Assembly (NCBI RefSeq): GCF_028279465.1
Contig: NZ_JANQNS010000014.1
Coordinates: 1 to 64,000 of the forward strand
Length of the DNA stretch: 64,000 nt
DNA from: Parasphingopyxis sp.
GTDB lineage: Bacteria; Pseudomonadota; Alphaproteobacteria; Sphingomonadales; Sphingomonadaceae
Reading direction: 5' to 3'
Below, one piece after another: positions 1-64,000 of the stretch. A program made the position numbers and the translations under genes. Positions within the stretch are counted from its first letter, which is position 1. Each line of letters opens with the position of its first letter. The notes under the pieces were generated by a model. The model had not been told where the DNA came from. It made no database searches and saw only the letters and a program-made list of their open reading frames with translations.

Positions 1-3000
1 GCTTGCTACCGTCCGGGTGCCGATCGCCACGGCATGAATTTCCGTCGCCGCCGCATCCGAGCCGATCGCTACCGACTGACCTGCCGTCGCTTGTGCGCCC
101 TCCGTGCCTGCATCGCCACCATCAACACCGATCGCCACGGACGAATTGCCCGTCGCTTCAGAGTTCGAGCCCAGCGCCAGCGAGTTAATGCCCGAAGCGA
201 CTGCGCCGCGGCCCACCGCCATCGTCCGCACATTGGTCGCTTGCGCGCCATTGCCGATCGCTGTCGAATTACCGCCAGAGGCCGTCGCCGCCCGTCCCAC
301 AGCCGCCGTAAACACGCCGCTCGCCTCGGTATCCGCGCCCAGCGCCACCGCGCCTTCTGCTGTCGCCTGCGCGCCGTCGGTGTCGCCGTCGCCGCCATCG
401 CCGCCAATCGCAATGGCGCTGTCCTCGCTCGCAACCGTTTCATTGCCGAGCGCGATTGCGTTGTTCGACTGCGCATCGGCATTTTCGCCGACCGCTACCG
501 AACGGACGCCCTGTGCTGTCGCGAGATGGCCGAGCGCCGTGGCGCGTTCCGCCGAGGCGACCGATTGCCAGCCAAAGGTCGTCGCGCCGGTGCCGGCCGC
601 TTCGCTCTCGCCGCCGACAGCCGTCGTCGAATTGCCATTTGCAAAAGCGCCGGTGCCGCCGTCATCGCCGCCGATGGCGATCGAATCGATGCCACTGGCA
701 CGACTGTCATTGCCCATCGCGACCGAGCCGGCGCTCTGCGCGAGAGACGAGTTGCCTACAGCCGTCGCGTCGGCGGCACTGGCATTGGCCGATCCGCCGA
801 CCGCCGTCGCGCCGGTTCCGCCGCCCGATGCAAGGGCGCCGACGGCAACCGCATTGGCGGCTGCCGTCGTATTTCTGCCAAAGGCGGCGCCTGCTTCGCC
901 GGTAGCATCCGCATTATGACCAACCGCGGTGCCGCCTTGCGCGAGCGCGGACGCCTGACCGCCGACCACCGTGGTGTTGGCCTGACTGGCCGACGCATCT
1001 GCGCCGATCGCCACGGCTTCCGTCCCCGATGCAGCTGCGCCGACAATCGTGTCGGCGTCGGCGCCGTCACCGCCAATCGCTATCGCACCGGCACCTGACG
1101 AGTCGGTCAGCCCGCCCAGCGCGATGGCATTTGCGCTCACCGCAGCGGATGTTTCACCGATCGCGATGGCTTGGGACTGATTAGCCAGGGCGTTGCTGCC
1201 GACTGAGACTGCGCTGGCCCCGCTTGCCGTGGAGTCGGCGCCCAGCGCCGTCGCGGCGGTGCCGGTGGCGTCAGAATCCGCGCCGAGCGCGGTGGCGTTG
1301 GTCTGGTCCGCAAAGGCCGATGCGCCGACCGCTGTCGACTGGGCCCCATCTGCCCTGGCGCCGAAACTGGCACCGAGCGCGCTATTGCCGCCCACGGCAA
1401 CCGAAGCATCTCCCAGCGCCGTCGCCCGCGCGCCGAGCGCAACCGCGCTGGTCCGGCTTGCCAGTGCGGCATCGCCGAGCGCCGTCGACCGCCCGGCGAG
1501 CGCATTCGCATCCTGGCCGATCGATGTCGAGTTGACCGCCGCAATCGCATTCTGGCCGACCGCTGTGCCGCCATCGCCGGTAACGCTCGTGTCAGCGCCG
1601 AGCGCCGTGCCGAAATCGAATGCGCCGACCGTGGCGCCGCCACCGAGCGCAATCGTTCCACGATCCGCCGCCGACGCGCCGACGCCGATAGCGATCGCTT
1701 CGGACCCGCTGGCCACGGCATCGCCGCCAATTGCAATGCTGCTGGTTGCCGTTGCTTGTGCACCATCAATGTCTGCATCACTGGAATCACCGCCGATCGC
1801 AATCGTTCCGGGCTGTGTGGCATCCGATCCCTGACCGATCGAAACCGCGACAATTCCCGCCGCATTTGCCGCCAGACCAACAGCCGTGGAAGAACTACCA
1901 GCAGCAGATGCGCTATTCCCGAGTGCCGTCGAGCCAATGCCGGTTGCTGTCGTGATCACACCCAACGCAACCGCGTTATCGGCTGTTGCCTGAGCACCGA
2001 CACCCACTGCGGTCGAGAAGTCGCCGGTGGCATCTGTTCCGGCGCCCAACCCGGTGCTGAAAGTACCGGAAGCGACGGTATCTGCACCAATGGCGACATT
2101 GCCCGCCGAGCTGGCTTGCGCGCCTAGCGTGTCCGCATCATCGCCATCCCCACCAATTGCTACGGTGGCCTCGGCCGTCGCACCGCTTTGTCCGCCGATC
2201 GAGATCGCACTCAGCGCATCGGCATTCGCATCCGCGCCGAGCGCGATAGCCGCTATACCGCCAACATCGGCGCTCTGTCCGATCGCAATGCTGTCGGTAA
2301 AGTCGGCGGTCACGCCTTGGCCGACCGCAACCGACTGCCCAGCGGAAGCCGTGCTGAATGCGCCTATGGAAGTTGAGTCCACGCCCGAAGCATTGGCGGC
2401 GCTGCCCAGTGCCGTTGCCTCACTGGCAGTCGCTCGGCTCCCTTCACCAATAGCAGTAGCCTGTAAAGCAGTTGCTTGGGCATCTTCGCCGATAGCAGTC
2501 GACTCTTCTCCGGCTATTGCACCTCTTCCAACGGCAGTGCCGTCAAAAGCTCCCGTCGCAGTTGCGCCTATTCCTATCGCCGTATTGGAGCTGTTGGCTC
2601 CTGAAGACGAACCCGATCCACATTCGAGACCCGGACTTTCCTCGCAGGCGGCACCCGCGCCCTGTGGTTGATCGATGGGCGCACCGGCAAGCGCCAGACT
2701 ACCGTTCAGCGGCGCTGGTGCCGAGGCTCCGGCTGGCGGCGCGGAGGCCGACAGCATGCCGCTATCGTTGACCGTGACATTCCAGACCTCACCGCCTGGG
2801 ACGAGCGCGCCAAGGCCTGCCAGCGTGTAGGTCGCGCCCAAATTGCCAATGGCGATATTGTTGACGCCATTGCTCGCCGCGCCGAAGCCGATCGCCATCG
2901 AGTTGTTGTGCGTCGCCTGCGCCAAGGGGCCCAAGGCCAGCGAAGACGGTGCACTCGCTATCGATAGGCGGCCCACCGCAATCGAACCCGATCCGCTCGC

Positions 3001-6000
3001 CGTCGAATCCCGGCCCATCGCCACCGATGTCGTGCCGCTCGCCTCCGAGCGTGTACCGATCGCGACCGCATGGATTTGCGTCGCCGTCGCATCCGGGCCG
3101 ATCGCAACCGCATGGCTCGCCGTCGCCTGTGCGCCCAGAGTATCAGCATCATTGCCGTCGACGCCGATTGCCACAGACGATCTGGCCCTCGCCTCGGTAC
3201 CCGATCCAAGGGCCAACGAATCTGTTCCCAATGCGCTCGCCGATCGCCCAAGTGCCGCGCTCTGCGGACCGGTTGATCGAGCATCGACACCGATCGCGAC
3301 GGCATTGTCGGCAGTCGCTCGCGCACCGATCTCTCCGGCATCTTCGCCATCACCACCAATTGCTATCGAGCCAGCGCCAGCCGACAAAACAGCCGTTCCG
3401 ATTGCAATCGAATCACCACCATTCGCAGTCGTTTCCGACGAGCCAACGCCATCGACAAAAAGGCTAGAGCTGCCAATGGCGATGTTGCCATTTGTTTCCG
3501 CAGAGAGATTTTGTGTTGTCGCGGCCGCACCTATCGCGATGGAGCCGTCTCCTTCACTTTCCGCACCATAGCCAATTGCCTGACTGAGAAATCCTCTTGC
3601 CTCAGCCGAAAATCCGATCGCAGCGGAGCCTCCGCCAGTTGCACTGCTGAAAGCACCGATCGCCATTCCCGTGTTGCCGGTGGCCTGACTGTTCGCGCCA
3701 ATTGCAGTCGTATTGATGTCGGACGCCACCGAGTCTGCGCCCAGTGCAGTGGACCTGACTCCTCTTGCCTGTGCGCCGTCCGCATCGCCATCGTCGCCGT
3801 CGCTGCCTATGGCGATTGCTCCGGTCTGTGTTGCGTCAGAGAAAGCGCCAAGAGATATGCTTTCTTGTCCAGTCGCATTTGCCGAAGCGCCTATTGCGAT
3901 GCTTCGGCTGTTTGTCGCTTGGGCTAACGTGCCCACCGCCGTGCTGAAGTCGAAGGCGTTGGTAAAATTTCCGACCGCTGTACTGTTGACACCCGTCGCT
4001 TGGGCAAAGTTGCCTAACGACGTGCTGCTGGTGCCGCCCGCCCGAGCGGAGTTACCCACTGCCGTGCTGCCACGTCCGCTTGCAATGGCGCTATCTCCCA
4101 ACGCTGTACCTCTGTTGCCGGTCGCTTCGGCAAAGGTACCCAACGCGGTAGAGCCATTCGTTCCGGTCGCATTAGTGTTCTTACCGATGGCAGTAGCCCT
4201 ACTGTCCCCGGTGTTCGACAACGTCCCGCATTCAAGGCCCGGACTCTCTTCACATGCCGCGCCCGCACCCTGCGGCTGATCGACCGGCGCGCCAGCGAGC
4301 GCCAAGCCACCAGCTCCTGGGGCCGGTGCCGAAAACGGCGCGGGCGGCGCTGCCGCCGACAGCATGCCGCTATCGTTGACTGTGACATTCCAGACCTCAC
4401 CGCCCGGTACGAGGGCACCAAGGCCGGCCAGCGTGTAGGTCGCATCAGCATTGCCAATCGCGATGTTGTTGACGCCGTTGCTCGCGGCTTGGAAGCCGAT
4501 TGCCATCGAGAAATTATGCGTCGCTGACGCCTGATTGCCGATCGCCACCGAGGATGTGCCAAACGCATCCGTGCCGCGGCCAATCGCCACCGCACCGGCC
4601 CGGCTCGCCGTCGACTGGTTGCCGATGGCTACCGCATGAATGTTGCTCGCCGTCGAATCCGGACCGATAGCTGTCGAGAAATCACCCGTCGCAGCGGCGC
4701 TGCGTCCTAATGCTGAGCTCCTGTTGCCCGTGGCTCGCGAACCCGAACCAATCGCCGTCGCACTGGCTCGATTGGCCAGCGCATTGTTGCCAAGCGCCAC
4801 GGAATTGCCGGCTGTCGCCTGCGCGCCCTGCCCCAATGCCGTCGAGGACTGTTCGGTGGCGCTCGCATCGGCCCCAAGGGCCACCGCACCTTCGTCGCTA
4901 GCTTCGGAATCCGCACCAACTGCAATAGATCTAACGCCCGTCGCTTGTGCGCCGGCAACTCCCGCGTCAGTGCTGTCACCACCTATGGCGATGCTGCCGG
5001 CTTGGGTAGCATCTGCGTCATGCCCAACTGCAATCGCGTTAGTGCCTCTAGCGCTGGCAATAGCACCAAGAGCCGTTGCGCCTATTTCGTTCGCAAACGC
5101 ATCGCGGCCTAGGCTTGTGGCATTCACACCGCTCGCGGTGGAAAGAGAGCCGATTGCAGTCGCATTTGTTTGGTTGGTGTTGGCGCCACGGCCGACGCTT
5201 GTCGAATCGCTTCCTAGTGCTTGGGCAGAACTGCCGAGCGCTACGGCCCCTGTGCTGTTAGCAAGAGCAGATCCTCCGATTGCGGTGGTGTTGGTGCTAG
5301 TCGCGGTCGCGAACCGACCGAACGCCGATGCGCCGGTCGCGTTGGCGCTCGCGCTCGTGCCGACTGCCGTCGCCAGCGTAGCGGAGCCGGTACTCGATCC
5401 GTTACCGCATTCGAGCGTCGTCGTGCCGCCGCTGCCATTGACGCATGCCGCACCAGCGCCCTGCGGCTGATCGATCGGCGCGCCTGCTAATTGCAGGCTG
5501 CTGGTCGATGCCGAGAGCGGCGCTGGCGGCGCGGAGGCCGACAGCATGCCGCTGTCGTTGACCGTGACATTCCACACTTCGCCGCCCGGCACGAGTGCGC
5601 CGAGGCCGGCCAGCGTATAGGTAGCATTGGCGTTGCCGATCGCGAAATTGTTCGCGCCGGTGCTGGTCGCGCCGAAGCCCAGAGCGACCGAATTGCTGTG
5701 CTGCGCGCTCGCATTGCGGCCGATTGCAATCGCGGTCGGCCCGTCGGCATCGGCTCCCGCGCCGACCGCAACCGCGAATATATCGCTGGCCTGCGCATCC
5801 GCGCCGACCGCAACCGAATGGCCAGCCGTCGCGCGCGCTCCGCTCATATTACCATCATTGCCATCGCCGCCGATCGCGACCGACGAGTTGCCGAACGCAT
5901 CCGCATCCGCGCCCATAGCGAGCGCATTGTTGCCCGACGCATCCGAGCTGCGGCCGAATGCCGCGCTACGCTCGCCCGTCGCCCGGGATCCCACGCCGGC

Positions 6001-7137
6001 GGCAGTCGCACTGCCGCGGCTTGCAACCGCCTGATGGCCGAGCGCCGTGGTGTTTCCGCGCGTGGATTGCGCATCGCGACCCAAGGCTGTCGCATTGGCG
6101 CCACTCGCATCCGCGAGCGAGCCGATTGCCGTCGTGTTATTCTGCGTGGCCGTGGCCGCCCGTCCTAGGCTGGTCGAGCCATTGCCGAACGCCTGCGCGG
6201 CGGCGCCGACAGCTGTCGCACTGTCCTGCGTCGCGTTTGAGAACCAGCCAAGCGCGGTTGCGCTTGGCCCCGATGCCATGGCCTGTAGACCGAAGGCCGA
6301 AGCGTTTACATTTCCTGTCGCTTCGGCTGCCGTGCCCACGGCAGTCGAACTGCTTCCGCTGGCGATGCTGCGCGCCCCGATGGCGACTCCAGCTGGTCCG
6401 CTCGCGACCGCATCGGCGCCGATGGCCGTCGCGGAGTTTCCGATTGCCTGTGCGCCGAGCGTATCGCCGTCACTGCTATCACCGCCAATCGCGACATTAC
6501 CGGGTTGCGTAGCATCGCTGAAAGCGCCGACCGTGATTGATTCCGTTGCGCTCGAATCCGAGCCTCGGCCAATCGCCACCGCATTAGCAGCGGTTGCGTC
6601 AGCGTCGTGCCCAAGGGCCGTCGCCCCTGTGCCGCTTGCCGTGGCGGTGGCACCAATCGCCGTACTATCGGTCTGGTTCGCAAAGGAAGAACGACCGACT
6701 GCCGTAGAATCCGTGCCGGTCGCCGTTGCGAAGAAGCCGACTGCTACGGCCGCCGGGCCTTGAGCATCGCTGTCGACGCCGATCGCTGTCGATTCTGAAG
6801 ACGTACCCGTGGACGATCGCGTACCGCATTCAAGCGTATCGGTGCCGTTCCCATCGACACATCCTGCTCCCGCACCCTGCGGCTGATCGATGGGGCCGCT
6901 CAGCTCGATCGAGCTGCTCAGCGCGGGGGCTATCGTGCGCGTCGCAACATGATCGACCATTTCATCGCATTCTTCCCGGGCATCGGCCTCGAGGGGCAAA
7001 TCGCCGGCCTGCGCATTGGCATCGCATTCGAGAACAGTCTCCGCTCGCGCGGCGTCTATCGGGACCAGAGCAGTCGCGCTGAAGGTTGCGGCTATGGCCA
7101 ACGAGACCACGCCGGGAACGAGACGGAAAATTCGCAT
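1..7137 (-). CDS. Trimeric autotransporter adhesin (YadA/Hia-like), C-terminus outside window
   Basis: Reading leftwards from ATG at 7137 the frame stays open for 2379 codons to the window edge, so the stalk end and membrane anchor are not seen. The protein opens with a signal peptide (MRIFRLVPGVVSLAIAATFS..., cleavage likely after DAARA). A short Cys-containing region follows, then hundreds of YadA-type head repeats of about 14 residues (pattern AxAxGxxSTAIGxxA), which form a left-handed beta-roll in known adhesins. The repeat blocks are separated by a recurring linker ending GEVWNVTVNDSGMLSA, then GAPIDQPQGAGAAC and LECG. It should be exported by Sec and displayed on the outer surface as a trimer for attachment or autoaggregation. 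A G-rich stretch (GGGGGG) just upstream could serve as ribosome binding site. Large plus-strand ORFs here are mirror artefacts of the repeats. Family assignment is secure; ligand unknown. Confidence 0.9.
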   Translation of the reverse strand, partial: MRIFRLVPGVVSLAIAATFSATALVPIDAARAETVLECDANAQAGDLPLEADAREECDEMVDHVATRTIAPALSSSIELSGPIDQPQGAGAGCVDGNGTDTLECGTRSSTGTSSESTAIGVDSDAQGPAAVAVGFFATATGTDSTAVGRSSFANQTDSTAIGATATASGTGATALGHDADATAANAVAIGRGSDSSATESITVGAFSDATQPGNVAIGGDSSDGDTLGAQAIGNSATAIGADAVASGPAGVAIGARSIASGSSSTAVGTAAEATGNVNASAFGLQAMASGPSATALGWFSNATQDSATAVGAAAQAFGNGSTSLGRAATATQNNTTAIGSLADASGANATALGRDAQSTRGNTTALGHQAVASRGSATAAGVGSRATGERSAAFGRSSDASGNNALAMGADADAFGNSSVAIGGDGNDGNMSGARATAGHSVAVGADAQASDIFAVAVGAGADADGPTAIAIGRNASAQHSNSVALGFGATSTGANNFAIGNANATYTLAGLGALVPGGEVWNVTVNDSGMLSASAPPAPLSASTSSLQLAGAPIDQPQGAGAACVNGSGGTTTLECGNGSSTGSATLATAVGTSASANATGASAFGRFATATSTNTTAIGGSALANSTGAVALGSSAQALGSDSTSVGRGANTNQTNATAIGSLSTASGVNATSLGRDAFANEIGATALGAIASARGTNAIAVGHDADATQAGSIAIGGDSTDAGVAGAQATGVRSIAVGADSEASDEGAVALGADASATEQSSTALGQGAQATAGNSVALGNNALANRASATAIGSGSRATGNRSSALGRSAAATGDFSTAIGPDSTASNIHAVAIGNQSTASRAGAVAIGRGTDAFGTSSVAIGNQASATHNFSMAIGFQAASNGVNNIAIGNADATYTLAGLGALVPGGEVWNVTVNDSGMLSAAAPPAPFSAPAPGAGGLALAGAPVDQPQGAGAACEESPGLECGTLSNTGDSRATAIGKNTNATGTNGSTALGTFAEATGNRGTALGDSAIASGRGSTAVGNSARAGGTSSTSLGNFAQATGVNSTAVGNFTNAFDFSTAVGTLAQATNSRSIAIGASANATGQESISLGAFSDATQTGAIAIGSDGDDGDADGAQARGVRSTALGADSVASDINTTAIGANSQATGNTGMAIGAFSSATGGGSAAIGFSAEARGFLSQAIGYGAESEGDGSIAIGAAATTQNLSAETNGNIAIGSSSLFVDGVGSSETTANGGDSIAIGTAVLSAGAGSIAIGGDGEDAGEIGARATADNAVAIGVDARSTGPQSAALGRSASALGTDSLALGSGTEARARSSVAIGVDGNDADTLGAQATASHAVAIGPDATATQIHAVAIGTRSEASGTTSVAMGRDSTASGSGSIAVGRLSIASAPSSLALGPLAQATHNNSMAIGFGAASNGVNNIAIGNLGATYTLAGLGALVPGGEVWNVTVNDSGMLSASAPPAGASAPAPLNGSLALAGAPIDQPQGAGAACEESPGLECGSGSSSGANSSNTAIGIGATATGAFDGTAVGRGAIAGEESTAIGEDAQATALQATAIGEGSRATASEATALGSAANASGVDSTSIGAFSTASAGQSVAVGQGVTADFTDSIAIGQSADVGGIAAIALGADANADALSAISIGGQSGATAEATVAIGGDGDDADTLGAQASSAGNVAIGADTVASGTFSTGLGAGTDATGDFSTAVGVGAQATADNAVALGVITTATGIGSTALGNSASAAGSSSTAVGLAANAAGIVAVSIGQGSDATQPGTIAIGGDSSDADIDGAQATATSSIAIGGDAVASGSEAIAIGVGASAADRGTIALGGGATVGAFDFGTALGADTSVTGDGGTAVGQNAIAAVNSTSIGQDANALAGRSTALGDAALASRTSAVALGARATALGDASVAVGGNSALGASFGARADGAQSTAVGASAFADQTNATALGADSDATGTAATALGADSTASGASAVSVGSNALANQSQAIAIGETSAAVSANAIALGGLTDSSGAGAIAIGGDGADADTIVGAAASGTEAVAIGADASASQANTTVVGGQASALAQGGTAVGHNADATGEAGAAFGRNTTAAANAVAVGALASGGGTGATAVGGSANASAADATAVGNSSLAQSAGSVAMGNDSRASGIDSIAIGGDDGGTGAFANGNSTTAVGGESEAAGTGATTFGWQSVASAERATALGHLATAQGVRSVAVGENADAQSNNAIALGNETVASEDSAIAIGGDGGDGDTDGAQATAEGAVALGADTEASGVFTAAVGRAATASGGNSTAIGNGAQATNVRTMAVGRGAVASGINSLALGSNSEATGNSSVAIGVDGGDAGTEGAQATAGQSVAIGSDAAATEIHAVAIGTRTVAS
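2618..2875 (-). repeat. Adhesin linker module, copy 4
   Basis: Fourth occurrence, in reading order, of the conserved segment that separates head-repeat blocks. It encodes NNIAIGN..ATYTLAG, LGALVPGGEVWNVTVNDSG, then GAPIDQPQGAGAAC and ESPGLECG. It is close to the copy at 4224-4475, sharing the short CEESPGLEC Cys pair. Confidence 0.8.
4224..4475 (-). repeat. Adhesin linker module, copy 3
   Basis: Third occurrence of the same linker (GGEVWNVTVNDSGMLSA, then GAPVDQPQGAGAAC and ESPGLECG). The DNA around 4362-4398 is nearly identical to 2750-2788 and 5542-5578, which points to duplication of a unit consisting of a head-repeat block plus a linker. Confidence 0.8.
5405..5660 (-). repeat. Adhesin linker module, copy 2
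   Basis: Second occurrence of the linker. It carries the longer Cys pair (CVNGSGGTTTLEC) instead of the short CEESPGLEC form, and is preceded by a NNFAIGNANATYTLAG version of the head-to-linker junction. Confidence 0.8.
6823..6899 (-). repeat. Adhesin linker module, N-terminal half copy
   Basis: First occurrence, near the mature N-terminus. It has only the second half of the module (GPIDQPQGAGAGC, then DTLECG) without the GEVWNVTVNDSG part. Every copy holds two cysteines about 8-12 residues apart, unusual in this adhesin family. Confidence 0.7.
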
Positions 7138-7402
7138 GATAAGCCCCCAAAAAACCGCGCGTGAAGCACGATTACGCCGAGCCGGTCCGGGGCTGACTAT
7201 TTGTTGTCAGCGCGACACCGACTCACATAGCAATGTTGCGCACTGTCAAATCAACCTGACAGGGAGTCAAGCCAAGCGATATTACACTTTTGTTTACCTT
7301 GGAGTTTTCGGAGGGTCTTAACGCCGGTTAACCGCGCTTTGCGCGCGCGGCGCTTGACCTTGACGAGCCGCCGTGTTGGAGCATGCCGCAAGGTAGTTGC
7401 GC

Positions 7403-8845
7403 ATGACAGACACAATCAGTTCCATCAATCCGGCAACCGGCGACTCGATCTGGGAAGCGCCGGTGGGCGATGCGGATGCGGAAGTGGGCGTAGCGCGAGG
7501 CGGCTGGGCGCAATGGGCCGCGCAATCGCACAGTTTCCGGATCGAAACGATGCGCCGCTTCGCCAATATCGTGCGTGGTAAGCTCGACGAATTCGCCGAT
7601 CTAATATCGCGCGAAACCGGCAAACCTCTGTGGGAAGCGCGCACCGAAGTCGAAGCCGTGGTGAACAAAGTCGATATCTCGGCCGAGGCCTATTTCGAGC
7701 GCACGCCATCGCGTAACAAGCAGGGCGAACTCCGCGAACAGAATGCGCTGCGCCACAAGCCGCATGGCGTGCTGGCGGTGCTCGGCCCGTTCAACTTTCC
7801 CGCGCATCTGCCTAACGGCCATATCGTGCCGGCGCTGATCGCGGGCAATGCGGTGGTGTTCAAACCGTCGGAGAAGACACCGGCGACCGGCGAATTTCTC
7901 GTCAACTGCTATCTGGAGGCCGGGGTTCCGGAGAATGTTATCCGGTTGCTCGTCGGCGGGCCCGAAGAGGGCAAGGCGCTGGCCGCGCATGAGGGCATAG
8001 ACGGATTGCTCTTTACCGGATCTGCGCGCGCGGGACTCGCCTTGCACAAACAGTTCGGAAAGCGGCCCGATAAAATCCTTGCGCTCGAGCTTGGCGGCAA
8101 TAATCCGCTGGTCGTATGGGATTCGCCGGACGCGGACGCAGCGGCGGCAATCATTGTCCAGTCGGCCTATATGACGGCCGGGCAGCGCTGCACGGCGGCC
8201 CGCCGGCTGATCGTCAAAGACGGCGAACACCAGCCGCTGATCGACGCAATCCGCAAAATTATCGATCGTATCATCGTCGGCCCACCGGATGCAGACCCCG
8301 CGCCTTTCATGGGTTGCCTGATCGACAATCGCTCGGCCGAGGCGGTGACCGACGGTTTTCTCGATCTGATGATGAAGGGCGGCAGTCCGATCGCGCATCT
8401 GCGCCGGATCGATGACGACAAGCCCTTTCTCACGCCGGGCCTGATCGACGTGACGGCCATCGAGAAGCGCGACGACGAAGAGATTTTCGGCCCGTTGCTG
8501 CAGGTCATCCGCGTCCCCGACTTCGCGAGCGCGATGCAGGAAGCCAACAACACCCGGTTCGGCCTGTCCGCCTCACTGCTCAGCGGATCACCCGATCTCT
8601 ACAACCGCTTCTGGGCGCAAAGCCGCGCGGGCATCGTCAACTGGAACAAGCCGACCAACGGCGCTTCCTCGGCTGCGCCGTTCGGCGGGATCGGTATGTC
8701 GGGCAATCATCGACCCAGCGCCTATTATGCTGCGGATTATTGCGCCTATCCCGTCGCATCGGCCGAAGCGCCTTCTGCGCGTGCGGCGATCAAGATCGGC
8801 CTCAAGGATCCGGAGATGGAGCGCACGGCATCCGACGAAAGCTGA
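7403..8845 (+). CDS. astD: Succinylglutamate-semialdehyde dehydrogenase
   Basis: NAD-dependent oxidation of N-succinylglutamate 5-semialdehyde to N-succinylglutamate, fourth step of the arginine succinyltransferase (AST) pathway; cytosolic. The 480-residue protein matches the usual AstD length. It has the family motif GPFNFPAHLPNGHIVPAL (about residue 125), the NAD-site stretch FTGSARAG, the active-site glutamate in LELGGNNP and the catalytic cysteine in GQRCTAARR. ATG at 7403 is preferred over the in-frame TTG at 7397 because AAGGTAG sits 6-7 bases before the ATG. No other ast gene is adjacent. It lies divergently from the adhesin gene across a 265-bp gap. Confidence 0.88.
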   Translation: MTDTISSINPATGDSIWEAPVGDADAEVGVARGGWAQWAAQSHSFRIETMRRFANIVRGKLDEFADLISRETGKPLWEARTEVEAVVNKVDISAEAYFERTPSRNKQGELREQNALRHKPHGVLAVLGPFNFPAHLPNGHIVPALIAGNAVVFKPSEKTPATGEFLVNCYLEAGVPENVIRLLVGGPEEGKALAAHEGIDGLLFTGSARAGLALHKQFGKRPDKILALELGGNNPLVVWDSPDADAAAAIIVQSAYMTAGQRCTAARRLIVKDGEHQPLIDAIRKIIDRIIVGPPDADPAPFMGCLIDNRSAEAVTDGFLDLMMKGGSPIAHLRRIDDDKPFLTPGLIDVTAIEKRDDEEIFGPLLQVIRVPDFASAMQEANNTRFGLSASLLSGSPDLYNRFWAQSRAGIVNWNKPTNGASSAAPFGGIGMSGNHRPSAYYAADYCAYPVASAEAPSARAAIKIGLKDPEMERTASDES

Positions 8846-8907
8846 GCTAAACCCGCGACAAGCAACCATGCTTTGTTTGGCCGCACGGTTTTGACCATGT
8901 TGCGGCC

Positions 8908-9705
8908 ATGGAAAGAGCGAGCCAAAACTTTACTGGGAAAGACACCGGGAAGGTCTTGCTGGTCGGCGCGGGCCCCGGCGACCCTGATCTGCTGACCATG
9001 CGCGCCTATAACGCGATCCGTACAGCCGATATCGTCGTGCATGACGGATTGGTCGATGCGCGCATCCTGAAGCTCATTCCGGACAAAACCCCGCGCATTT
9101 CGGTCGCAAAGAAACGCAGTCGCCACACAGTGCCGCAGCCGGGAATCAATGCCTTGCTGGTCGAGAAAGCCAGCGAAGGGCTGACCGTGCTGCGCCTCAA
9201 AGGCGGCGACCCATTCATTTTCGGACGGGGCGGCGAAGAAGCCGAATCCCTCCGCAAGGCCGGGATCGCAGTCGATATCGTCCCCGGCATATCAGCCGCG
9301 CTCGGCGCCGCCGCGGAGGCAGTGCTCCCCCTCACCCATCGCGAGGCGTCGAGCGCGGTTACCTTTGTCGCGGGTCAGTGCAAGGGCCTGTCCGATCAGA
9401 ATTGGTCGGGTCTTGCGGGCACGGGCCGCACGCTCGTCATCTATATGGGCGTGGCGACGGCCGCCGATATTGCCGACAAGCTGATCGCGGACGGCGTGTC
9501 GCCGGCCATGCCGGTCGCCATTGTCGAGCGCGCCACGCTGCCCGGTGCCCGCGCGATGCGCAGCCTGCTCGCCGATCTCGGCGGACTGGTCGAGCGCGAA
9601 AACATTAAAAGCCCGGCGGTCATCATCGTCGGCGAGGTCGTGGATCGATCGCTGGCCGAAGACCGATTGGTCGCGCTCGCCGAAAATGCGGAGAAGATGG
9701 CATGA
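8908..9705 (+). CDS. cobA: Uroporphyrinogen-III C-methyltransferase
   Basis: SAM-dependent double methylation of uroporphyrinogen III to precorrin-2, feeding siroheme for the sulfite reductase encoded downstream. The 265-residue protein is a single SUMT domain: VGAGPGDPDLLT at the N-terminus, RLKGGDPFIFGRGGEE near residue 100 and VVPGISAA-type (IVPGISAALGAAA) near 130. The CysG dehydrogenase/chelatase half is absent, so those steps must be encoded elsewhere. First gene of the cobA-DUF2849-cysI-DUF934-cysH operon; its TGA overlaps the next ATG as ATGA. Confidence 0.93.
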   Translation: MERASQNFTGKDTGKVLLVGAGPGDPDLLTMRAYNAIRTADIVVHDGLVDARILKLIPDKTPRISVAKKRSRHTVPQPGINALLVEKASEGLTVLRLKGGDPFIFGRGGEEAESLRKAGIAVDIVPGISAALGAAAEAVLPLTHREASSAVTFVAGQCKGLSDQNWSGLAGTGRTLVIYMGVATAADIADKLIADGVSPAMPVAIVERATLPGARAMRSLLADLGGLVERENIKSPAVIIVGEVVDRSLAEDRLVALAENAEKMA

Positions 9706-9998
9706 AGATTCTGACCGGCAACGATCTCAGAACCGGCGATGTCGTGTGGTGGACGGGCTATGACTGGTCTCGCCACGTGTCCGACGCCGCCGAAATGGGC
9801 GACAATGCGCCGGACGTCATGGCGCGCGAAGTCGCCAAGCGCGTCGTTAACGACTGTTATCTCGTCGATGCCGAGCGCACCGAGAACGGCATCCTCCCGG
9901 TCCATATCAAGGAAAAGGTCCGCGCCACCGGCCCGACCGTCCGCCCCGACCTCAAAATCGCGCCGCCGGACCCGGCCGCCGGAAACTGGGTAATCTGA
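9702..9998 (+). CDS. DUF2849 domain protein of sulfite reduction operon
   Basis: A 98-residue protein with the DUF2849 pattern: an N-terminal LRTGDVVWW and a central stretch ending VDCYLVDAE-like (NDCYLVDAE). It starts within the stop codon of cobA (ATGA) and ends one base before cysI, so translation is probably coupled. In alphaproteobacteria this family regularly sits between the siroheme methylase and sulfite reductase genes, which suggests an accessory role in assimilatory sulfite reduction. The biochemical function is not established and no catalytic motif is visible. Confidence 0.85.
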   Translation: MKILTGNDLRTGDVVWWTGYDWSRHVSDAAEMGDNAPDVMAREVAKRVVNDCYLVDAERTENGILPVHIKEKVRATGPTVRPDLKIAPPDPAAGNWVI

Positions 9999-9999
9999 C

Positions 10000-11634
10000 A
10001 TGTACAAATATGACACGTACGACCAGGAAATGGTCGATACCCGCGTTGCGGAATTTCGCGATCAGGTCGAGCGCCGCCTTGCCGGCAAGCTGACCGAGGA
10101 ACAGTTCCGCCCATTGCGCCTGAAAAACGGCCTCTATCAGCAGCTGCACGCCTATATGCTGCGCGTTGCCATTCCTTATGGCACGCTTTCCAGCAAGCAG
10201 ATGCGCATGCTCGCCGAAATCGCGCGCAAATATGATCGCGATTACGGCCATTTCACGACCCGGCAGAATATCCAGTATAACTGGATCAAGCTTGAAGACA
10301 TGCCCGACCTGCTCGCCGATCTCGCTTCGGTCGAGATGCACGCGATCCAGACCAGCGGCAACTGCATCCGCAATATCAGTTCGGACCAGTTCGCCGGCGC
10401 CGCGGCGGACGAGGTGGCCGATCCGCGCCCCTATGCCGAACTGTTGCGCCAATGGTCGAGCTTCCACCCGGAATTCAGCCACTTGCCCCGCAAGTTCAAG
10501 ATCGCCGTGATCGCGTCCGACGAAGATCGCGCCGCCATGCGCCTCCACGATATCGGTATCCAGATCGTGAAGAACGATGCTGGCGAGATCGGTGCGCGCT
10601 ACTATGCAGGCGGCGGTATGGGCCGGACACCGATGATCGCGCCGCTGATCCGCGATTTCGTGCCGGCCGAAGAGCTGGTGAGTTACGCCGAAGCCATCAT
10701 GCGCGTCTACAACCGCTACGGACGGCGCGATAATAAGTACAAGGCACGGATCAAGATACTCGTTCACGAGATGGGCGCGGAGCAGTTTATCGAGGAAGTC
10801 GACGCCGAGTTCGAGCATCTCCAGGGCCAGAATATCGATGCACCGGCCGCCGAGCTCGAACGCATCATCGGCTATTTCGAGGACCCAGCCTATGAGACCG
10901 GGCTCAGCGACGAGATCGACCGCTCCGACCCCGATTTCGCGGTCTGGCTCGATCAGAATGTCCATGCCCACAAGCAGCCCGGCTATGCGATCGCGACGAT
11001 CAGCCTGAAGCCGGTCGGCGGCATTCCGGGCGATGCCAGTTCGGCGCAGATGGACGTGATGGCGGACCTGATGGAGCAATATAGCTTCGACGAGTGCCGC
11101 GTGACGCATGCGCAGAACATCGTGCTCCCGCATATCCGCAAGCAGGATCTCTATGCGGTCTGGCAGAAGCTCGTCGACGCCGACCTCGCCAGCCCCAATC
11201 TCGATCTCATCAGCGACATCATCGCATGCCCGGGCCTCGATTATTGCAGCCTCGCCAATGCGCGCTCGATTCCGGTCGCGCAGAAGATCGCAAAACGCTT
11301 TGCCGATATCGACCGGCAGAAGGAGCTGGGCGAGCTCAAGCTCAAAATATCGGGCTGCATCAACGCCTGCGGTCATCACCATGCCGGCCATATCGGCATT
11401 CTCGGTGTCGACCGGAAAGGTGTGGAGAATTATCAGCTACTGCTCGGCGGGTCGGGCGCAGAAGATGTGAGCCTCGCCAAGATCACGGGCCCCGGCTTCG
11501 ACGAGGACGGCATCGTCGACGCGGTAGAAAAGGTCACGGACGTCTATGTCGCGGAGCGCGAGGACGGCGAACGCTTCGTCGATACCTATCGCCGCCTCGG
11601 CATGGAACCGTTCAAGGAGGCGCTTTATGGCTGA
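10000..11634 (+). CDS. cysI: Assimilatory nitrite/sulfite reductase, siroheme protein
   Basis: Six-electron reduction of sulfite to sulfide using siroheme coupled to a [4Fe-4S] cluster. The 544 residues contain the ferredoxin-like half domain (YGTLSSKQMRMLAEIA, TTRQNIQYNW). The cluster/siroheme ligands are the two Cys pairs ACPGLDYCSLA (C-x5-C) and SGCINACGHHH (C-x3-C). The flanking cobA, DUF934 and cysH genes favour sulfite over nitrite as substrate. It overlaps the DUF934 gene by 8 bases. Confidence 0.92.
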   Translation: MYKYDTYDQEMVDTRVAEFRDQVERRLAGKLTEEQFRPLRLKNGLYQQLHAYMLRVAIPYGTLSSKQMRMLAEIARKYDRDYGHFTTRQNIQYNWIKLEDMPDLLADLASVEMHAIQTSGNCIRNISSDQFAGAAADEVADPRPYAELLRQWSSFHPEFSHLPRKFKIAVIASDEDRAAMRLHDIGIQIVKNDAGEIGARYYAGGGMGRTPMIAPLIRDFVPAEELVSYAEAIMRVYNRYGRRDNKYKARIKILVHEMGAEQFIEEVDAEFEHLQGQNIDAPAAELERIIGYFEDPAYETGLSDEIDRSDPDFAVWLDQNVHAHKQPGYAIATISLKPVGGIPGDASSAQMDVMADLMEQYSFDECRVTHAQNIVLPHIRKQDLYAVWQKLVDADLASPNLDLISDIIACPGLDYCSLANARSIPVAQKIAKRFADIDRQKELGELKLKISGCINACGHHHAGHIGILGVDRKGVENYQLLLGGSGAEDVSLAKITGPGFDEDGIVDAVEKVTDVYVAEREDGERFVDTYRRLGMEPFKEALYG

Positions 11635-12052
11635 TGTGCTGAGCTTCCGTGACGACGAGCCGCTCGAGGAACCGGCGGTGACGCTCGATGCCTTTCTCGA
11701 TCAGTCGAACGCGACGGCAGTGCGCCTCGAAGATGGCGAAGATGCGCGCCAGCTCCTCCCCTATCTTGATCGGCTCGCGCTGATCGAAATCGGCTTTTCG
11801 ACCTTCGGCGACGGACGCGGCTATTCGGCCGCCCGCATTCTGCGCGAACACGGTTACACCGGCGAATTGCGCGCCCAAGGCGATGTGCTGGTGGATCAGC
11901 TCGATTTTCTGCGTCGCTGCGGCTTCGACAGTTTTGCGCCCGAAACGCCGCTCGATCCCGCGGATACGGAGATCGCGCTGACCCGCTGGAAGCATGTGTA
12001 TCAGGAGGCGGCCGATGACAGACACCCCATCTGGAGCAAGCGACATGGCTAG
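11627..12052 (+). CDS. DUF934 domain protein of sulfate assimilation operon
   Basis: 141 residues from ATG 11627. This start has AAGGAGG six bases upstream, inside the end of cysI; the ORF itself is open further upstream, but only as a cysI shadow. The DUF934 signature is visible: LALIEIGFSTFGDGRGYS, then LREHGYTGELRAQGDVL and FLRRCGFDSF. The family is found almost only with cysI/cysH and is thought to help sulfite reductase, but no activity is demonstrated here. The end overlaps the cysH start. Confidence 0.87.
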   Translation: MADVLSFRDDEPLEEPAVTLDAFLDQSNATAVRLEDGEDARQLLPYLDRLALIEIGFSTFGDGRGYSAARILREHGYTGELRAQGDVLVDQLDFLRRCGFDSFAPETPLDPADTEIALTRWKHVYQEAADDRHPIWSKRHG

Positions 12053-12821
12053 CTCGGCCGCCCGGAAACTGGACGTGATCGATGCCCGGCCGGCTTACAC
12101 GCAGGCCGATGCCGATGCGCTGAACACGCGCTTCGAGGGTGTGGACGCGCAGACCATGCTGCGTGCGCTATTCGCCGAAGACGAGCTGGGCGAGATCGCC
12201 GTCGTATCCTCGTTCGGCACGGAAAGCGCGGTACTGTTGCATCTCGTCGCCAAAGCAGATCCGGCGATTCCGGTCATCTTCGTCGACACGCTGAAGATGT
12301 TTCCCGAAACGCTCGACTATCGGGACACGTTGATCGAAGCGTTCGGCATCAAGAATGCGTCGATCGTGACACCCGCTCCCGAAACGCTCACCGAGAAGGA
12401 CGAAAATGGCCTGCGCTGGTCTTTCGATCCCGATGGCTGTTGCGCGATCCGCAAAGTTGAGCCCCTGGCCCGCGCGAAGCACGGCCTCGATGCCTGGATT
12501 TCGGGGCGCAAGGCGTTCCAGTCGGTCACGCGCGAAAATATCGCGCGCTTCGAAGTCGAGGACGGCCGGCTCAAGCTCAATCCGCTCGGCGACTGGGTAA
12601 AGGCCGATCTCGACGCCTATTTCGAGGAACACAACCTTCCGCGTCACCCGCTCGAAGCCGAAGGCTATCTCTCGGTCGGCTGCGCGCCGTGCACGAGCAA
12701 GGTGCTCCCCGGCGAAGATCCGCGCGCAGGCCGCTGGCGTGGCTGGGACAAGACGGAATGCGGTATCCACACGCCAATCGACGGCGCGGACGACGACGAG
12801 GCGAACCAGCCGGTTTTCTAG
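12015..12821 (+). CDS. cysH: Adenylyl-sulfate (APS) reductase, 4Fe-4S type
   Basis: Thioredoxin-dependent reduction of adenylyl sulfate to sulfite and AMP. The 268 residues carry the PP-loop-like start SSFGTESAVLLHLVA and VDTLKMFPETLDYRD. They also carry the two cysteine pairs that bind the [4Fe-4S] cluster of APS-type enzymes (DGCCAIRKVEPL and VGCAPCTSK), and the catalytic cysteine motif KTECGIH. The cluster cysteines argue for APS rather than PAPS as substrate. ATG 12015 is chosen over 11994 because CAGGAGG lies six bases upstream. Last gene of the operon; it converges on the GST gene. Confidence 0.92.
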   Translation: MTDTPSGASDMASSAARKLDVIDARPAYTQADADALNTRFEGVDAQTMLRALFAEDELGEIAVVSSFGTESAVLLHLVAKADPAIPVIFVDTLKMFPETLDYRDTLIEAFGIKNASIVTPAPETLTEKDENGLRWSFDPDGCCAIRKVEPLARAKHGLDAWISGRKAFQSVTRENIARFEVEDGRLKLNPLGDWVKADLDAYFEEHNLPRHPLEAEGYLSVGCAPCTSKVLPGEDPRAGRWRGWDKTECGIHTPIDGADDDEANQPVF

Positions 12822-12828
12822 AACGCCC

Positions 12829-13728
12829 CTAAACGGGTTTTACGATCTGCCCGAGGCGCGGGAAGTGGACATGGACTTCGCCGGTCCGCTCATGCTCGCG
12901 CGATAGCACGATCCGGCTGTCGTCGAGACCCTCCAGCGCGCCTTCCGGGGCTGCGGGATCGGGCGATTCTGTCGTCACGGAAACCATTTGACCGGCCGAG
13001 AAGCCGCTATCCTCCGCAACTGACCATCCGCCCACGGGATCGCTCTCGCCCGCATGTTCGATGGCTTGTTCGGCCGACCAGGCTTCGCGATTGCCATCGC
13101 CGAGTGCAGCCACCCGATCAAGCCAGTTTGCCACATTCGATCCGAAATCACCGGGCTGCACGCCCGCAAACTCGACGAATTTCATGTTCACATAGAGCGC
13201 GAAATCGGCATGGCCGGGATGGTCGCCGCCGATAAAGGCGCGGCCATCGGCGAGGGCGTCTTTGACAAGCTGCGCGCCACCGCGGAACTGGCTCTGCAGA
13301 TGCGGCACCATCGGCAGGAAGGTCTCGCGCTGCATGCCGAAGCGGCGGCCGCGATCCTCCCAGAACGCATCCGGCAAGGCGTCAGGGTTGGTCCCTAGCG
13401 CGACACCGACGGCGGGCATGAACCAGCTGTTCGCCGACCAGAGCGCGATCATCTTCGCCGCCACCCCGAACGGTGCGGGATAGAGGCTCGGTTCGGGCAT
13501 ATGATCTTCGAGCGCGGCCGTGATGATGGCCGTATCGCAATAGATATCGGCACCGATCTGCAGGACGGGAATGCGCTCATAGCCGCCGGTCAGCACGCTG
13601 AGATCGGGCTTCGGCACGACCACCGGTGCCTCGACAGACTTCCACGCGAGACGTTTGTGCGCGAGGCACAGCCGGATGATCTGGCCGAACGGCGAATTGT
13701 CATAATGGTGGAGGATGATTTCGGGCAT
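12829..13728 (-). CDS. Glutathione S-transferase family protein
   Basis: 299 residues, starting at MPEIILHHYDNSPFGQIIR. The frame is open further upstream, but that part is repeat DNA. The N-terminal thioredoxin-like domain (residues 1-80) has YDNSPFGQ in the place of the substrate-activating residue region, and ERIPVLQIG, the cis-Pro glutathione-binding segment. An all-helical C-terminal domain follows, with GDHPGHADFALYVN. A C-terminal extension of roughly 90 residues (after about 210) is not typical of small GSTs. Substrate cannot be predicted. It converges with cysH, seven bases apart. Confidence 0.75.
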   Translation of the reverse strand: MPEIILHHYDNSPFGQIIRLCLAHKRLAWKSVEAPVVVPKPDLSVLTGGYERIPVLQIGADIYCDTAIITAALEDHMPEPSLYPAPFGVAAKMIALWSANSWFMPAVGVALGTNPDALPDAFWEDRGRRFGMQRETFLPMVPHLQSQFRGGAQLVKDALADGRAFIGGDHPGHADFALYVNMKFVEFAGVQPGDFGSNVANWLDRVAALGDGNREAWSAEQAIEHAGESDPVGGWSVAEDSGFSAGQMVSVTTESPDPAAPEGALEGLDDSRIVLSREHERTGEVHVHFPRLGQIVKPV

Positions 13729-13823
13729 GGCGCGACCGTACTCCTGCGCAGGCAAGAGTCCAGTCCAACGGTCGGGACTGGGCTCCGGCTTTCGACGGAG
13801 CACGCAGTTACCGTTAGTGCAGT

Positions 13824-13909
13824 CGTCATTCCAGCGAAGACTGGAAACTATCCCAGACCTCAGTCTTGCGATTTCCAATCTGGAATAGACCCCGGCCTTC
13901 GCTGGGTGG
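13824..13909. repeat. Degenerate REP-like dispersed repeat
   Basis: Starts CGTCATTCCAGCGAAGACTGGAA and ends with CCTTCGCTGGG, a worn version of the palindromic element at 35336-35420. It lies in the 421-bp gene-free stretch 13729-14149, where no other coding signal is visible apart from the promoter region expected for the gene at 14150. Confidence 0.6.
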
Positions 13910-14149
13910 CGACCGGCACCTAACCCAGCGTCTTCCTCAGCAGCTCATTCACCACCTGTGAGTTTCTCTCGCCTGCGTTACCCGCCAAATCGTTCGCTCC
14001 GGCAGCATTCGAGCAATTTGCCGAACGAAACGGTCCACAATTGCTTTTTGCGTTGCAATTCAGGCAAATCCGGGCATATCAGCTTTCTGGCTGAGAGCGG
14101 ATGGCTGCTTGGTTTCTGCACTACCGGCCGTTTTTTGGAGGGGGCGCAC

Positions 14150-14962
14150 ATGAAATTTTCGAAGACAGTATTTGGCCTTGGCCTCACCGCATCGCTCACA
14201 TCCCCTTTGCTGGCGCAGGATGCCGACGCTCCGGCGGAGGCACAAGACACAGTAGTCGAAGCAGTTGCAGAGGCGGAAGCAGTTGCCGAGGATGCAGATG
14301 ACGGCGTCATCACCGCAGCGGAAGCAGCAGTTGCCGAGGATGCAGCTGGAGGCGCCATCGCTGCAGAGGAAACAACAGCGATGGAAGTCGAGGAAGTGCC
14401 TCCTGTATGCGAGTTGCACGTCTTCCCGACGCTCGAAGGCCAGGCGCAGACAACCACCCTGCTGTCGGGCTTTGGTGTCATTGGTGCAGTTGCCGATGCA
14501 GCTGGAAACGAGGACGAGAATGTGTCCGACGCAGAGTATCTGCGCGATGCGCTCAGCCCGCGCTTTCAGGTTGAGGCGTTCCAGACCATCGACCTGCCCG
14601 CCCAGCTGGGAATGCCCGAGGGTACCGAAGTAATCTTCCAGACCCCGATTGCCGACCGTGACATCACCACCGAAGTCCGTACCCGACTGACCGAGAGCAC
14701 GCATGAATGCTATGCCGAGCTGATCGTCACGCAGAACCTCTATCTCAAGCGCGCGATCTATGGCCGCTCGCTCAACAACCGCTTCATCTTCAAGGATTTC
14801 CGTGACGGCGTTGAAGAAGCGCGCATGCGGCGCGGGCGCGGCGGCAACGGGCTTTCCCATTTCCCGCCTGAAACACCCGAAGAGCGTGATGCAGCCGATG
14901 CCGATTTACGCGAGGCATTTCTCGAAAACTTCGAGGAGTACTCGCGTCGTTTCCGGAGGTAA
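14150..14962 (+). CDS. Secreted protein of unknown function (first of pair)
   Basis: 270 residues from ATG 14150, preceded by GGAGGGGG at 14137-14144. A Sec signal peptide is clear (MKFSKTVFGLGLTASLTSPL, cleavage after LLAQ). The mature protein begins with about 60 residues of Ala/Glu/Asp-rich low complexity containing an imperfect duplication (EAVAEDADDG / EAAVAEDAAGG), mirrored in the DNA. A folded-looking part with two cysteines (VPPVCELHVFPT, STHECYAEL) follows, then a charged C-terminus. I do not recognise the family. It is in an operon with the gene starting at 14967, four bases after its stop. Confidence 0.75.
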   Translation: MKFSKTVFGLGLTASLTSPLLAQDADAPAEAQDTVVEAVAEAEAVAEDADDGVITAAEAAVAEDAAGGAIAAEETTAMEVEEVPPVCELHVFPTLEGQAQTTTLLSGFGVIGAVADAAGNEDENVSDAEYLRDALSPRFQVEAFQTIDLPAQLGMPEGTEVIFQTPIADRDITTEVRTRLTESTHECYAELIVTQNLYLKRAIYGRSLNNRFIFKDFRDGVEEARMRRGRGGNGLSHFPPETPEERDAADADLREAFLENFEEYSRRFRR

Positions 14963-14966
14963 GCCC

Positions 14967-15983
14967 GTGCGACTGGCGAGCCGTTTGCTGGCGGCGGGGG
15001 TGACACTAACTCTGTTGCCCATTCCCGCCTTCGCCGATCCGAATAACTATGTGCCGGTTGAGGCGCGCGAGGTTGAGCCTGCTCGTCCCGTGGCCGTGCT
15101 GCTGCCGCAGTCGCGGATTGCCAGCAGTATCGAACTGGGGCGGATCATGTTCCCGGGCGGCGGCGGTGGCGCGCTGGGGGCGATATTGGTCCATGGCCAG
15201 AACAGCATTCCCGAGCGGCTGGCCGAAGGTGCTCTAGAGCGCGCCGAAACGCGAATTGTGCCACTGCTCGAAGCGCTTGACAGTTTCGACGTGGCTCCGC
15301 TGGCAACTGGCGCGACACAGGTCGTGCTGGAAAACACCCCGTGGCTGGGCGCAGGTCCGCCCGAATTACTCTCTCGTGCACCGGAGCAACCCGACGGCGA
15401 AGGGGCGAGCACAGGCGTCAGCTTTTCGAACCCGCGCAGCGGCGGGCTGTTCGAGTACGAGTCAAACCAGACCGAAGCCGCGGAGGCATGGGTCGCCAAC
15501 ACCAGTTATTTGCAACGTGAATTCAACGCCGCGCATGCCGACGCGGAGGAAGTCGCGCAATTCCTGTGGCGCTACCAGATGTCGCCCGATTTCACGCAGG
15601 TGCAGGTGGTTGCCGACGTGTCCCTGTTCCGGCCCGGCGAGAGCGAAGCCTTCTACACCCAGCAACTCATCAGCTCGGTACGCCTTCGGCGACCATCCTT
15701 CGTCGAAGAGGAGAATGTCGCTATTTGGGCCGCCAATGACGGGGCCCTCGCGAAGACGGCAATCGCCCGCGCCTTCGCACGGGCGGGGGACATGCTGCCG
15801 CATATCCTGGCGCAGGACGAAGCCGGGTTCGAGCAAGCGACCGATCTTGATCGCGAAAGCGTAACCGCGGCTGGCTATCACGGCCCCGTTCTGTTTCACG
15901 ACGAAGCTGGCCCGCTGTTCTGGGCCCGCGACGACGACCAGAATCTCGCCGCCTTTGTGGCGACGCAGGTGGTGCGAAACTAA
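14967..15983 (+). CDS. Secreted protein of unknown function (second of pair)
   Basis: 338 residues from GTG 14967, chosen because GGAGG lies seven bases upstream and a signal peptide starts exactly there (VRLASRLLAAGVTLTLLPIP, cleavage after AFA). The frame open before it is a shadow of the preceding gene. The mature part has a Gly-rich PGGGGGALGAILV stretch (about residue 65) that could be membrane-associated, and a region rich in acidic and aromatic residues towards the end. No known domain is recognised. Tight spacing to the upstream secreted protein suggests the two act together at the envelope. Confidence 0.75.
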   Translation: MRLASRLLAAGVTLTLLPIPAFADPNNYVPVEAREVEPARPVAVLLPQSRIASSIELGRIMFPGGGGGALGAILVHGQNSIPERLAEGALERAETRIVPLLEALDSFDVAPLATGATQVVLENTPWLGAGPPELLSRAPEQPDGEGASTGVSFSNPRSGGLFEYESNQTEAAEAWVANTSYLQREFNAAHADAEEVAQFLWRYQMSPDFTQVQVVADVSLFRPGESEAFYTQQLISSVRLRRPSFVEEENVAIWAANDGALAKTAIARAFARAGDMLPHILAQDEAGFEQATDLDRESVTAAGYHGPVLFHDEAGPLFWARDDDQNLAAFVATQVVRN

Positions 15984-15986
15984 GCC

Positions 15987-17489
15987 CTACCCCAGCTTGT
16001 CCTTCAAAATCTGGTTGACCACCGCCGGGTTGGCCTTGCCCTGCATCGCCTTCATCGTCTGGCCGATGAAGAAGCCGAACAGCTTGTCCTTGCCGCCCTT
16101 ATATTCCTCGACCTTGTCGGCATTGTTTTCGAGGATCTCGGCAATCGCCGCCTCGATTGCGCCCGTGTCGGAGGTTTGCTTCAGCCCCTTCTCCTCGACG
16201 ATCTTCTCCGGATCGTCGCCGGTTTCGAACATGATCTCGAACACCTGTTTCGCCAGCGGGCCGGAAAGCGTACCATCGGCGACGAGCGCCAGCAGTTCCG
16301 CACCCTGCGCCGCGCTGATCGGCGATTCCTCGAGCGTGACGCCAGCCTTGTTGAGACCGCCGAACAAGTCGGAAATCAGCCAGTTGGACGCCGCTTTGGC
16401 GACGTCGCTTTCGGGCTTGTCCTGCTTCTTGGCGCTCTCGGCCAGCAGCGCCTCAAACCAGCGCGCCGTCTCCGCCTCGGCGGTCAGCACGGCGGCGTTA
16501 TAGGCGCTAAGGCCCAGTTCGTTCTCGTAACGGTGGCGCTTGTCATCCGGCAATTCGGGAAGACTCGCGCGGGCGTCCGCGACGAATTCCTCGGAAAGCT
16601 CGATCGGCAGCAGGTCGGGATCGGGAAAGTAGCGATAATCGTGCGCATCTTCCTTGGACCGCATCGAGCGGGTTTCGCCGCGATCGGGATCGAACAGCCG
16701 CGTTTCCTGCACGACCGTCCCGCCATCCTCGATCAGATCGACCTGGCGGCGCGCTTCGGTCTCGACGACTTGCTGAATGAAGCGGATCGAATTGACGTTC
16801 TTCGTCTCGGTGCGAATACCGAATTCATCCCCAGGCTTGCGCACGGAAACATTCACATCGGCGCGCATCGAGCCCTGTTCCATATTGCCGTCGCACGAGC
16901 CAACGTACCTGAGTATCGATCTCAGCTTCCGCACATAAGCACCTGCTTCGGCGGGCGATCGCATATCGGGCCGCGAAACGATCTCCATCAACGCGACGCC
17001 CGAGCGGTTGAGATCGACATAGCTCATCGTCGGATGCTGATCGTGCATCAGCTTGCCCGCATCCTGCTCGACATGGATGCGTTCGATACCGATCTTCTTG
17101 ACCGTGCCCTCGGGATCTTTTTCGTCGAGCGACACCTCGATCTCGCCCTCGCCGACGATAGGGTGGAACAGTTGCGAAATCTGGTAGCCCTGCGGCAAGT
17201 CCGCGTAGAAATAATTCTTGCGATCGAAGCGCGACCAGCGGTTGATCTGCGCGTTGAGCGCGAGCCCCGTCCGCACTGCCTGACGAATGCACTCGCCATT
17301 CATGACCGGCAACATCCCGGGCATCGCCGCATCGACTAGCGACACATTGCAGTTGGGCTCCGCACCGAATTCGGTCGAAGCGCCGGAAAAGAGCTTGGCG
17401 TTGGATGTGATCTGAGCATGGACCTCAAGGCCGATCACGACCTCCCAGTCTCCCGTTGCGCCCTGTATGCGATATTCACTCACCACCAT
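15987..17489 (-). CDS. gatB: Asp-tRNA(Asn)/Glu-tRNA(Gln) amidotransferase subunit B
   Basis: tRNA-binding kinase/transamidase subunit that activates the side-chain carboxylate of mischarged Glu-tRNA(Gln) or Asp-tRNA(Asn). The 500 residues show [12 protein letters not shown] near the N-terminus, the zinc-less cradle region [32 protein letters not shown] and a C-terminal YqeY-like tail ending [11 protein letters not shown]. It starts inside the end of gatA (ATGGTGGTGA), so the two are translationally coupled. Last gene of gatC-gatA-gatB. Confidence 0.96.
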
Positions 17490-18961
17490 TTCTCCGCCCG
17501 ATGCGTGAAGCCGGCGCGTTCCTCCAGCGCTAGCCCGGCGTTCATCACACCCTGCTCGTCCAGCGCCTTGCCGATTACCTGCAGACCCAGCGGCAGGCCC
17601 TGGCCATTCAGCCCGCCCGGAACGGCGATCGCTGGCAGCCCGGCCAGCGAACTCGGCACGGTGAAGACGTCGTTTAGATACATGGCGATCGGATCGTCGC
17701 TCAGATCGCCGAGTCCGAAGGCGGCGGAGGGCGCGGTCGGAGTCAGCAGATAGTCGCAGCTCTCCCAGGCAGCATCGAAATCCCGCACGATGAGCGTGCG
17801 CACCTTTGCAGCCTGCGTATAATAGGCGTCGTAGAAGCCGGCGCTCAGGACGTAGGTGCCGATCATGATCCGGCGCTTCACCTCGTCGCCGAACCCGGCT
17901 GCGCGGGTCGCGGCGTACATTTCCTGCAGGTTCGCGCCCTCGGGCAGCTCGCGCTGGCCGTAGCGCACGCCATCGTATCGCGCGAGATTGGCCGAGGCCT
18001 CAGCCGGCGCGATGATGTAATAGGCGGGCAGCGCGTACTTCGTGTGCGGTAGCGAGACTTCGACAATCTCCGCCCCAGCATCGCGCAACCATTCCTCGCC
18101 CTGTTTCCACAGCGCATCGATTTCCTCGGGCATATCGTCGACGCGATATTCCTTGGGAATGCCTATCTTCTTGCCCTTAAGGTCGCTGCTAAGTCCGGCC
18201 TCCCAGTTCGGCACGGGCTCGTCCAGCGACGTCGCATCGTGCAGATCGTATCCGGCCATCGCCTCGAGCAGGATCGCGCAATCCTTTACGCTGCGCGCCA
18301 TCGGCCCGGCCTGGTCGAGCGAACTCGCAAAGGCCACGATGCCGAAGCGCGAACAGCGGCCATAGGTCGGCTTCACGCCCACAATGCCGGTGAAAGCGGC
18401 AGGCTGGCGGATCGAACCGCCTGTATCCGTGCCGGTCGCCGCGGGCACGATATGCGCGGCGATCGCCGCCGAGGTCCCGCCCGAACTGCCGCCTGGCGAG
18501 AGCGGCGCATTGCCGCCATCGTTGCGCTTCCAGGGCGAAATCACATTGCCGAAATAGCTCGTCTCGTTGGAGGAGCCCATCGCGAACTGGTCCATGTTGA
18601 GCTTGCCGAGCATCCCCGCGCCCGCCGCGAGCAGCTTGCCCGACACGGTCGATTCATAGGGCGGGACAAAGCCCTCGAGTATGTGGCTCGCCGCCGTCGA
18701 CTGGACGCCCTTCGTGCAGAACAGGTCCTTGATGCCGAGCGGCACGCCGGACAGCGCGGCCACATCGCCCGCCGCGAGCGCGCGGTCCGCTTCTTCCGCC
18801 GCCTTGATCGCCTTTTCCGGCGTCGTCACGATGAAGCAGTTGAGCGCCTCCGCACCGGCAACGGCATCGTTGAACGCATCGGCGACTTCGCGCGCGGAAA
18901 ACTGACCGCCGCGAAACCCGTCGCGGATCTCCGCAACGCCAAGATCGATAATGTCCGCCAC
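17480..18961 (-). CDS. gatA: Asp-tRNA(Asn)/Glu-tRNA(Gln) amidotransferase subunit A
   Basis: Glutaminase subunit that releases ammonia for the GatB reaction. The 493 residues carry the amidase signature [14 protein letters not shown], with the Ser-cisSer-Lys triad completed by the lysine in GIKDLFC (about residue 75) and the serine in [13 protein letters not shown]. The start is GTG: the stop TAG of gatC and this GTG share one base (TAGTG at 18963-18959). Confidence 0.96.
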
Positions 18962-19248
18962 TATTCGATCACCTTCGGCACGCCGAAAAAGCCATGTTCG
19001 GCCACCGGCGCATTGGCGAGGATATCGTCGCGTTTGTCGCCATCCGTGACCACGTCCTCGCGCATGCGGGTGTGGTTCTCGATGACGACCGACAGCGGCT
19101 CGACGCCGGACGTATCGACTTCGCCCAGTTGCTCGACAAAGCCGAGGATATCGTTGAGATCGGGCTTGAGGCGCTCGGCCTCCTCTTCGCTCATCGCAAT
19201 GCGAGCGAGGCTCGCGATGCGGAGCACGGTTTCGGTATCGACGGACAT
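18961..19248 (-). CDS. gatC: Asp-tRNA(Asn)/Glu-tRNA(Gln) amidotransferase subunit C
   Basis: Small subunit that stabilises GatA and ties it to GatB. The start at [19 protein letters not shown] gives 95 residues, the normal GatC length; the frame open for 12 further codons upstream is not needed. The typical pattern is [25 protein letters not shown] and VEPLSVVIE, with a PKVIE end. First gene of the gat operon, divergent from the DUF3089 gene at 19385. Confidence 0.95.
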
Positions 19249-19384
19249 GGCCGCGCGGCTAGCATCGCCCTGCCCCTGCTGCAAGCGCGTATGACGCAGC
19301 CGAGCCCGCCCGGCGTTGGCCTTTGGGACAGCTTGGCCTATGGCGCGCGCCAGACCAAAACTTAGCGCTTTGAAAAGTGACGCA

Positions 19385-20596
19385 ATGGCCGCCCGAATTT
19401 TCCTCTATCTGATCGCGATCATCATCGTGCTGATCCTGATGGCCGGCATCGCGTGGACGTTGTTTCAGGACGAACTGCTCGAGATGGTGCTCGTGCCCAG
19501 CGCCGAGGTCGAAGTGCTCGAAGAGGTCGAGGAAAGCGCCTATGCGGACCGGGCGATGTGGCTGATCCGGCCCGATATCGCGGACCCGCCGAGCGACTGG
19601 CTGCCCGAGGGTTTCGGCGAGGAACCAGCCCAAGAGGCTGACGGCGAAACCGAATTGCCCGAAGAGGAAACGATGGGCGACACGGCCCCGCCGCCTGCTG
19701 CGCCTGCCGAAGACGCCGACACCCCCCGCATCCCCGTCTTCTATGTCCTCCCGACCACCTATCTGGACCGGGACCGCTGGAACGCGCCGATCGACAGCCC
19801 GGCCGCGCGCCCGCGCCAGGAGCTGTTCGCCGCAAGCCAGGCGAGCATCTTCAACGGCGTCGGCGAAATCTGGGCGCCGCTCTACCGCCAGGCCGTAATC
19901 GGCGCATTTCTCACAGATCACGGCAATGCCGAAGTGGCGCTGCGCTACGCGTACAATGACGTCGAGGCGGCGTTCGACTATTTCCTCTCTGAAATTGGCG
20001 AGGACCAACCCTTCATCCTTGCCGGCCACAGCCAGGGCGGGCTGCATGTCACGACGCTGCTCCATGAGCGGATCGCGGGAACAGACCTCGCCGGGCGGAT
20101 CGCGGCGGCCTATATCATCGGCTGGCCGATCTCGGTCGAGGCGGACCTGCCCGCCCTGCCCCTGCAACCCTGCACCGCGCCGGACGCCGTGAACTGCATC
20201 ATCGCTTTCCAGAGTTTCGGCGAACCCGCCGACGCGAACCAGATCACGCGCATCTATAACGGCAGCACCGGCTATACCGGCGATCTCCGTGGCGACACGG
20301 CGATGCTCTGCGTCAACCCGCTGACCGGCGACCGCGACGGCGCGGCCGATGCCGACGCCAATAGCGGTTCGCTGCTCCCCAACGAGGATATGAACGACGC
20401 ATCGCTCGTGCCCGGGCTGATCCCGGCGCGCTGCGACCATCAAGGCCTGTTGCTGGTCGGCCAGCCGCCGGAAGACTATGGCCGCTACGTCCTGCCCGGC
20501 AATAACTATCACGTCTTCGATTTTATGCTCTTCTGGAGCAATCTGCGCGCCGATGTGGAGCGGCGCGTGGCGGCCTATCGGGCGGCGACGCGGTGA
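19385..20596 (+). CDS. DUF3089 alpha/beta-hydrolase, membrane-anchored
   Basis: 403 residues from ATG 19385; an in-frame ATG at 19340 is possible but less likely. A single N-terminal membrane helix ([18 protein letters not shown]) is followed by an acidic Pro/Glu linker (about residues 75-115) and a hydrolase domain. [20 protein letters not shown] opens the DUF3089 domain, and the nucleophile elbow is GHSQGG (about residue 215). The family is lipase-like with unknown natural substrate; the domain should sit in the periplasm. Divergent from gatC. Confidence 0.82.
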
Positions 20597-20618
20597 GCGA
20601 TCTCGAACGGCATGTGTT

Positions 20619-20724
20619 CCCCTCCCCTCGATGGGGAGGGGCTAGGGGTGGGGTGACCTACCAGTCAGGCGATTGTTTCCGGATAGCTCACCCCCACCCA
20701 ACCCTCCCCCATCAAGGGGGAGGG
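20619..20724. repeat. Inverted-repeat element with two G/C hairpins
   Basis: Two perfect hairpins, CCCCTCCCC/GGGGAGGGG at 20619-20641 and CCCTCCCCC/GGGGGAGGG at 20702-20724, flank a stretch whose GGGGTGGGGTGA and TCACCCCCACCC sides also pair. The whole element is a REP-like palindrome between the DUF3089 gene and ruvX and may end transcription in both directions. Confidence 0.75.
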
Positions 20725-20762
20725 CTTAGTGCGTCCGATCCTCGAAAGCGGAACCTGCCTCA

Positions 20763-21224
20763 ATGATCACCACTGCCCCCGCCGATTTCCGCGCAGCGCT
20801 GCCCGATGGCGGGCGGCTGGCCGGGCTCGATGTCGGCAGCAAGACGATCGGCGTGGCGCTGTGCGACGCCGAATGGACCTTTGCGAGCGCGGCCGAGACG
20901 GTGAAGCGCCGCAAATTCTCGGTTGATCTTGAACGACTGAAGACGATTTTCGCCGAGCAGCAGGTCGCCGGCCTCGTCATCGGCCTCCCGCTCAATCTCG
21001 ACGGCACGGACAGCCCGCAAACCCAATCCACCCGCGCCTTCGCCCGGAACCTCGATCAAGCCCTCGACCTCCCCATCCTCCTCTGGGACGAACGCTGGTC
21101 CACGCAAGCCGTGGAACGCGCGATGATCGACGCCGATATGACGCGGAAGAAACGGGCGGAACGGGTGGATGCGGCGGCGGCGGCGTTTATCCTGCAGGGG
21201 GCGATTGATGCGCTTACCCGATAA
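20763..21224 (+). CDS. ruvX: RuvX/YqgF family Holliday-junction resolvase-like nuclease
   Basis: 153 residues with the RNase H-like fold of the YqgF family: [17 protein letters not shown] at the N-terminus with the first catalytic Asp, [16 protein letters not shown] in the middle, [12 protein letters not shown], and a C-terminal Asp in [13 protein letters not shown]. The family functions in 16S rRNA 5'-end maturation in E. coli and is also described as a resolvase. Stand-alone gene after the inverted-repeat element. Confidence 0.93.
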
Positions 21225-21260
21225 GAGTTGGTCGTAGACGTACCGCGATGCTATTCCACA

Positions 21261-22109
21261 ATGATGAGCGCTGTTGCCTTACAGTCGAGACGTTACCTGA
21301 CCCGGACCGTTTCCGCCGCGATTTTGCTCGTTGTTTCTGTTGCCTGCTCTCCTGAAACAGCCGCCACGCAACTGGTCGAAACACCGCAGCGGATCACTTC
21401 TGTTGAAGGGCATTTGAGCAGACTACAAGAAATTGACGCTGAGAGCATAACCAGCAGCGACTGCGAATCTCAGTTTTCGCGCGCCGAGCAGCTCAATGCT
21501 AGTGACCTATTCTATGCGTCAGCCGTATGTTTCGCGGTCGAAAACCCATTACGGGGCAACTTTCTGCTGGCTGCTGGCTGCTGGCTGCTGGCTGCTGGCT
21601 GCTGGCTGCTGGCTGCTGGCTGCTGGCTGCTGGCTGCTGGCCAAGTCAGAGCCACGGCGGATTTGTCAATCCTAGAACCAATGACCGAGTCTGATGAAGA
21701 TGCCGCAGCTTCGATTTATGGCCTAATATTCTTTCACTTAGGCGGCCCTGGCGAAGAAGTGATTTATAGGAATGAAAGCCAGTTCGAAGAATTGACGCAA
21801 ATGATCGAGGATTGGCGACCGCAGTTCGACAGCGCATATGATCCGGGTTGGGAGGTTGCCGATTATCCAGATCAGGAATCGTATCGAAATGTGCTTGCCG
21901 AGTTTAAGGCTCATCGGCTCGTTCAACTCAATAATGTGAGGACCGTTTTTTCCGACGATCAGTATTATGCGTTGCATAGGCGGTTTGCAGAGCTTCAAGC
22001 CCGTGTTGGAATGTTCACCGAAGGATCGCCTGAATACGAACAATCCGAAGACCTTCAGCGCCGAATGAACGAGCGCGCGGAAGAACTTGGAGTTGATTGG
22101 GTCCAATAG
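21261..22109 (+). CDS. Putative lipoprotein with heptanucleotide repeat tract
   Basis: 282 residues from ATG 21261 (or the adjacent ATG 21264); the TTG at 21228 is less likely. The N-terminal hydrophobic segment ends VVSVACS, a possible lipoprotein signal with Cys at about residue 30. At residues 102-127 the protein reads LLAAGCW three times plus LLAAG, encoded by 11 perfect CTGCTGG units (21564-21640). The remaining C-terminal part (about 155 residues) is acidic and not recognised. Because the unit is 7 bases, gain or loss of a single copy shifts the frame. Both other frames stop within about 20 codons after the tract, so the gene is in its full-length state here. Confidence 0.65.
   Translation: MMSAVALQSRRYLTRTVSAAILLVVSVACSPETAATQLVETPQRITSVEGHLSRLQEIDAESITSSDCESQFSRAEQLNASDLFYASAVCFAVENPLRGNFLLAAGCWLLAAGCWLLAAGCWLLAAGQVRATADLSILEPMTESDEDAAASIYGLIFFHLGGPGEEVIYRNESQFEELTQMIEDWRPQFDSAYDPGWEVADYPDQESYRNVLAEFKAHRLVQLNNVRTVFSDDQYYALHRRFAELQARVGMFTEGSPEYEQSEDLQRRMNERAEELGVDWVQ
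21564..21640 (+). repeat. Eleven-copy CTGCTGG tandem repeat inside an ORF
   Basis: Perfect tandem repeat, 77 bases, unit CTGCTGG x 11. Three units make 21 bases and encode LLAAGCW. The unit length is not divisible by three, so slipped-strand copy changes would switch the reading frame. Confidence 0.95.
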
Positions 22110-22182
22110 AGCAAATGCGTTGTACCTGTTTGCTCGCGCCCATATTGCCCCCGCCCCCGCCCGCGTCTAAAGCACCCCTTTA

Positions 22183-23172
22183 ATGCAAAACGCGATTCCC
22201 ACTGCTGCGGCCACACCTGAGGGCGCGCATCCGTTTCCGCACAGGCATCTCACCGGTATTTTCGGGCTCCAGCCTTGGGAGATCACCTTCCTGCTCGACG
22301 AGGCCGAGCAATGGGTCGATTTGAACCGCCAATCTTCGAAGCATGACGACCGGCTCGCGGGCCTGACGCAGATGAACGCCTTTTTCGAGGCCTCGACGCG
22401 CACTTTGCTCTCGTTCGAGATTGCGGGCAAGCGGCTCGGGGCGGATGTCGTCAACATGCATGCCGCGCAATCAAGCGTGAAAAAGGGCGAGACGCTGATC
22501 GATACGGCGGTGACGCTCAATGCGATGCGCGCGGACGTCATCGTGATCCGGCACCAGGCGTCGGGCGCGGTGCAGCTGATTGCCGACAAGGTCGATTGCC
22601 CGGTGCTCAACGCCGGGGACGGCTGGCACGAGCATCCGACACAGGCGCTGCTCGACGCGCTGACCATCCGGCGGCGGCGAGGGGCTTTCGAAAAGCTGCG
22701 CATCGCGATCTGCGGCGATATACTCCATTCGCGCGTGGCGCGCTCGAACATCCTCGCGCTGACGGCGCTCGGCGCGGAAGTGCATGTGATCGCGCCGCCG
22801 ACGCTCATGCCGCCGGCCATCGAGCGGCTTGGCGTGATCCCCTTCACCGATTTCGATGCGGGGCTCGAAGGCGCGGATGTCGTGATGATGCTGCGCCTCC
22901 AGAATGAGCGGATGCAGGGCGGCTTCATCCCTTCCCCGCGCGAATATTTCGCGCTCTACGGTCTGACGCGCGAGCGGCTGGACCGCGCCGCGCCGGACGC
23001 GCTCGTCATGCATCCGGGGCCGATGAACCGCGGCGTGGAGATCGCCAGCGACATTGCCGATGATCTGGAGCGTTCGGCGATCACGGAGCAGGTCGAGATG
23101 GGCGTTGCCGTCCGCATGGCCTGTCTCGACATACTGACCCGCAAGCAGCGCGGCGTGGAGGGCTGGGCATGA
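22183..23172 (+). CDS. pyrB: Aspartate carbamoyltransferase catalytic chain
   Basis: Condenses carbamoyl phosphate and aspartate in pyrimidine synthesis. The 329 residues hold the carbamoyl-phosphate loop [11 protein letters not shown] (about residue 68), the lysine loop SSVKKGETL, the HPTQALLD motif ([16 protein letters not shown]) and the aspartate-site PGPMNRGVE near the C-terminus. It overlaps the next gene as ATGA. No pyrI regulatory chain follows. Instead a non-catalytic dihydroorotase homologue does, the arrangement of class A-like ATCase complexes in Pseudomonas and alphaproteobacteria. Confidence 0.95.
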
Positions 23173-24395
23173 GCGGCCTGACGATCACAGGCAGCACGGT
23201 CGTCGATCCAGCAACCGGGGGCGTGACGGAGCGCGATATCGCCTGTGCCAACGGCCTGATCGCCGAGACACCGGCGGACGATGCCGCACAAATCGACGCC
23301 AGCGGCCTGCATGTGGCGCCTGGCATCGTCGATCTCGGCGTCTTCGCGGTCGATATGCCAGCCTTCGTGGCAGGCGGCATCACGCGGGTTGCGCTGATGC
23401 CGGATCAGGTTCCGGTCATCGACGAGCCGTCCATGGTTCAGCATGCGGCCACCGCGGGTAAGCCGTCCGTCTGGGTCCATCCTCTCGCTGCAGCGACGCA
23501 GGACCTGGCCGGCAAGGAACTGACGGAGCTTGGCCTGATGCAGCGGGCCGGCGCGGTCGCCGTGTCCACGGGCCGCACACGGATCGCCAATGCCGGGATC
23601 ATGCTGCGCCTGCTCCGCTATGCCAATGCGCTCGATCTACCGGTGATTACCCATGCCGAGGACGAAAGCCTGTCCGGCCATGCCGTCGCCACCGATGGCG
23701 AGACGGCAACGCGGCTCGGCCTTGCAAGCGCTCCGGCCGTTTCGGAGGCGATGGCTATCGCGCGCGACATCATGCTTGCCGAGGAAAGCAGCGGGCATGT
23801 CCATTTCCGCATCGTGACGACAGCCCACGGGTTCGATCTGATCCGCAGCGCCAAGGCGCGCGGCCTCCGGGTTACGTGCGGCACGACGCCGGCGCATCTG
23901 CTGCTATGCGACGTCGATATCGGTCCCTATCGCACCTTTGCAAAACTCTCCCCGCCATTGCGCAGCGCAGAAGATCGCGATGCCGCGTTGGCGGCTCTGG
24001 CGGATGGCACGATTGATGTGATTTGCTCAGGCCACGACCCGCAAGGCCCCGAGGCCAAACGCCTGCCCTATGCCGATGCGGAAGCGGGCATGTCCGGCGC
24101 GGAAACGTTGCTGACTCTATCGCTCAATCTCGTGCGCGACGGCCATATCGATATGGCGCGGTTGTTTGCCCTGCTCTCGGCCAATCCGGCAAAGCTGCTT
24201 GGCGTGGACGGCGGATCGCTTTCGCCGGGGTCGGCCGCCGACCTGATCGTCTTCGATCCGGAAGCGCCCTGGAAGATCGATACCGCCGCCATGGCTTCAC
24301 GCGCCGGCAATACGCCGTTCGACGAGCTGCCGGTCCAGGGCAAGGTCGTCCATACGATAAAGGGCGGCCAATCTCTCGATCGACCGCCCTTCTAA
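23169..24395 (+). CDS. Non-catalytic dihydroorotase-like protein (PyrC')
   Basis: 408 residues with the amidohydrolase fold: [19 protein letters not shown] near residue 55, [18 protein letters not shown] at the end. The metal-binding HxH of true dihydroorotases (DLHVHxR) is replaced by DLGVFAV, and the expected catalytic His/Lys ligands are not all in place, so the protein is probably inactive. Known PyrC' paralogues form a structural scaffold with PyrB. The ATGA overlap with pyrB supports that role. A true PyrC must be encoded elsewhere. Confidence 0.85.
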
Positions 24396-24413
24396 TATCG
24401 AGTTGGCCTCGTT

Positions 24414-25913
24414 CTAGCGGAGTCCTGCGGCTCCCGCACCGTTGCGAGCGGCCATCTGCAGCGGTGCATCGCCCGCGCGGGTCCGCACAAAACATTCCTG
24501 ACCGCGTGACCGAAGCGTCCGGCACATGCGCGCCGCTTCGCGCCGGCTTTCGAAACCGCCGAACGACAGGCGGTACAGCGTGCGGCCCTGCTCAAAGGTC
24601 GCGTGCGACGGTGTGTAATCAGCCAGCGCGCCATGACGGCGCACCGCGCGATCCCAGGCGACTTCGACGTTAGAACGCGTCGCGAAAGCGCCGAGCTGGA
24701 TAACATAGCGGCCGTCATTGCTGCCCGCCTGACGTTGCGGTGCCTCGGGTTGCGCGACGGGAGCTGCCGGCGTGACGGGCTGTGCAGTGCGCTCCGGCGC
24801 ACGAGCCGCACGCAGAACCGCCAGCCATTCTTCTTCGGCTGGCGCCTCAGCGGAGACCACGGGCGCCGTCAGCGCGACGATAACTTCTTCGGACGGCGCG
24901 GCAGCCGCGGCAATCGCCTCGTCGGCCTCGACGATCTCGAATTCATCCTCTTCCTCGACGATGAACGCATCCGCGGCCGGCGCGGTATAATCTTCGGTTT
25001 CAGCAACCGCGACACGCATCGGCTCTTCATCGGCTTCGATAACCGGCGGATTTTCTTCTTCGACCAGCGCGGTGAAGGCGACGACGACATCTTCTTCGAC
25101 TGTTTCGTCGACGGCCGGCGTTTCAACTGGCGCTTCGGCAACGGCGACCGGCGCCGGAGTGGTCACCAGCGCAAGCCGGACCGGCTGACCCGGATCATTA
25201 ACGTCGGCGGTGACGCCAAGCAGGCTCGCCACCTGATCCCAATCATGCTCGGGCGACGCAAAGCGTGTCCAATCCTGCATGCGCGAGTCGAGATCGGCCA
25301 TGCTGATATCCTGCGCCGCCGTAACGCGTGCTTCGGCCCAGCGGCCTGCCATCGCATATGTCAGCGCGAGATTCTGCCGGGCGCGCGGATCGCCGCCATT
25401 GGCGCGCGCGGCCTGCTGAAGGATTTCGATAGCACGGTCGTGATTGCCGGCCAGCGCCATGGCGAGACCGAGATCGGACGCGCCCATCCGGCCTTCGAGA
25501 TTGTTGAGTTCAACCAGCGCATCGGCGCGATCGCCCTGCGCGATCTGCGAGAGCGCCAGATTAAACGCCGTCCGATTGAGATCGGGATTGATCGACAGCG
25601 CATCGTGAAAGCTCGTTTCGGCCGATGCAAAACGCCCGGCGGCCAGATAGGCCCGGCCCAGCAGATGCCGATATTCGGCGCTGTTCGGAACGTGCTGTAC
25701 CGCGCGCTCGGCATGGCGAATTGCCGCCACGCTGTCATTCGCGGAAAGCGCCTGGCGCGCGTCGGAAGCAGCGCGCGCGGCTTCCTGCGAAGCCCGGCTG
25801 TCGACCTCGGTTGCCCCCGTCGAGAACGCCCCGTTCGCAAGCGGCGTAAACCCGGCGATAGATGCGCCGACGGCAAGCGTCGAAGCGGCGAGTTTGATGA
25901 TGCTAGGCTTCAT
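24414..25913 (-). CDS. TPR and SPOR domain protein
   Basis: 499 residues from ATG 25913, preceded by GAGGAGGGG; the in-frame TTG at 25928 is not needed. Order: signal peptide (MKPSIIKLAASTLAVGASIA), TPR-like helices (about 40-215: AERAVQHVPNSAEYRHLLGRA, ASAETSFHDALSINPD, HDRAIEILQQAARANG). A long acidic/Ala low-complexity linker (about 230-390) follows, and finally a C-terminal SPOR domain (YVIQLGAFATRSNVEVAWDR ... RLSFGGFESRREAARMCRTL). SPOR domains bind denuded glycan strands at the division septum, so the protein is probably periplasmic and division-related. Third gene of a parA / RHH / SPOR operon. Confidence 0.85.
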   Translation of the reverse strand: MKPSIIKLAASTLAVGASIAGFTPLANGAFSTGATEVDSRASQEAARAASDARQALSANDSVAAIRHAERAVQHVPNSAEYRHLLGRAYLAAGRFASAETSFHDALSINPDLNRTAFNLALSQIAQGDRADALVELNNLEGRMGASDLGLAMALAGNHDRAIEILQQAARANGGDPRARQNLALTYAMAGRWAEARVTAAQDISMADLDSRMQDWTRFASPEHDWDQVASLLGVTADVNDPGQPVRLALVTTPAPVAVAEAPVETPAVDETVEEDVVVAFTALVEEENPPVIEADEEPMRVAVAETEDYTAPAADAFIVEEEDEFEIVEADEAIAAAAAPSEEVIVALTAPVVSAEAPAEEEWLAVLRAARAPERTAQPVTPAAPVAQPEAPQRQAGSNDGRYVIQLGAFATRSNVEVAWDRAVRRHGALADYTPSHATFEQGRTLYRLSFGGFESRREAARMCRTLRSRGQECFVRTRAGDAPLQMAARNGAGAAGLR

Positions 25914-25928
25914 TATACCCCTCCTCAA

Positions 25929-26735
25929 TCAGTGCGTCTTGCCGTCAGCCGACTGGCTGGCGATGGACTGCACGTCAGGATGCTCTTCGAGAAACCGGTC
26001 GAGCGCTTCGGTGACGAGACGCTGCGCCGATTGATTGGTGATCGCCGAAGCGAGCCGCAATTTGAGATGCCGTTCCTTGTCGAGGCGCAGCGTAAAGGCA
26101 ACCTTCTCGCGCGCCGGCACTGAGTCCGCTTTGGGTTTTTCGGCAGACTTGAGCGTTTCGCGCTGTGCTGGCTTCGCAGCGGCAGGAACAGCCGATTTGC
26201 TCGACAGCGGCGAGTCATCGTGCGGCTCGACGCTTTCGGACGCGTCAGCAGCAATTTCAGCCTGCTGTTCGTCTTCGCTAACGATTTCAGTTTCGACGTC
26301 CGGCTCGGCCTCGACGGCGGCTTCGATATCTTCGTCCTCGCCATCGTCCGTTTCAGCGTCTTCTGGCTCCATCGGGCTCAGCCCGCTGCGGCCACTTGGC
26401 GTGTATGGCTCGAAGGCATGGTGTTCGACCATATGGTCGGCAATGTCCGGATACTCACCCTCGGCGGTCTCGTCTGTCTCTTCGGAAGAACCGTTCAGTC
26501 CCTTTTCGAGCTGCTCGCGCTGCTCATGTACAGCAGGCCGCGGCGTTTCGCCGGCCTGATCGTCGTCGCCGTCGAACGCGCGCGACGGTTCGAAGCCCAT
26601 ATCGTTCCAGCCGAGATCTTCGGTGACGTCACCCTGCGGATTGATGAAGCCCTGACGCCGCATGGCGGGCTTGGCCGCGCCCTTGCGCGCAAGCAGACCC
26701 GAGGAAAGCGACGCGAATTTTTCTTCGCCCATCAT
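25929..26735 (-). CDS. Ribbon-helix-helix protein paired with ParA
   Basis: 268 residues. Most of the protein (about 40-190) is acidic, low-complexity and probably disordered. The C-terminus (about residues 210-255) has a ribbon-helix-helix pattern: a strand VAFTLRLDKERHLKLRL, then helices around NQSAQRLVTEALDRFLEEH. It starts seven bases after the ParA-like gene, with AGGAG upstream, and ends 15 bases before the SPOR gene. By analogy with ParA/ParG-type pairs it may bind DNA or tether the ATPase; that is inference. Confidence 0.7.
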   Translation of the reverse strand: MMGEEKFASLSSGLLARKGAAKPAMRRQGFINPQGDVTEDLGWNDMGFEPSRAFDGDDDQAGETPRPAVHEQREQLEKGLNGSSEETDETAEGEYPDIADHMVEHHAFEPYTPSGRSGLSPMEPEDAETDDGEDEDIEAAVEAEPDVETEIVSEDEQQAEIAADASESVEPHDDSPLSSKSAVPAAAKPAQRETLKSAEKPKADSVPAREKVAFTLRLDKERHLKLRLASAITNQSAQRLVTEALDRFLEEHPDVQSIASQSADGKTH

Positions 26736-26742
26736 GTCGCTC

Positions 26743-27465
26743 CTACTGGCCTGTCACCCGGCGGCCGAAACCACCTGTGGCGGGCCGCTGAACCGTTCCG
26801 GGCTGGGTCGAAAATTTGGGTCCGCTGAAAACTGTGCGCCGGAAATTCTTTTCGAGGCGGTCGGAAATATAACCCCAAAGCTCCTGTACTTCGGCGGCCG
26901 ATTTGCCGTCCGGATCGATTTCCATGACGGTGCGGCCGTCGATCATCGATGCGGCGAAATCGGTGCGGTGATGGAGCGTTACGGGCGCAACGGTGCCGTG
27001 CTGGGACAGCGCGACCGCCGCTTCATAGGTGATCTTGGCCTTGGGCGTCGCCGCGTTGACGACGAAGATCAGCGGTTTGCCCGCGCGTTCGCACAAATCA
27101 ACAGTTGCGCCGACGGCGCGCAGATCGTGCGGGCTCGGGCGGGTTGGAATGACGATGAGTTCGGCGACCTGAATGACGCTCTGGATCGCCATGGTGATGG
27201 CGGGCGGCGTATCGAGGATGGCGAGTTTAAAACCCTGCTGCCGCAACACTTCGAGATCGGCGGCCAGCCGGGCGACGGTCGTCTGCGCGAAGGCAGGCAT
27301 ATCGTCTTCGCGTTCGTTCCACCAATCGGCGAGCGAACCCTGGGGATCGATATCGATCAGAACCACCGGTCCCGCGCCGCTGCGCTGCGCCTCGACGGCA
27401 AGATGGCCGGAAAGCGTCGTCTTGCCCGAGCCGCCTTTCTGCGATGCTAATGCCAGTACCCGCAT
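26743..27465 (-). CDS. ParA/MinD-family ATPase
   Basis: 240 residues. The deviant Walker A motif is ASQKGGSGKTTLSGHLA at the N-terminus, the switch I Asp is in IDIDPQGSLADWW and Walker B is LAILDTPPAIT. These are features of small ParA ATPases that position cargo on the nucleoid. AAGGGG precedes the ATG. The C-terminal 30 residues (after RRTVFSGPKF) are an unstructured extension. With a ribbon-helix-helix partner and a SPOR protein downstream, a role in positioning an envelope or division component is plausible. It is not the chromosomal parAB locus, since no parB is present. Confidence 0.88.
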   Translation of the reverse strand: MRVLALASQKGGSGKTTLSGHLAVEAQRSGAGPVVLIDIDPQGSLADWWNEREDDMPAFAQTTVARLAADLEVLRQQGFKLAILDTPPAITMAIQSVIQVAELIVIPTRPSPHDLRAVGATVDLCERAGKPLIFVVNAATPKAKITYEAAVALSQHGTVAPVTLHHRTDFAASMIDGRTVMEIDPDGKSAAEVQELWGYISDRLEKNFRRTVFSGPKFSTQPGTVQRPATGGFGRRVTGQ

Positions 27466-27651
27466 GATTTCCCCTTTGATGGCGGTATTTCATGGGAGGC
27501 ATTGCCACTCGGGTGCCTAAAATCTGGTTAACGGCCGGCGTTAAATTTCGATTGATGTCCCGGAAATGGACGGTTCAACTTTGCTAATCCGGCTTTAACC
27601 CTGCTATTATTCCCGATAGTGAAAGTGGCGTGATTGTAGGGAGATGGGTAA

Positions 27652-28686
27652 ATGGCTATGAGGCATAGCGTGGCGATGGCCACCGCATTGGCCGCCATGG
27701 CGCTACCGTGGAGCGTTCATGCCAGCGTGCAGGACGGTGTCGAAGCCTGGCGCGGCGGCGATTATGCTCGCGCGGTTGCCGAATGGCAGCCGCTGGCGCA
27801 GACCGGCGATCCCGATGCGCAATTCAATCTTGGACAGGCCTATAAGCTGGGCCGCGGCGTCCCGCAGGATATGGAGCGTGCCCGTGATTTGTTCGGCCAG
27901 GCCGCCCAGCGTGGCCATCTGCAGGCCGAAGCGAATTACGGCCTGATCCTTTTTCAGGACGGCAATCGCGAGGACGCCATGCCCTACATCATCCGGGCGG
28001 CCAATCGCGGCGAACCGCGCGCACAATATATTTACGGTACGGCGCTGTTTAACGGGGACCATGCGCCGCGCGACTGGCCGCGCGCCTATGCGATGATGAC
28101 AAATGCGGCCGAGGCCGGACTGCCTCAGGCAACGGCAAGTCTCGAGCAGATGAACAGCTATATTCCGCTTGAACAGCGCGAAGAGGGCATCGCCATGGCG
28201 GAACGCATGGCGGCCGACAGTGCGGCGACACAGGTGGCAGTCGCCAGCCCGCCGGCTGCCCCGGTACCTGCTCCTGCTCCAGCTCCCACGCCACCGAGTA
28301 CGTTCACGCCGGTCCCCGTACCGGCGCCGGCGGCCAATCCGCCCGCTTCGCCGCCACCGGCATCGCCGCCACAGACCCAACCTGCGCCGACGATGACGAC
28401 GGCAGCACCGCCTCCGCCACCACCGCCTGCTCCCGCGCCGGCCGCGCGCAGCGGCGATTGGCGGATCCAGCTCGGTTCGTTCCGGGAGCGCGCACGCGCC
28501 GAAACGCTGTGGCGGACGGTCAGTGGAAGATCGTCGACACTGGCAGGCTTGCAACCCTATCTCGTTCGCGCCGGACCCTATACACGGCTTCAGGCGGGCC
28601 CCTTCCAGACCCGCGCGGAAGCGCAGCGGGCCTGCGGTGCCGCGAGCCGGGCCGGTTCGGAGTGTTTCACTGTCCGCCGGCGCTAG
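27652..28686 (+). CDS. Sel1-repeat and SPOR domain protein
   Basis: 344 residues: signal peptide (MAMRHSVAMATALAAMALPW, cleavage after VHA) and Sel1-type repeats (about 30-165, e.g. GDPDAQFNLGQAYKLGRGVP, GEPRAQYIYGTALFNG). A Pro/Ala-rich linker (about 195-265) follows, then a C-terminal SPOR domain beginning DWRIQLGSFRERARAETLW and ending ACGAASRAGSECFTVRRR. Probably a periplasmic peptidoglycan-binding protein. Divergent from the ParA operon, whose last gene is also a SPOR protein, so two septal-glycan binders lie side by side. Confidence 0.85.
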   Translation: MAMRHSVAMATALAAMALPWSVHASVQDGVEAWRGGDYARAVAEWQPLAQTGDPDAQFNLGQAYKLGRGVPQDMERARDLFGQAAQRGHLQAEANYGLILFQDGNREDAMPYIIRAANRGEPRAQYIYGTALFNGDHAPRDWPRAYAMMTNAAEAGLPQATASLEQMNSYIPLEQREEGIAMAERMAADSAATQVAVASPPAAPVPAPAPAPTPPSTFTPVPVPAPAANPPASPPPASPPQTQPAPTMTTAAPPPPPPPAPAPAARSGDWRIQLGSFRERARAETLWRTVSGRSSTLAGLQPYLVRAGPYTRLQAGPFQTRAEAQRACGAASRAGSECFTVRRR

Positions 28687-28753
28687 GATCGCGCCCGCTT
28701 AACCGAATTTTTGCCGATACTGTCTAACTGCTGTCTCCGACAGGGGAGCAGCC

Positions 28754-29071
28754 ATGGCGCGTCAATATCGAGTGCAGAATGCCGGATCGATGGCATCGCC
28801 ATGGCGAAGGAGGCGCATGTGCGTACTCCATGCGGACGGGCCCGCACCCGCTGCTTTGGACAGTGTATCGGGCCGTGGAGCGACCGTGCGCAGCAATATT
28901 GCCGCCCGATGCGGTGCGCGCGTGACCCTAGTCCATCCCTCCGCGGGCGAGATTGCTGCTGAGGTCCACGCTATATCGGAGTCCGGAATTGAGCTCAGTT
29001 TCGCGGGCGACGAACAATCGGTGGCCTTTGCGCTTACCGCGATTGCCTCCGACATGACCCGGACAGGTTAA
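28754..29071 (+). CDS. PilZ-like domain protein
   Basis: 105 residues. GGGGAG stands seven bases before ATG 28754. The strand pattern RGATVRSNIAARCGARVTL, GEIAAEVHAISESGIELSF fits a small PilZ domain, the cyclic-di-GMP-binding fold. The N-terminus has an Arg cluster (WRRRRM) in place of the usual RxxxR, so ligand binding is plausible but unproven. The stop overlaps the stop of the convergent serB. Confidence 0.55.
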   Translation: MARQYRVQNAGSMASPWRRRRMCVLHADGPAPAALDSVSGRGATVRSNIAARCGARVTLVHPSAGEIAAEVHAISESGIELSFAGDEQSVAFALTAIASDMTRTG

Positions 29072-29949
29072 GCGTCAACCCAGTCCTTCCGCGCATAGCC
29101 CTGCGCATAGAGTAAAGCGGTCAAATCGCCATGATCGATGCGTGCATCGGCCGCGTCCCGTAGCGTCGGCTTGCCGCGATAGGCGACACCCAGCCCTGCC
29201 CGCTCGACCATCGCTTTATCGTTAGCGCCGTCGCCGATCGCCAGTGTTTCGGCGGGCTGCAAACCGCGCTTTTCTGCCTCCTCGCGCAACAGTTTTTCCT
29301 TCATGCCGCCATCCACGATCGGCCGGATCACGCGGCCCGTCAGCCTCCCGGCTTCGATCTCCAACCGGTTGGCGACGGCGCGGTCGAAGCCAATTTCCGC
29401 CGCGACGCGATCCGCGAACAGGGTGAAACCACCTGAGACGAGCAGGCAATAGGTGCCATGTTTGCGCATCGTGCGCACCAGCGTCGTCGCACCGGGCGAA
29501 ATCTCCACGCGTTCTTCATGGCAGCGCGTAACGATTTCAGCGTCCATATCGGCGAGCAAAGCGACACGCTCGTCCAGCGCTTCAACGAAATCGAGTTCCC
29601 CGCGCATCGCCCGTTCCGTTATCGCGGAGACGTGATCCTTGAACCCCGCATAATCGGCCAACTCGTCCAGACATTCGACGGTAATCATCGTTGAATCCAT
29701 ATCGGCCACGAAAAGCGCCTTGGCTCGACCTTTTTCAGGCTGGACGATTGCATCGACGGCACCATCGAACGCCGCCATCGCCTGCCGGGCGTTCGCGATG
29801 TCGCCTGAAAAGCGGATATCGGCGGCCTTGTCCGGCTCAATCCAGTCGCTGCCTGCAACCTCACCGCCCGCCGAAGCCAACATGTCCGATGCCCGCGAAA
29901 TATCGCCTGCGGGCAGCCGATCTGCTGCTATGAGCGTTGCAATGAGCAT
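29068..29949 (-). CDS. serB: Phosphoserine phosphatase
   Basis: Last step of serine synthesis. From the ATG at 29949 ([12 protein letters not shown]) there are 293 residues; the frame remains open upstream to 30114 only as a shadow of miaA. HAD-family motifs are clear: [10 protein letters not shown] (nucleophile Asp and acid/base Asp, about residue 83), [10 protein letters not shown] with the motif II Ser, a lysine in GGMKEKLL and [10 protein letters not shown] (motif III). The N-terminal 75 residues form the accessory domain seen in proteobacterial SerB. The start codon lies on a CATG palindrome that also supplies the ATG of miaA. Confidence 0.92.
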
Positions 29950-30889
29950 GTCGGAAAACTCCATGGACGAACTGCGCGGGGCCAGGGTCGCGCTTATTAC
30001 CGGGCCGACGGCCAGCGGCAAGTCGTCTCTCGCCATGCGGATCGCCGAACGCACAAATGGCGTGATCGTCAACGCCGACAGCGCGCAGGTGTATCGCGAT
30101 CTGAGGATTGTCACGGCGCGGCCGAGCGCAGAAGATGAAGCTGCGCTGCCCCACCGCCTGTTCGGCTATATCGACGGGTCGGAAGCCTGCTCGGCCGCCC
30201 GCTGGGCCGGTGACGCCAAGGCGTCAATCGCCGAGGCGCTCGGCGCGGGCCAGCCTGCGATACTCGTCGGCGGGACCGGTCTCTATCATCGCACGTTGCT
30301 GGAAGGTTTGGCCCCGATTCCGGAGATCGATCCCACCATTCGCGAGGATGTTCGCGCCAATCCGGTCGCGGAAAACTACACGGCGCTCGAACGCGAAGAC
30401 CCGGCATCGGCCGAGCGGCTCAGCGCAACGGATACGACACGCGTCGCCCGCGCGCTTGAAGTGATCCGCTCGACCGGACGCACAATCGATGCATGGCAGA
30501 AGGAGAAACGCGGCGGAATTGCAGGTGCTGTCGAGTTGGCTCCGCTGATCCTGTTGCCAGACAGGGACTGGCTCTATGCCCGCTGCGATGCGCGGTTCGC
30601 GGACATGTTCGACAGCGGGGCGGTGGACGAGGTGCGCGCTCTGCTGGATCGCAAGCTCGACCCATCTCTTCCGATCATGCGGGCCATCGGGGTGCCGGAA
30701 ATTGCAGCGTTTCTCGCCGACGATCTCGACCGCGACGAAGCGATCACCGCCGCCGCACAGGCCACGCGCCGCTATGCCAAGCGCCAATATACCTGGTTCG
30801 CCAATCAGCCGCCTGCCGATTGGGCGCGCATCGATGAATCAGAATATGAGAAATATGAAAGCGAAATTGTAACTAAATTACTCCAATAA
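29948..30889 (+). CDS. miaA: tRNA dimethylallyltransferase
   Basis: Adds a dimethylallyl group to A37 of tRNAs reading UNN codons. The start is ATG 29948 (313 residues) or ATG 29963 (308). Motifs: P-loop [26 protein letters not shown] with the dimethylallyl-diphosphate/tRNA-site residues, [15 protein letters not shown], and [13 protein letters not shown] near the C-terminus. Back-to-back with serB: with the upstream start the two coding regions begin on the same CATG, so each promoter must lie within the neighbouring gene. Confidence 0.93.
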
Positions 30890-30892
30890 CCG

Positions 30893-30921
30893 TTGACATG
30901 GAATATATCCCTGTCTAGCAG
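30893..30921 (+). promoter_or_regulatory. Candidate promoter of the ilv operon
   Basis: A consensus -35 TTGACA at 30893-30898, just after the miaA stop, is followed at 17 bases by a weak -10 (TAGCAG, 30916-30921). It is the only good -35 in the 74-bp gap before ilvB. Confidence 0.35.
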
Positions 30922-30931
30922 CCCGGTTCCC

Positions 30932-30949
30932 GCGCTGCTATTGCAGCGC
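30932..30949 (+). promoter_or_regulatory. Leader hairpin before ilvB
   Basis: Perfect 7-bp stem GCGCTGC / GCAGCGC with a TATT loop, ending 14 bases before the ilvB ATG. No T-tract follows, so it is not a simple terminator; it could mask or frame the ribosome binding region. No leader peptide rich in Ile, Val or Leu is visible upstream. Confidence 0.5.
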
Positions 30950-30963
30950 AATACGGGTAATGG

Positions 30964-32721
30964 ATGAAGATCATGGCAAGCGAAAAAGCCGGAGCAGATA
31001 TATTGGTCGAAGCGCTGTTGGATTGCGGCGTGGACGTCATTTTCGGCTATCCGGGCGGCGCGGTGCTGCCGATCTACGATTCCCTGTTCAAACAGAAGCG
31101 CATCCGCCACATTCTATGCCGCCACGAGCAAGGCGCGGCCCATGCCGCTGAAGGCTATGCGCGGGCCACGGGCAAGCCCGGTGTTGTACTCGTCACGTCC
31201 GGCCCGGGCGCAACCAATGCGGTTACCGGCATCACCGATGCGCTGATGGACTCGATCCCGATGGTCGTGATCACCGGGCAGGTTCCCTCAACGCTGATCG
31301 GCACGGACGCCTTTCAGGAAGCCGATACGGTGGGCATCACGCGCCACTGCACCAAGCATAATTATCTGGTCAAAGACCCGGACAAGCTGGGCAGCGTGAT
31401 GCAGGAAGCCTTCTTTATCGCGACGACCGGCCGCCCCGGCCCCGTCGTCGTCGATATACCGAAAGATGTGCAGGTCGCGACCGGCCGCTACCGCAAATCG
31501 GGCCCGATGCCGCACAAAGCCTATGTTCCGCGGGACAAGCCCGACCCGAAAAACGTCGAAGCAGCGGCCGAAATGATCGCCGCGGCCGAACGGCCGATCT
31601 TCTATACCGGCGGCGGGGTCATAAATTCCGGGCCCGGCGCCAGCATGATCCTGCGCGAGCTCGCCCGGATCACGGGCGCGCCGGTCACTTCGACACTGAT
31701 GGGCTTGGGCGCTTTCCCGGCGTCCAATGAACAGTGGCTCGGCATGCTGGGCATGCACGGTACATTCGAAGCCAATATGGCGATGAACAAGGCGGACCTG
31801 ATCATCGCGATCGGCGCGCGTTTCGACGACCGGGTAACCGGCCGTCTAGACGCTTTTTCGCCTAATTCCAGGAAGATACATATCGATATCGACCGCAGCT
31901 CGATCAACAAAATCGTGCCGGTCGACCTCGCCATAAATGCCGATGCCGGCCGCGCGATGGAAGATATCGTCAAAATCTGGAAGGCGCGGCAGCATAAAAA
32001 GGCCGATCTGCAGGATTGGTGGGCGCGGATCGACGGATGGCGCGCGACCCAATGCCTCGCCTTCCCCGAGAACAAAGAGGAAATCATGCCGCAAGCCGCC
32101 ATTCAGGCGCTGTGGCAGGCGACGCACAAGCGCGACCCGATCATCACGACGGAAGTCGGCCAGCACCAGATGTGGGCGGCCCAGCATTATGGCTTCGAGC
32201 AACCCAATAAATGGCTGACATCCGGGGGTCTCGGCACGATGGGCTATGGCCTGCCGGCCGCAATCGGCGCGCAAATCGGCAATCCCAACGCGCTCGTCAT
32301 CGATATCGCCGGAGAAGCCTCGATCCAGATGAACATCCAGGAGCTCGGAACGGCGAGCCAATATCGCCTGCCGGTCAAGATATTCGTGCTCAATAACGAA
32401 TATATGGGCATGGTGCGCCAATGGCAGGAACTAACATATTCCGGTCGCTATGCAGAGAGTTACAGCGACTCTCTACCAGATTTTGTGAAACTGGCTGAAT
32501 CCTATGGCTGGAAAGGCATCCGGATCGAGGAGCCCGGCGATCTGGAGAGCGGGATAGAAGCGATGATCGCGCATGACGGGCCGGTATTCGTCGACTGCTG
32601 TGTCGCCAAGCTCGCCAATTGCTTCCCGATGATCCCGTCGGGCGCGGCGCATACCGAAATGATCCTCGAATCCGACACGGTATCGGGGACGATGGATGAC
32701 GAAGCCAAGGCGCTGGTCTGA
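30964..32721 (+). CDS. ilvB: Acetolactate synthase large subunit
   Basis: Thiamine-diphosphate enzyme that joins two pyruvates, or pyruvate and 2-oxobutyrate, at the entry of Val/Leu/Ile synthesis. 585 residues: [13 protein letters not shown] and the catalytic Glu in [19 protein letters not shown] (N-terminal PYR domain), FAD/central domain, then the ThDP domain with [20 protein letters not shown]. The usual GDG metal motif reads GEA here, as in other alphaproteobacterial enzymes. The stop overlaps the ilvN start (TGATG). Confidence 0.95.
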
Positions 32722-33236
32722 TGAAAATCCATGCCGAAGCCGCAGAGCGCCATACGCTCTCTGTTCTCGTCGATAACGAACCGGGCATTTTGGCGCGTAT
32801 TGCCGGCATGTTCACGGCGCGCGGCTACAATATCGAGAGCCTGACCGTGACGGACGTCAGCGAGGATGAAGCGATCAGCCGGATCACCATCGTCACAAAC
32901 GGGTCCGCGCGCGTCATCGATCAGATTATCGCGCAGACCGAGCGCATGCCGCCCGTCTACAAGGTTACCGACCTCACCGAAATCGGCCCGCATGTCGAAC
33001 GCGACATGGCCCTCGTCAAAGTGGCGGGCACCGGTGACCATCGCATCGAGGCACTGCGTCTCGCCGATGTCTATCGTGCCCGGGTCGTGGACTCGACCAC
33101 CGGCAGCTTTGTGTTCGAGGTGACCGGCAACAGCGAAAAGGTCGACAGCTTCATCGAGCTGATGCGCGAAGTCGGGCTGGTCGAAGTCGCCCGCACCGGC
33201 GTCGTCGCCATTGGCCGCGGCAAGGAAGCAAGCTAA
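32721..33236 (+). CDS. ilvN: Acetolactate synthase small (regulatory) subunit
   Basis: 171 residues: an N-terminal ACT domain (HTLSVLVDNEPGILARIAGM, RGYNIESLTV) and a C-terminal ALS-small domain (VKVAGTGDHRIEALRLADVY, GKEAS end). It activates IlvB and confers valine feedback. The start shares a base with the ilvB stop, so translation is coupled. Confidence 0.95.
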   Translation: MKIHAEAAERHTLSVLVDNEPGILARIAGMFTARGYNIESLTVTDVSEDEAISRITIVTNGSARVIDQIIAQTERMPPVYKVTDLTEIGPHVERDMALVKVAGTGDHRIEALRLADVYRARVVDSTTGSFVFEVTGNSEKVDSFIELMREVGLVEVARTGVVAIGRGKEAS

Positions 33237-33246
33237 GGCCGCCGGA

Positions 33247-34585
<1,339 letters not shown>

Positions 34586-34591
34586 GAGATG

Positions 34592-34623
34592 ATGGAGGCG
34601 GCTTGGGAGCGTGCCGCCTCCAT
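34592..34623 (+). terminator. Hairpin after ilvC
   Basis: Perfect 11-bp inverted repeat ATGGAGGCGGC / GCCGCCTCCAT around a 10-base loop, six bases after the ilvC stop and 11 bases before the end of the convergent YHS gene. No long T-run follows, so strength as an intrinsic terminator is uncertain. Confidence 0.55.
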
Positions 34624-34634
34624 ATTCCAAGGGC

Positions 34635-35168
34635 TTAGCTAAGCGAATCGCCCTCGGTCGCATCAGCGGCGAATTGCGGGTAATTCTCGTCGGCGCTCTC
34701 GATAAAGCCTTCGATATCCTGCTCCCAACGCGACTGGATCAGCCCGTTGAAGTTCAGATAGAGCCGGCCGTCGACGACGCGGTAGTTTTCTGGATTGCCG
34801 GCAGCGAGATCGCCGCGCGCGGCCGCCCAAGCGCAGAAACCGCCATAAGCCGGAGCATAGCGGACCGGATCGGCCTGAAACGTTTCCGCATTTTCGGCAT
34901 TCGCGAAGTGATACTGCACGCCGTTATAACTGACGGCGAATTCTTCATTGCCCTGCTGCGGCGTACCGTCACCGACTTGATAGGATACGGCGTCATATCC
35001 GCTGAGGCCGATATTGCGGCCGGAGCTCAGATAGACGGGCCCGCTGGCATCGTCATTCACTTCGGCGAGCAGTTCGTCCTGTGCAACCTCTTCGGTCACG
35101 GTTTCGGGGGCGCTGCAAGCGGCCGGGATAAGAGCGGCGGCGGCAAGCGCGAGAGCGATGGTGCGCAT
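34635..35168 (-). CDS. YHS-domain lipoprotein
   Basis: 177 residues from ATG 35168, with AGGAG eight bases upstream; the longer frame to 35318 lacks support. The signal ends ALIPAACS with Cys 18 as likely lipid anchor. After an acidic spacer comes a YHS domain: LSGYDAVSYQVGDGTPQQG, VQYHFANAENAETFQADP and RYAPAYGGFCAWAAARG. Such domains are found in copper- or metal-related envelope proteins, but the metal is not known here. Stands alone, convergent with ilvC. Confidence 0.85.
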   Translation of the reverse strand: MRTIALALAAAALIPAACSAPETVTEEVAQDELLAEVNDDASGPVYLSSGRNIGLSGYDAVSYQVGDGTPQQGNEEFAVSYNGVQYHFANAENAETFQADPVRYAPAYGGFCAWAAARGDLAAGNPENYRVVDGRLYLNFNGLIQSRWEQDIEGFIESADENYPQFAADATEGDSLS

Positions 35169-35335
35169 GATAATAATCTCCTGTTGAACCTCATGCCGGC
35201 CGCCCGGATGCGGGCGCTTGATCGAACCGTCATGGTCGCGACGAGCTTCGCGCGCCCTCGACGATCGGTTACGCACTATGATTTTTCCGGTCGGAAAGTT
35301 TATCTTTTGTCGCCTCAAGTAGTGCGAAATCCAAT

Positions 35336-35420
35336 CTCGTCATTCCAGCGAAAACTGGAATCTCCGGCCGCAAAGCCATGCCTATCCGCCTGAGATCCCA
35401 GCTTTCGCTGGGATGACGAG
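35336..35420. repeat. REP-like palindromic dispersed repeat
   Basis: Two 29-base arms (35336-35364 and 35392-35420) that are inverted copies with only three differences, all compatible with G-U pairing in RNA. The ends read CTCGTCAT and ATGACGAG, and the inside carries CCAGCGAAA. A degenerate relative is at 13824-13909. In the same gap, 35461-35480 carries GGACTCCTCGCAATGACGG, half of another common dispersed element. The rest of 35169-35526 shows no gene. Confidence 0.8.
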
Positions 35421-35526
35421 TGTCTCCTGTTTGAAAGGGATAATCACCAACTTTATTTCGGGACTCCTCGCAATGACGGATAAAGTAGCTGGACTTGTTA
35501 ACCATTTGCCGTCACACAATGCGGCC

Positions 35527-35574
35527 ATGACAGCGCAACGCGCCCTGCTTATTCTTCGACTTACACGCCCTTAG
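35527..35574 (+). CDS. leuA leader peptide
   Basis: A 15-residue ORF, MTAQRALLILRLTRP, 87 bases before leuA. Four Leu codons (CTG CTT CTT CTT) and one Ile lie within six consecutive codons (35545-35562), as expected of a leucine attenuation leader. Its stop codon lies in the 5' arm of the inverted repeat described next. No strong Shine-Dalgarno is seen. Confidence 0.6.
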   Translation: MTAQRALLILRLTRP

Positions 35575-35616
35575 GCGTGCCCCTCGTGCTGAACACAGCA
35601 CACACGGCCTAAGGGC
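35567..35616 (+). promoter_or_regulatory. leuA leader stem structure (attenuator candidate)
   Basis: Perfect 10-bp inverted repeat GCCCTTAGGC (35567-35576) / GCCTAAGGGC (35607-35616). It encloses a second perfect hairpin GTGCTG-AACA-CAGCAC (35586-35601). Together with the Leu-rich leader just upstream this fits control of leuA by leucyl-tRNA supply. No U-run follows the outer stem, so whether it stops transcription or translation is open. Confidence 0.6.
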
Positions 35617-35661
35617 TTCCCTCCAAAGACCAGCAAACCGAAGAAGATACAGGCTATCGTC

Positions 35662-37329
35662 ATGCCCATGCTCAGCGATCCGTCGCAAAAATACCGACCC
35701 TTTCCGCAGATCGACCTGCCCGACCGGCAATGGCCGACGCGCACGATTACCGCGCCGCCGCGCTGGCTCTCCACCGACCTGCGCGATGGCAACCAGGCGC
35801 TGATCGACCCGATGGACAGCGAGAAGAAGCGGCGCTTTTTCGATCTGCTCGTCAAAGTCGGCCTCAAGGAGATCGAGGTCGGCTTTCCCGCATCCGGCGC
35901 GACCGATTTCGATTTCATCCGCGGGCTGGTCGACAACAATGCGATCCCCGATGACGTCATCATCCAGGGCCTGACCCAGTCGCGCCGCGACCTGATCGAG
36001 ACGACCTTCGCCAGTATGGCGGGCGCGAAAAAGGCCATCGTGCATCTCTACAACGCCATTTCTCCCGCGTGGCGGAAGATCGTCTTCCAGATGGACGAAG
36101 ACGGCGTAATCGATATCGCCAAACAGGGCGCGGACATCCTGATGGAGCAGGCCGCGAAATATCCGGAAACCGACTGGCATTTCGAATATTCGCCCGAAAC
36201 CTTCAGCACGGCCGAGATCGATCTGAGTGTCCGCATCTGCGACGCCGTGATCGCGATTGCCGATCCAACGCCCGAAAAGCCGCTGATCCTCAACCTGCCA
36301 GCGACGGTCGAGGCGGCAACACCCAATATCTATGCCGACCAGATCGAATATTTCGGCCGCCACATCTCGCGCCGCGACAGCGTCGTCATCTCACTACACA
36401 CGCATAACGACCGCGGCACGGGCATCGCCGCCGCCGAGCTCGGTTTAATGGCGGGCGCCGACCGGATTGAGGGCTGCCTGTTCGGCAATGGCGAGCGCAC
36501 CGGCAATTGCGATCTCGTGACCATGGGACTCAATATGTACAGCCAGGGCGTGCATCCCGGCCTCGATTTTTCGGATATCGAGGAGATCAAACGCACCGTC
36601 GAATATTGCAACCAGATCCCCGTGCATCCGCGTCACCCCTATGGCGGAGAACTGGTCTTCACCGCCTTTTCCGGCTCGCATCAGGACGCAATAAAAAAGG
36701 GTTTCGCGGCGCAGGAAAGCCGCAACGACGAACTCTGGGAAGTGCCCTATCTCCCCCTCGATCCGCGCGATATCGGCAGCGATTATGAGGCGGTGATCCG
36801 GGTCAACAGCCAATCCGGCAAGGGCGGCGTCGCCTGGGTGCTCGAACAGGATCAGGGGCTCAAACTGCCCAAACGCCTGCAGGCGCATTTCAGTCTTGTG
36901 GTGCAGGAACTGGCCGACGCGACGAGCCGTGAGCTCAATGCCGACGATATCTGGCAGGCATTTCAAAAACGCTATGGCCTGACCGGCGAACAGCGCTTCA
37001 CGCTGATCGACTATGAAGAAGGCCGGGCCGGCTCGGACCGCATTTTCACCGGCACGGTCGGCCATGACGGCGAAGAACGGTCTGTAAGCGGCCGCGGCAA
37101 CGGGCTTATCTCGTCCGTCATCGCCGCGCTGCGAGACGAATGGGGCATCGCCCTCGACGTCGTGAACTATAACGAGCACGCGATCGGCCACGGTTCGGAC
37201 GCACAGGCGGCCGCCTATATCGAGTGTGTGGATGGCGATGGAAACACGGTCTTCGGCGTGGGCATCAGCCGGGACGTCGCGACAGCTAGTGTGCGGGCCG
37301 TGCTGAGCGCGGCAAACGGGATCGATTAA
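35662..37329 (+). CDS. leuA: 2-Isopropylmalate synthase (LeuA2 type)
   Basis: First committed step of leucine synthesis: acetyl-CoA plus 2-oxoisovalerate to 2-isopropylmalate. 555 residues, as in the long LeuA2 branch. The TIM barrel has STDLRDGNQALIDPM, a divalent-metal site at SLHTHNDRGTG and GADRIEGCLFGNGERTGN. The C-terminal regulatory domain with leucine feedback follows (from about residue 440, TGEQRFTLIDYEEGRAGSDR). The stop overlaps that of the convergent MOSC gene. Confidence 0.95.
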   Translation: MPMLSDPSQKYRPFPQIDLPDRQWPTRTITAPPRWLSTDLRDGNQALIDPMDSEKKRRFFDLLVKVGLKEIEVGFPASGATDFDFIRGLVDNNAIPDDVIIQGLTQSRRDLIETTFASMAGAKKAIVHLYNAISPAWRKIVFQMDEDGVIDIAKQGADILMEQAAKYPETDWHFEYSPETFSTAEIDLSVRICDAVIAIADPTPEKPLILNLPATVEAATPNIYADQIEYFGRHISRRDSVVISLHTHNDRGTGIAAAELGLMAGADRIEGCLFGNGERTGNCDLVTMGLNMYSQGVHPGLDFSDIEEIKRTVEYCNQIPVHPRHPYGGELVFTAFSGSHQDAIKKGFAAQESRNDELWEVPYLPLDPRDIGSDYEAVIRVNSQSGKGGVAWVLEQDQGLKLPKRLQAHFSLVVQELADATSRELNADDIWQAFQKRYGLTGEQRFTLIDYEEGRAGSDRIFTGTVGHDGEERSVSGRGNGLISSVIAALRDEWGIALDVVNYNEHAIGHGSDAQAAAYIECVDGDGNTVFGVGISRDVATASVRAVLSAANGID

Positions 37330-37862
37330 ACCGGTTCCAGCGCGCGCCGTTCGCCTTCGGGCAGTGTTGCGACTATCGTATCCCCCGCCCGCACATCTCC
37401 ACTGTCGAGGACAATGCCCATAACGCCGGCTTTGCGGATCAGCGCCCCATCCTCGCCTCGATCCAGCACGGCATTCATCAGGCCCGGCGCATGACCGTTC
37501 AACTGTTTGCAGGGATTGCGAAGCCCGGTGATCCGGATTCGCGCGGCCTCGCCCAACGCCAGTTCGGCTCCCGCAGGTAGCGCCAGCAAGTCAATGGCGC
37601 GCGTCGTGATATTTTCGCCCATATCGCCGGGCGAGACGGAGAACCCCTTCGCTTCCAGCTCATCGAACAGTTCGGCATGGATCAGATGCACCTGGCGCAG
37701 ATTGAGCTGATCCGGGTTCTGCGCAACGCGAGAACGATGCTGAACCGTCGTGCCATAATGCGCATCGCCTTCGATACCATAACCGGCGATCAGGCGGATG
37801 ACATCCACATTGGGTTTGGCGATCCCGTGCGCGGCTTTTCGGCTGACAGCGATGACGTTCAT
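37326..37862 (-). CDS. MOSC domain protein
   Basis: 178 residues forming a MOSC domain: YGIEGDAHYGTTVQHRSRVA near residue 30, LNLRQVHLIHAELFDEL, GDMGENITTRAIDLLALP and the conserved cysteine in GLRNPCKQLNG (about residue 118). MOSC proteins handle sulfur or molybdenum-cofactor-linked substrates (YiiM/YuaD group); the substrate here is unknown. Single gene, convergent with leuA. Confidence 0.85.
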   Translation of the reverse strand: MNVIAVSRKAAHGIAKPNVDVIRLIAGYGIEGDAHYGTTVQHRSRVAQNPDQLNLRQVHLIHAELFDELEAKGFSVSPGDMGENITTRAIDLLALPAGAELALGEAARIRITGLRNPCKQLNGHAPGLMNAVLDRGEDGALIRKAGVMGIVLDSGDVRAGDTIVATLPEGERRALEPV

Positions 37863-37989
37863 GGGCGATGGCCTTGAGCAGACAGGACAGGGATGCGCAG
37901 CATCTTCGCTTCCGTTTTCCGCACCGATCGCGTTAACCCGCCGATCACCGGCGCACCGCTATTGTACAGCGCCCGAGGAGCAAGACCAT

Positions 37990-38640
37990 ATGAAATGGCT
38001 AATTGCGGCATGGCTGGTCTTATACGGGTTTTCCGGCGCCACGCATGCGCAATCCGTGGACGGAATATCGGTGCGCGAATCCGCGGTGCTTGCCGAAATG
38101 AACCGGGCGCGCGCCGATCCAGCCGCCTACGCCGATATGCTCCGCGAATATCGTACCTATTTCAATGGCCGGATCATGCGGCGACCGGGCGACCGCGACG
38201 GTATCCTGACGAACGAGGGCGTCTCCGTGGTCGACGAAGCGATCGCCTTTCTCGAACTGCAGGCGCCGCTGCCGCCATTCGCTGCCAGCAGGCTCCTCGC
38301 GCGAGCGGCCGACGATCATGTCGACGAGCAGGGACCGCGCGGCGCGCTCGGCCATGCGTCGCGCGACGGCGCACGAGCCGGCGACCGGGCACAGCGGCGC
38401 GGCGGTGGCCGCTATGTCGCCGAAGCGATATCCTATGGCCCGTCGGAGGGCGCGGAAGTGGTGCGTCAGTTGATTGTCGACGATGGCGTCCCCGATCGCG
38501 GCCACCGCCACCTGATCTTCACCGACGAATTTCGTTACGCCGGGGTAGGCTGTGGCGACCATGCGCGTTTCGAACATATGTGCGCGATCAGCTTCGGCAC
38601 GACGACGACCGGGCATTATCGTAACGGGTCGCCGGACTGA
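37990..38640 (+). CDS. CAP (SCP/PR-1) domain secreted protein
   Basis: 216 residues from ATG 37990, where a signal peptide begins (MKWLIAAWLVLYGFSGATHA); the frame open to 37798 overlaps the divergent MOSC promoter. The CAP domain shows VLAEMNRARADPAAYADML (helix 1), the His residues in ADDHVDEQGPRGALGHASR and HRHLIFTDEFRYAGVGC. Bacterial YkwD-like CAP proteins are secreted and of mostly unknown function. Confidence 0.85.
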   Translation: MKWLIAAWLVLYGFSGATHAQSVDGISVRESAVLAEMNRARADPAAYADMLREYRTYFNGRIMRRPGDRDGILTNEGVSVVDEAIAFLELQAPLPPFAASRLLARAADDHVDEQGPRGALGHASRDGARAGDRAQRRGGGRYVAEAISYGPSEGAEVVRQLIVDDGVPDRGHRHLIFTDEFRYAGVGCGDHARFEHMCAISFGTTTTGHYRNGSPD

Positions 38641-38647
38641 CGCGCGA

Positions 38648-40471
38648 TCACTTCCGCCCGAACAGTTTCTCGATATCGCCATGGCCGAGCTTTACCCAGG
38701 TCGGGCGGCCGTGATTGCATTGACCGCTATGCGGCGTCACTTCCATTTCGCGGAGCAACGCGTTCATCTCGGCCACATTGAGAATCCGCCCGGCGCGCAC
38801 TGATCCGTGGCAGGCCATCGTCGCGGCGACATGATCGAGCTTCTCTTTCAGGCTCAGATGCTGATCATAGGCGGCGATCTCGTCAGCGAGGTCGGTGACC
38901 AGCCCTTTGATATCGCCGGCGCCGAGCATGGCAGGCGTCGCACGGACCAGCATCGCCTTGGGGCCGAAGCGTTCGAGTTCGAGGCCGAGTTCGATCAGCT
39001 CGCCGATCCGTTCTTCGAGCGCATCGCAGGCGCTTTCGTCGAGCTCGACGACCTCGGGGACGAGCAAGCCCTGGGACGCGACCCCGCCCTCCGCCATGGC
39101 GCGGTTCATGCGCTCCAGCACCAGCCGTTCATGGGCGGCATGCTGATCGACGATCACGAGGCCGTCTTCGGCTTCGGCAACAATATAGGTTTCCGCGACT
39201 TGTCCGCGCGCGATGCCGAGCGGATGATCGGCGGCTTCGGGCACCGGTGCTTCGGCGGCTTCTGCCCGGCCTTCCGGCGCGGGTCGATAATCCGGCGATC
39301 GGTCCCAGACGCTGGATTGTCCGGGCGCTGGCTCGGAACCGGGTGACGGGGCGAAAAAGGCGCCTCGCTGTCCATAATCCTGTTGATAAGCCTGTGGAGA
39401 AGCCGTGGGCACGCCGGCGGATGCCGCACCGACCGGCTCCGTCTGCCAATTGCCGAGCGCGCCCGCCGACGGCCGCTGCACGCTCCGAAAACCGGCCTCG
39501 TCCAGCGCATGGCGCAGCCCGCCGACGATCAGCCCGCGGATATTGCCGGGCTCGCGAAAGCGCACTTCGGTCTTTGCCGGGTGGACATTCACATCGACCT
39601 CGCCCGGCGGCACGGTCAGGAACAGGGCGAGCACCGGATGCCGGTCCCGCGCCAACAAATCCTGATAGGCCCCGCGCACAGCGCCGATCAGCAAGCGATC
39701 CTTCACCGGTCGGCCATTGACGAACAGATATTGATGATCGGCGACGCCGCGATTGAAGGTGGGCAGACTCGCCACGCCTTCGAGCTTCGCCGTGCCACGC
39801 TCATAATCGACGGCAACGCTGTTCTCGGTAAGCTGCCGGTCGGTCAGCGCGGCCACGCGTTCCGCGCGCGTTTCGCCGGGCTGGACGGAAATGTTGCGCC
39901 GCCCGTCATGCTCAAGCGTGAAGCCGATATCGGGTCGCGCCATCGCGAGCCGCCTAATCGTATCGGCCGCCGCACCATATTCGGATCGCGGCGTACGCAG
40001 AAATTTGCGCCGCGCCGGTACCTTGGCAAAGAGGTTTTCGACGACCACGCGCGTGCCGGGCGGCAGCGCCGCCAGTCCCTCCTCAGCCAGCTCGCCATTA
40101 TCGACGATCCGCGACCATCCCTCGGCGCCGCGCACGCGGCTTTCGATCGTCAGTCTCGCGACGCTCGCAATCGAAGGCAGCGCTTCGCCCCGAAAACCGA
40201 GCGTTTCGACGTTCTCGATATCGTCGTCCGGCAGCTTGGATGTCGCATGCCGCTCCAGCGCAAGCGCCATCTCCTCCGGACTCATCCCGCACCCATCGTC
40301 GATCACTTCGATCCGGTCGATACCGCCGGATCTGAGGCGCACCGTTATCCGCGTCGCGCCAGCATCCACGGCGTTTTCGACCAGTTCCTTGAGCGCGCTC
40401 GCCGGCCGTTCAACGACTTCGCCGGCTGCGATCCGGTTGACTAGGTGTTCGGGGAGACGGCGGATTGCCAT
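38648..40471 (-). CDS. mutL: DNA mismatch repair protein MutL
   Basis: 607 residues. The N-terminal GHKL ATPase has NRIAAGEVVERPASALKELV, DDGCGMSPEE and TLGFRGEALPSIASVA. A proline-rich linker (about 335-405) follows, then a dimerisation/endonuclease domain with the motif DQHAAHERLVLE (DQHA-x2-E-x4-E), the metal-dependent nicking site found in organisms without MutH. Zinc-site-like CHGSVRAGR and C-terminal QCNHGRP are present. Divergent from mreB. Confidence 0.95.
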   Translation of the reverse strand: MAIRRLPEHLVNRIAAGEVVERPASALKELVENAVDAGATRITVRLRSGGIDRIEVIDDGCGMSPEEMALALERHATSKLPDDDIENVETLGFRGEALPSIASVARLTIESRVRGAEGWSRIVDNGELAEEGLAALPPGTRVVVENLFAKVPARRKFLRTPRSEYGAAADTIRRLAMARPDIGFTLEHDGRRNISVQPGETRAERVAALTDRQLTENSVAVDYERGTAKLEGVASLPTFNRGVADHQYLFVNGRPVKDRLLIGAVRGAYQDLLARDRHPVLALFLTVPPGEVDVNVHPAKTEVRFREPGNIRGLIVGGLRHALDEAGFRSVQRPSAGALGNWQTEPVGAASAGVPTASPQAYQQDYGQRGAFFAPSPGSEPAPGQSSVWDRSPDYRPAPEGRAEAAEAPVPEAADHPLGIARGQVAETYIVAEAEDGLVIVDQHAAHERLVLERMNRAMAEGGVASQGLLVPEVVELDESACDALEERIGELIELGLELERFGPKAMLVRATPAMLGAGDIKGLVTDLADEIAAYDQHLSLKEKLDHVAATMACHGSVRAGRILNVAEMNALLREMEVTPHSGQCNHGRPTWVKLGHGDIEKLFGRK

Positions 40472-40541
40472 AAAAAGTCTTTACCGCATGTGCCGCCATC
40501 GTACGAGCGGACGATCCACAGCGATTCGCGGAAAATATTAG

Positions 40542-41675
<1,134 letters not shown>

Positions 41676-41705
41676 TCGGGCCGGATAAGCCAAGGGAGAC
41701 GGCCA

Positions 41706-42626
41706 GTGGCCTCACAAGGATCGAAGCGCCCCGGTTTTTCCCGCCGCGCGCGCTTCGGCCTGTTCGCCGGTTATGTGGTTGCCATCACGGGCGCGCTTGT
41801 CGGCGCAGGGCTTATCATTGTCGCGATATTCGATCCGCAAGGCTTCGCCTCGATCCGCGGAGCGGTGAGCAGCGCGACGGCGCCCGTTTCCGCCTCCGGA
41901 CGCGGCGCAGTGCAGAGCGGCGGGAGAATCGACGATTATATTGCGAATTGGTGGAACGCCGGGCGGCAAAATGCGGAACTGCGGGCCGAACTCGATATCG
42001 CCCGGCGGCAGCTTATCGAGGCGCGCGCGACGGATTTGGAAAACCGCCGCCTGCGTCAACTCGTCAACCTGATCGAGGGCGAGAGCGAAATCATCGTCAC
42101 GGCCCGGCTCGTCAATTCCAGCCTGACCAGCGCCCGGCGCACGGCGACCCTGTTCGCCGGCCGCAATCAGGGAGTCCGCTCGGGCCAGCCGGTGAGCGCC
42201 GCCGATGGCCTGGTCGGGCGCATCATCGATAGCGGCCCCTCCGCGTCGCGCGTGTTGCTGCTGACCGATCGCTCCAATATCGTCCCTGTCCGGCTGACGC
42301 GAGACGGAACGCCTGCCTTCACAACGGGCCGCGGCGACGGACAGATTGAAGTGCGCGCCCTCGAAGCGGGCCGAAGCCCGTTCGAAGAAGGCGATGTCCT
42401 CATCACCAGCGGCACCGGCGGCATCTACCCGCCCAATGTACCGGTCGCCGTGATCGTCGAGGTGTTCGGTGACTCCGCCATGGCCACGCCGCTCGCCAAC
42501 CCGGCATCGCTCGATTTCGCGATTGTGCAGCCCGCCTATGAGCCGGTTGTCGAAGAGGATGACGCGGCAGAAAGCGACGAAGAGGCGGAGACGGCGGCTG
42601 CGCCCGGATTTTCGGAAATGCCATGA
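41706..42626 (+). CDS. mreC: Rod shape-determining protein MreC
   Basis: 306 residues from a GTG start. One membrane helix (VVAITGALVGAGLIIVAIF, about residues 22-43), a coiled coil (NAELRAELDIARRQLIEARA, about 95-130), then the periplasmic beta-barrel region (ATLFAGRNQGVRSGQPV, DGLVGRIIDSGPSASRVLLL, GDVLITSGTGGIYPPNVPV). An acidic tail ends the protein. It scaffolds the elongasome between MreB/MreD and PBP2. ATGA overlap with mreD. Confidence 0.94.
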   Translation: MASQGSKRPGFSRRARFGLFAGYVVAITGALVGAGLIIVAIFDPQGFASIRGAVSSATAPVSASGRGAVQSGGRIDDYIANWWNAGRQNAELRAELDIARRQLIEARATDLENRRLRQLVNLIEGESEIIVTARLVNSSLTSARRTATLFAGRNQGVRSGQPVSAADGLVGRIIDSGPSASRVLLLTDRSNIVPVRLTRDGTPAFTTGRGDGQIEVRALEAGRSPFEEGDVLITSGTGGIYPPNVPVAVIVEVFGDSAMATPLANPASLDFAIVQPAYEPVVEEDDAAESDEEAETAAAPGFSEMP

Positions 42627-43138
42627 GCCGGTTACGCGCGGCAGACGAGAATATCGCGGTAATCCGGGCGCAGCTGAGCCTGATACCGGCGGCCAGCGTC
42701 ATCGCCGGCTCGCTGATTTGCCTGATGCCGATCGTCGCCCAGGCGCCGCTTTTGCCGCCTTTCGCTTTGATGATCTTTCTCGCCTGGCGCTTTCTGCGGC
42801 CCGAAATCTGGCCGATCTGGGCGGGCTTGCCCTTCGGTCTTTTCGACGATCTTCTCTCCGGCAATCCGATCGGAAGCGGCATGCTGCTCTGGACGGCGAT
42901 CCTACTCGCGCTCGACTTCGCTGAGAACCGGGCGATGTGGCGCGACTATTGGATCGACTGGCTGGTCGCGACAGGCGCGCTGACTTCCTATATCATCGGC
43001 ACCATGGTGTTGAACGCGTTGACAGGCGGTGGCTGGATATTCTGGCCGCTGCTGCCACAAATTGCTGCGACGATATTGCTCTTTCCGCTTGCCTTGCGCC
43101 TGTGCGCGCGGCTCGACCGGCGGAGGCTGATGCTATGA
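42623..43138 (+). CDS. mreD: Rod shape-determining protein MreD
   Basis: 171 residues with about five membrane helices (e.g. LIPAASVIAGSLICLMPIVA, FALMIFLAWRFLRPE, LVATGADLTSYII-like segment, IAATILLFPLALRL) and the family motif GLPFGLFDDLLSGNPIG. Starts in the mreC stop and ends in the pbp2 start (ATGA at both ends). Confidence 0.9.
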   Translation: MSRLRAADENIAVIRAQLSLIPAASVIAGSLICLMPIVAQAPLLPPFALMIFLAWRFLRPEIWPIWAGLPFGLFDDLLSGNPIGSGMLLWTAILLALDFAENRAMWRDYWIDWLVATGALTSYIIGTMVLNALTGGGWIFWPLLPQIAATILLFPLALRLCARLDRRRLML

Positions 43139-45108
43139 AACGCCGCCGCCCGTCGCTGTCGATCAACGACAATATGCGCAAGACCATGTATTCGCGGCGC
43201 GCGATCATATTGGGCGGCGCACAGCTCGGTGTCGCCGGGCTGCTCGGTGCGCGGATGGCCTGGATATCGATCGCCGAGAATGAGCAATGGCAATTGCTGT
43301 CCGAAAGCAATCGCGTTCAGCTCAGCCTGATCCCGCCGCGCCGGGGCTGGATCGTCGACCGGGACGGCCAGCCCATCGCGATGAACCGGTCCGATTTCCG
43401 CGTCGACCTGATCCCGGACCGGCTGCATGACCGCGAACCCGTGCTCGCTGCGCTGACCGAGCTGCTCGATCTGCCAAGCGATGAGATCGCCCGCATCAAT
43501 GAAGAGCTCGATACGGTTCCGGGCGCGCAACCCGTCCAAGTCGCGGCCGGGCTGGAATGGGAGCAGTTCGCCGCCGTTAACGTCCGGCTGCCCGAACTGC
43601 CGGGCGTCGCGCCGGTGCAGGGCTTTGCGCGTTACTATCCGGCAGGCGCGGCTGTCGGTCATCTGGTCGGCTATGTCGGCGCACCGACCCGCGAACAATA
43701 TCTGGAGGAAGACGAGGACCCCCTGCTCCTCTTCCCGGGCTTCAAGGTGGGTAAGGACGGCCTGGAAAAGACATTCGAGGACAGTTTGCGCGGCGAACCG
43801 GGCGCGCGCCGCGCCGAGGTTACCGCGCGCGGTCAGCTTGTCCGCGAACTCGATACCCGACCCGATCGTCCCGGCGAAACGCTCCAGCTGACGGTGGATG
43901 CGGGCCTGCAGGAATATATCGGGCGCAGGCTCGGCAATGAATCGGGTGCGGCCATCGTCATGAACTGCCAGACTGGCGATGTGCTGGCGATGGCGAGCAT
44001 GCCTTGCTTCGATCCCAATAGTTTTTCCGATGGGATCAGTCATCCAGAATATAACATGCTGTCCGAGGACGAGCGCGTGCCGCTGCGCAACAAATCGTTG
44101 CTCGGCATGTATCCGCCCGGATCGACCTTCAAGCCTGCGGCAGCCCTTGCGTTGTTGGAAGCCGGGGTAGATCCGGAGGAAAGCATCTACTGCGATGGCG
44201 GCTATACACTTGGCAATCGCCGCTTTCGCTGCCTTGGCGTGCATGGGTGGGTGAACATGCACCAAGCCATAGCGCGCAGTTGCAATACCTATTTCTATGC
44301 GATGAGTCGGCGTGTTGGCATCCAAAGGATCGCAGAGGCCGCCCGCAGATTGGGTCTCGGCGCAGAATATCCGATTCCCGTCGCCAACCAGAATTATGGC
44401 ACGGTGCCCGATGATGAATGGATCGTAGGTCGGCACAATCGCGAATGGACCGAGGCCGACACGCTCAACACGTCTATCGGTCAGGGCTATCTGTTGACGA
44501 CGCCGCTGCAGCTGACCGTCATGTCCGCGCGGATTGCATCGGGACGCGATGTAAATCCCCGCTTCCTGCAGAATGACCGCGGACTGGCCAACCGCCTCAC
44601 CGGTGTTTCGGCGGAAAATCTGCAGCTCGTCCGCGCCGCCATGGACGAGGTCGTAAATGGTGCGGGCACCGCGCCCCGTGCGCGCCTGCCGCTCGACGAT
44701 GTGCGGCTCGCCGGCAAGACGGGCACGGCGCAGGTCGTCAACCTCTCGGCCGGACGCGGCGGGCGCGGTGTACCCTGGCGGTTCCGCGATCACGGCCTGT
44801 TCGTGTCCTTCGCGCCGGCCGACGATCCGCTCTACGCCTGCGCCGTCGTTGTCGAACACGGCATGTCGGGCGGCCGGGCGGCCTCACCCGTCGCGCGCGA
44901 CGCGATCACCTATCTCTACGATCCAGACCGGGCGATGGAAGAGCTGGAGCGGCTGGAAGAGGGCTGGGGCGGCGATATCTTCACCCGGATGGCGCGGCAG
45001 GAAGCCGAATATCGCCGCGACCAGGGGCTGGCGCCGCGCGAGGGACTGCCGATCGTCCCCGCGCGCACCAACAGCGAAGACGAGGATGGCGGGTGGCAGA
45101 CTACCTGA
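43135..45108 (+). CDS. mrdA: Penicillin-binding protein 2 (elongasome transpeptidase)
   Basis: 657 residues from ATG 43135 (MKRRRPSLSIND); the frame open 66 codons upstream is a shadow of mreD. N-terminal membrane anchor (IILGGAQLGVAGLLGARMAW), pedestal domain (LIPPRRGWIVDRDGQPIA) and the transpeptidase with S-x-x-K in PPGSTFKPAAALALLE, S-x-N in RSCNTYFYAM and KTGTAQ. Cross-links lateral wall peptidoglycan together with RodA, encoded next. Confidence 0.95.
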   Translation: MKRRRPSLSINDNMRKTMYSRRAIILGGAQLGVAGLLGARMAWISIAENEQWQLLSESNRVQLSLIPPRRGWIVDRDGQPIAMNRSDFRVDLIPDRLHDREPVLAALTELLDLPSDEIARINEELDTVPGAQPVQVAAGLEWEQFAAVNVRLPELPGVAPVQGFARYYPAGAAVGHLVGYVGAPTREQYLEEDEDPLLLFPGFKVGKDGLEKTFEDSLRGEPGARRAEVTARGQLVRELDTRPDRPGETLQLTVDAGLQEYIGRRLGNESGAAIVMNCQTGDVLAMASMPCFDPNSFSDGISHPEYNMLSEDERVPLRNKSLLGMYPPGSTFKPAAALALLEAGVDPEESIYCDGGYTLGNRRFRCLGVHGWVNMHQAIARSCNTYFYAMSRRVGIQRIAEAARRLGLGAEYPIPVANQNYGTVPDDEWIVGRHNREWTEADTLNTSIGQGYLLTTPLQLTVMSARIASGRDVNPRFLQNDRGLANRLTGVSAENLQLVRAAMDEVVNGAGTAPRARLPLDDVRLAGKTGTAQVVNLSAGRGGRGVPWRFRDHGLFVSFAPADDPLYACAVVVEHGMSGGRAASPVARDAITYLYDPDRAMEELERLEEGWGGDIFTRMARQEAEYRRDQGLAPREGLPIVPARTNSEDEDGGWQTT

Positions 45109-46223
45109 TGGCGTCCAATCCCGACTCCCTCGTCCCTGAACCGCTGGCCCAGCTGCCCTGGCGGCTGATCTTGCTGGTGCTTGCCATATTCGGCCTAGGC
45201 CTTGCGGTCCTCTACTCCGCGGCCGGCGGCGATCTCCAGCCATGGGCCTCGAACCACGCTATTCGGTTTGCTCTGTTCTTCGCTTTTGCGATCATCTTGT
45301 CACGCTTCCGCGAGGAGCATTGGAAATTCTTCGCCTTCCCGCTCTACGGCGCAACATTGCTCGGGCTGCTGGGCGTCGAGATCATGGGCCAGGTCAGCGG
45401 CGGCAGCCAGCGCTGGCTCGACCTCGGCTTCATGCGCATCCAGCCGTCCGAAATCATGAAACCGGTGCTGATCCTGGCGCTCGCGAAATTCTACGACACG
45501 CTCCCTTCGGGCGAGCTTCGCCGTTTTATAGCAATATGGCCGGCGCTGCTTATCATCGGCATGCCCGCCGCGCTTGTCGTTATCCAGCCCGATCTCGGTA
45601 CGACGCTAGTGCTGGTCGCTGCTGGGGTGACCGTCATGTTTCTGGCAGGTCTTCCGATGCGGATTTTCGTCGGCGGCGCGCTCGCCATGGCGGCGGCGAT
45701 CCCCCTCGCCTTCCAGTTTCTACTGCAACCCTACCAACAGAATCGCGTGCTGACGTTCCTCAACCCCGAAAATGATCCACTCGGGACGGGCTATCATATC
45801 ACCCAATCCAAGATCGCAATCGGATCGGGAGGATTGTTTGGCAAAGGCTTTTTGAACGGCACGCAGAGCCACCTCGCCTATCTGCCCGAAGGCCATACGG
45901 ATTTCGTCTTCGCGACGATGGCCGAGGAATTCGGACTGCTTGGCGGGCTATTGCTCATACTCGGCTTCGCGCTGCTGATCCGCTGGGGGATCCGGGTCGG
46001 CCGCCGCTCGGAATCGACCTTCGCCAAACTGACCGCAGCGGGCCTCGCGACCACCATCTTCTTCTATTTCGCGATCAACCTGATGATGGTGATGGGTCTC
46101 GCGCCGGTGGTCGGCATTCCGCTGCCGCTCGTATCCTATGGCGGGTCGGCGATGCTGACTGTGCTGATCTGTATCGGCATATTGATGTCGATCGATCGCG
46201 AGAACCGGATGCGCCGCCGCTGA
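45093..46223 (+). CDS. rodA: Peptidoglycan glycosyltransferase RodA
   Basis: SEDS-family polymerase of the elongasome. 376 residues with about ten membrane helices. Family motifs: GSQRWLDLGFMRIQPSEIMK, VVIQPDLGTTLVL, KIAIGSGGLFGKGFLNGTQS, LPEGHTDFVFATMAEEFG and GIPLPLVSYGGSAMLT. The start is GTG 45093 with GAGGA six bases upstream, or ATG 45108, which shares its A with the pbp2 stop. Last gene of the rod cluster and last core gene before the tRNA and island. Confidence 0.95.
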   Translation: MADYLMASNPDSLVPEPLAQLPWRLILLVLAIFGLGLAVLYSAAGGDLQPWASNHAIRFALFFAFAIILSRFREEHWKFFAFPLYGATLLGLLGVEIMGQVSGGSQRWLDLGFMRIQPSEIMKPVLILALAKFYDTLPSGELRRFIAIWPALLIIGMPAALVVIQPDLGTTLVLVAAGVTVMFLAGLPMRIFVGGALAMAAAIPLAFQFLLQPYQQNRVLTFLNPENDPLGTGYHITQSKIAIGSGGLFGKGFLNGTQSHLAYLPEGHTDFVFATMAEEFGLLGGLLLILGFALLIRWGIRVGRRSESTFAKLTAAGLATTIFFYFAINLMMVMGLAPVVGIPLPLVSYGGSAMLTVLICIGILMSIDRENRMRRR

Positions 46224-46318
46224 TCGGGTACAGCTTCGCGCTTGCGGAAAGATAATCCCCATGCTAACCGCCCCGCCTTCCCGACAGGCAGAGGCCGTGC
46301 GGGACGCCGAAACGGTAT

Positions 46319-46394
<76 letters not shown>

Positions 46395-46509
46395 TTTTCT
46401 CCCATATTTTCAATTAATTATGGCACTCGTTTGACAGCCGGATAGGCTGGAAATACCCTTACACACTCCTTTCACACTCTTGCATACAAAGGGGTGGCAG
46501 TAAGTCTCA

Positions 46510-47643
46510 GTGACCAAACACACGATCCTCGGTGGGAAAGTTCATCTCTATCAGCGCGAGCGCAGCAGCCGTTGGCAATGCTCGACCTACCTCAACGGCA
46601 AAAATCATCGTGCCAGTACGAAAGAGGACAGCTTGGCTCGCGCCAAGGACTTTGCGGAAGATTGGTATTTAGAGTTACGCGGCAAGCAACATCGCGGGGA
46701 ACTGACCAACGAAAAGACCTTCCGCGACGCGGCCAAAAAGTTCGTCGCCGAATCGGCCGCCATTCTGGCGGAAGAACGAAGCCATAAATGGCTTAGGGAT
46801 CACGAAAGTCGAATACGGCTACACCTCAATCCGTATTTCGGGAAAGAACCGTTATCAGAGGTGACGTCCGGCAAGGTACAGGACTATCGAGCGCACCGCT
46901 TGCAGTCTGATCGCCCACCGTCGCGGAGCACCTTACACTCGGAAATCGTCACGTTGCGGCAAGTTATGAAAACCGCGCAGCGGCACGGTTGGATTAAACA
47001 CCTGCCTGATTTTTCCGCCCCTTATAAAACCAATGGAAAAATCACCCATCGCGGTTGGTTTTCACATGACGAGTACAAGCAGCTCTACGAAGCCACGCGC
47101 AAATATGCGCGGGAGCAGCGAGGCAAGCAACATCAATGGAATGCCGAGCAACTGCACGACAAAGTGCTGTTCTTAGCTAACACCGGTATTCGCCCTGATG
47201 AGGCCAACGGCCTGCAATACCGTGATGTCGAGATCGTCGTAGATGACGCCACCGGCGAGACGATCCTCGAAATAGAAGTGCGCGGCAAGCGCGGCGTGGG
47301 ATATTGTAAAAGCACCACCGGCGCTGTTCGTCCCTTTGAACGGATGGTTGAACGCAACCAACCGGAACCGACCGACCGTCTCTTTCCGGTAGATCACAAG
47401 AAGAAGTTCAACCAAATTCTCGATGAGTTAGGATTGAAGATTGACCGGCTCGGCAACCGCCGCACGCTCTACTCGCTACGCCACAGCTACATATCTTTCC
47501 GGTTGCTCGAAGGCGCAGACATCTATCAGATTGCCAAGAACTGCCGCACGAGTGTCGAGATGATCGAGAAGCACTATGCAGTGCACCTCAAGAATAGTCT
47601 GGATGCAGCGGCGATAAACGTGCGCCGAAGCCGAAATGAATAA
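46510..47643 (+). CDS. Tyrosine recombinase / integrase of the island
   Basis: 377 residues from GTG 46510. An N-terminal SAM-like/Arm region (ERSSRWQCSTYLNGKNHRAS) is followed by a core-binding domain (about 70-170). The catalytic domain has the first Arg in ANTGIRPDEANGL, the lysine around VRGKRGVGYCK, the second box LYSLRHSYISFRL with Tyr in place of the usual His, and the nucleophile Tyr in MIEKHYAVH. It stands directly beside tRNA-Lys and presumably inserts and excises the island there. Confidence 0.9.
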   Translation: MTKHTILGGKVHLYQRERSSRWQCSTYLNGKNHRASTKEDSLARAKDFAEDWYLELRGKQHRGELTNEKTFRDAAKKFVAESAAILAEERSHKWLRDHESRIRLHLNPYFGKEPLSEVTSGKVQDYRAHRLQSDRPPSRSTLHSEIVTLRQVMKTAQRHGWIKHLPDFSAPYKTNGKITHRGWFSHDEYKQLYEATRKYAREQRGKQHQWNAEQLHDKVLFLANTGIRPDEANGLQYRDVEIVVDDATGETILEIEVRGKRGVGYCKSTTGAVRPFERMVERNQPEPTDRLFPVDHKKKFNQILDELGLKIDRLGNRRTLYSLRHSYISFRLLEGADIYQIAKNCRTSVEMIEKHYAVHLKNSLDAAAINVRRSRNE

Positions 47644-47735
47644 GCCTAAATTGCCCTGATTGATCTATTGAACTCAGTTCGGTTCTATTGGCGCTGTCTG
47701 CTGGATTTTGCGAGAAATTCGGTTAGTTATTACCA

Positions 47736-48680
47736 ATGGATTGGGGGCAGTGGGACAATAAGCGTGTTGCCAAGATGCTGGCCGGCGTAGCGGTCTTGCT
47801 GCTGATCATGTATTGGTATCGGCTAGCAAACGTGGGCGAATTCCACCTTTCTATCGGAGAATGGGAAGAAATCGAAACAGCCGGTTGGATGGAAAGCCAT
47901 CAGACGATCATTGCGCCAAACCAGCCAGTTACTGTAACCTTCGGACTTCAACGCCGGTACAATTTTGGCACCGTATTGTCCTACGAAGCAGAACACGGAC
48001 CAGATTCCCTTTCAGTGCGGTCCGAGTTCTCCCCAACCGTGACACGCGACGGCGAGGGAAATTGGCAACCAATCAATTTCGAAGAGATCGTTCAAATCCA
48101 GGGGCGATCTACGCCCGGTTTTGTCAGGCTGACGTTCACGAGCGACCGCTTGCAGATGATCCGAACTGGCTTCGGTACGTATCGATACGGCATCAGCATA
48201 CCCCCCTCGCACGGGTATCAAGAAAACCTGTGTTACGGCAGTCAATGCCAACCGCCGATCCAACGTCTATCGTCATTGGATTCTAGCGCAGATATAGTCG
48301 CCGGAGCTCGCTGGGGATTATTCTGGGCATTCTTGATCGGCGCACTCGCAGTCGTCGTCTACATCGGTCCGATAAAGGTATTGGTGACCGTGTTTCCGTC
48401 CGAAACAGTCCGAAGAGTCAGAGCTGGCCTTAACACTGGCAATGCTTTCTTCAGTCCAGCCAGCAATCCCATTAGGCGCGAACAAGACCTCGAAGAGCTG
48501 CAGCGTTTGCTAAACGAAGCTAAGGCCGAGAAGGATCGTTTGGCCGACATCGAGCAACGCCAGAAGGCCGAGCAATCGAAAGACGATGTCCTGATGGAAG
48601 AATATGAAGCTGCTGTCGCGAGGGTAACGGAACTCTCCGAAGAGGTTGAACGATCAATGCAAGAAAAGAGCGATCGATGA
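47736..48680 (+). CDS. Membrane protein with C-terminal coiled coil, unknown function
   Basis: 314 residues: an N-terminal helix (MLAGVAVLLLIMYWYRLA, about 14-31) and an extracytoplasmic domain of about 170 residues with a Cys pair (NLCYGSQCQ). A second helix (LFWAFLIGALAVVVYIGPI, about 195-214) leads to a cytoplasmic coiled coil (EELQRLLNEAKAEKDRLADI onwards). Not recognised. It overlaps the next gene by ATGA; the pair lies directly behind the integrase. Confidence 0.7.
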   Translation: MDWGQWDNKRVAKMLAGVAVLLLIMYWYRLANVGEFHLSIGEWEEIETAGWMESHQTIIAPNQPVTVTFGLQRRYNFGTVLSYEAEHGPDSLSVRSEFSPTVTRDGEGNWQPINFEEIVQIQGRSTPGFVRLTFTSDRLQMIRTGFGTYRYGISIPPSHGYQENLCYGSQCQPPIQRLSSLDSSADIVAGARWGLFWAFLIGALAVVVYIGPIKVLVTVFPSETVRRVRAGLNTGNAFFSPASNPIRREQDLEELQRLLNEAKAEKDRLADIEQRQKAEQSKDDVLMEEYEAAVARVTELSEEVERSMQEKSDR

Positions 48681-49225
48681 ACGAAGCGTTGCTGCACCGG
48701 ATTCAATTGCGCGCAGCGCAGATTTGCGGTGTTCTATTCCTTGTTACCGTGGCGCCTCTGCTTGCGGATTGGCTTCAGTCTGACGTCCAGTCGTTTCCCT
48801 TCCTTGTTAAGCTGCTTCTATTCCCAGTGATGATCGCCATACTCATCCTCTCATTCATATGCGTCTGGTATCTGAAACTCGTCTTCGCGTTCCTTCCATT
48901 CCTCGATACCGGAGACTATCTCTCAACGGTTCCTGTTCACGTCGCCGAACCGCACGCCGTATTCTGGTTCTTGATGCTCCTGTTAACTGGCGTTCCGGTC
49001 TTCATCCGGTTTCTCCTTCGCGTGAAAGCGGCATTGACCGCTAGATTCCAACAAGAACCGGATGAGTTTGGCTTTGACGATGAGTTTGGCCCGGACATGC
49101 CACGATCACCGTCGGCTCGACGCAAAGAGGTCCGGCGGGCGTCAATGGCCGCCGAGCTAGAAGAAACGCTCGCCGACATCAAATCCATGGAAGAGCGGAT
49201 CAAAGCCCGAGAAGAAGGCGACTAG
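48677..49225 (+). CDS. Small multi-helix membrane protein, unknown function
   Basis: 182 residues with three or more membrane helices (AQICGVLFLVTVAPLLADW, LLLFPVMIAILILSFICVWY, VFWFLMLLLTGVPVFIRFLL). The charged cytoplasmic tail contains a short coiled coil (AELEETLADIKSMEERIKAR). Coupled to the preceding coiled-coil membrane protein, with which it probably forms a complex. Its end overlaps the end of the convergent SRAP gene. Confidence 0.7.
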   Translation: MNEALLHRIQLRAAQICGVLFLVTVAPLLADWLQSDVQSFPFLVKLLLFPVMIAILILSFICVWYLKLVFAFLPFLDTGDYLSTVPVHVAEPHAVFWFLMLLLTGVPVFIRFLLRVKAALTARFQQEPDEFGFDDEFGPDMPRSPSARRKEVRRASMAAELEETLADIKSMEERIKAREEGD

Positions 49226-49812
49226 TCCACAATCGCCATGAGTTGTGATGGGAACGGTTGTTGGAAACTTGCTGCATCCTCGCCGCTCAGCCAACGGTCA
49301 TAGTCATCAGGTTCGAGAACTACCGGCATCGCTTTGGGATGAATTGGCTTCACCAGCGGATTCGGCTCGCAGGTCAAAAACGCGAACACGTTTCCTACGA
49401 CTTTGTCGGGACGCCAGATCCCAGCAAAAGCCGATATTTCTGCTTCGGTAACAGTGAACCACACCTCCTCGCGCCCGGCTTTCGGTTTCGGCTCGGCAAA
49501 TTCTGTGAAAGGAACCAAACACCGATTTTCTGGGCTATTGATGATCCCCCGAAACAATGGGCTCTTGAGATTGCGCACATTAGTGGTGTTCATCTTCTTA
49601 GTGGTGCCGGGTCGCTTGCCCTTAGTCACCCACGGAAAACCCCAGTGCATCGTTTCCGCGACATTGCCCTCATCGGTTGCGCGAACCACCACCGCCTGTC
49701 TTTTGGGATAAACCTCTTCCGGTGGGTCATCATATCTGAAGTGACTTACGTACTCGCGCCAGCTTTCGACGGTTGCAAGAGCTTCCGGCAGGTTGCGAAA
49801 GTGATTGCACAT
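49222..49812 (-). CDS. SRAP-family (HMCES/YedK) abasic-site protein
   Basis: 196 residues, a compact member of the SOS-response-associated peptidase family, which forms a covalent link to abasic sites in single-stranded DNA through Cys2. The protein begins MCNHF, so Cys2 becomes the N-terminus. Further family motifs are NTTNVRNLKSPLFRG, CLVPFTEFAEP (with the catalytic Glu) and IHPKAMPVVLEPDDYDRWL (with the active-site His). Its ATG overlaps the stop of the VirD4-like gene (TGATG), so it is expressed with DNA-transfer functions. Confidence 0.88.
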   Translation of the reverse strand: MCNHFRNLPEALATVESWREYVSHFRYDDPPEEVYPKRQAVVVRATDEGNVAETMHWGFPWVTKGKRPGTTKKMNTTNVRNLKSPLFRGIINSPENRCLVPFTEFAEPKPKAGREEVWFTVTEAEISAFAGIWRPDKVVGNVFAFLTCEPNPLVKPIHPKAMPVVLEPDDYDRWLSGEDAASFQQPFPSQLMAIVD

Positions 49813-51494
49813 CAGGAGCTATCAACATCCTCCCAACACGCGTCCGGGTCTAACGTATCGACGACGTCGCCGGTTAAGTGTGCCCGACGTTTCGATACGT
49901 CCCGCTGTACGTCCGCCGGCCGTTTGGCGCTTGGTTCACGACGGCGCACGGTGTCATAAAAGTATTGGTTTTGCTCAGCCGTTGGACGAGCCGGATGTAC
50001 GTCAGCCGTGGCAAACTGGAGCGCAAGACGATCATCGGCTCGATAGGCAAATGCCTGTCGCTTTTGCAACAAACGAATGGCAACCGCTGCCTCATGTTTC
50101 AGCTCTTCGAGCGAATAGACACCCCCCGGCAAGTCTTCGAGGATCGGCACCAGCGCTTCATGCCACGACCGCGATTGAATCCGTGACGTGCCTGAATTGC
50201 TTGAATTGCTATCGCCGCTCGATTCCGTTTCGAACATCACCGGAATCGCATTTTCAATATCAAGGGCACTGGTGCCCGTCGCCACGCCGGACATCGAACC
50301 ACTGGTTTCAGCTTCGAATTTACCGAACGCCTCACCCTCCGCTTCCAGCCATTCGCGACTGTAGCCAACGACGGTTGGCTTAATGAGCACCTCTTTGGGG
50401 CGCTCCAAATCGAATGTCTTGCCAAACAGCAATTCACCAAGCTCTCCGGTCGTTTCGCGATCTTCTTGGAGGAAAACAATTTTCGATTGGGCTCCGTTCA
50501 TCACACCGTTGCGGATCGGGTGATTGGGACTATCACCGAGATGAGCCAATCGCTGGTGAGATAGAATATAATGCAAACCGTATTTGCGAGTTTGATCGAG
50601 GCCGTGAATCACGGTCTCATTCAGATACTCGCCGCATTCATCGATGTAGCAATAGAATGGCGCCTCCCCGGCGCGATCAACATCTCGCTGTTTTGCTGCC
50701 CGGAATAAGTCGGCCGTAATCAATGCCCCGACTGTCTGTGCCACCTGAGGCGGAACACGACCTTGATCGTTCAAATTCACCAAGATCACATCGCCACGAT
50801 CCATGCATAGTTTGAAATCGATCACGTCTTCAGTTTGACCCAACATTTCCGCCACGCCGGGACTGCCTGTCAGAGCTCGCATGCGATTGGTGACAGCGCT
50901 GAAGATCGTGACGAACTCATTGGTCTTCAAAAAATCGAGTTCGTTCCACTTATCGATCAGCCCAGCGTCACCAGTCGCTTCGACTAGCCGCTGCCGCGTC
51001 TCGCGATGTTGGAGCGAGGTTAACAGCGGCGCTTCCATTAAGCTGAGTTTGTGAAAGGCGAGCGTCGTGAACACCATCTCAAGCAGGTTTGCGAGCGTCT
51101 TGTGACCAGTGCTTTCTTCGTCTCCCCAAACCTTCTGACAGCCCTCAATCATCGCTCCCACTCGGGCGGGGATGTATGGATCATCCAACGACAACGGATT
51201 GAAACCGATGGACCAATGACCGTCGGCCGGGTTTATTAGGTGGATTCGGCGCGTCCGGTGCCATTCGCCCGCCGATAGCCAGTCACACATATGCCGGTAC
51301 ACTTCGCCGTGCGGATCAATCAAACATACCCCAGCGCCGTTCTCGATGTCCTGGCGCATCATATGCTCGATCAGGTAGCTCTTGCCCTGACCCGACAATC
51401 CAATCAGATGCAGGTGGGTGTCTCGGGCCTTTTTGGACAGCGACACCGGGCCGTCGGCCCCTTGACCGAGCGAAACGCTGAAACCATCTCCCAC
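49812..51494 (-). CDS. VirD4/TraD-like coupling ATPase (first)
   Basis: 560 residues from GTG 51494. Walker A HLIGLSGQGKSYLIEHM (about residue 33), LIDPHGEVYRHM, Walker B FYCYIDECGEYL (about residue 285) and HQRLAHLGD place it in the TraD/VirD4-like HerA-FtsK ATPases that pump or couple DNA to a transfer channel. No N-terminal membrane helices are present, unlike classical coupling proteins. The C-terminal 120 residues are hydrophilic. Middle gene of a coiled coil / ATPase / SRAP operon. Relaxase and T4SS genes are not visible nearby. Confidence 0.82.
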   Translation of the reverse strand: MGDGFSVSLGQGADGPVSLSKKARDTHLHLIGLSGQGKSYLIEHMMRQDIENGAGVCLIDPHGEVYRHMCDWLSAGEWHRTRRIHLINPADGHWSIGFNPLSLDDPYIPARVGAMIEGCQKVWGDEESTGHKTLANLLEMVFTTLAFHKLSLMEAPLLTSLQHRETRQRLVEATGDAGLIDKWNELDFLKTNEFVTIFSAVTNRMRALTGSPGVAEMLGQTEDVIDFKLCMDRGDVILVNLNDQGRVPPQVAQTVGALITADLFRAAKQRDVDRAGEAPFYCYIDECGEYLNETVIHGLDQTRKYGLHYILSHQRLAHLGDSPNHPIRNGVMNGAQSKIVFLQEDRETTGELGELLFGKTFDLERPKEVLIKPTVVGYSREWLEAEGEAFGKFEAETSGSMSGVATGTSALDIENAIPVMFETESSGDSNSSNSGTSRIQSRSWHEALVPILEDLPGGVYSLEELKHEAAVAIRLLQKRQAFAYRADDRLALQFATADVHPARPTAEQNQYFYDTVRRREPSAKRPADVQRDVSKRRAHLTGDVVDTLDPDACWEDVDSS

Positions 51495-51496
51495 CG

Positions 51497-52147
51497 CTAG
51501 AAGCTCAGCTCCGCTAGCTGTTTATCGATTTCCGCCAGCCGCGCCCTGAGATCGCGAATCTCGGCTTCCAGCGCTCGCTTAGTGGCAATGCTCGCCTCAT
51601 CGTCCGCCGTGTTCAATTCTTCGACTTCGGCCGCCTTTGACTCGATAGCCAGTTCGACCTGTTCTTTCTCGGCTTCGAGTTCAGCTATATCGTCCTCGAT
51701 CTTAGCTTTCTTCGCTGCCTTGATTTGCTTTTTCAGATTGATGTTCGCCAGTCGGGCCTCGTTCTTGCGTTGTTTCGCTTCTTCCGCGAGAGCTTCAAAT
51801 TCTCCGGCGATCTGCTTGCCTTGAGCGACCGCCATCTTTCGTTCCGTTTTGGCTGTGGCTCGATCCGCCTTTACCCTTTCTCGGTCGCGCTTAATCTCTT
51901 CCTGTAAGTTCTTCGGATCATTCCTCGCCAAAGCACGAGCATAATCGGCCCTAGAATTTTCATAAGCAACGCCAAGTTCCCCCGCTCTGACCTGTTCCGA
52001 TCGTCGCGCGTTCTTGGCTCGTTCAAGCTTCGCCGCCGACTCTTCGTGAAGACGCTCAACATAATTGCCTGCAATACTCCGCTTCTCGCGCACCGCAGGC
52101 GGTTTATTTGACTTAATTTCAATTGGACTGTTTTTCTTTTCGCTCAC
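51497..52147 (-). CDS. Coiled-coil protein, unknown function
   Basis: 216 residues from GTG 52147 (GGAGGG four to five bases upstream; GTG 52168 is also in frame). After a Lys-rich start it is nearly continuous coiled coil, highly charged (e.g. EEIKRDRERVKADRATAKTE, IEDDIAELEAEKEQVELAIE). Two bases separate it from the VirD4-like gene, so it may be a structural partner of that ATPase. No enzymatic motif is seen. Confidence 0.7.
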   Translation of the reverse strand: MSEKKNSPIEIKSNKPPAVREKRSIAGNYVERLHEESAAKLERAKNARRSEQVRAGELGVAYENSRADYARALARNDPKNLQEEIKRDRERVKADRATAKTERKMAVAQGKQIAGEFEALAEEAKQRKNEARLANINLKKQIKAAKKAKIEDDIAELEAEKEQVELAIESKAAEVEELNTADDEASIATKRALEAEIRDLRARLAEIDKQLAELSF

Positions 52148-52286
52148 GATGCCCTCCGTCGCGAGCACACTATAACACCGGTCAAAATTTGCAATTTTTG
52201 CGATCTATGACATAATCAATCGCGAGGTTCCCGTGTGCCATCTGACCCACGAATAGTCGTCGGTCAGTAGCGCACAGGAACACAAC

Positions 52287-52685
52287 ATGTCCTTTCTTAA
52301 CTTGAAAAGTGGCTCTCGCGGCACCCATACTGGCGATCCGTTCGACCGGCCATTTTGGGAACCCAGTCCTGAAACCCCCGAGCAGTCCGAACGACGGCTT
52401 CGCAGGGAGGCACTTCTGCGTGAAGCAACTGCTTTCTGGCAGGAGCAGCTAACAAAGCTCGCTGATCATCACGCCGCCGCCATCACCGAAACCGTGGGCG
52501 CAGTCCACAGTTTTAGCGAATGCGCGCTTGAGCAGAAGACCACTGAGCATAAACGCAAGCTCAAATTCGCCTATCGTCTCTTGCTGCAACAGAGCGACAC
52601 GCGATGGGGCGTTGAAATCACTGATGATGCGCTTGAAGCGCTCTATCATGATGCTGACGATTTTCGTCTCGAAGCAGGCGTCTAA
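52287..52685 (+). CDS. Hypothetical protein, alpha-helical
   Basis: 132 residues; AGGAA precedes ATG 52287. Predicted mostly helical and charged (EQSERRLRREALLREATAFW), with no recognised domain. Divergent from the coiled-coil operon and followed directly by a strong intrinsic terminator at 52699, supporting it as a real single-gene transcript. Confidence 0.6.
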   Translation: MSFLNLKSGSRGTHTGDPFDRPFWEPSPETPEQSERRLRREALLREATAFWQEQLTKLADHHAAAITETVGAVHSFSECALEQKTTEHKRKLKFAYRLLLQQSDTRWGVEITDDALEALYHDADDFRLEAGV

Positions 52686-52698
52686 CGCCACCCACACC

Positions 52699-52732
52699 GA
52701 ACCCGGCACCACCATATGCCGGGTTCTTTTCC
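52699..52732 (+). terminator. Intrinsic terminator
   Basis: Perfect 10-bp stem GAACCCGGCA / TGCCGGGTTC with an 8-base loop, followed by TTTTCC, 14 bases after the stop of the hypothetical gene. No T-run on the other strand. Confidence 0.85.
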
Positions 52733-52741
52733 TACGTAGGT

Positions 52742-53524
52742 CTACAATTCGGGCCGTACGCCTGCCTCAATCGCGGCGCGACTCCTCGCCTCATTCATGG
52801 CCGCCATCCGGTTTCTAATATAACGGTTGAATGGTCGGCTTTCGATTTTGACTGACATTCGTCTAACAATCGGTGTCACCCTGTTTCTGGTACGAGCGAC
52901 TATTCCAACGGCTATTTCCGCATCAAAATCAAATTCATCGATGGTCACACTTGCAGTTCCGGCATAGCGTCTGCCGTACTGGTTCGAACCTTGGTGTGAA
53001 ACGCCATACGTCGAAACGACACTGTCAATCGCATTTTGCAATGGGATCACTTCGTCGCGATACTCTACTTCGCGCCGAATTCTCCACACGCGCGGAATTG
53101 CTCCTCCAACAAGATAAAATCGAATTCGCTCGCGAGTTGTGCCGAGCCGTTTCTCACCATAAATTTGGCTTCTCATTGCATTCAGGCGCGACCGATTGAC
53201 GCGATATCCGCCCTCGCATTGAAACCACCTCATTACGTCGTCTTCCCATGCGCCGATGGTGATGCCTTGGACGGCAAGTTGGCCGGACGTCGCATTTCCA
53301 CAACGGTCCCTTAGACTCATGGTCTCAATTTCCGCGTTATCGCCGGCTCGCTGCAGTTCGGTGGCCGCCAGTTCGCCCTCGCTCACCTGAGCGTCTTCTT
53401 CCAGCAGTCTAACAGATTCCGCCGCCACGCCTCCTTCGGAAGTTGGCTCAATCGGTGCGTCATTGTTGCAACCGGCGATTGGCAGACACAGGCTAGCAAT
53501 CGCAATGTGTACCAAAGTTCTCAT
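52742..53524 (-). CDS. Putative lipoprotein, unknown function
   Basis: 260 residues from ATG 53524, where a lipoprotein signal begins (MRTLVHIAIASLCLPIAGC, lipobox PIAGC, Cys 19). The frame open upstream to 53722 runs into the XRE gene and is not used. The mature part has a Cys pair (RDRCGNATSG and WFQCEGGYRV) and a basic C-terminus rich in Arg. The family is not recognised. It is divergent from the XRE regulator at 53639. Confidence 0.7.
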   Translation of the reverse strand: MRTLVHIAIASLCLPIAGCNNDAPIEPTSEGGVAAESVRLLEEDAQVSEGELAATELQRAGDNAEIETMSLRDRCGNATSGQLAVQGITIGAWEDDVMRWFQCEGGYRVNRSRLNAMRSQIYGEKRLGTTRERIRFYLVGGAIPRVWRIRREVEYRDEVIPLQNAIDSVVSTYGVSHQGSNQYGRRYAGTASVTIDEFDFDAEIAVGIVARTRNRVTPIVRRMSVKIESRPFNRYIRNRMAAMNEARSRAAIEAGVRPEL

Positions 53525-53638
53525 ACTGATCACCCTCCCCAACTTCCAACTCGCAACACTCGAAAACGAGCCAATATAACTGTTTGGAATATATGACAAT
53601 AGGAATTTAGCTGCGCCGGGGAAGGAAACCGGTGCCAA

Positions 53639-53986
53639 ATGCGATTTGATTTGTACCAGCGGGAAAACTGGTTGCTTCGTAAGATTATGAAGCGCAAGCG
53701 CGAAGAGGCCGGCCTGCGTCAAAGCGATTTGGCCGAACAGACAAACCGCTCTCAGGCCTATATTTCAAAATTCGAAAATGGATCGCTTCGATTGGATGTT
53801 GTCGATTTTCTTGCCTTTTGCAGAGTTATCGGTTGCAATCCACACGATGTGATCGACGAAATGACCACCTTGATAACCAGCGGCGAGGACGTGAGGCTTC
53901 ACAAGTCGTTTCCTGACCGAGTGGAAATCCTGACGTACGAAGAATATCGCGAGTTGGAGGCTTCACAGAAAAAAGGCAGCTCTTAG
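53639..53986 (+). CDS. XRE-family helix-turn-helix regulator
   Basis: 115 residues. HTH_XRE spans about residues 14-68 (KRKREEAGLRQSDLAEQTNR, SQAYISKFENGSLRLDVVDF). A 40-residue tail follows. Located between the lipoprotein gene (divergent) and a shared terminator. Probably a local regulator of the island. Confidence 0.85.
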   Translation: MRFDLYQRENWLLRKIMKRKREEAGLRQSDLAEQTNRSQAYISKFENGSLRLDVVDFLAFCRVIGCNPHDVIDEMTTLITSGEDVRLHKSFPDRVEILTYEEYRELEASQKKGSS

Positions 53987-54000
53987 TGCTGCCTTTTTTT
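53969..54000. terminator. Bidirectional intrinsic terminator
   Basis: Stem GGCAGC / GCTGCC with a 7-base loop, flanked by A6 on the left and T7 on the right, overlapping the XRE stop codon. It can end both the XRE transcript (plus) and the 54014-54836 transcript (minus). Confidence 0.9.
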
Positions 54001-54013
54001 CGGCCCATACGGG

Positions 54014-54496
54014 CTACCGCTCGGTCGCCGCTGCGCGACCAATCGGCCCCTCCTTGACGCTCTCGGCTAAGGCGACAGCTTCAAAGACAACTGTCGCGCG
54101 AGGTTCATCATCAAATACCCGTCGCGGCTTTAGCTTGATCCGCGCTAAGTGGGGGTGGCGCTCGGCCAGCGCGGCCGCCTCTTTGTACTTGTTTCTATGT
54201 CTTTGCCGCCGCTCAATCGCGACGCTGAGCATAGGACTGTCATCAGCGACGTTTGTTAGCGTCGTGATGATCGCTTTGGTTCTTGCCCCTTTGCGCCGGG
54301 CTTGATCCGCGCGCTCCGTCACGATGACGTCAGGCTGCCAGCGTTTGATCATTCGCTTCGCAAATTTCTCGGCGAATGCGTGATCTATGCCCGCGTAGGT
54401 GGACATCTGCCAAAATAGCAATCGATTGCCCTCAAGATAGACAACCCCAACCCGCTTGCTTGCCGCGGCAAAGGCCAGAACGCTAAGCCTCGCCAT
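54014..54496 (-). CDS. Hypothetical protein, possible RNase H-fold
   Basis: 160 residues. The layout (VGVVYLEGNRLLFWQM; helix; WQPDVIVTERADQARRKGAR; helix; VFEAVALAE) resembles RuvC/RNase H-like proteins, with acidic residues at the ends of the predicted strands. The first catalytic Asp expected near the N-terminus is missing, so activity is doubtful and the assignment is only a suggestion. The start overlaps the upstream XRE gene by 14 bases (one operon). Confidence 0.55.
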   Translation of the reverse strand: MARLSVLAFAAASKRVGVVYLEGNRLLFWQMSTYAGIDHAFAEKFAKRMIKRWQPDVIVTERADQARRKGARTKAIITTLTNVADDSPMLSVAIERRQRHRNKYKEAAALAERHPHLARIKLKPRRVFDDEPRATVVFEAVALAESVKEGPIGRAAATER

Positions 54497-54836
54497 TACG
54501 CTTGGTTAGGTCTGCAACCAGGCGCTTCTCTAGGCGTTTCAGCGTATTATCACGGGTAAATTTGTTGACGAGACCCTGCCTCGTCTCAGGCAGTGACGGC
54601 AGTTGTTGGAATAACTCCCGTTTCGCTGTCGGGAAGATCATCGCGTACAGGCTTTGGAAATTGCGTTGGAAGATGATCGCCAGCTTTGTGAGTTGGACAA
54701 TCGATGGTAGCCGCTTTCCGGCTTCGAGCGCCGACACGTCCTTGATGCTCGTATCGAGCAGAATGGAAATGTCCTGTTGTGTCAGCGCGGCCCGCCGGCG
54801 CGCTACCCGCAGATCATGTGCGAACAGTGTTTTCAT
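54483..54836 (-). CDS. XRE-family helix-turn-helix protein
   Basis: 117 residues. N-terminal HTH (ARRRAALTQQDISILLDTSI, KDVSALEAGKRLPSIVQLTK, about residues 10-65), then a helical C-terminus. First gene of a two-gene minus-strand operon with the 54014 gene. It borders the 284-bp gap containing the nested palindrome, its most likely operator or neighbour element. Confidence 0.8.
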   Translation of the reverse strand: MKTLFAHDLRVARRRAALTQQDISILLDTSIKDVSALEAGKRLPSIVQLTKLAIIFQRNFQSLYAMIFPTAKRELFQQLPSLPETRQGLVNKFTRDNTLKRLEKRLVADLTKRNGEA

Positions 54837-54934
54837 GTTTTGAATGCTTAAGCTGATAAAGCCCGCCCAGTTTAGAGCCCGGCTCCAGCGGGCAGTAGCG
54901 GGGCAATTCTATTTTTTCTTTAGAAGCCCACCAC

Positions 54935-55012
54935 CATGACCACGAGGCCCGGCCGACCAACGGGACGGAACGGTAGAACCGTTCCGGCTTGTCTCCGGAC
55001 CTCGTGGTCATG
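54935..55012. repeat. Nested palindrome (oriT, operator or origin candidate)
   Basis: Outer arms CATGACCACGAGG (54935-54947) and CCTCGTGGTCATG (55000-55012) are perfect inverted repeats, extendable over CCGG with one mismatch. Inside lies a perfect 9-bp palindrome with a 3-base spacer, CGGAACGGT-AGA-ACCGTTCCG (54966-54986). A further imperfect dyad, CTAGAGGG / CCCCCTAG, is at 55066-55088. The region 54837-55120 between two divergent genes has no credible ORF. Confidence 0.85.
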
Positions 55013-55120
55013 CTGCGTTAGTCTCAAGGTGTACGGACAGGATATGAAAACTCTGGCGCGTGAAGCTAGAGGGATAACCGCCCCCTAGTCCCTGATTGCT
55101 CCGGGTGAGACGATCATTGC

Positions 55121-56284
55121 ATGTCTCTCCCACAACAGTCGGTTTCCCACATAGGGTTAGCCTATCATCGCTACGGCGATCGACCGTTCGGCATCAAACA
55201 AGCCGACCGACTGCATCACTGCTACCTCATCGGCCAGACCGGCACGGGGAAATCCACGCTACTCGCTAACCTTGCCCGGCAAGACGCTAACCATGGGCGC
55301 GGTCTGATCTTCGTCGATCCGCACGGCGATACGGCCGAGCGATTGTCTCGGTCGTTGTCGGTCGAGCACGTCTATTGGGACGTGGCCGACGAACACAGCC
55401 CCTACGGGTACAATCCGCTCGCCCGCGTCCCACGACACTTACGACCGCTGGTAGCGTCAGGCTTCATTGATGCGCTGAAGAAGCAGTGGGCCAATAGCTG
55501 GGGTGCTCGCATGGAGCATATGCTGCGCTACGCGGTCTTGGCCCTACTTGATTTACCGCACGCCGATATGCGCGACATTATCCGACTCTATCTCGAGAAG
55601 GATTTTCGGCGCGAGGTGATAGCCCGTGTTCGGGATCCCCAAGTCCGCGCGTTTTGGACGGTGGAAATTGCAAAGCTGAATTACGTGAGGACAATCGACG
55701 GGCTGCCCCCGATTACGAACAAGCTGGGTGCATTCTTGGCGAACCCAGTTGTTCGTAATGCGGTGTGCCAGCCCTCCCACCCCCTCCGGTTCCGCCGGGC
55801 TATGGATGAGGGGCAGATAATCATTATCAATCTGGCGAAGGGACGCACCGGAGCCGACATCGCCAACGTCCTCGGTGGGCTATTGATAAGCAATGTGATG
55901 AACGCTGCGTTTTCGCGGAGCGGACAGGCCGAAACGGAACGAAGGCCATTCTTTCTATATGCCGACGAATTCCACAATTTCACAACGGCTGTCTTTGCCG
56001 ACATGCTGGCAGAGGCCCGCAAATATGCGCTTGGCGCTATTCTGTGCCAGCAACACACGGCGCAGACCGACAAGCCGATCCTAGACGCCATATTGGGGAA
56101 TGTCGGAACGCTCCTGGCCTTGCGGCTAGGGGCGACTGACGCGCCGAAGATCGCTCGGCAACTAGGCGATCTTGATTCCAGCTTTCTCGTATCGCTGCCG
56201 AACTATCACGGCTTTGCGCAGCTTATGATTGACGGTCGAAAGTCCGCTCCATTCTCGTTCCAAACTCGGCCGCCGTTTCCATGA
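55121..56284 (+). CDS. VirD4/TraD-like ATPase (second)
   Basis: 387 residues, starting close to the Walker A motif (YLIGQTGTGKSTLLANLARQ, about residue 37). Also visible are FVDPHGDTAERL, Walker B FFLYADEFHNF (about residue 285), and LCQQHTAQTDKPILDAILGN, like the sensor part of HerA/VirD4 enzymes. Shorter than the first such gene (49812) and not closely similar outside the motifs. No membrane segment. Located next to the palindrome. Probably a DNA-translocating or coupling ATPase for mobilisation. Confidence 0.82.
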   Translation: MSLPQQSVSHIGLAYHRYGDRPFGIKQADRLHHCYLIGQTGTGKSTLLANLARQDANHGRGLIFVDPHGDTAERLSRSLSVEHVYWDVADEHSPYGYNPLARVPRHLRPLVASGFIDALKKQWANSWGARMEHMLRYAVLALLDLPHADMRDIIRLYLEKDFRREVIARVRDPQVRAFWTVEIAKLNYVRTIDGLPPITNKLGAFLANPVVRNAVCQPSHPLRFRRAMDEGQIIIINLAKGRTGADIANVLGGLLISNVMNAAFSRSGQAETERRPFFLYADEFHNFTTAVFADMLAEARKYALGAILCQQHTAQTDKPILDAILGNVGTLLALRLGATDAPKIARQLGDLDSSFLVSLPNYHGFAQLMIDGRKSAPFSFQTRPPFP

Positions 56285-56370
56285 TTGAAACTGTCGGTAC
56301 AGGCTCAATCTCGAAGACATTAGAACTTCTCGCGAGCGCTGCTCATGATCTCTAACCAAAGCATGTTACT

Positions 56371-56586
56371 ATGAAACACAAACGTAGATCGCTTCAAAAA
56401 TCAGCTCGGGCCCCCTTTCCCAAAGAGACACTTGAAGCACTGGAACAGCTCGGTCTCGTGCTGCGAACGATCCATTTAGAAATGAAACGAGCGGGCTACG
56501 CCGTGATCGACGGCAAGCCCGTTAAGCTCACCGATAAAAATGAAGAATCGAAAAAAGACAGCGGAGCAAGTGCTTCGCGAAATTAG
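56371..56586 (+). CDS. Small basic protein upstream of serine recombinase
   Basis: 71 residues: a Lys/Arg-rich start (MKHKRRSLQKSARAPFP), then an amphipathic helix (ETLEALEQLGLVLRTIHLEM) and a charged tail. It overlaps the recombinase start by 47 bases in another frame, so the two are coupled. It could be a recombination directionality factor or helper; that is a guess from position. Confidence 0.5.
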   Translation: MKHKRRSLQKSARAPFPKETLEALEQLGLVLRTIHLEMKRAGYAVIDGKPVKLTDKNEESKKDSGASASRN

Positions 56587-58282
56587 GCGTGGCAAGTATC
56601 AGGATTGCTACCTCAAGTACCAACGGAAGAGTTCTGACGAGGCAGACAGCCAAGTAAATTCCATTGAATATCAGGATGAAATCAATGGGCAGTTCATGGC
56701 GAAAGAGAACCTACCCATTGCCGACGTAACGCTTGAAGGCTTTTGCGAGAATGGCATTATCAACGAGCGCCATTCCGGCTTCAAGGAGGACGGCGAGATT
56801 TCCTTCTCCAAAGACGGAAAGGTGCAATACCACATCGACCGCCCAAAATTTTTGCAGGCAGCGCAGTTCCTTTCTGCTGGCTACTTCAAGGGTATCGTTT
56901 TTCTGTGTTGGGATCGCGCCAGTCGGAATGACGGTGACGATACTGTCCTCAAAAAACTAAAACGTAATCGCGTCGATATTCGGTTTGCGCTCGCCACATA
57001 TGACAACAGCAGCGCAGGCGATCTGCACATGGATATTGACGGCATGTACGCTCGCTCACACTCCCGTATTACGAGCGAGAAAGTCAAAATTGCGATCCAC
57101 CGCAACCGGAAAAATGGCCTTTGGACACATCGCGCTCCAGTTGGATATCTCAACCCTGGAACAATGGAGCACAAGCCAATCGACCCCGAACGAGGGCCGA
57201 TCATCAAGGAACTATTCGAGCTGTACGCCACCGGCACCTACAGCCTGTCTGATCTCGCGCGGATCGCCAATGACAAGGGGCTGACAATACCGCCGCTCCG
57301 TACTCCGCGCACAAAAGAACAGATGCTGGCGCAAGAGGAGATCAGGCTACCGAAAAAGACCAAGCCGATCAGAACCAACTATGTCAGTCACATTCTTCGC
57401 AATCCGTTTTACACGGGTCGCGTACTCGATCCGGAACGAAACTGGATCATGAGCAACTGCCACGATCCGCTTGTCGATGATGAGACTTTCGCCCGTGTGC
57501 AAGAACTGCTCGGGAAACGTACCGTCAGCATTCACTACGAGAAACTGATAAACCACCCGCTGCGCGGCAAAGTGCGCTGCACCTCATGCAATCGAGTGTA
57601 CACGCCATATACCAAAAAGGGCATTTTGTATTTCTATTCGCGCTGCGTTCCTGGCTGCACCAATCCGGTCAAAAGCTACAGCCTGACACAGATTACCGAC
57701 GAAATTCGCAAGCGGATCGAAGGGCTGCAATTCTCGGACGAAGAATTGTCCGCAATCGAAGCGCAAATTGGAACCGAAATCGCATTGTTGGAAAAAAGGC
57801 GTGACGGTGAAATTCGAAGCTTCGAGGGCCGCAAAAAACAACTCCGCGAAGAACTGGCGTTCCTGCGCTCCAACAAACTCAGTCTGATAAAATCCGGGGC
57901 CTACTCAGCTGAGGAAATTGTCGAGCAGCAGAAAGAGCTGGAACGGAAGTATGATGACTTATTGGAAAAGGAGACCATTTCCGAACGAGCCATGCGGGAT
58001 ATGATGAAAGACGTAACCACCCTTTCAGAACTCCTAAAAGGCGTTGTGGGCTATTACGATTTTGCTGATCCGTACAAAAAAGAGGAGATCATTCAGATTA
58101 TCTTTTCAGAACTCTATCTCTCGGAAAATGGGCTTGAATATAAGGTTCAAAAGGGATTTGAACCGTTTGCAGATCGAATATCTGCCATGGGCTCCCCCAT
58201 GTCTTGGCTTTCAGAACATCTCCATGGCCGAGAGCAGATGCGATTGAGTATCGCTGCGCTTCGATCTCTGATCGAGGCGTAG
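56540..58282 (+). CDS. Large serine recombinase
   Basis: 580 residues. The resolvase domain is N-terminal: CYLKYQRKSSDEADSQVNSI holds the YxRxS nucleophile serine and SIEYQ follows (residues 24-45). Further motifs are VFLCWDRASRN and the E-helix region SHSRITSEKVK. The recombinase domain has GLWTHRAPVGYL, and the zinc ribbon GKVRCTSCNRVY plus CVPGCTNP (about 345-375). A long coiled coil (about 405-480) and a C-terminal tail follow. The last 27 residues (from MSWLSEH, codon at 58199) have a same-length homologue across the Shedu gene at 59603-59686, so the gene end appears to have been exchanged by an insertion. Confidence 0.92.
   Translation: MKNRKKTAEQVLREIRRGKYQDCYLKYQRKSSDEADSQVNSIEYQDEINGQFMAKENLPIADVTLEGFCENGIINERHSGFKEDGEISFSKDGKVQYHIDRPKFLQAAQFLSAGYFKGIVFLCWDRASRNDGDDTVLKKLKRNRVDIRFALATYDNSSAGDLHMDIDGMYARSHSRITSEKVKIAIHRNRKNGLWTHRAPVGYLNPGTMEHKPIDPERGPIIKELFELYATGTYSLSDLARIANDKGLTIPPLRTPRTKEQMLAQEEIRLPKKTKPIRTNYVSHILRNPFYTGRVLDPERNWIMSNCHDPLVDDETFARVQELLGKRTVSIHYEKLINHPLRGKVRCTSCNRVYTPYTKKGILYFYSRCVPGCTNPVKSYSLTQITDEIRKRIEGLQFSDEELSAIEAQIGTEIALLEKRRDGEIRSFEGRKKQLREELAFLRSNKLSLIKSGAYSAEEIVEQQKELERKYDDLLEKETISERAMRDMMKDVTTLSELLKGVVGYYDFADPYKKEEIIQIIFSELYLSENGLEYKVQKGFEPFADRISAMGSPMSWLSEHLHGREQMRLSIAALRSLIEA
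58195..58219 (+). repeat. Core direct repeat, left copy (attachment-site candidate)
   Basis: 25 bases in the 3' end of the serine recombinase gene, from CCCCATGTCT to CTTTCAGAACAT. It matches 59599-59623 at 23 of 25 positions (differences at 58205 and 58207), in the same orientation and reading frame. Similarity falls off sharply right after the core. Confidence 0.75.
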
Positions 58283-58292
58283 CGGAAAGGCC

Positions 58293-59519
58293 TTACTTCT
58301 CGCCTTCAGCAAGCCGTCCTTCGAGATTTTTCAACCGTTCAAGGAACTCGTCGTAAAGAATGAGATCGATATTTTTGAGAGCGTCGCCAAGCAGTCGAAA
58401 ATCATCTCTCATCTTCTCGTCGGTCAGTTGCTCGCTTCGACCAGCAATTATGAACCCTCGCGGGCGAACAACCTTGATCTCAAGATTGTGTCGTTTGCGC
58501 ATCTCGTTGCAGAACGCGTCCGCATTTTGTTGCAAGCTGTTAATATAATTTTCCGTCTGCGAGATCGCTTTCGCAATCTCCGGATCCCAGAAATAGTTGT
58601 CACGGCTCTTATCATAACGGAGCAGTTGGGTCGTAGGCTTCTTTATCTCGAATATATCAAGGTAGCCGAACGTGTTTAGCAGCAGGAAATCTGGATATTT
58701 CCCACCTAACGACACGCTTAGCTTTTCAATCGACTTCACATAATTGGTATTGAACAGCAGAATGTATGTGCGGAGAAATTTCTGCCAATCATTCTCCGAA
58801 AGGTTGGCGCGTCCGATCTTGTTCTCAAACTCTTTGAGCACCTTTGAGAGATAAACCCGTTCCGTTCGGCTCTTGGTCTTCCCAGCCATATCGAGCAGCG
58901 CAATCGTGCGAACGCCGGTAGATTCCTTTTTGACAAACTTGGGATAGAACTCGGCCAGCGCTTCGACATCGGATTTCGACAGTGATTTTAGCACTTTCGG
59001 GTCGCGAAGAATCTCGGCCAATTGATCGCCCTGGTATTCCGGAACCAGCTCTGTCGTTGTTTTGAGCGACCGGAATGTGTTGGGGAATTGCGATTTGAGG
59101 AAGGCATTGGTGTTGTCGCCGATCTCATCGTTCCGCTCCTTCCGTATACGTCGAATCGTCTTTTGCAGAGTGTCGAACTGGTTGAAATTGATCGTGACTT
59201 TAGTTTTCGTTTTGAGCTTCTGGACACCGCTTTTTTTGATCTTATCAAAATGCAGTTCCAGCTTCTTTCCATATTTCTCGTGCAGGGCCTTTAGAACGGC
59301 ATATCCAGTGGTGAAGCCGTAGCCGTCTCGGTAAAAACCGCTCGGCAATTTGTCGAACCCATGAAAGTAGATCACCGAAGCCAATTCATGTTGCTCAGTC
59401 CGACCCGTCGGTTCGTCAGGGACGTGCAGCCGATAAATTATCTTTCTTTGATCAGCGTAGATTTGCTGGACGACCTGACCGGTCTTCTCGCTCGTTACTA
59501 TTTCTGGTCTTTTTGCCAT
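58293..59519 (-). CDS. sduA: Shedu anti-phage nuclease SduA (DUF4263)
   Basis: 408 residues. The N-terminal half (about 1-210) is a family-specific region. The C-terminal half is the SduA DUF4263 nuclease of PD-(D/E)xK type: SENDWQKFLRTYILLFNTNY, GGKYPDFLLLNTFGYLDIFE followed by IKKP (catalytic D, E and K), SQTENYINSL and FIIAGRSEQL with LYDEFLERLKNL at the end. Shedu is a single-gene phage defence system in which the protein assembles into a DNA-cleaving oligomer. Convergent with the recombinase, 10 bases apart. No Shine-Dalgarno stands before the ATG; a possible promoter (TTGGCA, 16 bases, TACCAT, minus strand 59554-59527) would give a nearly leaderless mRNA. Confidence 0.88.
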   Translation of the reverse strand: MAKRPEIVTSEKTGQVVQQIYADQRKIIYRLHVPDEPTGRTEQHELASVIYFHGFDKLPSGFYRDGYGFTTGYAVLKALHEKYGKKLELHFDKIKKSGVQKLKTKTKVTINFNQFDTLQKTIRRIRKERNDEIGDNTNAFLKSQFPNTFRSLKTTTELVPEYQGDQLAEILRDPKVLKSLSKSDVEALAEFYPKFVKKESTGVRTIALLDMAGKTKSRTERVYLSKVLKEFENKIGRANLSENDWQKFLRTYILLFNTNYVKSIEKLSVSLGGKYPDFLLLNTFGYLDIFEIKKPTTQLLRYDKSRDNYFWDPEIAKAISQTENYINSLQQNADAFCNEMRKRHNLEIKVVRPRGFIIAGRSEQLTDEKMRDDFRLLGDALKNIDLILYDEFLERLKNLEGRLAEGEK

Positions 59520-59598
59520 GACTGAAATGGTACACGAACAGACAGTATTGCCAAAGCCACCAATCCCGTTTCCGCACGTGAACGGGGCCGGCCAAATT

Positions 59599-59623
59599 CC
59601 CCATGTCTCGACTTTCAGAACAT
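59599..59623 (+). repeat. Core direct repeat, right copy (attachment-site candidate)
   Basis: Second copy of the 25-base core, 1404 bp from the first, lying in the first codons of the recombinase-tail remnant. The two copies bracket the recombinase 3' end plus the Shedu gene. Confidence 0.75.
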
Positions 59624-59686
59624 ATAGATCGCCGAGAATACATAAGATCGAATATCGAAACGCTTCAAAATCTGATTGCCCCCTAA
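59603..59686 (+). pseudogene. Displaced C-terminal end of a serine recombinase
   Basis: 28 codons including stop: MSRLSEHIDRREYIRSNIET then LQNLIAP. Compared with the last 27 residues of the intact recombinase (MSWLSEHLHGREQMRLSIAA then LRSLIEA), 13 of 27 positions are identical and both end at the same point with a stop. The frame is closed by TGA at about 59580, upstream of the fragment, so it is not a gene of its own. Its TAA overlaps the TAG of the convergent coiled-coil gene. Confidence 0.8.
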
Positions 59687-60951
59687 GATCGACTGGCCTT
59701 CACAATATCCGTCGCGCTTTTGAGCACTGTTTCGAGAACGTGTTCGTTGACCGTGTTTTCGTCACTGCCCTCCAATTCACCGCGCTGGCCAAACAGCTTT
59801 TCGCTCAGCCTCTTCTTAAGTTCCGTTTGTTCTTCCGGCGACAATGACGCAATGAATGGGTCAATAGCTTTGACCTCCAGTGCCAACCACCTCGTTCGCT
59901 GCTCGCTAATACGATGCAGATTTGATTGCTTGGACGCATAGACGGCACCGAACAGCAAAACAGCAGCTACCGAAAGCGCTTTGAGCGCCTGTCCCCAGTA
60001 ACTCAAATTCGAGCTATCGGTGGAATCGGCCACCGTCAGATAGGCGAAGATTGTCCAACCAGCAGTAGCAACGATGAAGAGGATTGAAGCCCAGCGCCAA
60101 AAGTTTGCTTGAACTTTTTCGTCCTTCGCATTCTTCATGTAGCCCGCCGAAACACTATCGCTCGCTACAATTTCGTGCAGCTCCAAAATTTCCTTGTGCT
60201 TTTGCTTGGCTTCATCGAGCAACCGTTGCGATTCGGTCGAAAACGATTTTTGCTTGCTCGCAAGCGCGGTCGATTGTGTTTCAATGAGTTCTCTGACCTG
60301 GGTTCGCGCGTCTTCTTCGTGCGCTTTTCGCCACTCCTCGTAGGCGCTATCCCGTTCGGTCTCACTCTCTTGGAACTGTCTCGAAAAATCAGAAACAATC
60401 TGATCGTTCTCTTCTCGCTTGTCGCGGATTTGCTGCGTCAATGCTTCAAGGTCGGATTCAAAAGACGTTTTCGCCTTGGCGAGTTTGCCTAGATCGCCTG
60501 CAAGCTCCTCTTTGCGCTCAGCTAGACTCTCAATAAACGAATCGACCGAACGTTCGACCGATTTTGTGAGCTTCTTGACGTCAGGTGGCAAAACCAAACC
60601 TTCAAGCTGCGCGAGTGTCGGCAGGTGGGACGCCATATGATTGTTCGCATTGGTTAGGTGGGCACCGTTCCCGTTGCTGGCGTACGATTCGAGTTCGTTC
60701 CAAACATTTTGGTGTCGAATTCCGTTGTTGATTCCGTCGAGGAAGCTAAACGGAAAGGTGTCGGGATCAATCTGAGAAATCGCGGCTTCGATCTTCTCCA
60801 AGATTTTCAAGAATCTCAGCTTCTCGCGCTCGGTTTCTGCCGTCACATCTTTGTGTTTTGCTTCCAGAAGCTCTTTTGCTTCGCGCAGGGTTTCATGGAT
60901 TTGGTGATTTGTGAGTTGTTCTTGCCAGCGGTTCATGGTTTCATTTTCCAT
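59683..60951 (-). CDS. Coiled-coil protein with two membrane helices, unknown function
   Basis: 422 residues. A long charged coiled coil (about 125-265, e.g. SDLEALTQQIRDKREENDQI, RVRELIETQ-like stretches) is followed by two close membrane helices (FWRWASILFIVATAGWTIFA, about 285-304, and ALSVAAVLLFGAVYASK, about 325-340). A cytoplasmic tail with SPEEQTELKKRLSEKLF ends the protein. The N-terminal 120 residues look globular. I do not recognise it as a named defence family. Its stop codon overlaps the recombinase-tail remnant, so it belongs to the accessory cargo of the same hotspot and is a candidate defence effector. Confidence 0.75.
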   Translation of the reverse strand: MENETMNRWQEQLTNHQIHETLREAKELLEAKHKDVTAETEREKLRFLKILEKIEAAISQIDPDTFPFSFLDGINNGIRHQNVWNELESYASNGNGAHLTNANNHMASHLPTLAQLEGLVLPPDVKKLTKSVERSVDSFIESLAERKEELAGDLGKLAKAKTSFESDLEALTQQIRDKREENDQIVSDFSRQFQESETERDSAYEEWRKAHEEDARTQVRELIETQSTALASKQKSFSTESQRLLDEAKQKHKEILELHEIVASDSVSAGYMKNAKDEKVQANFWRWASILFIVATAGWTIFAYLTVADSTDSSNLSYWGQALKALSVAAVLLFGAVYASKQSNLHRISEQRTRWLALEVKAIDPFIASLSPEEQTELKKRLSEKLFGQRGELEGSDENTVNEHVLETVLKSATDIVKASRS

Positions 60952-61076
60952 TGATTAGATTTTATCACCGTACACTTCTTTTTGCATGGCAGGGAGAGAG
61001 CAAGCCCGCGTCCGGACAACACTCTTGCAGCCGCAAACAACTCTTCCAATTTTGTTCCTGTTGTGTTCTTTTAGTC

Positions 61077-61487
61077 ATGATGGGTCTATCGAAGCAACAG
61101 CTCACATTCAAGGCGCTCGTCGCTTTGACTGAGATTGTGGAACAAAGCCGCCAAAAACCAGTCTCGCCTTCCGCCGGACTGCGATTTATTTTGGCGTGGC
61201 TGTTCACGATGAGCGGCGTATCGGATCGCTCCGCTTACGATGAATTCTGGCGCGTAGTGCAAGACCCGATGGAGAACGCGTATAGCGATCACCATGCACG
61301 GTATATTCGGGGGACCAGCGCTCAGACGGCGCTTAACGTCATCGCCAGAAATGCGGGGATTGAACTAACATCAGATATGCTGTGTCAGATGTCGCAAGCT
61401 CGAATGACTCAGGCTGAGCGGGAGAAATATCGTCAATCAGCACATCACAGATTCTCTGAGCAGCGCAACAACCCACCGCATCCCTGA
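61077..61487 (+). CDS. Hypothetical protein
   Basis: 136 residues from ATG 61077 (or the adjacent 61080). The frame open to 60951 has no support upstream. The protein looks globular and helical (LTFKALVALTEIVEQSRQK, GLRFILAWLFTMSGVSDRSA, YDEFWRVVQDPMENAYSDHH). No family recognised. Divergent from the coiled-coil membrane protein and possibly its partner. Confidence 0.55.
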   Translation: MMGLSKQQLTFKALVALTEIVEQSRQKPVSPSAGLRFILAWLFTMSGVSDRSAYDEFWRVVQDPMENAYSDHHARYIRGTSAQTALNVIARNAGIELTSDMLCQMSQARMTQAEREKYRQSAHHRFSEQRNNPPHP

Positions 61488-61622
61488 ATCGGCGTTTATT
61501 TCTATATAGGATCAGGCAGGCCCCCGTGAGCGAGCGAAGCCTATCCTGCGCCCAAGACCAAACATTGAACGGCCCCGAGTTTACACCCCCGAGGCCGTCC
61601 AATCGCCGCATCAAAAAGCGGC

Positions 61623-61838
61623 TTACTTCTTGCTTCCACGGTTTCCGTCAAACAGATTTGACGAAACGGAAGAATCATATTCGTAGGCAGTTGTTGTGCC
61701 GTCATCGTGATGATCAGCTACCTCGACGCATTTTGACGAGGGAACAATGCTGCCGGTTTCTTCATACAGCCAGCTCGTCGTTCCGCTGTCATTCGTCACG
61801 CGATAGTGATTATCATCAACTCTACTCTTCGTGCCCAT
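61623..61838 (-). CDS. Small hypothetical protein
   Basis: 71 residues from ATG 61838, with GGAGG at an ideal six-base distance (AAAGGAGG). Beta-rich pattern with repeated Thr/Tyr (NHYRVTNDSGTTSWLYEE, CVEVADHHDDGTTTAYEY), resembling small DUF-type proteins of mobile elements. The upstream frame to 61901 is not needed. It converges on the 61077 gene; 61488-61622 between them holds only an imperfect hairpin (CGGCCCCG / CGAGGCCG) that may terminate transcription. Confidence 0.6.
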   Translation of the reverse strand: MGTKSRVDDNHYRVTNDSGTTSWLYEETGSIVPSSKCVEVADHHDDGTTTAYEYDSSVSSNLFDGNRGSKK

Positions 61839-61893
61839 GCTGGGCCTCCTTTCTCGGTTAGCATTCAATGACAACCGACGGAGGCTACTTTCT

Positions 61894-61922
61894 TGACACA
61901 AATTCCCTTCCGTAATAGTCTA
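61894..61922 (+). promoter_or_regulatory. Promoter candidate for small RNA
   Basis: Consensus -35 TTGACA (61894-61899), 17-base spacer, -10 TAGTCT (61917-61922). It reads right into a region without an ORF that ends in a strong terminator. Confidence 0.5.
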
Positions 61923-61928
61923 TCTATA

Positions 61929-62056
61929 GTACTAGAACTGTGCCAAACAGTTTGCCTAGTCGGTCCCTCAGAATTTGACCGGTTAGGATTTGTTCTGGGG
62001 GACCATTTATTATAATGTGTTTGGGCCGCGTTTAGAAAACGCGGCTTTGTTTTTTG
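61929..62056 (+). ncRNA. Candidate structured small RNA, about 128 nt
   Basis: Between the promoter candidate and a terminator lies no ORF. Instead there is a 12-bp stem GGTCCCTCAGAA (61963-61974) / TTCTGGGGGACC (61993-62004) with one U-G pair and an 18-base loop, then an A/U-rich spacer and a terminal hairpin. Stem, single-stranded spacer and Rho-independent end are the layout of trans-acting or copy-control antisense RNAs. It converges on the replication-relaxation gene. Confidence 0.5.
62025..62056 (+). terminator. Intrinsic terminator
   Basis: Perfect 9-bp stem GCCGCGTTT / AAACGCGGC with loop AGA, followed by TTTGTTTTTT. Orientation plus; nothing coding precedes it on this strand after 61487. 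Confidence 0.9.
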
Positions 62057-62139
62057 GCGTGAAGCGTTCCATTGGCGTGACGAGTCGTTGGAATCGTCAT
62101 TTATCCTGAGCGCCGAACCGGCTTATTGCTTCCCGTAGG

Positions 62140-63066
62140 TTACACTAATGATCGGCGTTTCCCGTCGCCCGTAACCCAAATATCTGCCAGCGGCCCATTC
62201 GCCTCAAGCTCGGCTGTTGTCGTGTACCAGAACACGCCCTTAGGCGCGTCCGATACGACCCGGTCGCAAACCTCCCGCATTTTTGCGACCCGACCGCCCG
62301 CGCCGTTGACCACAAACAGCACCCGGAAATATCTGAAGCCATACAGTTCAGAGTGTAGCTTGCGCTTAAAGGCGTCGGCATAGCAGCGGTGCTTTTGAGC
62401 TATAGACGAGGCCAGACGATTAGCCTTGATGAAGTCCTCGCTACTGTTATCCCATTCAAGAAAGCACAGGCTTTGTTGCCGCCGACCGGATACGGTGCGG
62501 CCAATAACAAAGGTGTAGTCAGGGTCGGTCGCCCGATCGATCACGCGGCCTTGCTGCTTAACCCTTGTTGGCAACCGATACGGCTTGAGTTCAGCCGGCC
62601 AATCGCGCGACGCCAGCAATTCGTCTTGGTGCGTTAGATCGAGTTCGGCGCGCTCACTAATCGCCCGCTCAAAGTGGAGTACCGTATCGACGACGCCGAT
62701 CTGGTGCACCAAGCGCTCAGCACTCTTGAGGTTATTAGCGGTGCGCCACCCCTTCCCTTTGGGAAACTCTGCACCGTCATGCTCAGCCAACCACTTCGCC
62801 CCGCGCTGACCCAGCGCATGGACGGTATGTCGTTTCTTGGCGTAGCCGAAGGCCGCCCGCTGTATAGCGGGCCGGTCAAGATAGTCGTGTGCCATAAGTT
62901 GGCGCAGCCGTTTATTGATCTTGTCACGGCTCTTAGAACCGCACAGCAATTGTGCCTGGTCGGTAGTGATGAAGCGGAAGCGGTGCACGGCTCTGATCCA
63001 GAGTTTATCACGCTCGGTTAGCCGGATGTTACCCGCGACTATCGGCTTTTGCAGTGCCCGGCTCAT
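62140..63066 (-). CDS. Replication-relaxation family protein
   Basis: 308 residues. The N-terminal winged-helix part (LTERDKLWIRAVHRFRFITT, DQAQLLCGSKSRDKINKRLR, QLMAHDYLDRP, about 15-80) is followed by the family's nuclease-like core (ERLVHQIGVVDTVLHFER, DPDYTFVIG, QSLCFLEWDNSSEDF). This matches the Replic_Relax family found on plasmids and integrative elements, usually close to TraD/VirD4-like genes, and thought to start replication or transfer. The D/E...D pattern (PDYTF, LEWD) hints at a nickase-like site. The 63067-63234 stretch upstream has no gene. Confidence 0.82.
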   Translation of the reverse strand: MSRALQKPIVAGNIRLTERDKLWIRAVHRFRFITTDQAQLLCGSKSRDKINKRLRQLMAHDYLDRPAIQRAAFGYAKKRHTVHALGQRGAKWLAEHDGAEFPKGKGWRTANNLKSAERLVHQIGVVDTVLHFERAISERAELDLTHQDELLASRDWPAELKPYRLPTRVKQQGRVIDRATDPDYTFVIGRTVSGRRQQSLCFLEWDNSSEDFIKANRLASSIAQKHRCYADAFKRKLHSELYGFRYFRVLFVVNGAGGRVAKMREVCDRVVSDAPKGVFWYTTTAELEANGPLADIWVTGDGKRRSLV

Positions 63067-63234
63067 GCCATGTCAGCCTCTAGGATATGGCCCAAACCGA
63101 AACAAGACCTCGCCCCTGCGTCCCGCAGAGCGCCGATTAGCTCGCGCCCGTTGGCGAGTGTTTCAGGTTATCTTGATAAAGTTTCGGACTACGGGTCGCT
63201 CTTCAAGACCGACTCTTGATAGAGAAACACAAAC

Positions 63235-64000
63235 CTACAGCTGTTCCACGTTGACGATATCGTCTTCGGTCAGGTGCGGCGTCTCCGTGCGATAGCCCGC
63301 GCGTTGCCGAACATCGCCCAATAGGTCGACGAGCCTCGCTACAGTTTCCCACGCATATTGAAGTGCGTCGATACTTTGGGAGACGATATTCTGATATTCT
63401 CGAATCGCAGCCTTGAACGCCCCAGCGTCGTCATAGTCGATCGACGAATCCAATATTTCCAAGATGCTACCATCATCGCCCAACAACGGATAATGCAGAG
63501 TGGGTATGTCTGGGATGTCACCAATATTTCGTTTCCGAGCTTCACAGAAGTGAAGGGCGTGACCGCGACCCACTGGGGCAACGTGAGTGATATGATTTCG
63601 GAGATCAGTTAGTTGCTTAATCCAGCCGCCATTTTGGCCTTCTGCAACGATTTCCGAAACCAACGGATCTTGGTTGTCGCGATTTCGCTTCAAAAAAGTT
63701 CCAAGCGTTCTAACTTCCTCGACTTCCCCTTGCACATCGCGCCAGACCAACTCAGCAATTAGGTCTCTCAAGGAGGCTGCGTCAGCTGCAAAAGCGTGAA
63801 TCGCAGCATCAATATTCCGAACAAAGCCGTTTTCGAAGAAGGTTCCGTTTGGGTCACCCGCTCCCAAATGCCATGCGCGCAGACACCCATTGTATTCTCC
63901 GCTGAGCTGGAAGATTCTAACTGCCAAAAGATCGACATAGGTCTTCGCTCGAGCCGCACCGTCTGCGATTTCGGGATTGCGGTCTTGAATTGCTGCGTGT
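63235..64000 (-). CDS. HEPN-like domain protein, start outside window
   Basis: The frame is open from the window edge (254 codons seen), so the N-terminus is missing; the internal TTG at 63927 is not a convincing start. The protein is mostly helical and contains LTDLRNHITHVAP (R-x4-H), the motif of HEPN RNases and nucleotidyl-binding proteins. It resembles cytosolic HEPN/Cthe_2314-type proteins of defence loci, which can be toxin parts. The assignment rests on that motif and the context only. Confidence 0.5.
   Translation of the reverse strand, partial: HAAIQDRNPEIADGAARAKTYVDLLAVRIFQLSGEYNGCLRAWHLGAGDPNGTFFENGFVRNIDAAIHAFAADAASLRDLIAELVWRDVQGEVEEVRTLGTFLKRNRDNQDPLVSEIVAEGQNGGWIKQLTDLRNHITHVAPVGRGHALHFCEARKRNIGDIPDIPTLHYPLLGDDGSILEILDSSIDYDDAGAFKAAIREYQNIVSQSIDALQYAWETVARLVDLLGDVRQRAGYRTETPHLTEDDIVNVEQL

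Follow-up and report, generated by a model that had tools for sequence, protein, structure and literature searches.

The Shedu defence gene in the 64,000-nucleotide stretch of DNA analysed here (the window) lies between two similar 27-codon tails, T1 and T2, the first of which forms the 3' end of a large serine recombinase gene. The explanation given slightly better than even credence, based on sequence comparison, is that a 1,404-bp Shedu cassette was captured at the attP site of an island that is itself located at a tRNA-Lys gene. The attP site appears to overlap the 3' end of the recombinase gene, such that integration would swap the last ~27 codons; this follows from relatives of the recombinase, which switch to tRNA sequence at this point and carry the native tail upstream. 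A bacterial serine recombinase with a C-terminus exchanged by its own integration would be the wider and more interesting result, and the arrangement would offer a testable route for adding single defence genes, without a recombinase of their own, to a mobile element. The features concerned are:

46319..46394, + strand: tRNA-Lys (ctt), at which the whole island appears to be inserted
46510..47643, + strand: putative tyrosine-type integrase of the tRNA-Lys island, assigned by position and sequence reading
49812-51494 and 55121-56284: ORFs with type IV coupling-protein domain matches
56371..56586, + strand: 71-aa ORF overlapping the recombinase start, no Pfam match
56540..58282, + strand: 580-aa large serine recombinase with native-type tail T1 at its end (Pfam Recombinase, Resolvase)
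58195..58219, + strand: first core copy, attP-like junction (recombinase body / T1)
58195..59598, no strand: putative Shedu cassette, 1,404 bp, core to core
58199..58282, + strand: T1, native-type tail (P' arm), 27 codons and stop
58293..59519, - strand: Shedu SduA gene, 408 aa (Pfam SduA_C, E 8e-30; PADLOC SduA, E 7e-31)
59599..59623, + strand: second core copy, attL-like junction (non-recombinase DNA / T2)
59603..59686, + strand: T2, second native-type tail, length and frame as T1
59683..60951, - strand: 422-aa ORF with its stop in the final bases of T2 (nothing in Pfam; weak match to ZorA, E 9e-5)
62140-63066: ORF with a Replication-relaxation match

The recombinase, the Shedu gene and the apparent island around them

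A first-pass annotation of the window had named a serine recombinase and a Shedu protein, and Pfam and PADLOC matches bear out both identities. The recombinase carries a Resolvase domain (PF00239, E 2e-8) and a Recombinase domain (PF07508, E 2e-13), with Ser31 and Cys347, 350, 369 and 373 invariant across the seven aligned rows of the recombinase alignment. This domain content is that of a large serine recombinase, with predicted attP x attB activity, and the SduA C-terminal domain of its neighbour identifies a Shedu protein with a predicted role in phage protection. The genome contains one match to this recombinase and no second close recombinase. Structure prediction was of low quality (mean pLDDT 66.1, pTM 0.32; residues 544-580 below 50) and uninformative on the tail. 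The 71-aa ORF has a counterpart upstream of the recombinase in four of six relatives, with 41-55% identity over 31-43 aa. A search for Shedu relatives on plasmids returned 17 records, all under 60% identity.

The recombinase looks to be situated within a tRNA-Lys island because of a drop in GC content (0.526 from the tRNA-Lys onward, vs. 0.629 to the left and 0.623 further right), the tRNA-Lys 3' part being repeated at contig positions 67504 and 71231, beyond the window, and the neighbouring gene content. The putative tyrosine integrase scored 21.2 bits against Phage_int_SAM_5, below the cut-off of 22.3. Judged by its genes, the host is likely an alphaproteobacterium. The only tRNA gene detected within the window is the tRNA-Lys at 46319, and the 3' end of the window recombinase does not lie inside a tRNA gene.

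Two tails flank the Shedu gene

The repeat previously noted on both sides of the Shedu gene is real, with 58195-58219 and 59599-59623 identical at 23 of 25 positions and the two tails, each of 27 codons and a stop, sharing 13 of 27 residues. It was the top direct repeat at both 25 bp and 78 bp in the 6-kb region tested, where 30 dinucleotide shuffles reached at most 21/25 and 42/78 compared with the observed 23/25 and 59/78. The core with up to three mismatches matched twice in the window (100 shuffles averaged 0.00 matches), and a 21-bp part of it at the same tolerance found the same two matches genome-wide and nothing further. The repeat had been described as a 25-bp core followed by divergence; the core stands, whereas the divergence does not, as 76% identity continues over 78 bp (58195-58272 vs. 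59599-59676). The similarity begins at 58195, one base before codon 553 of the recombinase (58196-58198).

Of 20,000 random 84-mers of the contig, 181 were open for 27 codons and then ended in a stop. The mismatches between T1 and T2 fall at codon positions 1/2/3 as 9/6/10, a spread that on its own gives no clear coding pattern, and + strand frame 2 is likewise open in both. To the left of T2 is the region upstream of the Shedu gene, and its reading there is unlike a recombinase end. The uninterrupted gene proposed in the first-pass annotation, ending MSRLSEH...LIAP, is recovered when the recombinase body is read straight into T2, giving the in-frame end ...GSPMSRLSEH...LIAP-stop. A third tail was not found in contig 1-142000, and in a whole-genome search with a tail model the next match after T1 and T2 was noise (E 1.1); that model included T1 and T2, such that the strong E-values of both are by construction. 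The repeat is best read as an attachment half-site of the recombinase, with the recombinase/T1 junction having the form of an unbroken attP and the junction left of T2 the form of an attL.

Relatives of the recombinase

Searches of 60 related genomes, 385 genomes of the class and 397 of the family returned distant recombinases only (best other match E 6e-34, 30% identity), including matches at E <= 1e-25 in four other genomes of the family set with just 27-30% identity. Six exact peptide patterns, which detect close relatives only, were run against 84,980 species genomes and found one relative with 51% identity. Around this relative, matches were obtained in 2 of 379 genomes of its phylum (E <= 1e-40), 4 of 60 in the genus search, 5 of 147 in the family search (E <= 1e-80) and, using a profile, 16 of 307 in its order (E <= 1e-100), these genome sets overlapping. 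The host genomes of the relatives are small (about 0.5-1.1 Mb, vs. 3.3 Mb for the genome with the window recombinase) and probably belong to Patescibacteria. In a 26-row tree, the window recombinase grouped with 17 of 20 relatives, apart from five distant recombinases, with support of 98/98; its closest placement inside the group was weakly supported (80/63). The truncated L089 was left out of both the tree and the upstream tail search described below.

Among plasmids, tblastn returned 28 records, all below 60% identity and none covering 80% of the query recombinase, and two viral-contig scans for close relatives yielded 1 and 54 stretches that fit the pattern, none of which was confirmed. A homologue with the recombinase-T1-Shedu-T2 arrangement was not found among the genomes searched. 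T2 DNA had one other match (24 bp) in 249 family genomes, which was read as chance and rejected given that it falls in the frame of an unrelated ATPase-like protein; the T2 peptide matched nothing at E <= 10 in plasmids and phages. Viral scans with the tail pattern gave 3, 1 and 17 stretches, all 21 of which were read and none judged a tail, and no recombinase was found in the 18 of these 21 that were searched for one.

In the first six relatives (L051, L060 and L065-L068; 40-54% identity), the recombinase frame stops within a tRNA-Glu gene in antisense orientation, and a tRNA gene likewise encloses the end in 12 of 15 further loci (Glu 9, Trp 1, Leu 1, Asn 1), for a total of 18 of 21 loci with the 3' end within an antisense tRNA gene. 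The exceptions are L082, where the frame ends before the tail and a tRNA-Glu lies 47 bp past the stop, the truncated L089, and L090, which has another tail. The match to the window protein stops at residue 553 in 11 of the 21 relatives, at 546-551 in six more, and at 249, 529, 565 and 576 in the remaining four; homology thus ends at, or at most seven residues before, the proline that starts the 58195 repeat in 17 of 21.

A native tail (WLSEL..QR..I.LSI..L) was located 1.0-12.6 kb upstream of the recombinase on the same strand in 11 of the 20 loci searched, with at most one tail per locus; none was found in the other nine. Candidates on the recombinase strand, the only strand searched, were scored ad hoc against a threshold of 130; the 11 accepted tails reached 222-367, and a candidate at 157, in G1382, was not accepted. 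Some contigs end before the far end of the element (about 3.5 kb in L068 and L092). The upstream tail presumably marks that far end, and it is still an open frame there. The earlier claim that the tail is the exchanged part is thus upheld by the relatives, which have tRNA sequence in its place and the native tail upstream. The motif GTGA immediately precedes the native tail in 11 of 11 loci, 10 of which also have it at the tRNA end; it is absent from both window sites, and the crossover in the window is therefore extrapolated. In two of the 11 relatives the tail is fused in frame to a 3' remnant of a recombinase (ORFs of 59 and 126 residues), which indicates that the tail is the native C-terminus.

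All 13 tails (11 relatives, T1 and T2) are open in frame 0, the other two frames having stops in 12 and 7 of the 13, and after the motif the mean BLOSUM62 score is 1.36 in frame 0 vs. -0.91 and -0.34 in the others. At the DNA level, the motif TGGCTTTCNGAA is exact in 12 of 13 tails including T1, the exception being T2. T2 also lacks the Trp present in the other 12 tails (T1 reads WLSEH). The 13 tails come from related rows, so these counts are not independent; together they suggest a stretch that appears to be constrained both as DNA, perhaps as a binding arm, and as protein. The frame being open in all 13 copies, most of them separated from a recombinase, suggests that the tail is of importance once the element is excised.

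A profile of the 11 relatives' tails alone gave its best score on contig 1-142000 to the T2 frame (E 0.0085; 3,877 six-frame segments compared). Taken as separate peptides, T1 and T2 scored 17.2 and 14.7 bits, compared with 10.1 for the best of 4,000 shuffles, and T1 within the full recombinase frame scored at noise (whole-frame E 7.1, domain 9.3 bits). Both window tails are consequently assigned, by profile, as probable members of the relatives' tail family; for T1 this membership is independently supported because it directly follows recombinase residue 553.

The relatives' elements were also surveyed for cargo. In 9 of 11 elements the minus strand carries the first listed ORF (at least 80 aa) inside the tail, just as it carries the Shedu gene and the 422-aa ORF in the window; the position of the latter resembles that of the minus-strand genes adjoining the tail in relatives. 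PADLOC on ten of the 55 listed cargo and core proteins detected type III restriction or methylation proteins in three elements and GajB-like, RecD-like, HerA and mad2 matches, mostly to broad ATPase or helicase families, in or beside others; one protein had no match, and Pfam gave none for ten other proteins. Defence cargo at the tail end of these elements therefore occurs, a statement that covers the 20 of 55 proteins scanned and does not imply a general rule.

A proposed captured cassette and the alternatives

Under the favoured explanation, the recombinase attP would overlap its own 3' end, the last ~27 codons serving as both the P' arm and the native C-terminal tail. Comparison of the relatives suggests that integration at a tRNA gene would part the tail from the recombinase, strand it at the element's far end and give the recombinase a tRNA-encoded tail in exchange. 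In the window, the element would have entered the chromosome by another route, as the tRNA-Lys island with its putative tyrosine integrase, such that attP stayed free. A small circle containing Shedu, one core and one native-type tail could then have recombined into the free attP, with the result that the recombinase would gain T1, Shedu would adjoin it, and the former tail T2 would be displaced 1,404 bp downstream. Site-specific insertion, as first proposed, is in kind supported by the relatives, but the site is better described as the recombinase's own attP with a P'-arm tail than as an attB. The cassette reading is drawn from the in-frame empty-site reading, the non-recombinase DNA left of T2, and the presence of a single recombinase with two tails; an element closed through tRNA-Lys would hold one recombinase and one tail (T2), which would make the Shedu segment with T1 the attP insert.

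Several observations weigh against this reading. It is a single example, and neither an empty site nor a circle was seen. Of the two tails, T1 is the marginally closer fit to the relatives' profile, whereas in the simplest case an original T2 should have been the closer one. The right half is P'-type at both window sites, yet large serine recombinases normally join attP with attB. Additionally, 3 of 21 relatives are without the tRNA end and 9 of 20 without a displaced tail.

A broader proposal is offered tentatively, as possible but doubtful: the tail would exist only with an unbroken attP, integration would itself alter the enzyme, perhaps inactivating it or changing the direction in which it works, and a free attP would act as a loading dock for small recombinase-less defence cassettes, each bringing its own copy of the tail and keeping the recombinase whole.

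An unlikely alternative, which nevertheless retains real weight, is that a complete related element with T1-Shedu as its left end integrated at attP in tandem or nested fashion and later lost its recombinase and right part. Two relatives have recombinase-tail junctions resembling the remains of earlier tandem copies, and the minus-strand first ORF and the type III restriction-modification cargo of the relatives would both fit such an element; on the other hand, a recombinase 3' end would be expected left of T2, where none is seen, the required deletion would have to end at the core, and the genome has neither a second close recombinase nor a third tail. Capture of a cassette is therefore preferred over a tandem element with a lost recombinase.

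It is improbable that the recombinase 3' end was duplicated locally, with Shedu placed between the copies by ordinary recombination and nothing site-specific involved: T1 and T2 being alike in length, frame and start, and no mobility being observed, would agree with this, yet the duplication starts at the position where tRNA sequence takes over in the relatives, and each copy matches the tail family known from other genomes. Elements often restore the 3' end of their target with a diverged copy, but the idea prompted by this habit, that T1 and T2 represent the 3' end of some unrelated gene of the host targeted by the element, is very improbable and was dropped given that in other genomes the tail lies upstream of a recombinase at 11 loci, is fused to recombinase remnants in two of them, and has just the one chance DNA match for T2 in the 249 family genomes.

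Comparison with known systems

The closest systems are the tRNA-ended serine recombinases identified here as relatives, which are like the window in the recombinase body, the tail family and an apparent attP at the recombinase 3' end; they differ in having a tRNA tail at that position, whereas the window has a native-type tail and Shedu between two tails. Overlap of attP with the 3' end of phage integrase genes is already known, and such overlap alone is therefore not new. Integrons, with a tyrosine integrase and attC sites, and SCC elements, which target rlmH by means of Ccr recombinases, likewise load gene units by means of a recombinase acting at one fixed position; next to the cassette in the window is a serine recombinase rather than the tyrosine integrase of an integron.

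In archaeal suicidal (SSV-type) integrases, as described in the available text of PMC8371274, attP lies inside the integrase gene and integration alters the gene. By that account these are tyrosine recombinases that are split in two, whereas the window serine recombinase would exchange just the final ~27 codons. Mycobacteriophage BPs has integration-dependent immunity in which, according to the available text of PMC4557955, attP is situated in a reading frame and integration removes the C-terminal tail of the repressor; the gene in that description is a repressor and its tail bears a degradation tag, whereas in the window the gene is a recombinase. A literature search that reached few subscription journals returned nothing on serine recombinases with a conserved exchange of the tail, or on a Shedu gene flanked by two tails of this kind. 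With other Shedu systems, the window shares the SduA_C domain and the single-gene format, and differs in the placement of the gene inside an apparent recombinase attachment site.

Recombinase remnants in relatives and possible island stacking

In two loci that hold relatives of the window recombinase, a recombinase 3' remnant with the native tail (the recombinase's own last codons) lies upstream of a full recombinase, at about 2478-2657 in L094 and about 12308-12688 in L099, which suggests that tandem copies were once present at these loci and have since been lost. Another relative, at locus L090 on contig 3 of genome G1475, carries a tail of non-tRNA origin; the same genome also carries a second recombinase, very similar to that of L090, at tRNA-Glu. 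At the tRNA-Lys of the window, the first copy is followed by two more copies of the tRNA-Lys 3' part, at contig positions 67504 and 71231, both beyond the window; the first island may therefore have another, shorter one of about 3.7 kb stacked behind it.

Neighboring and repetitive open reading frames

Overlapping the start of the recombinase gene is a 71-aa ORF (56371-56586) that might encode a directionality factor; in four of six loci from relatives, a match to it lies upstream of the recombinase. Adjoining T2, the second native-type tail, a 422-aa protein (59683-60951) with a weak ZorA match is possibly a second cargo gene. Elsewhere in the window, overlapping long frames within the first 7 kb (34-6763) have repetitive translations that are Ala/Pro/Ser-rich or Arg-rich, and the peptide LLAAGCW occurs in tandem repeats within an ORF at 21228-22109.
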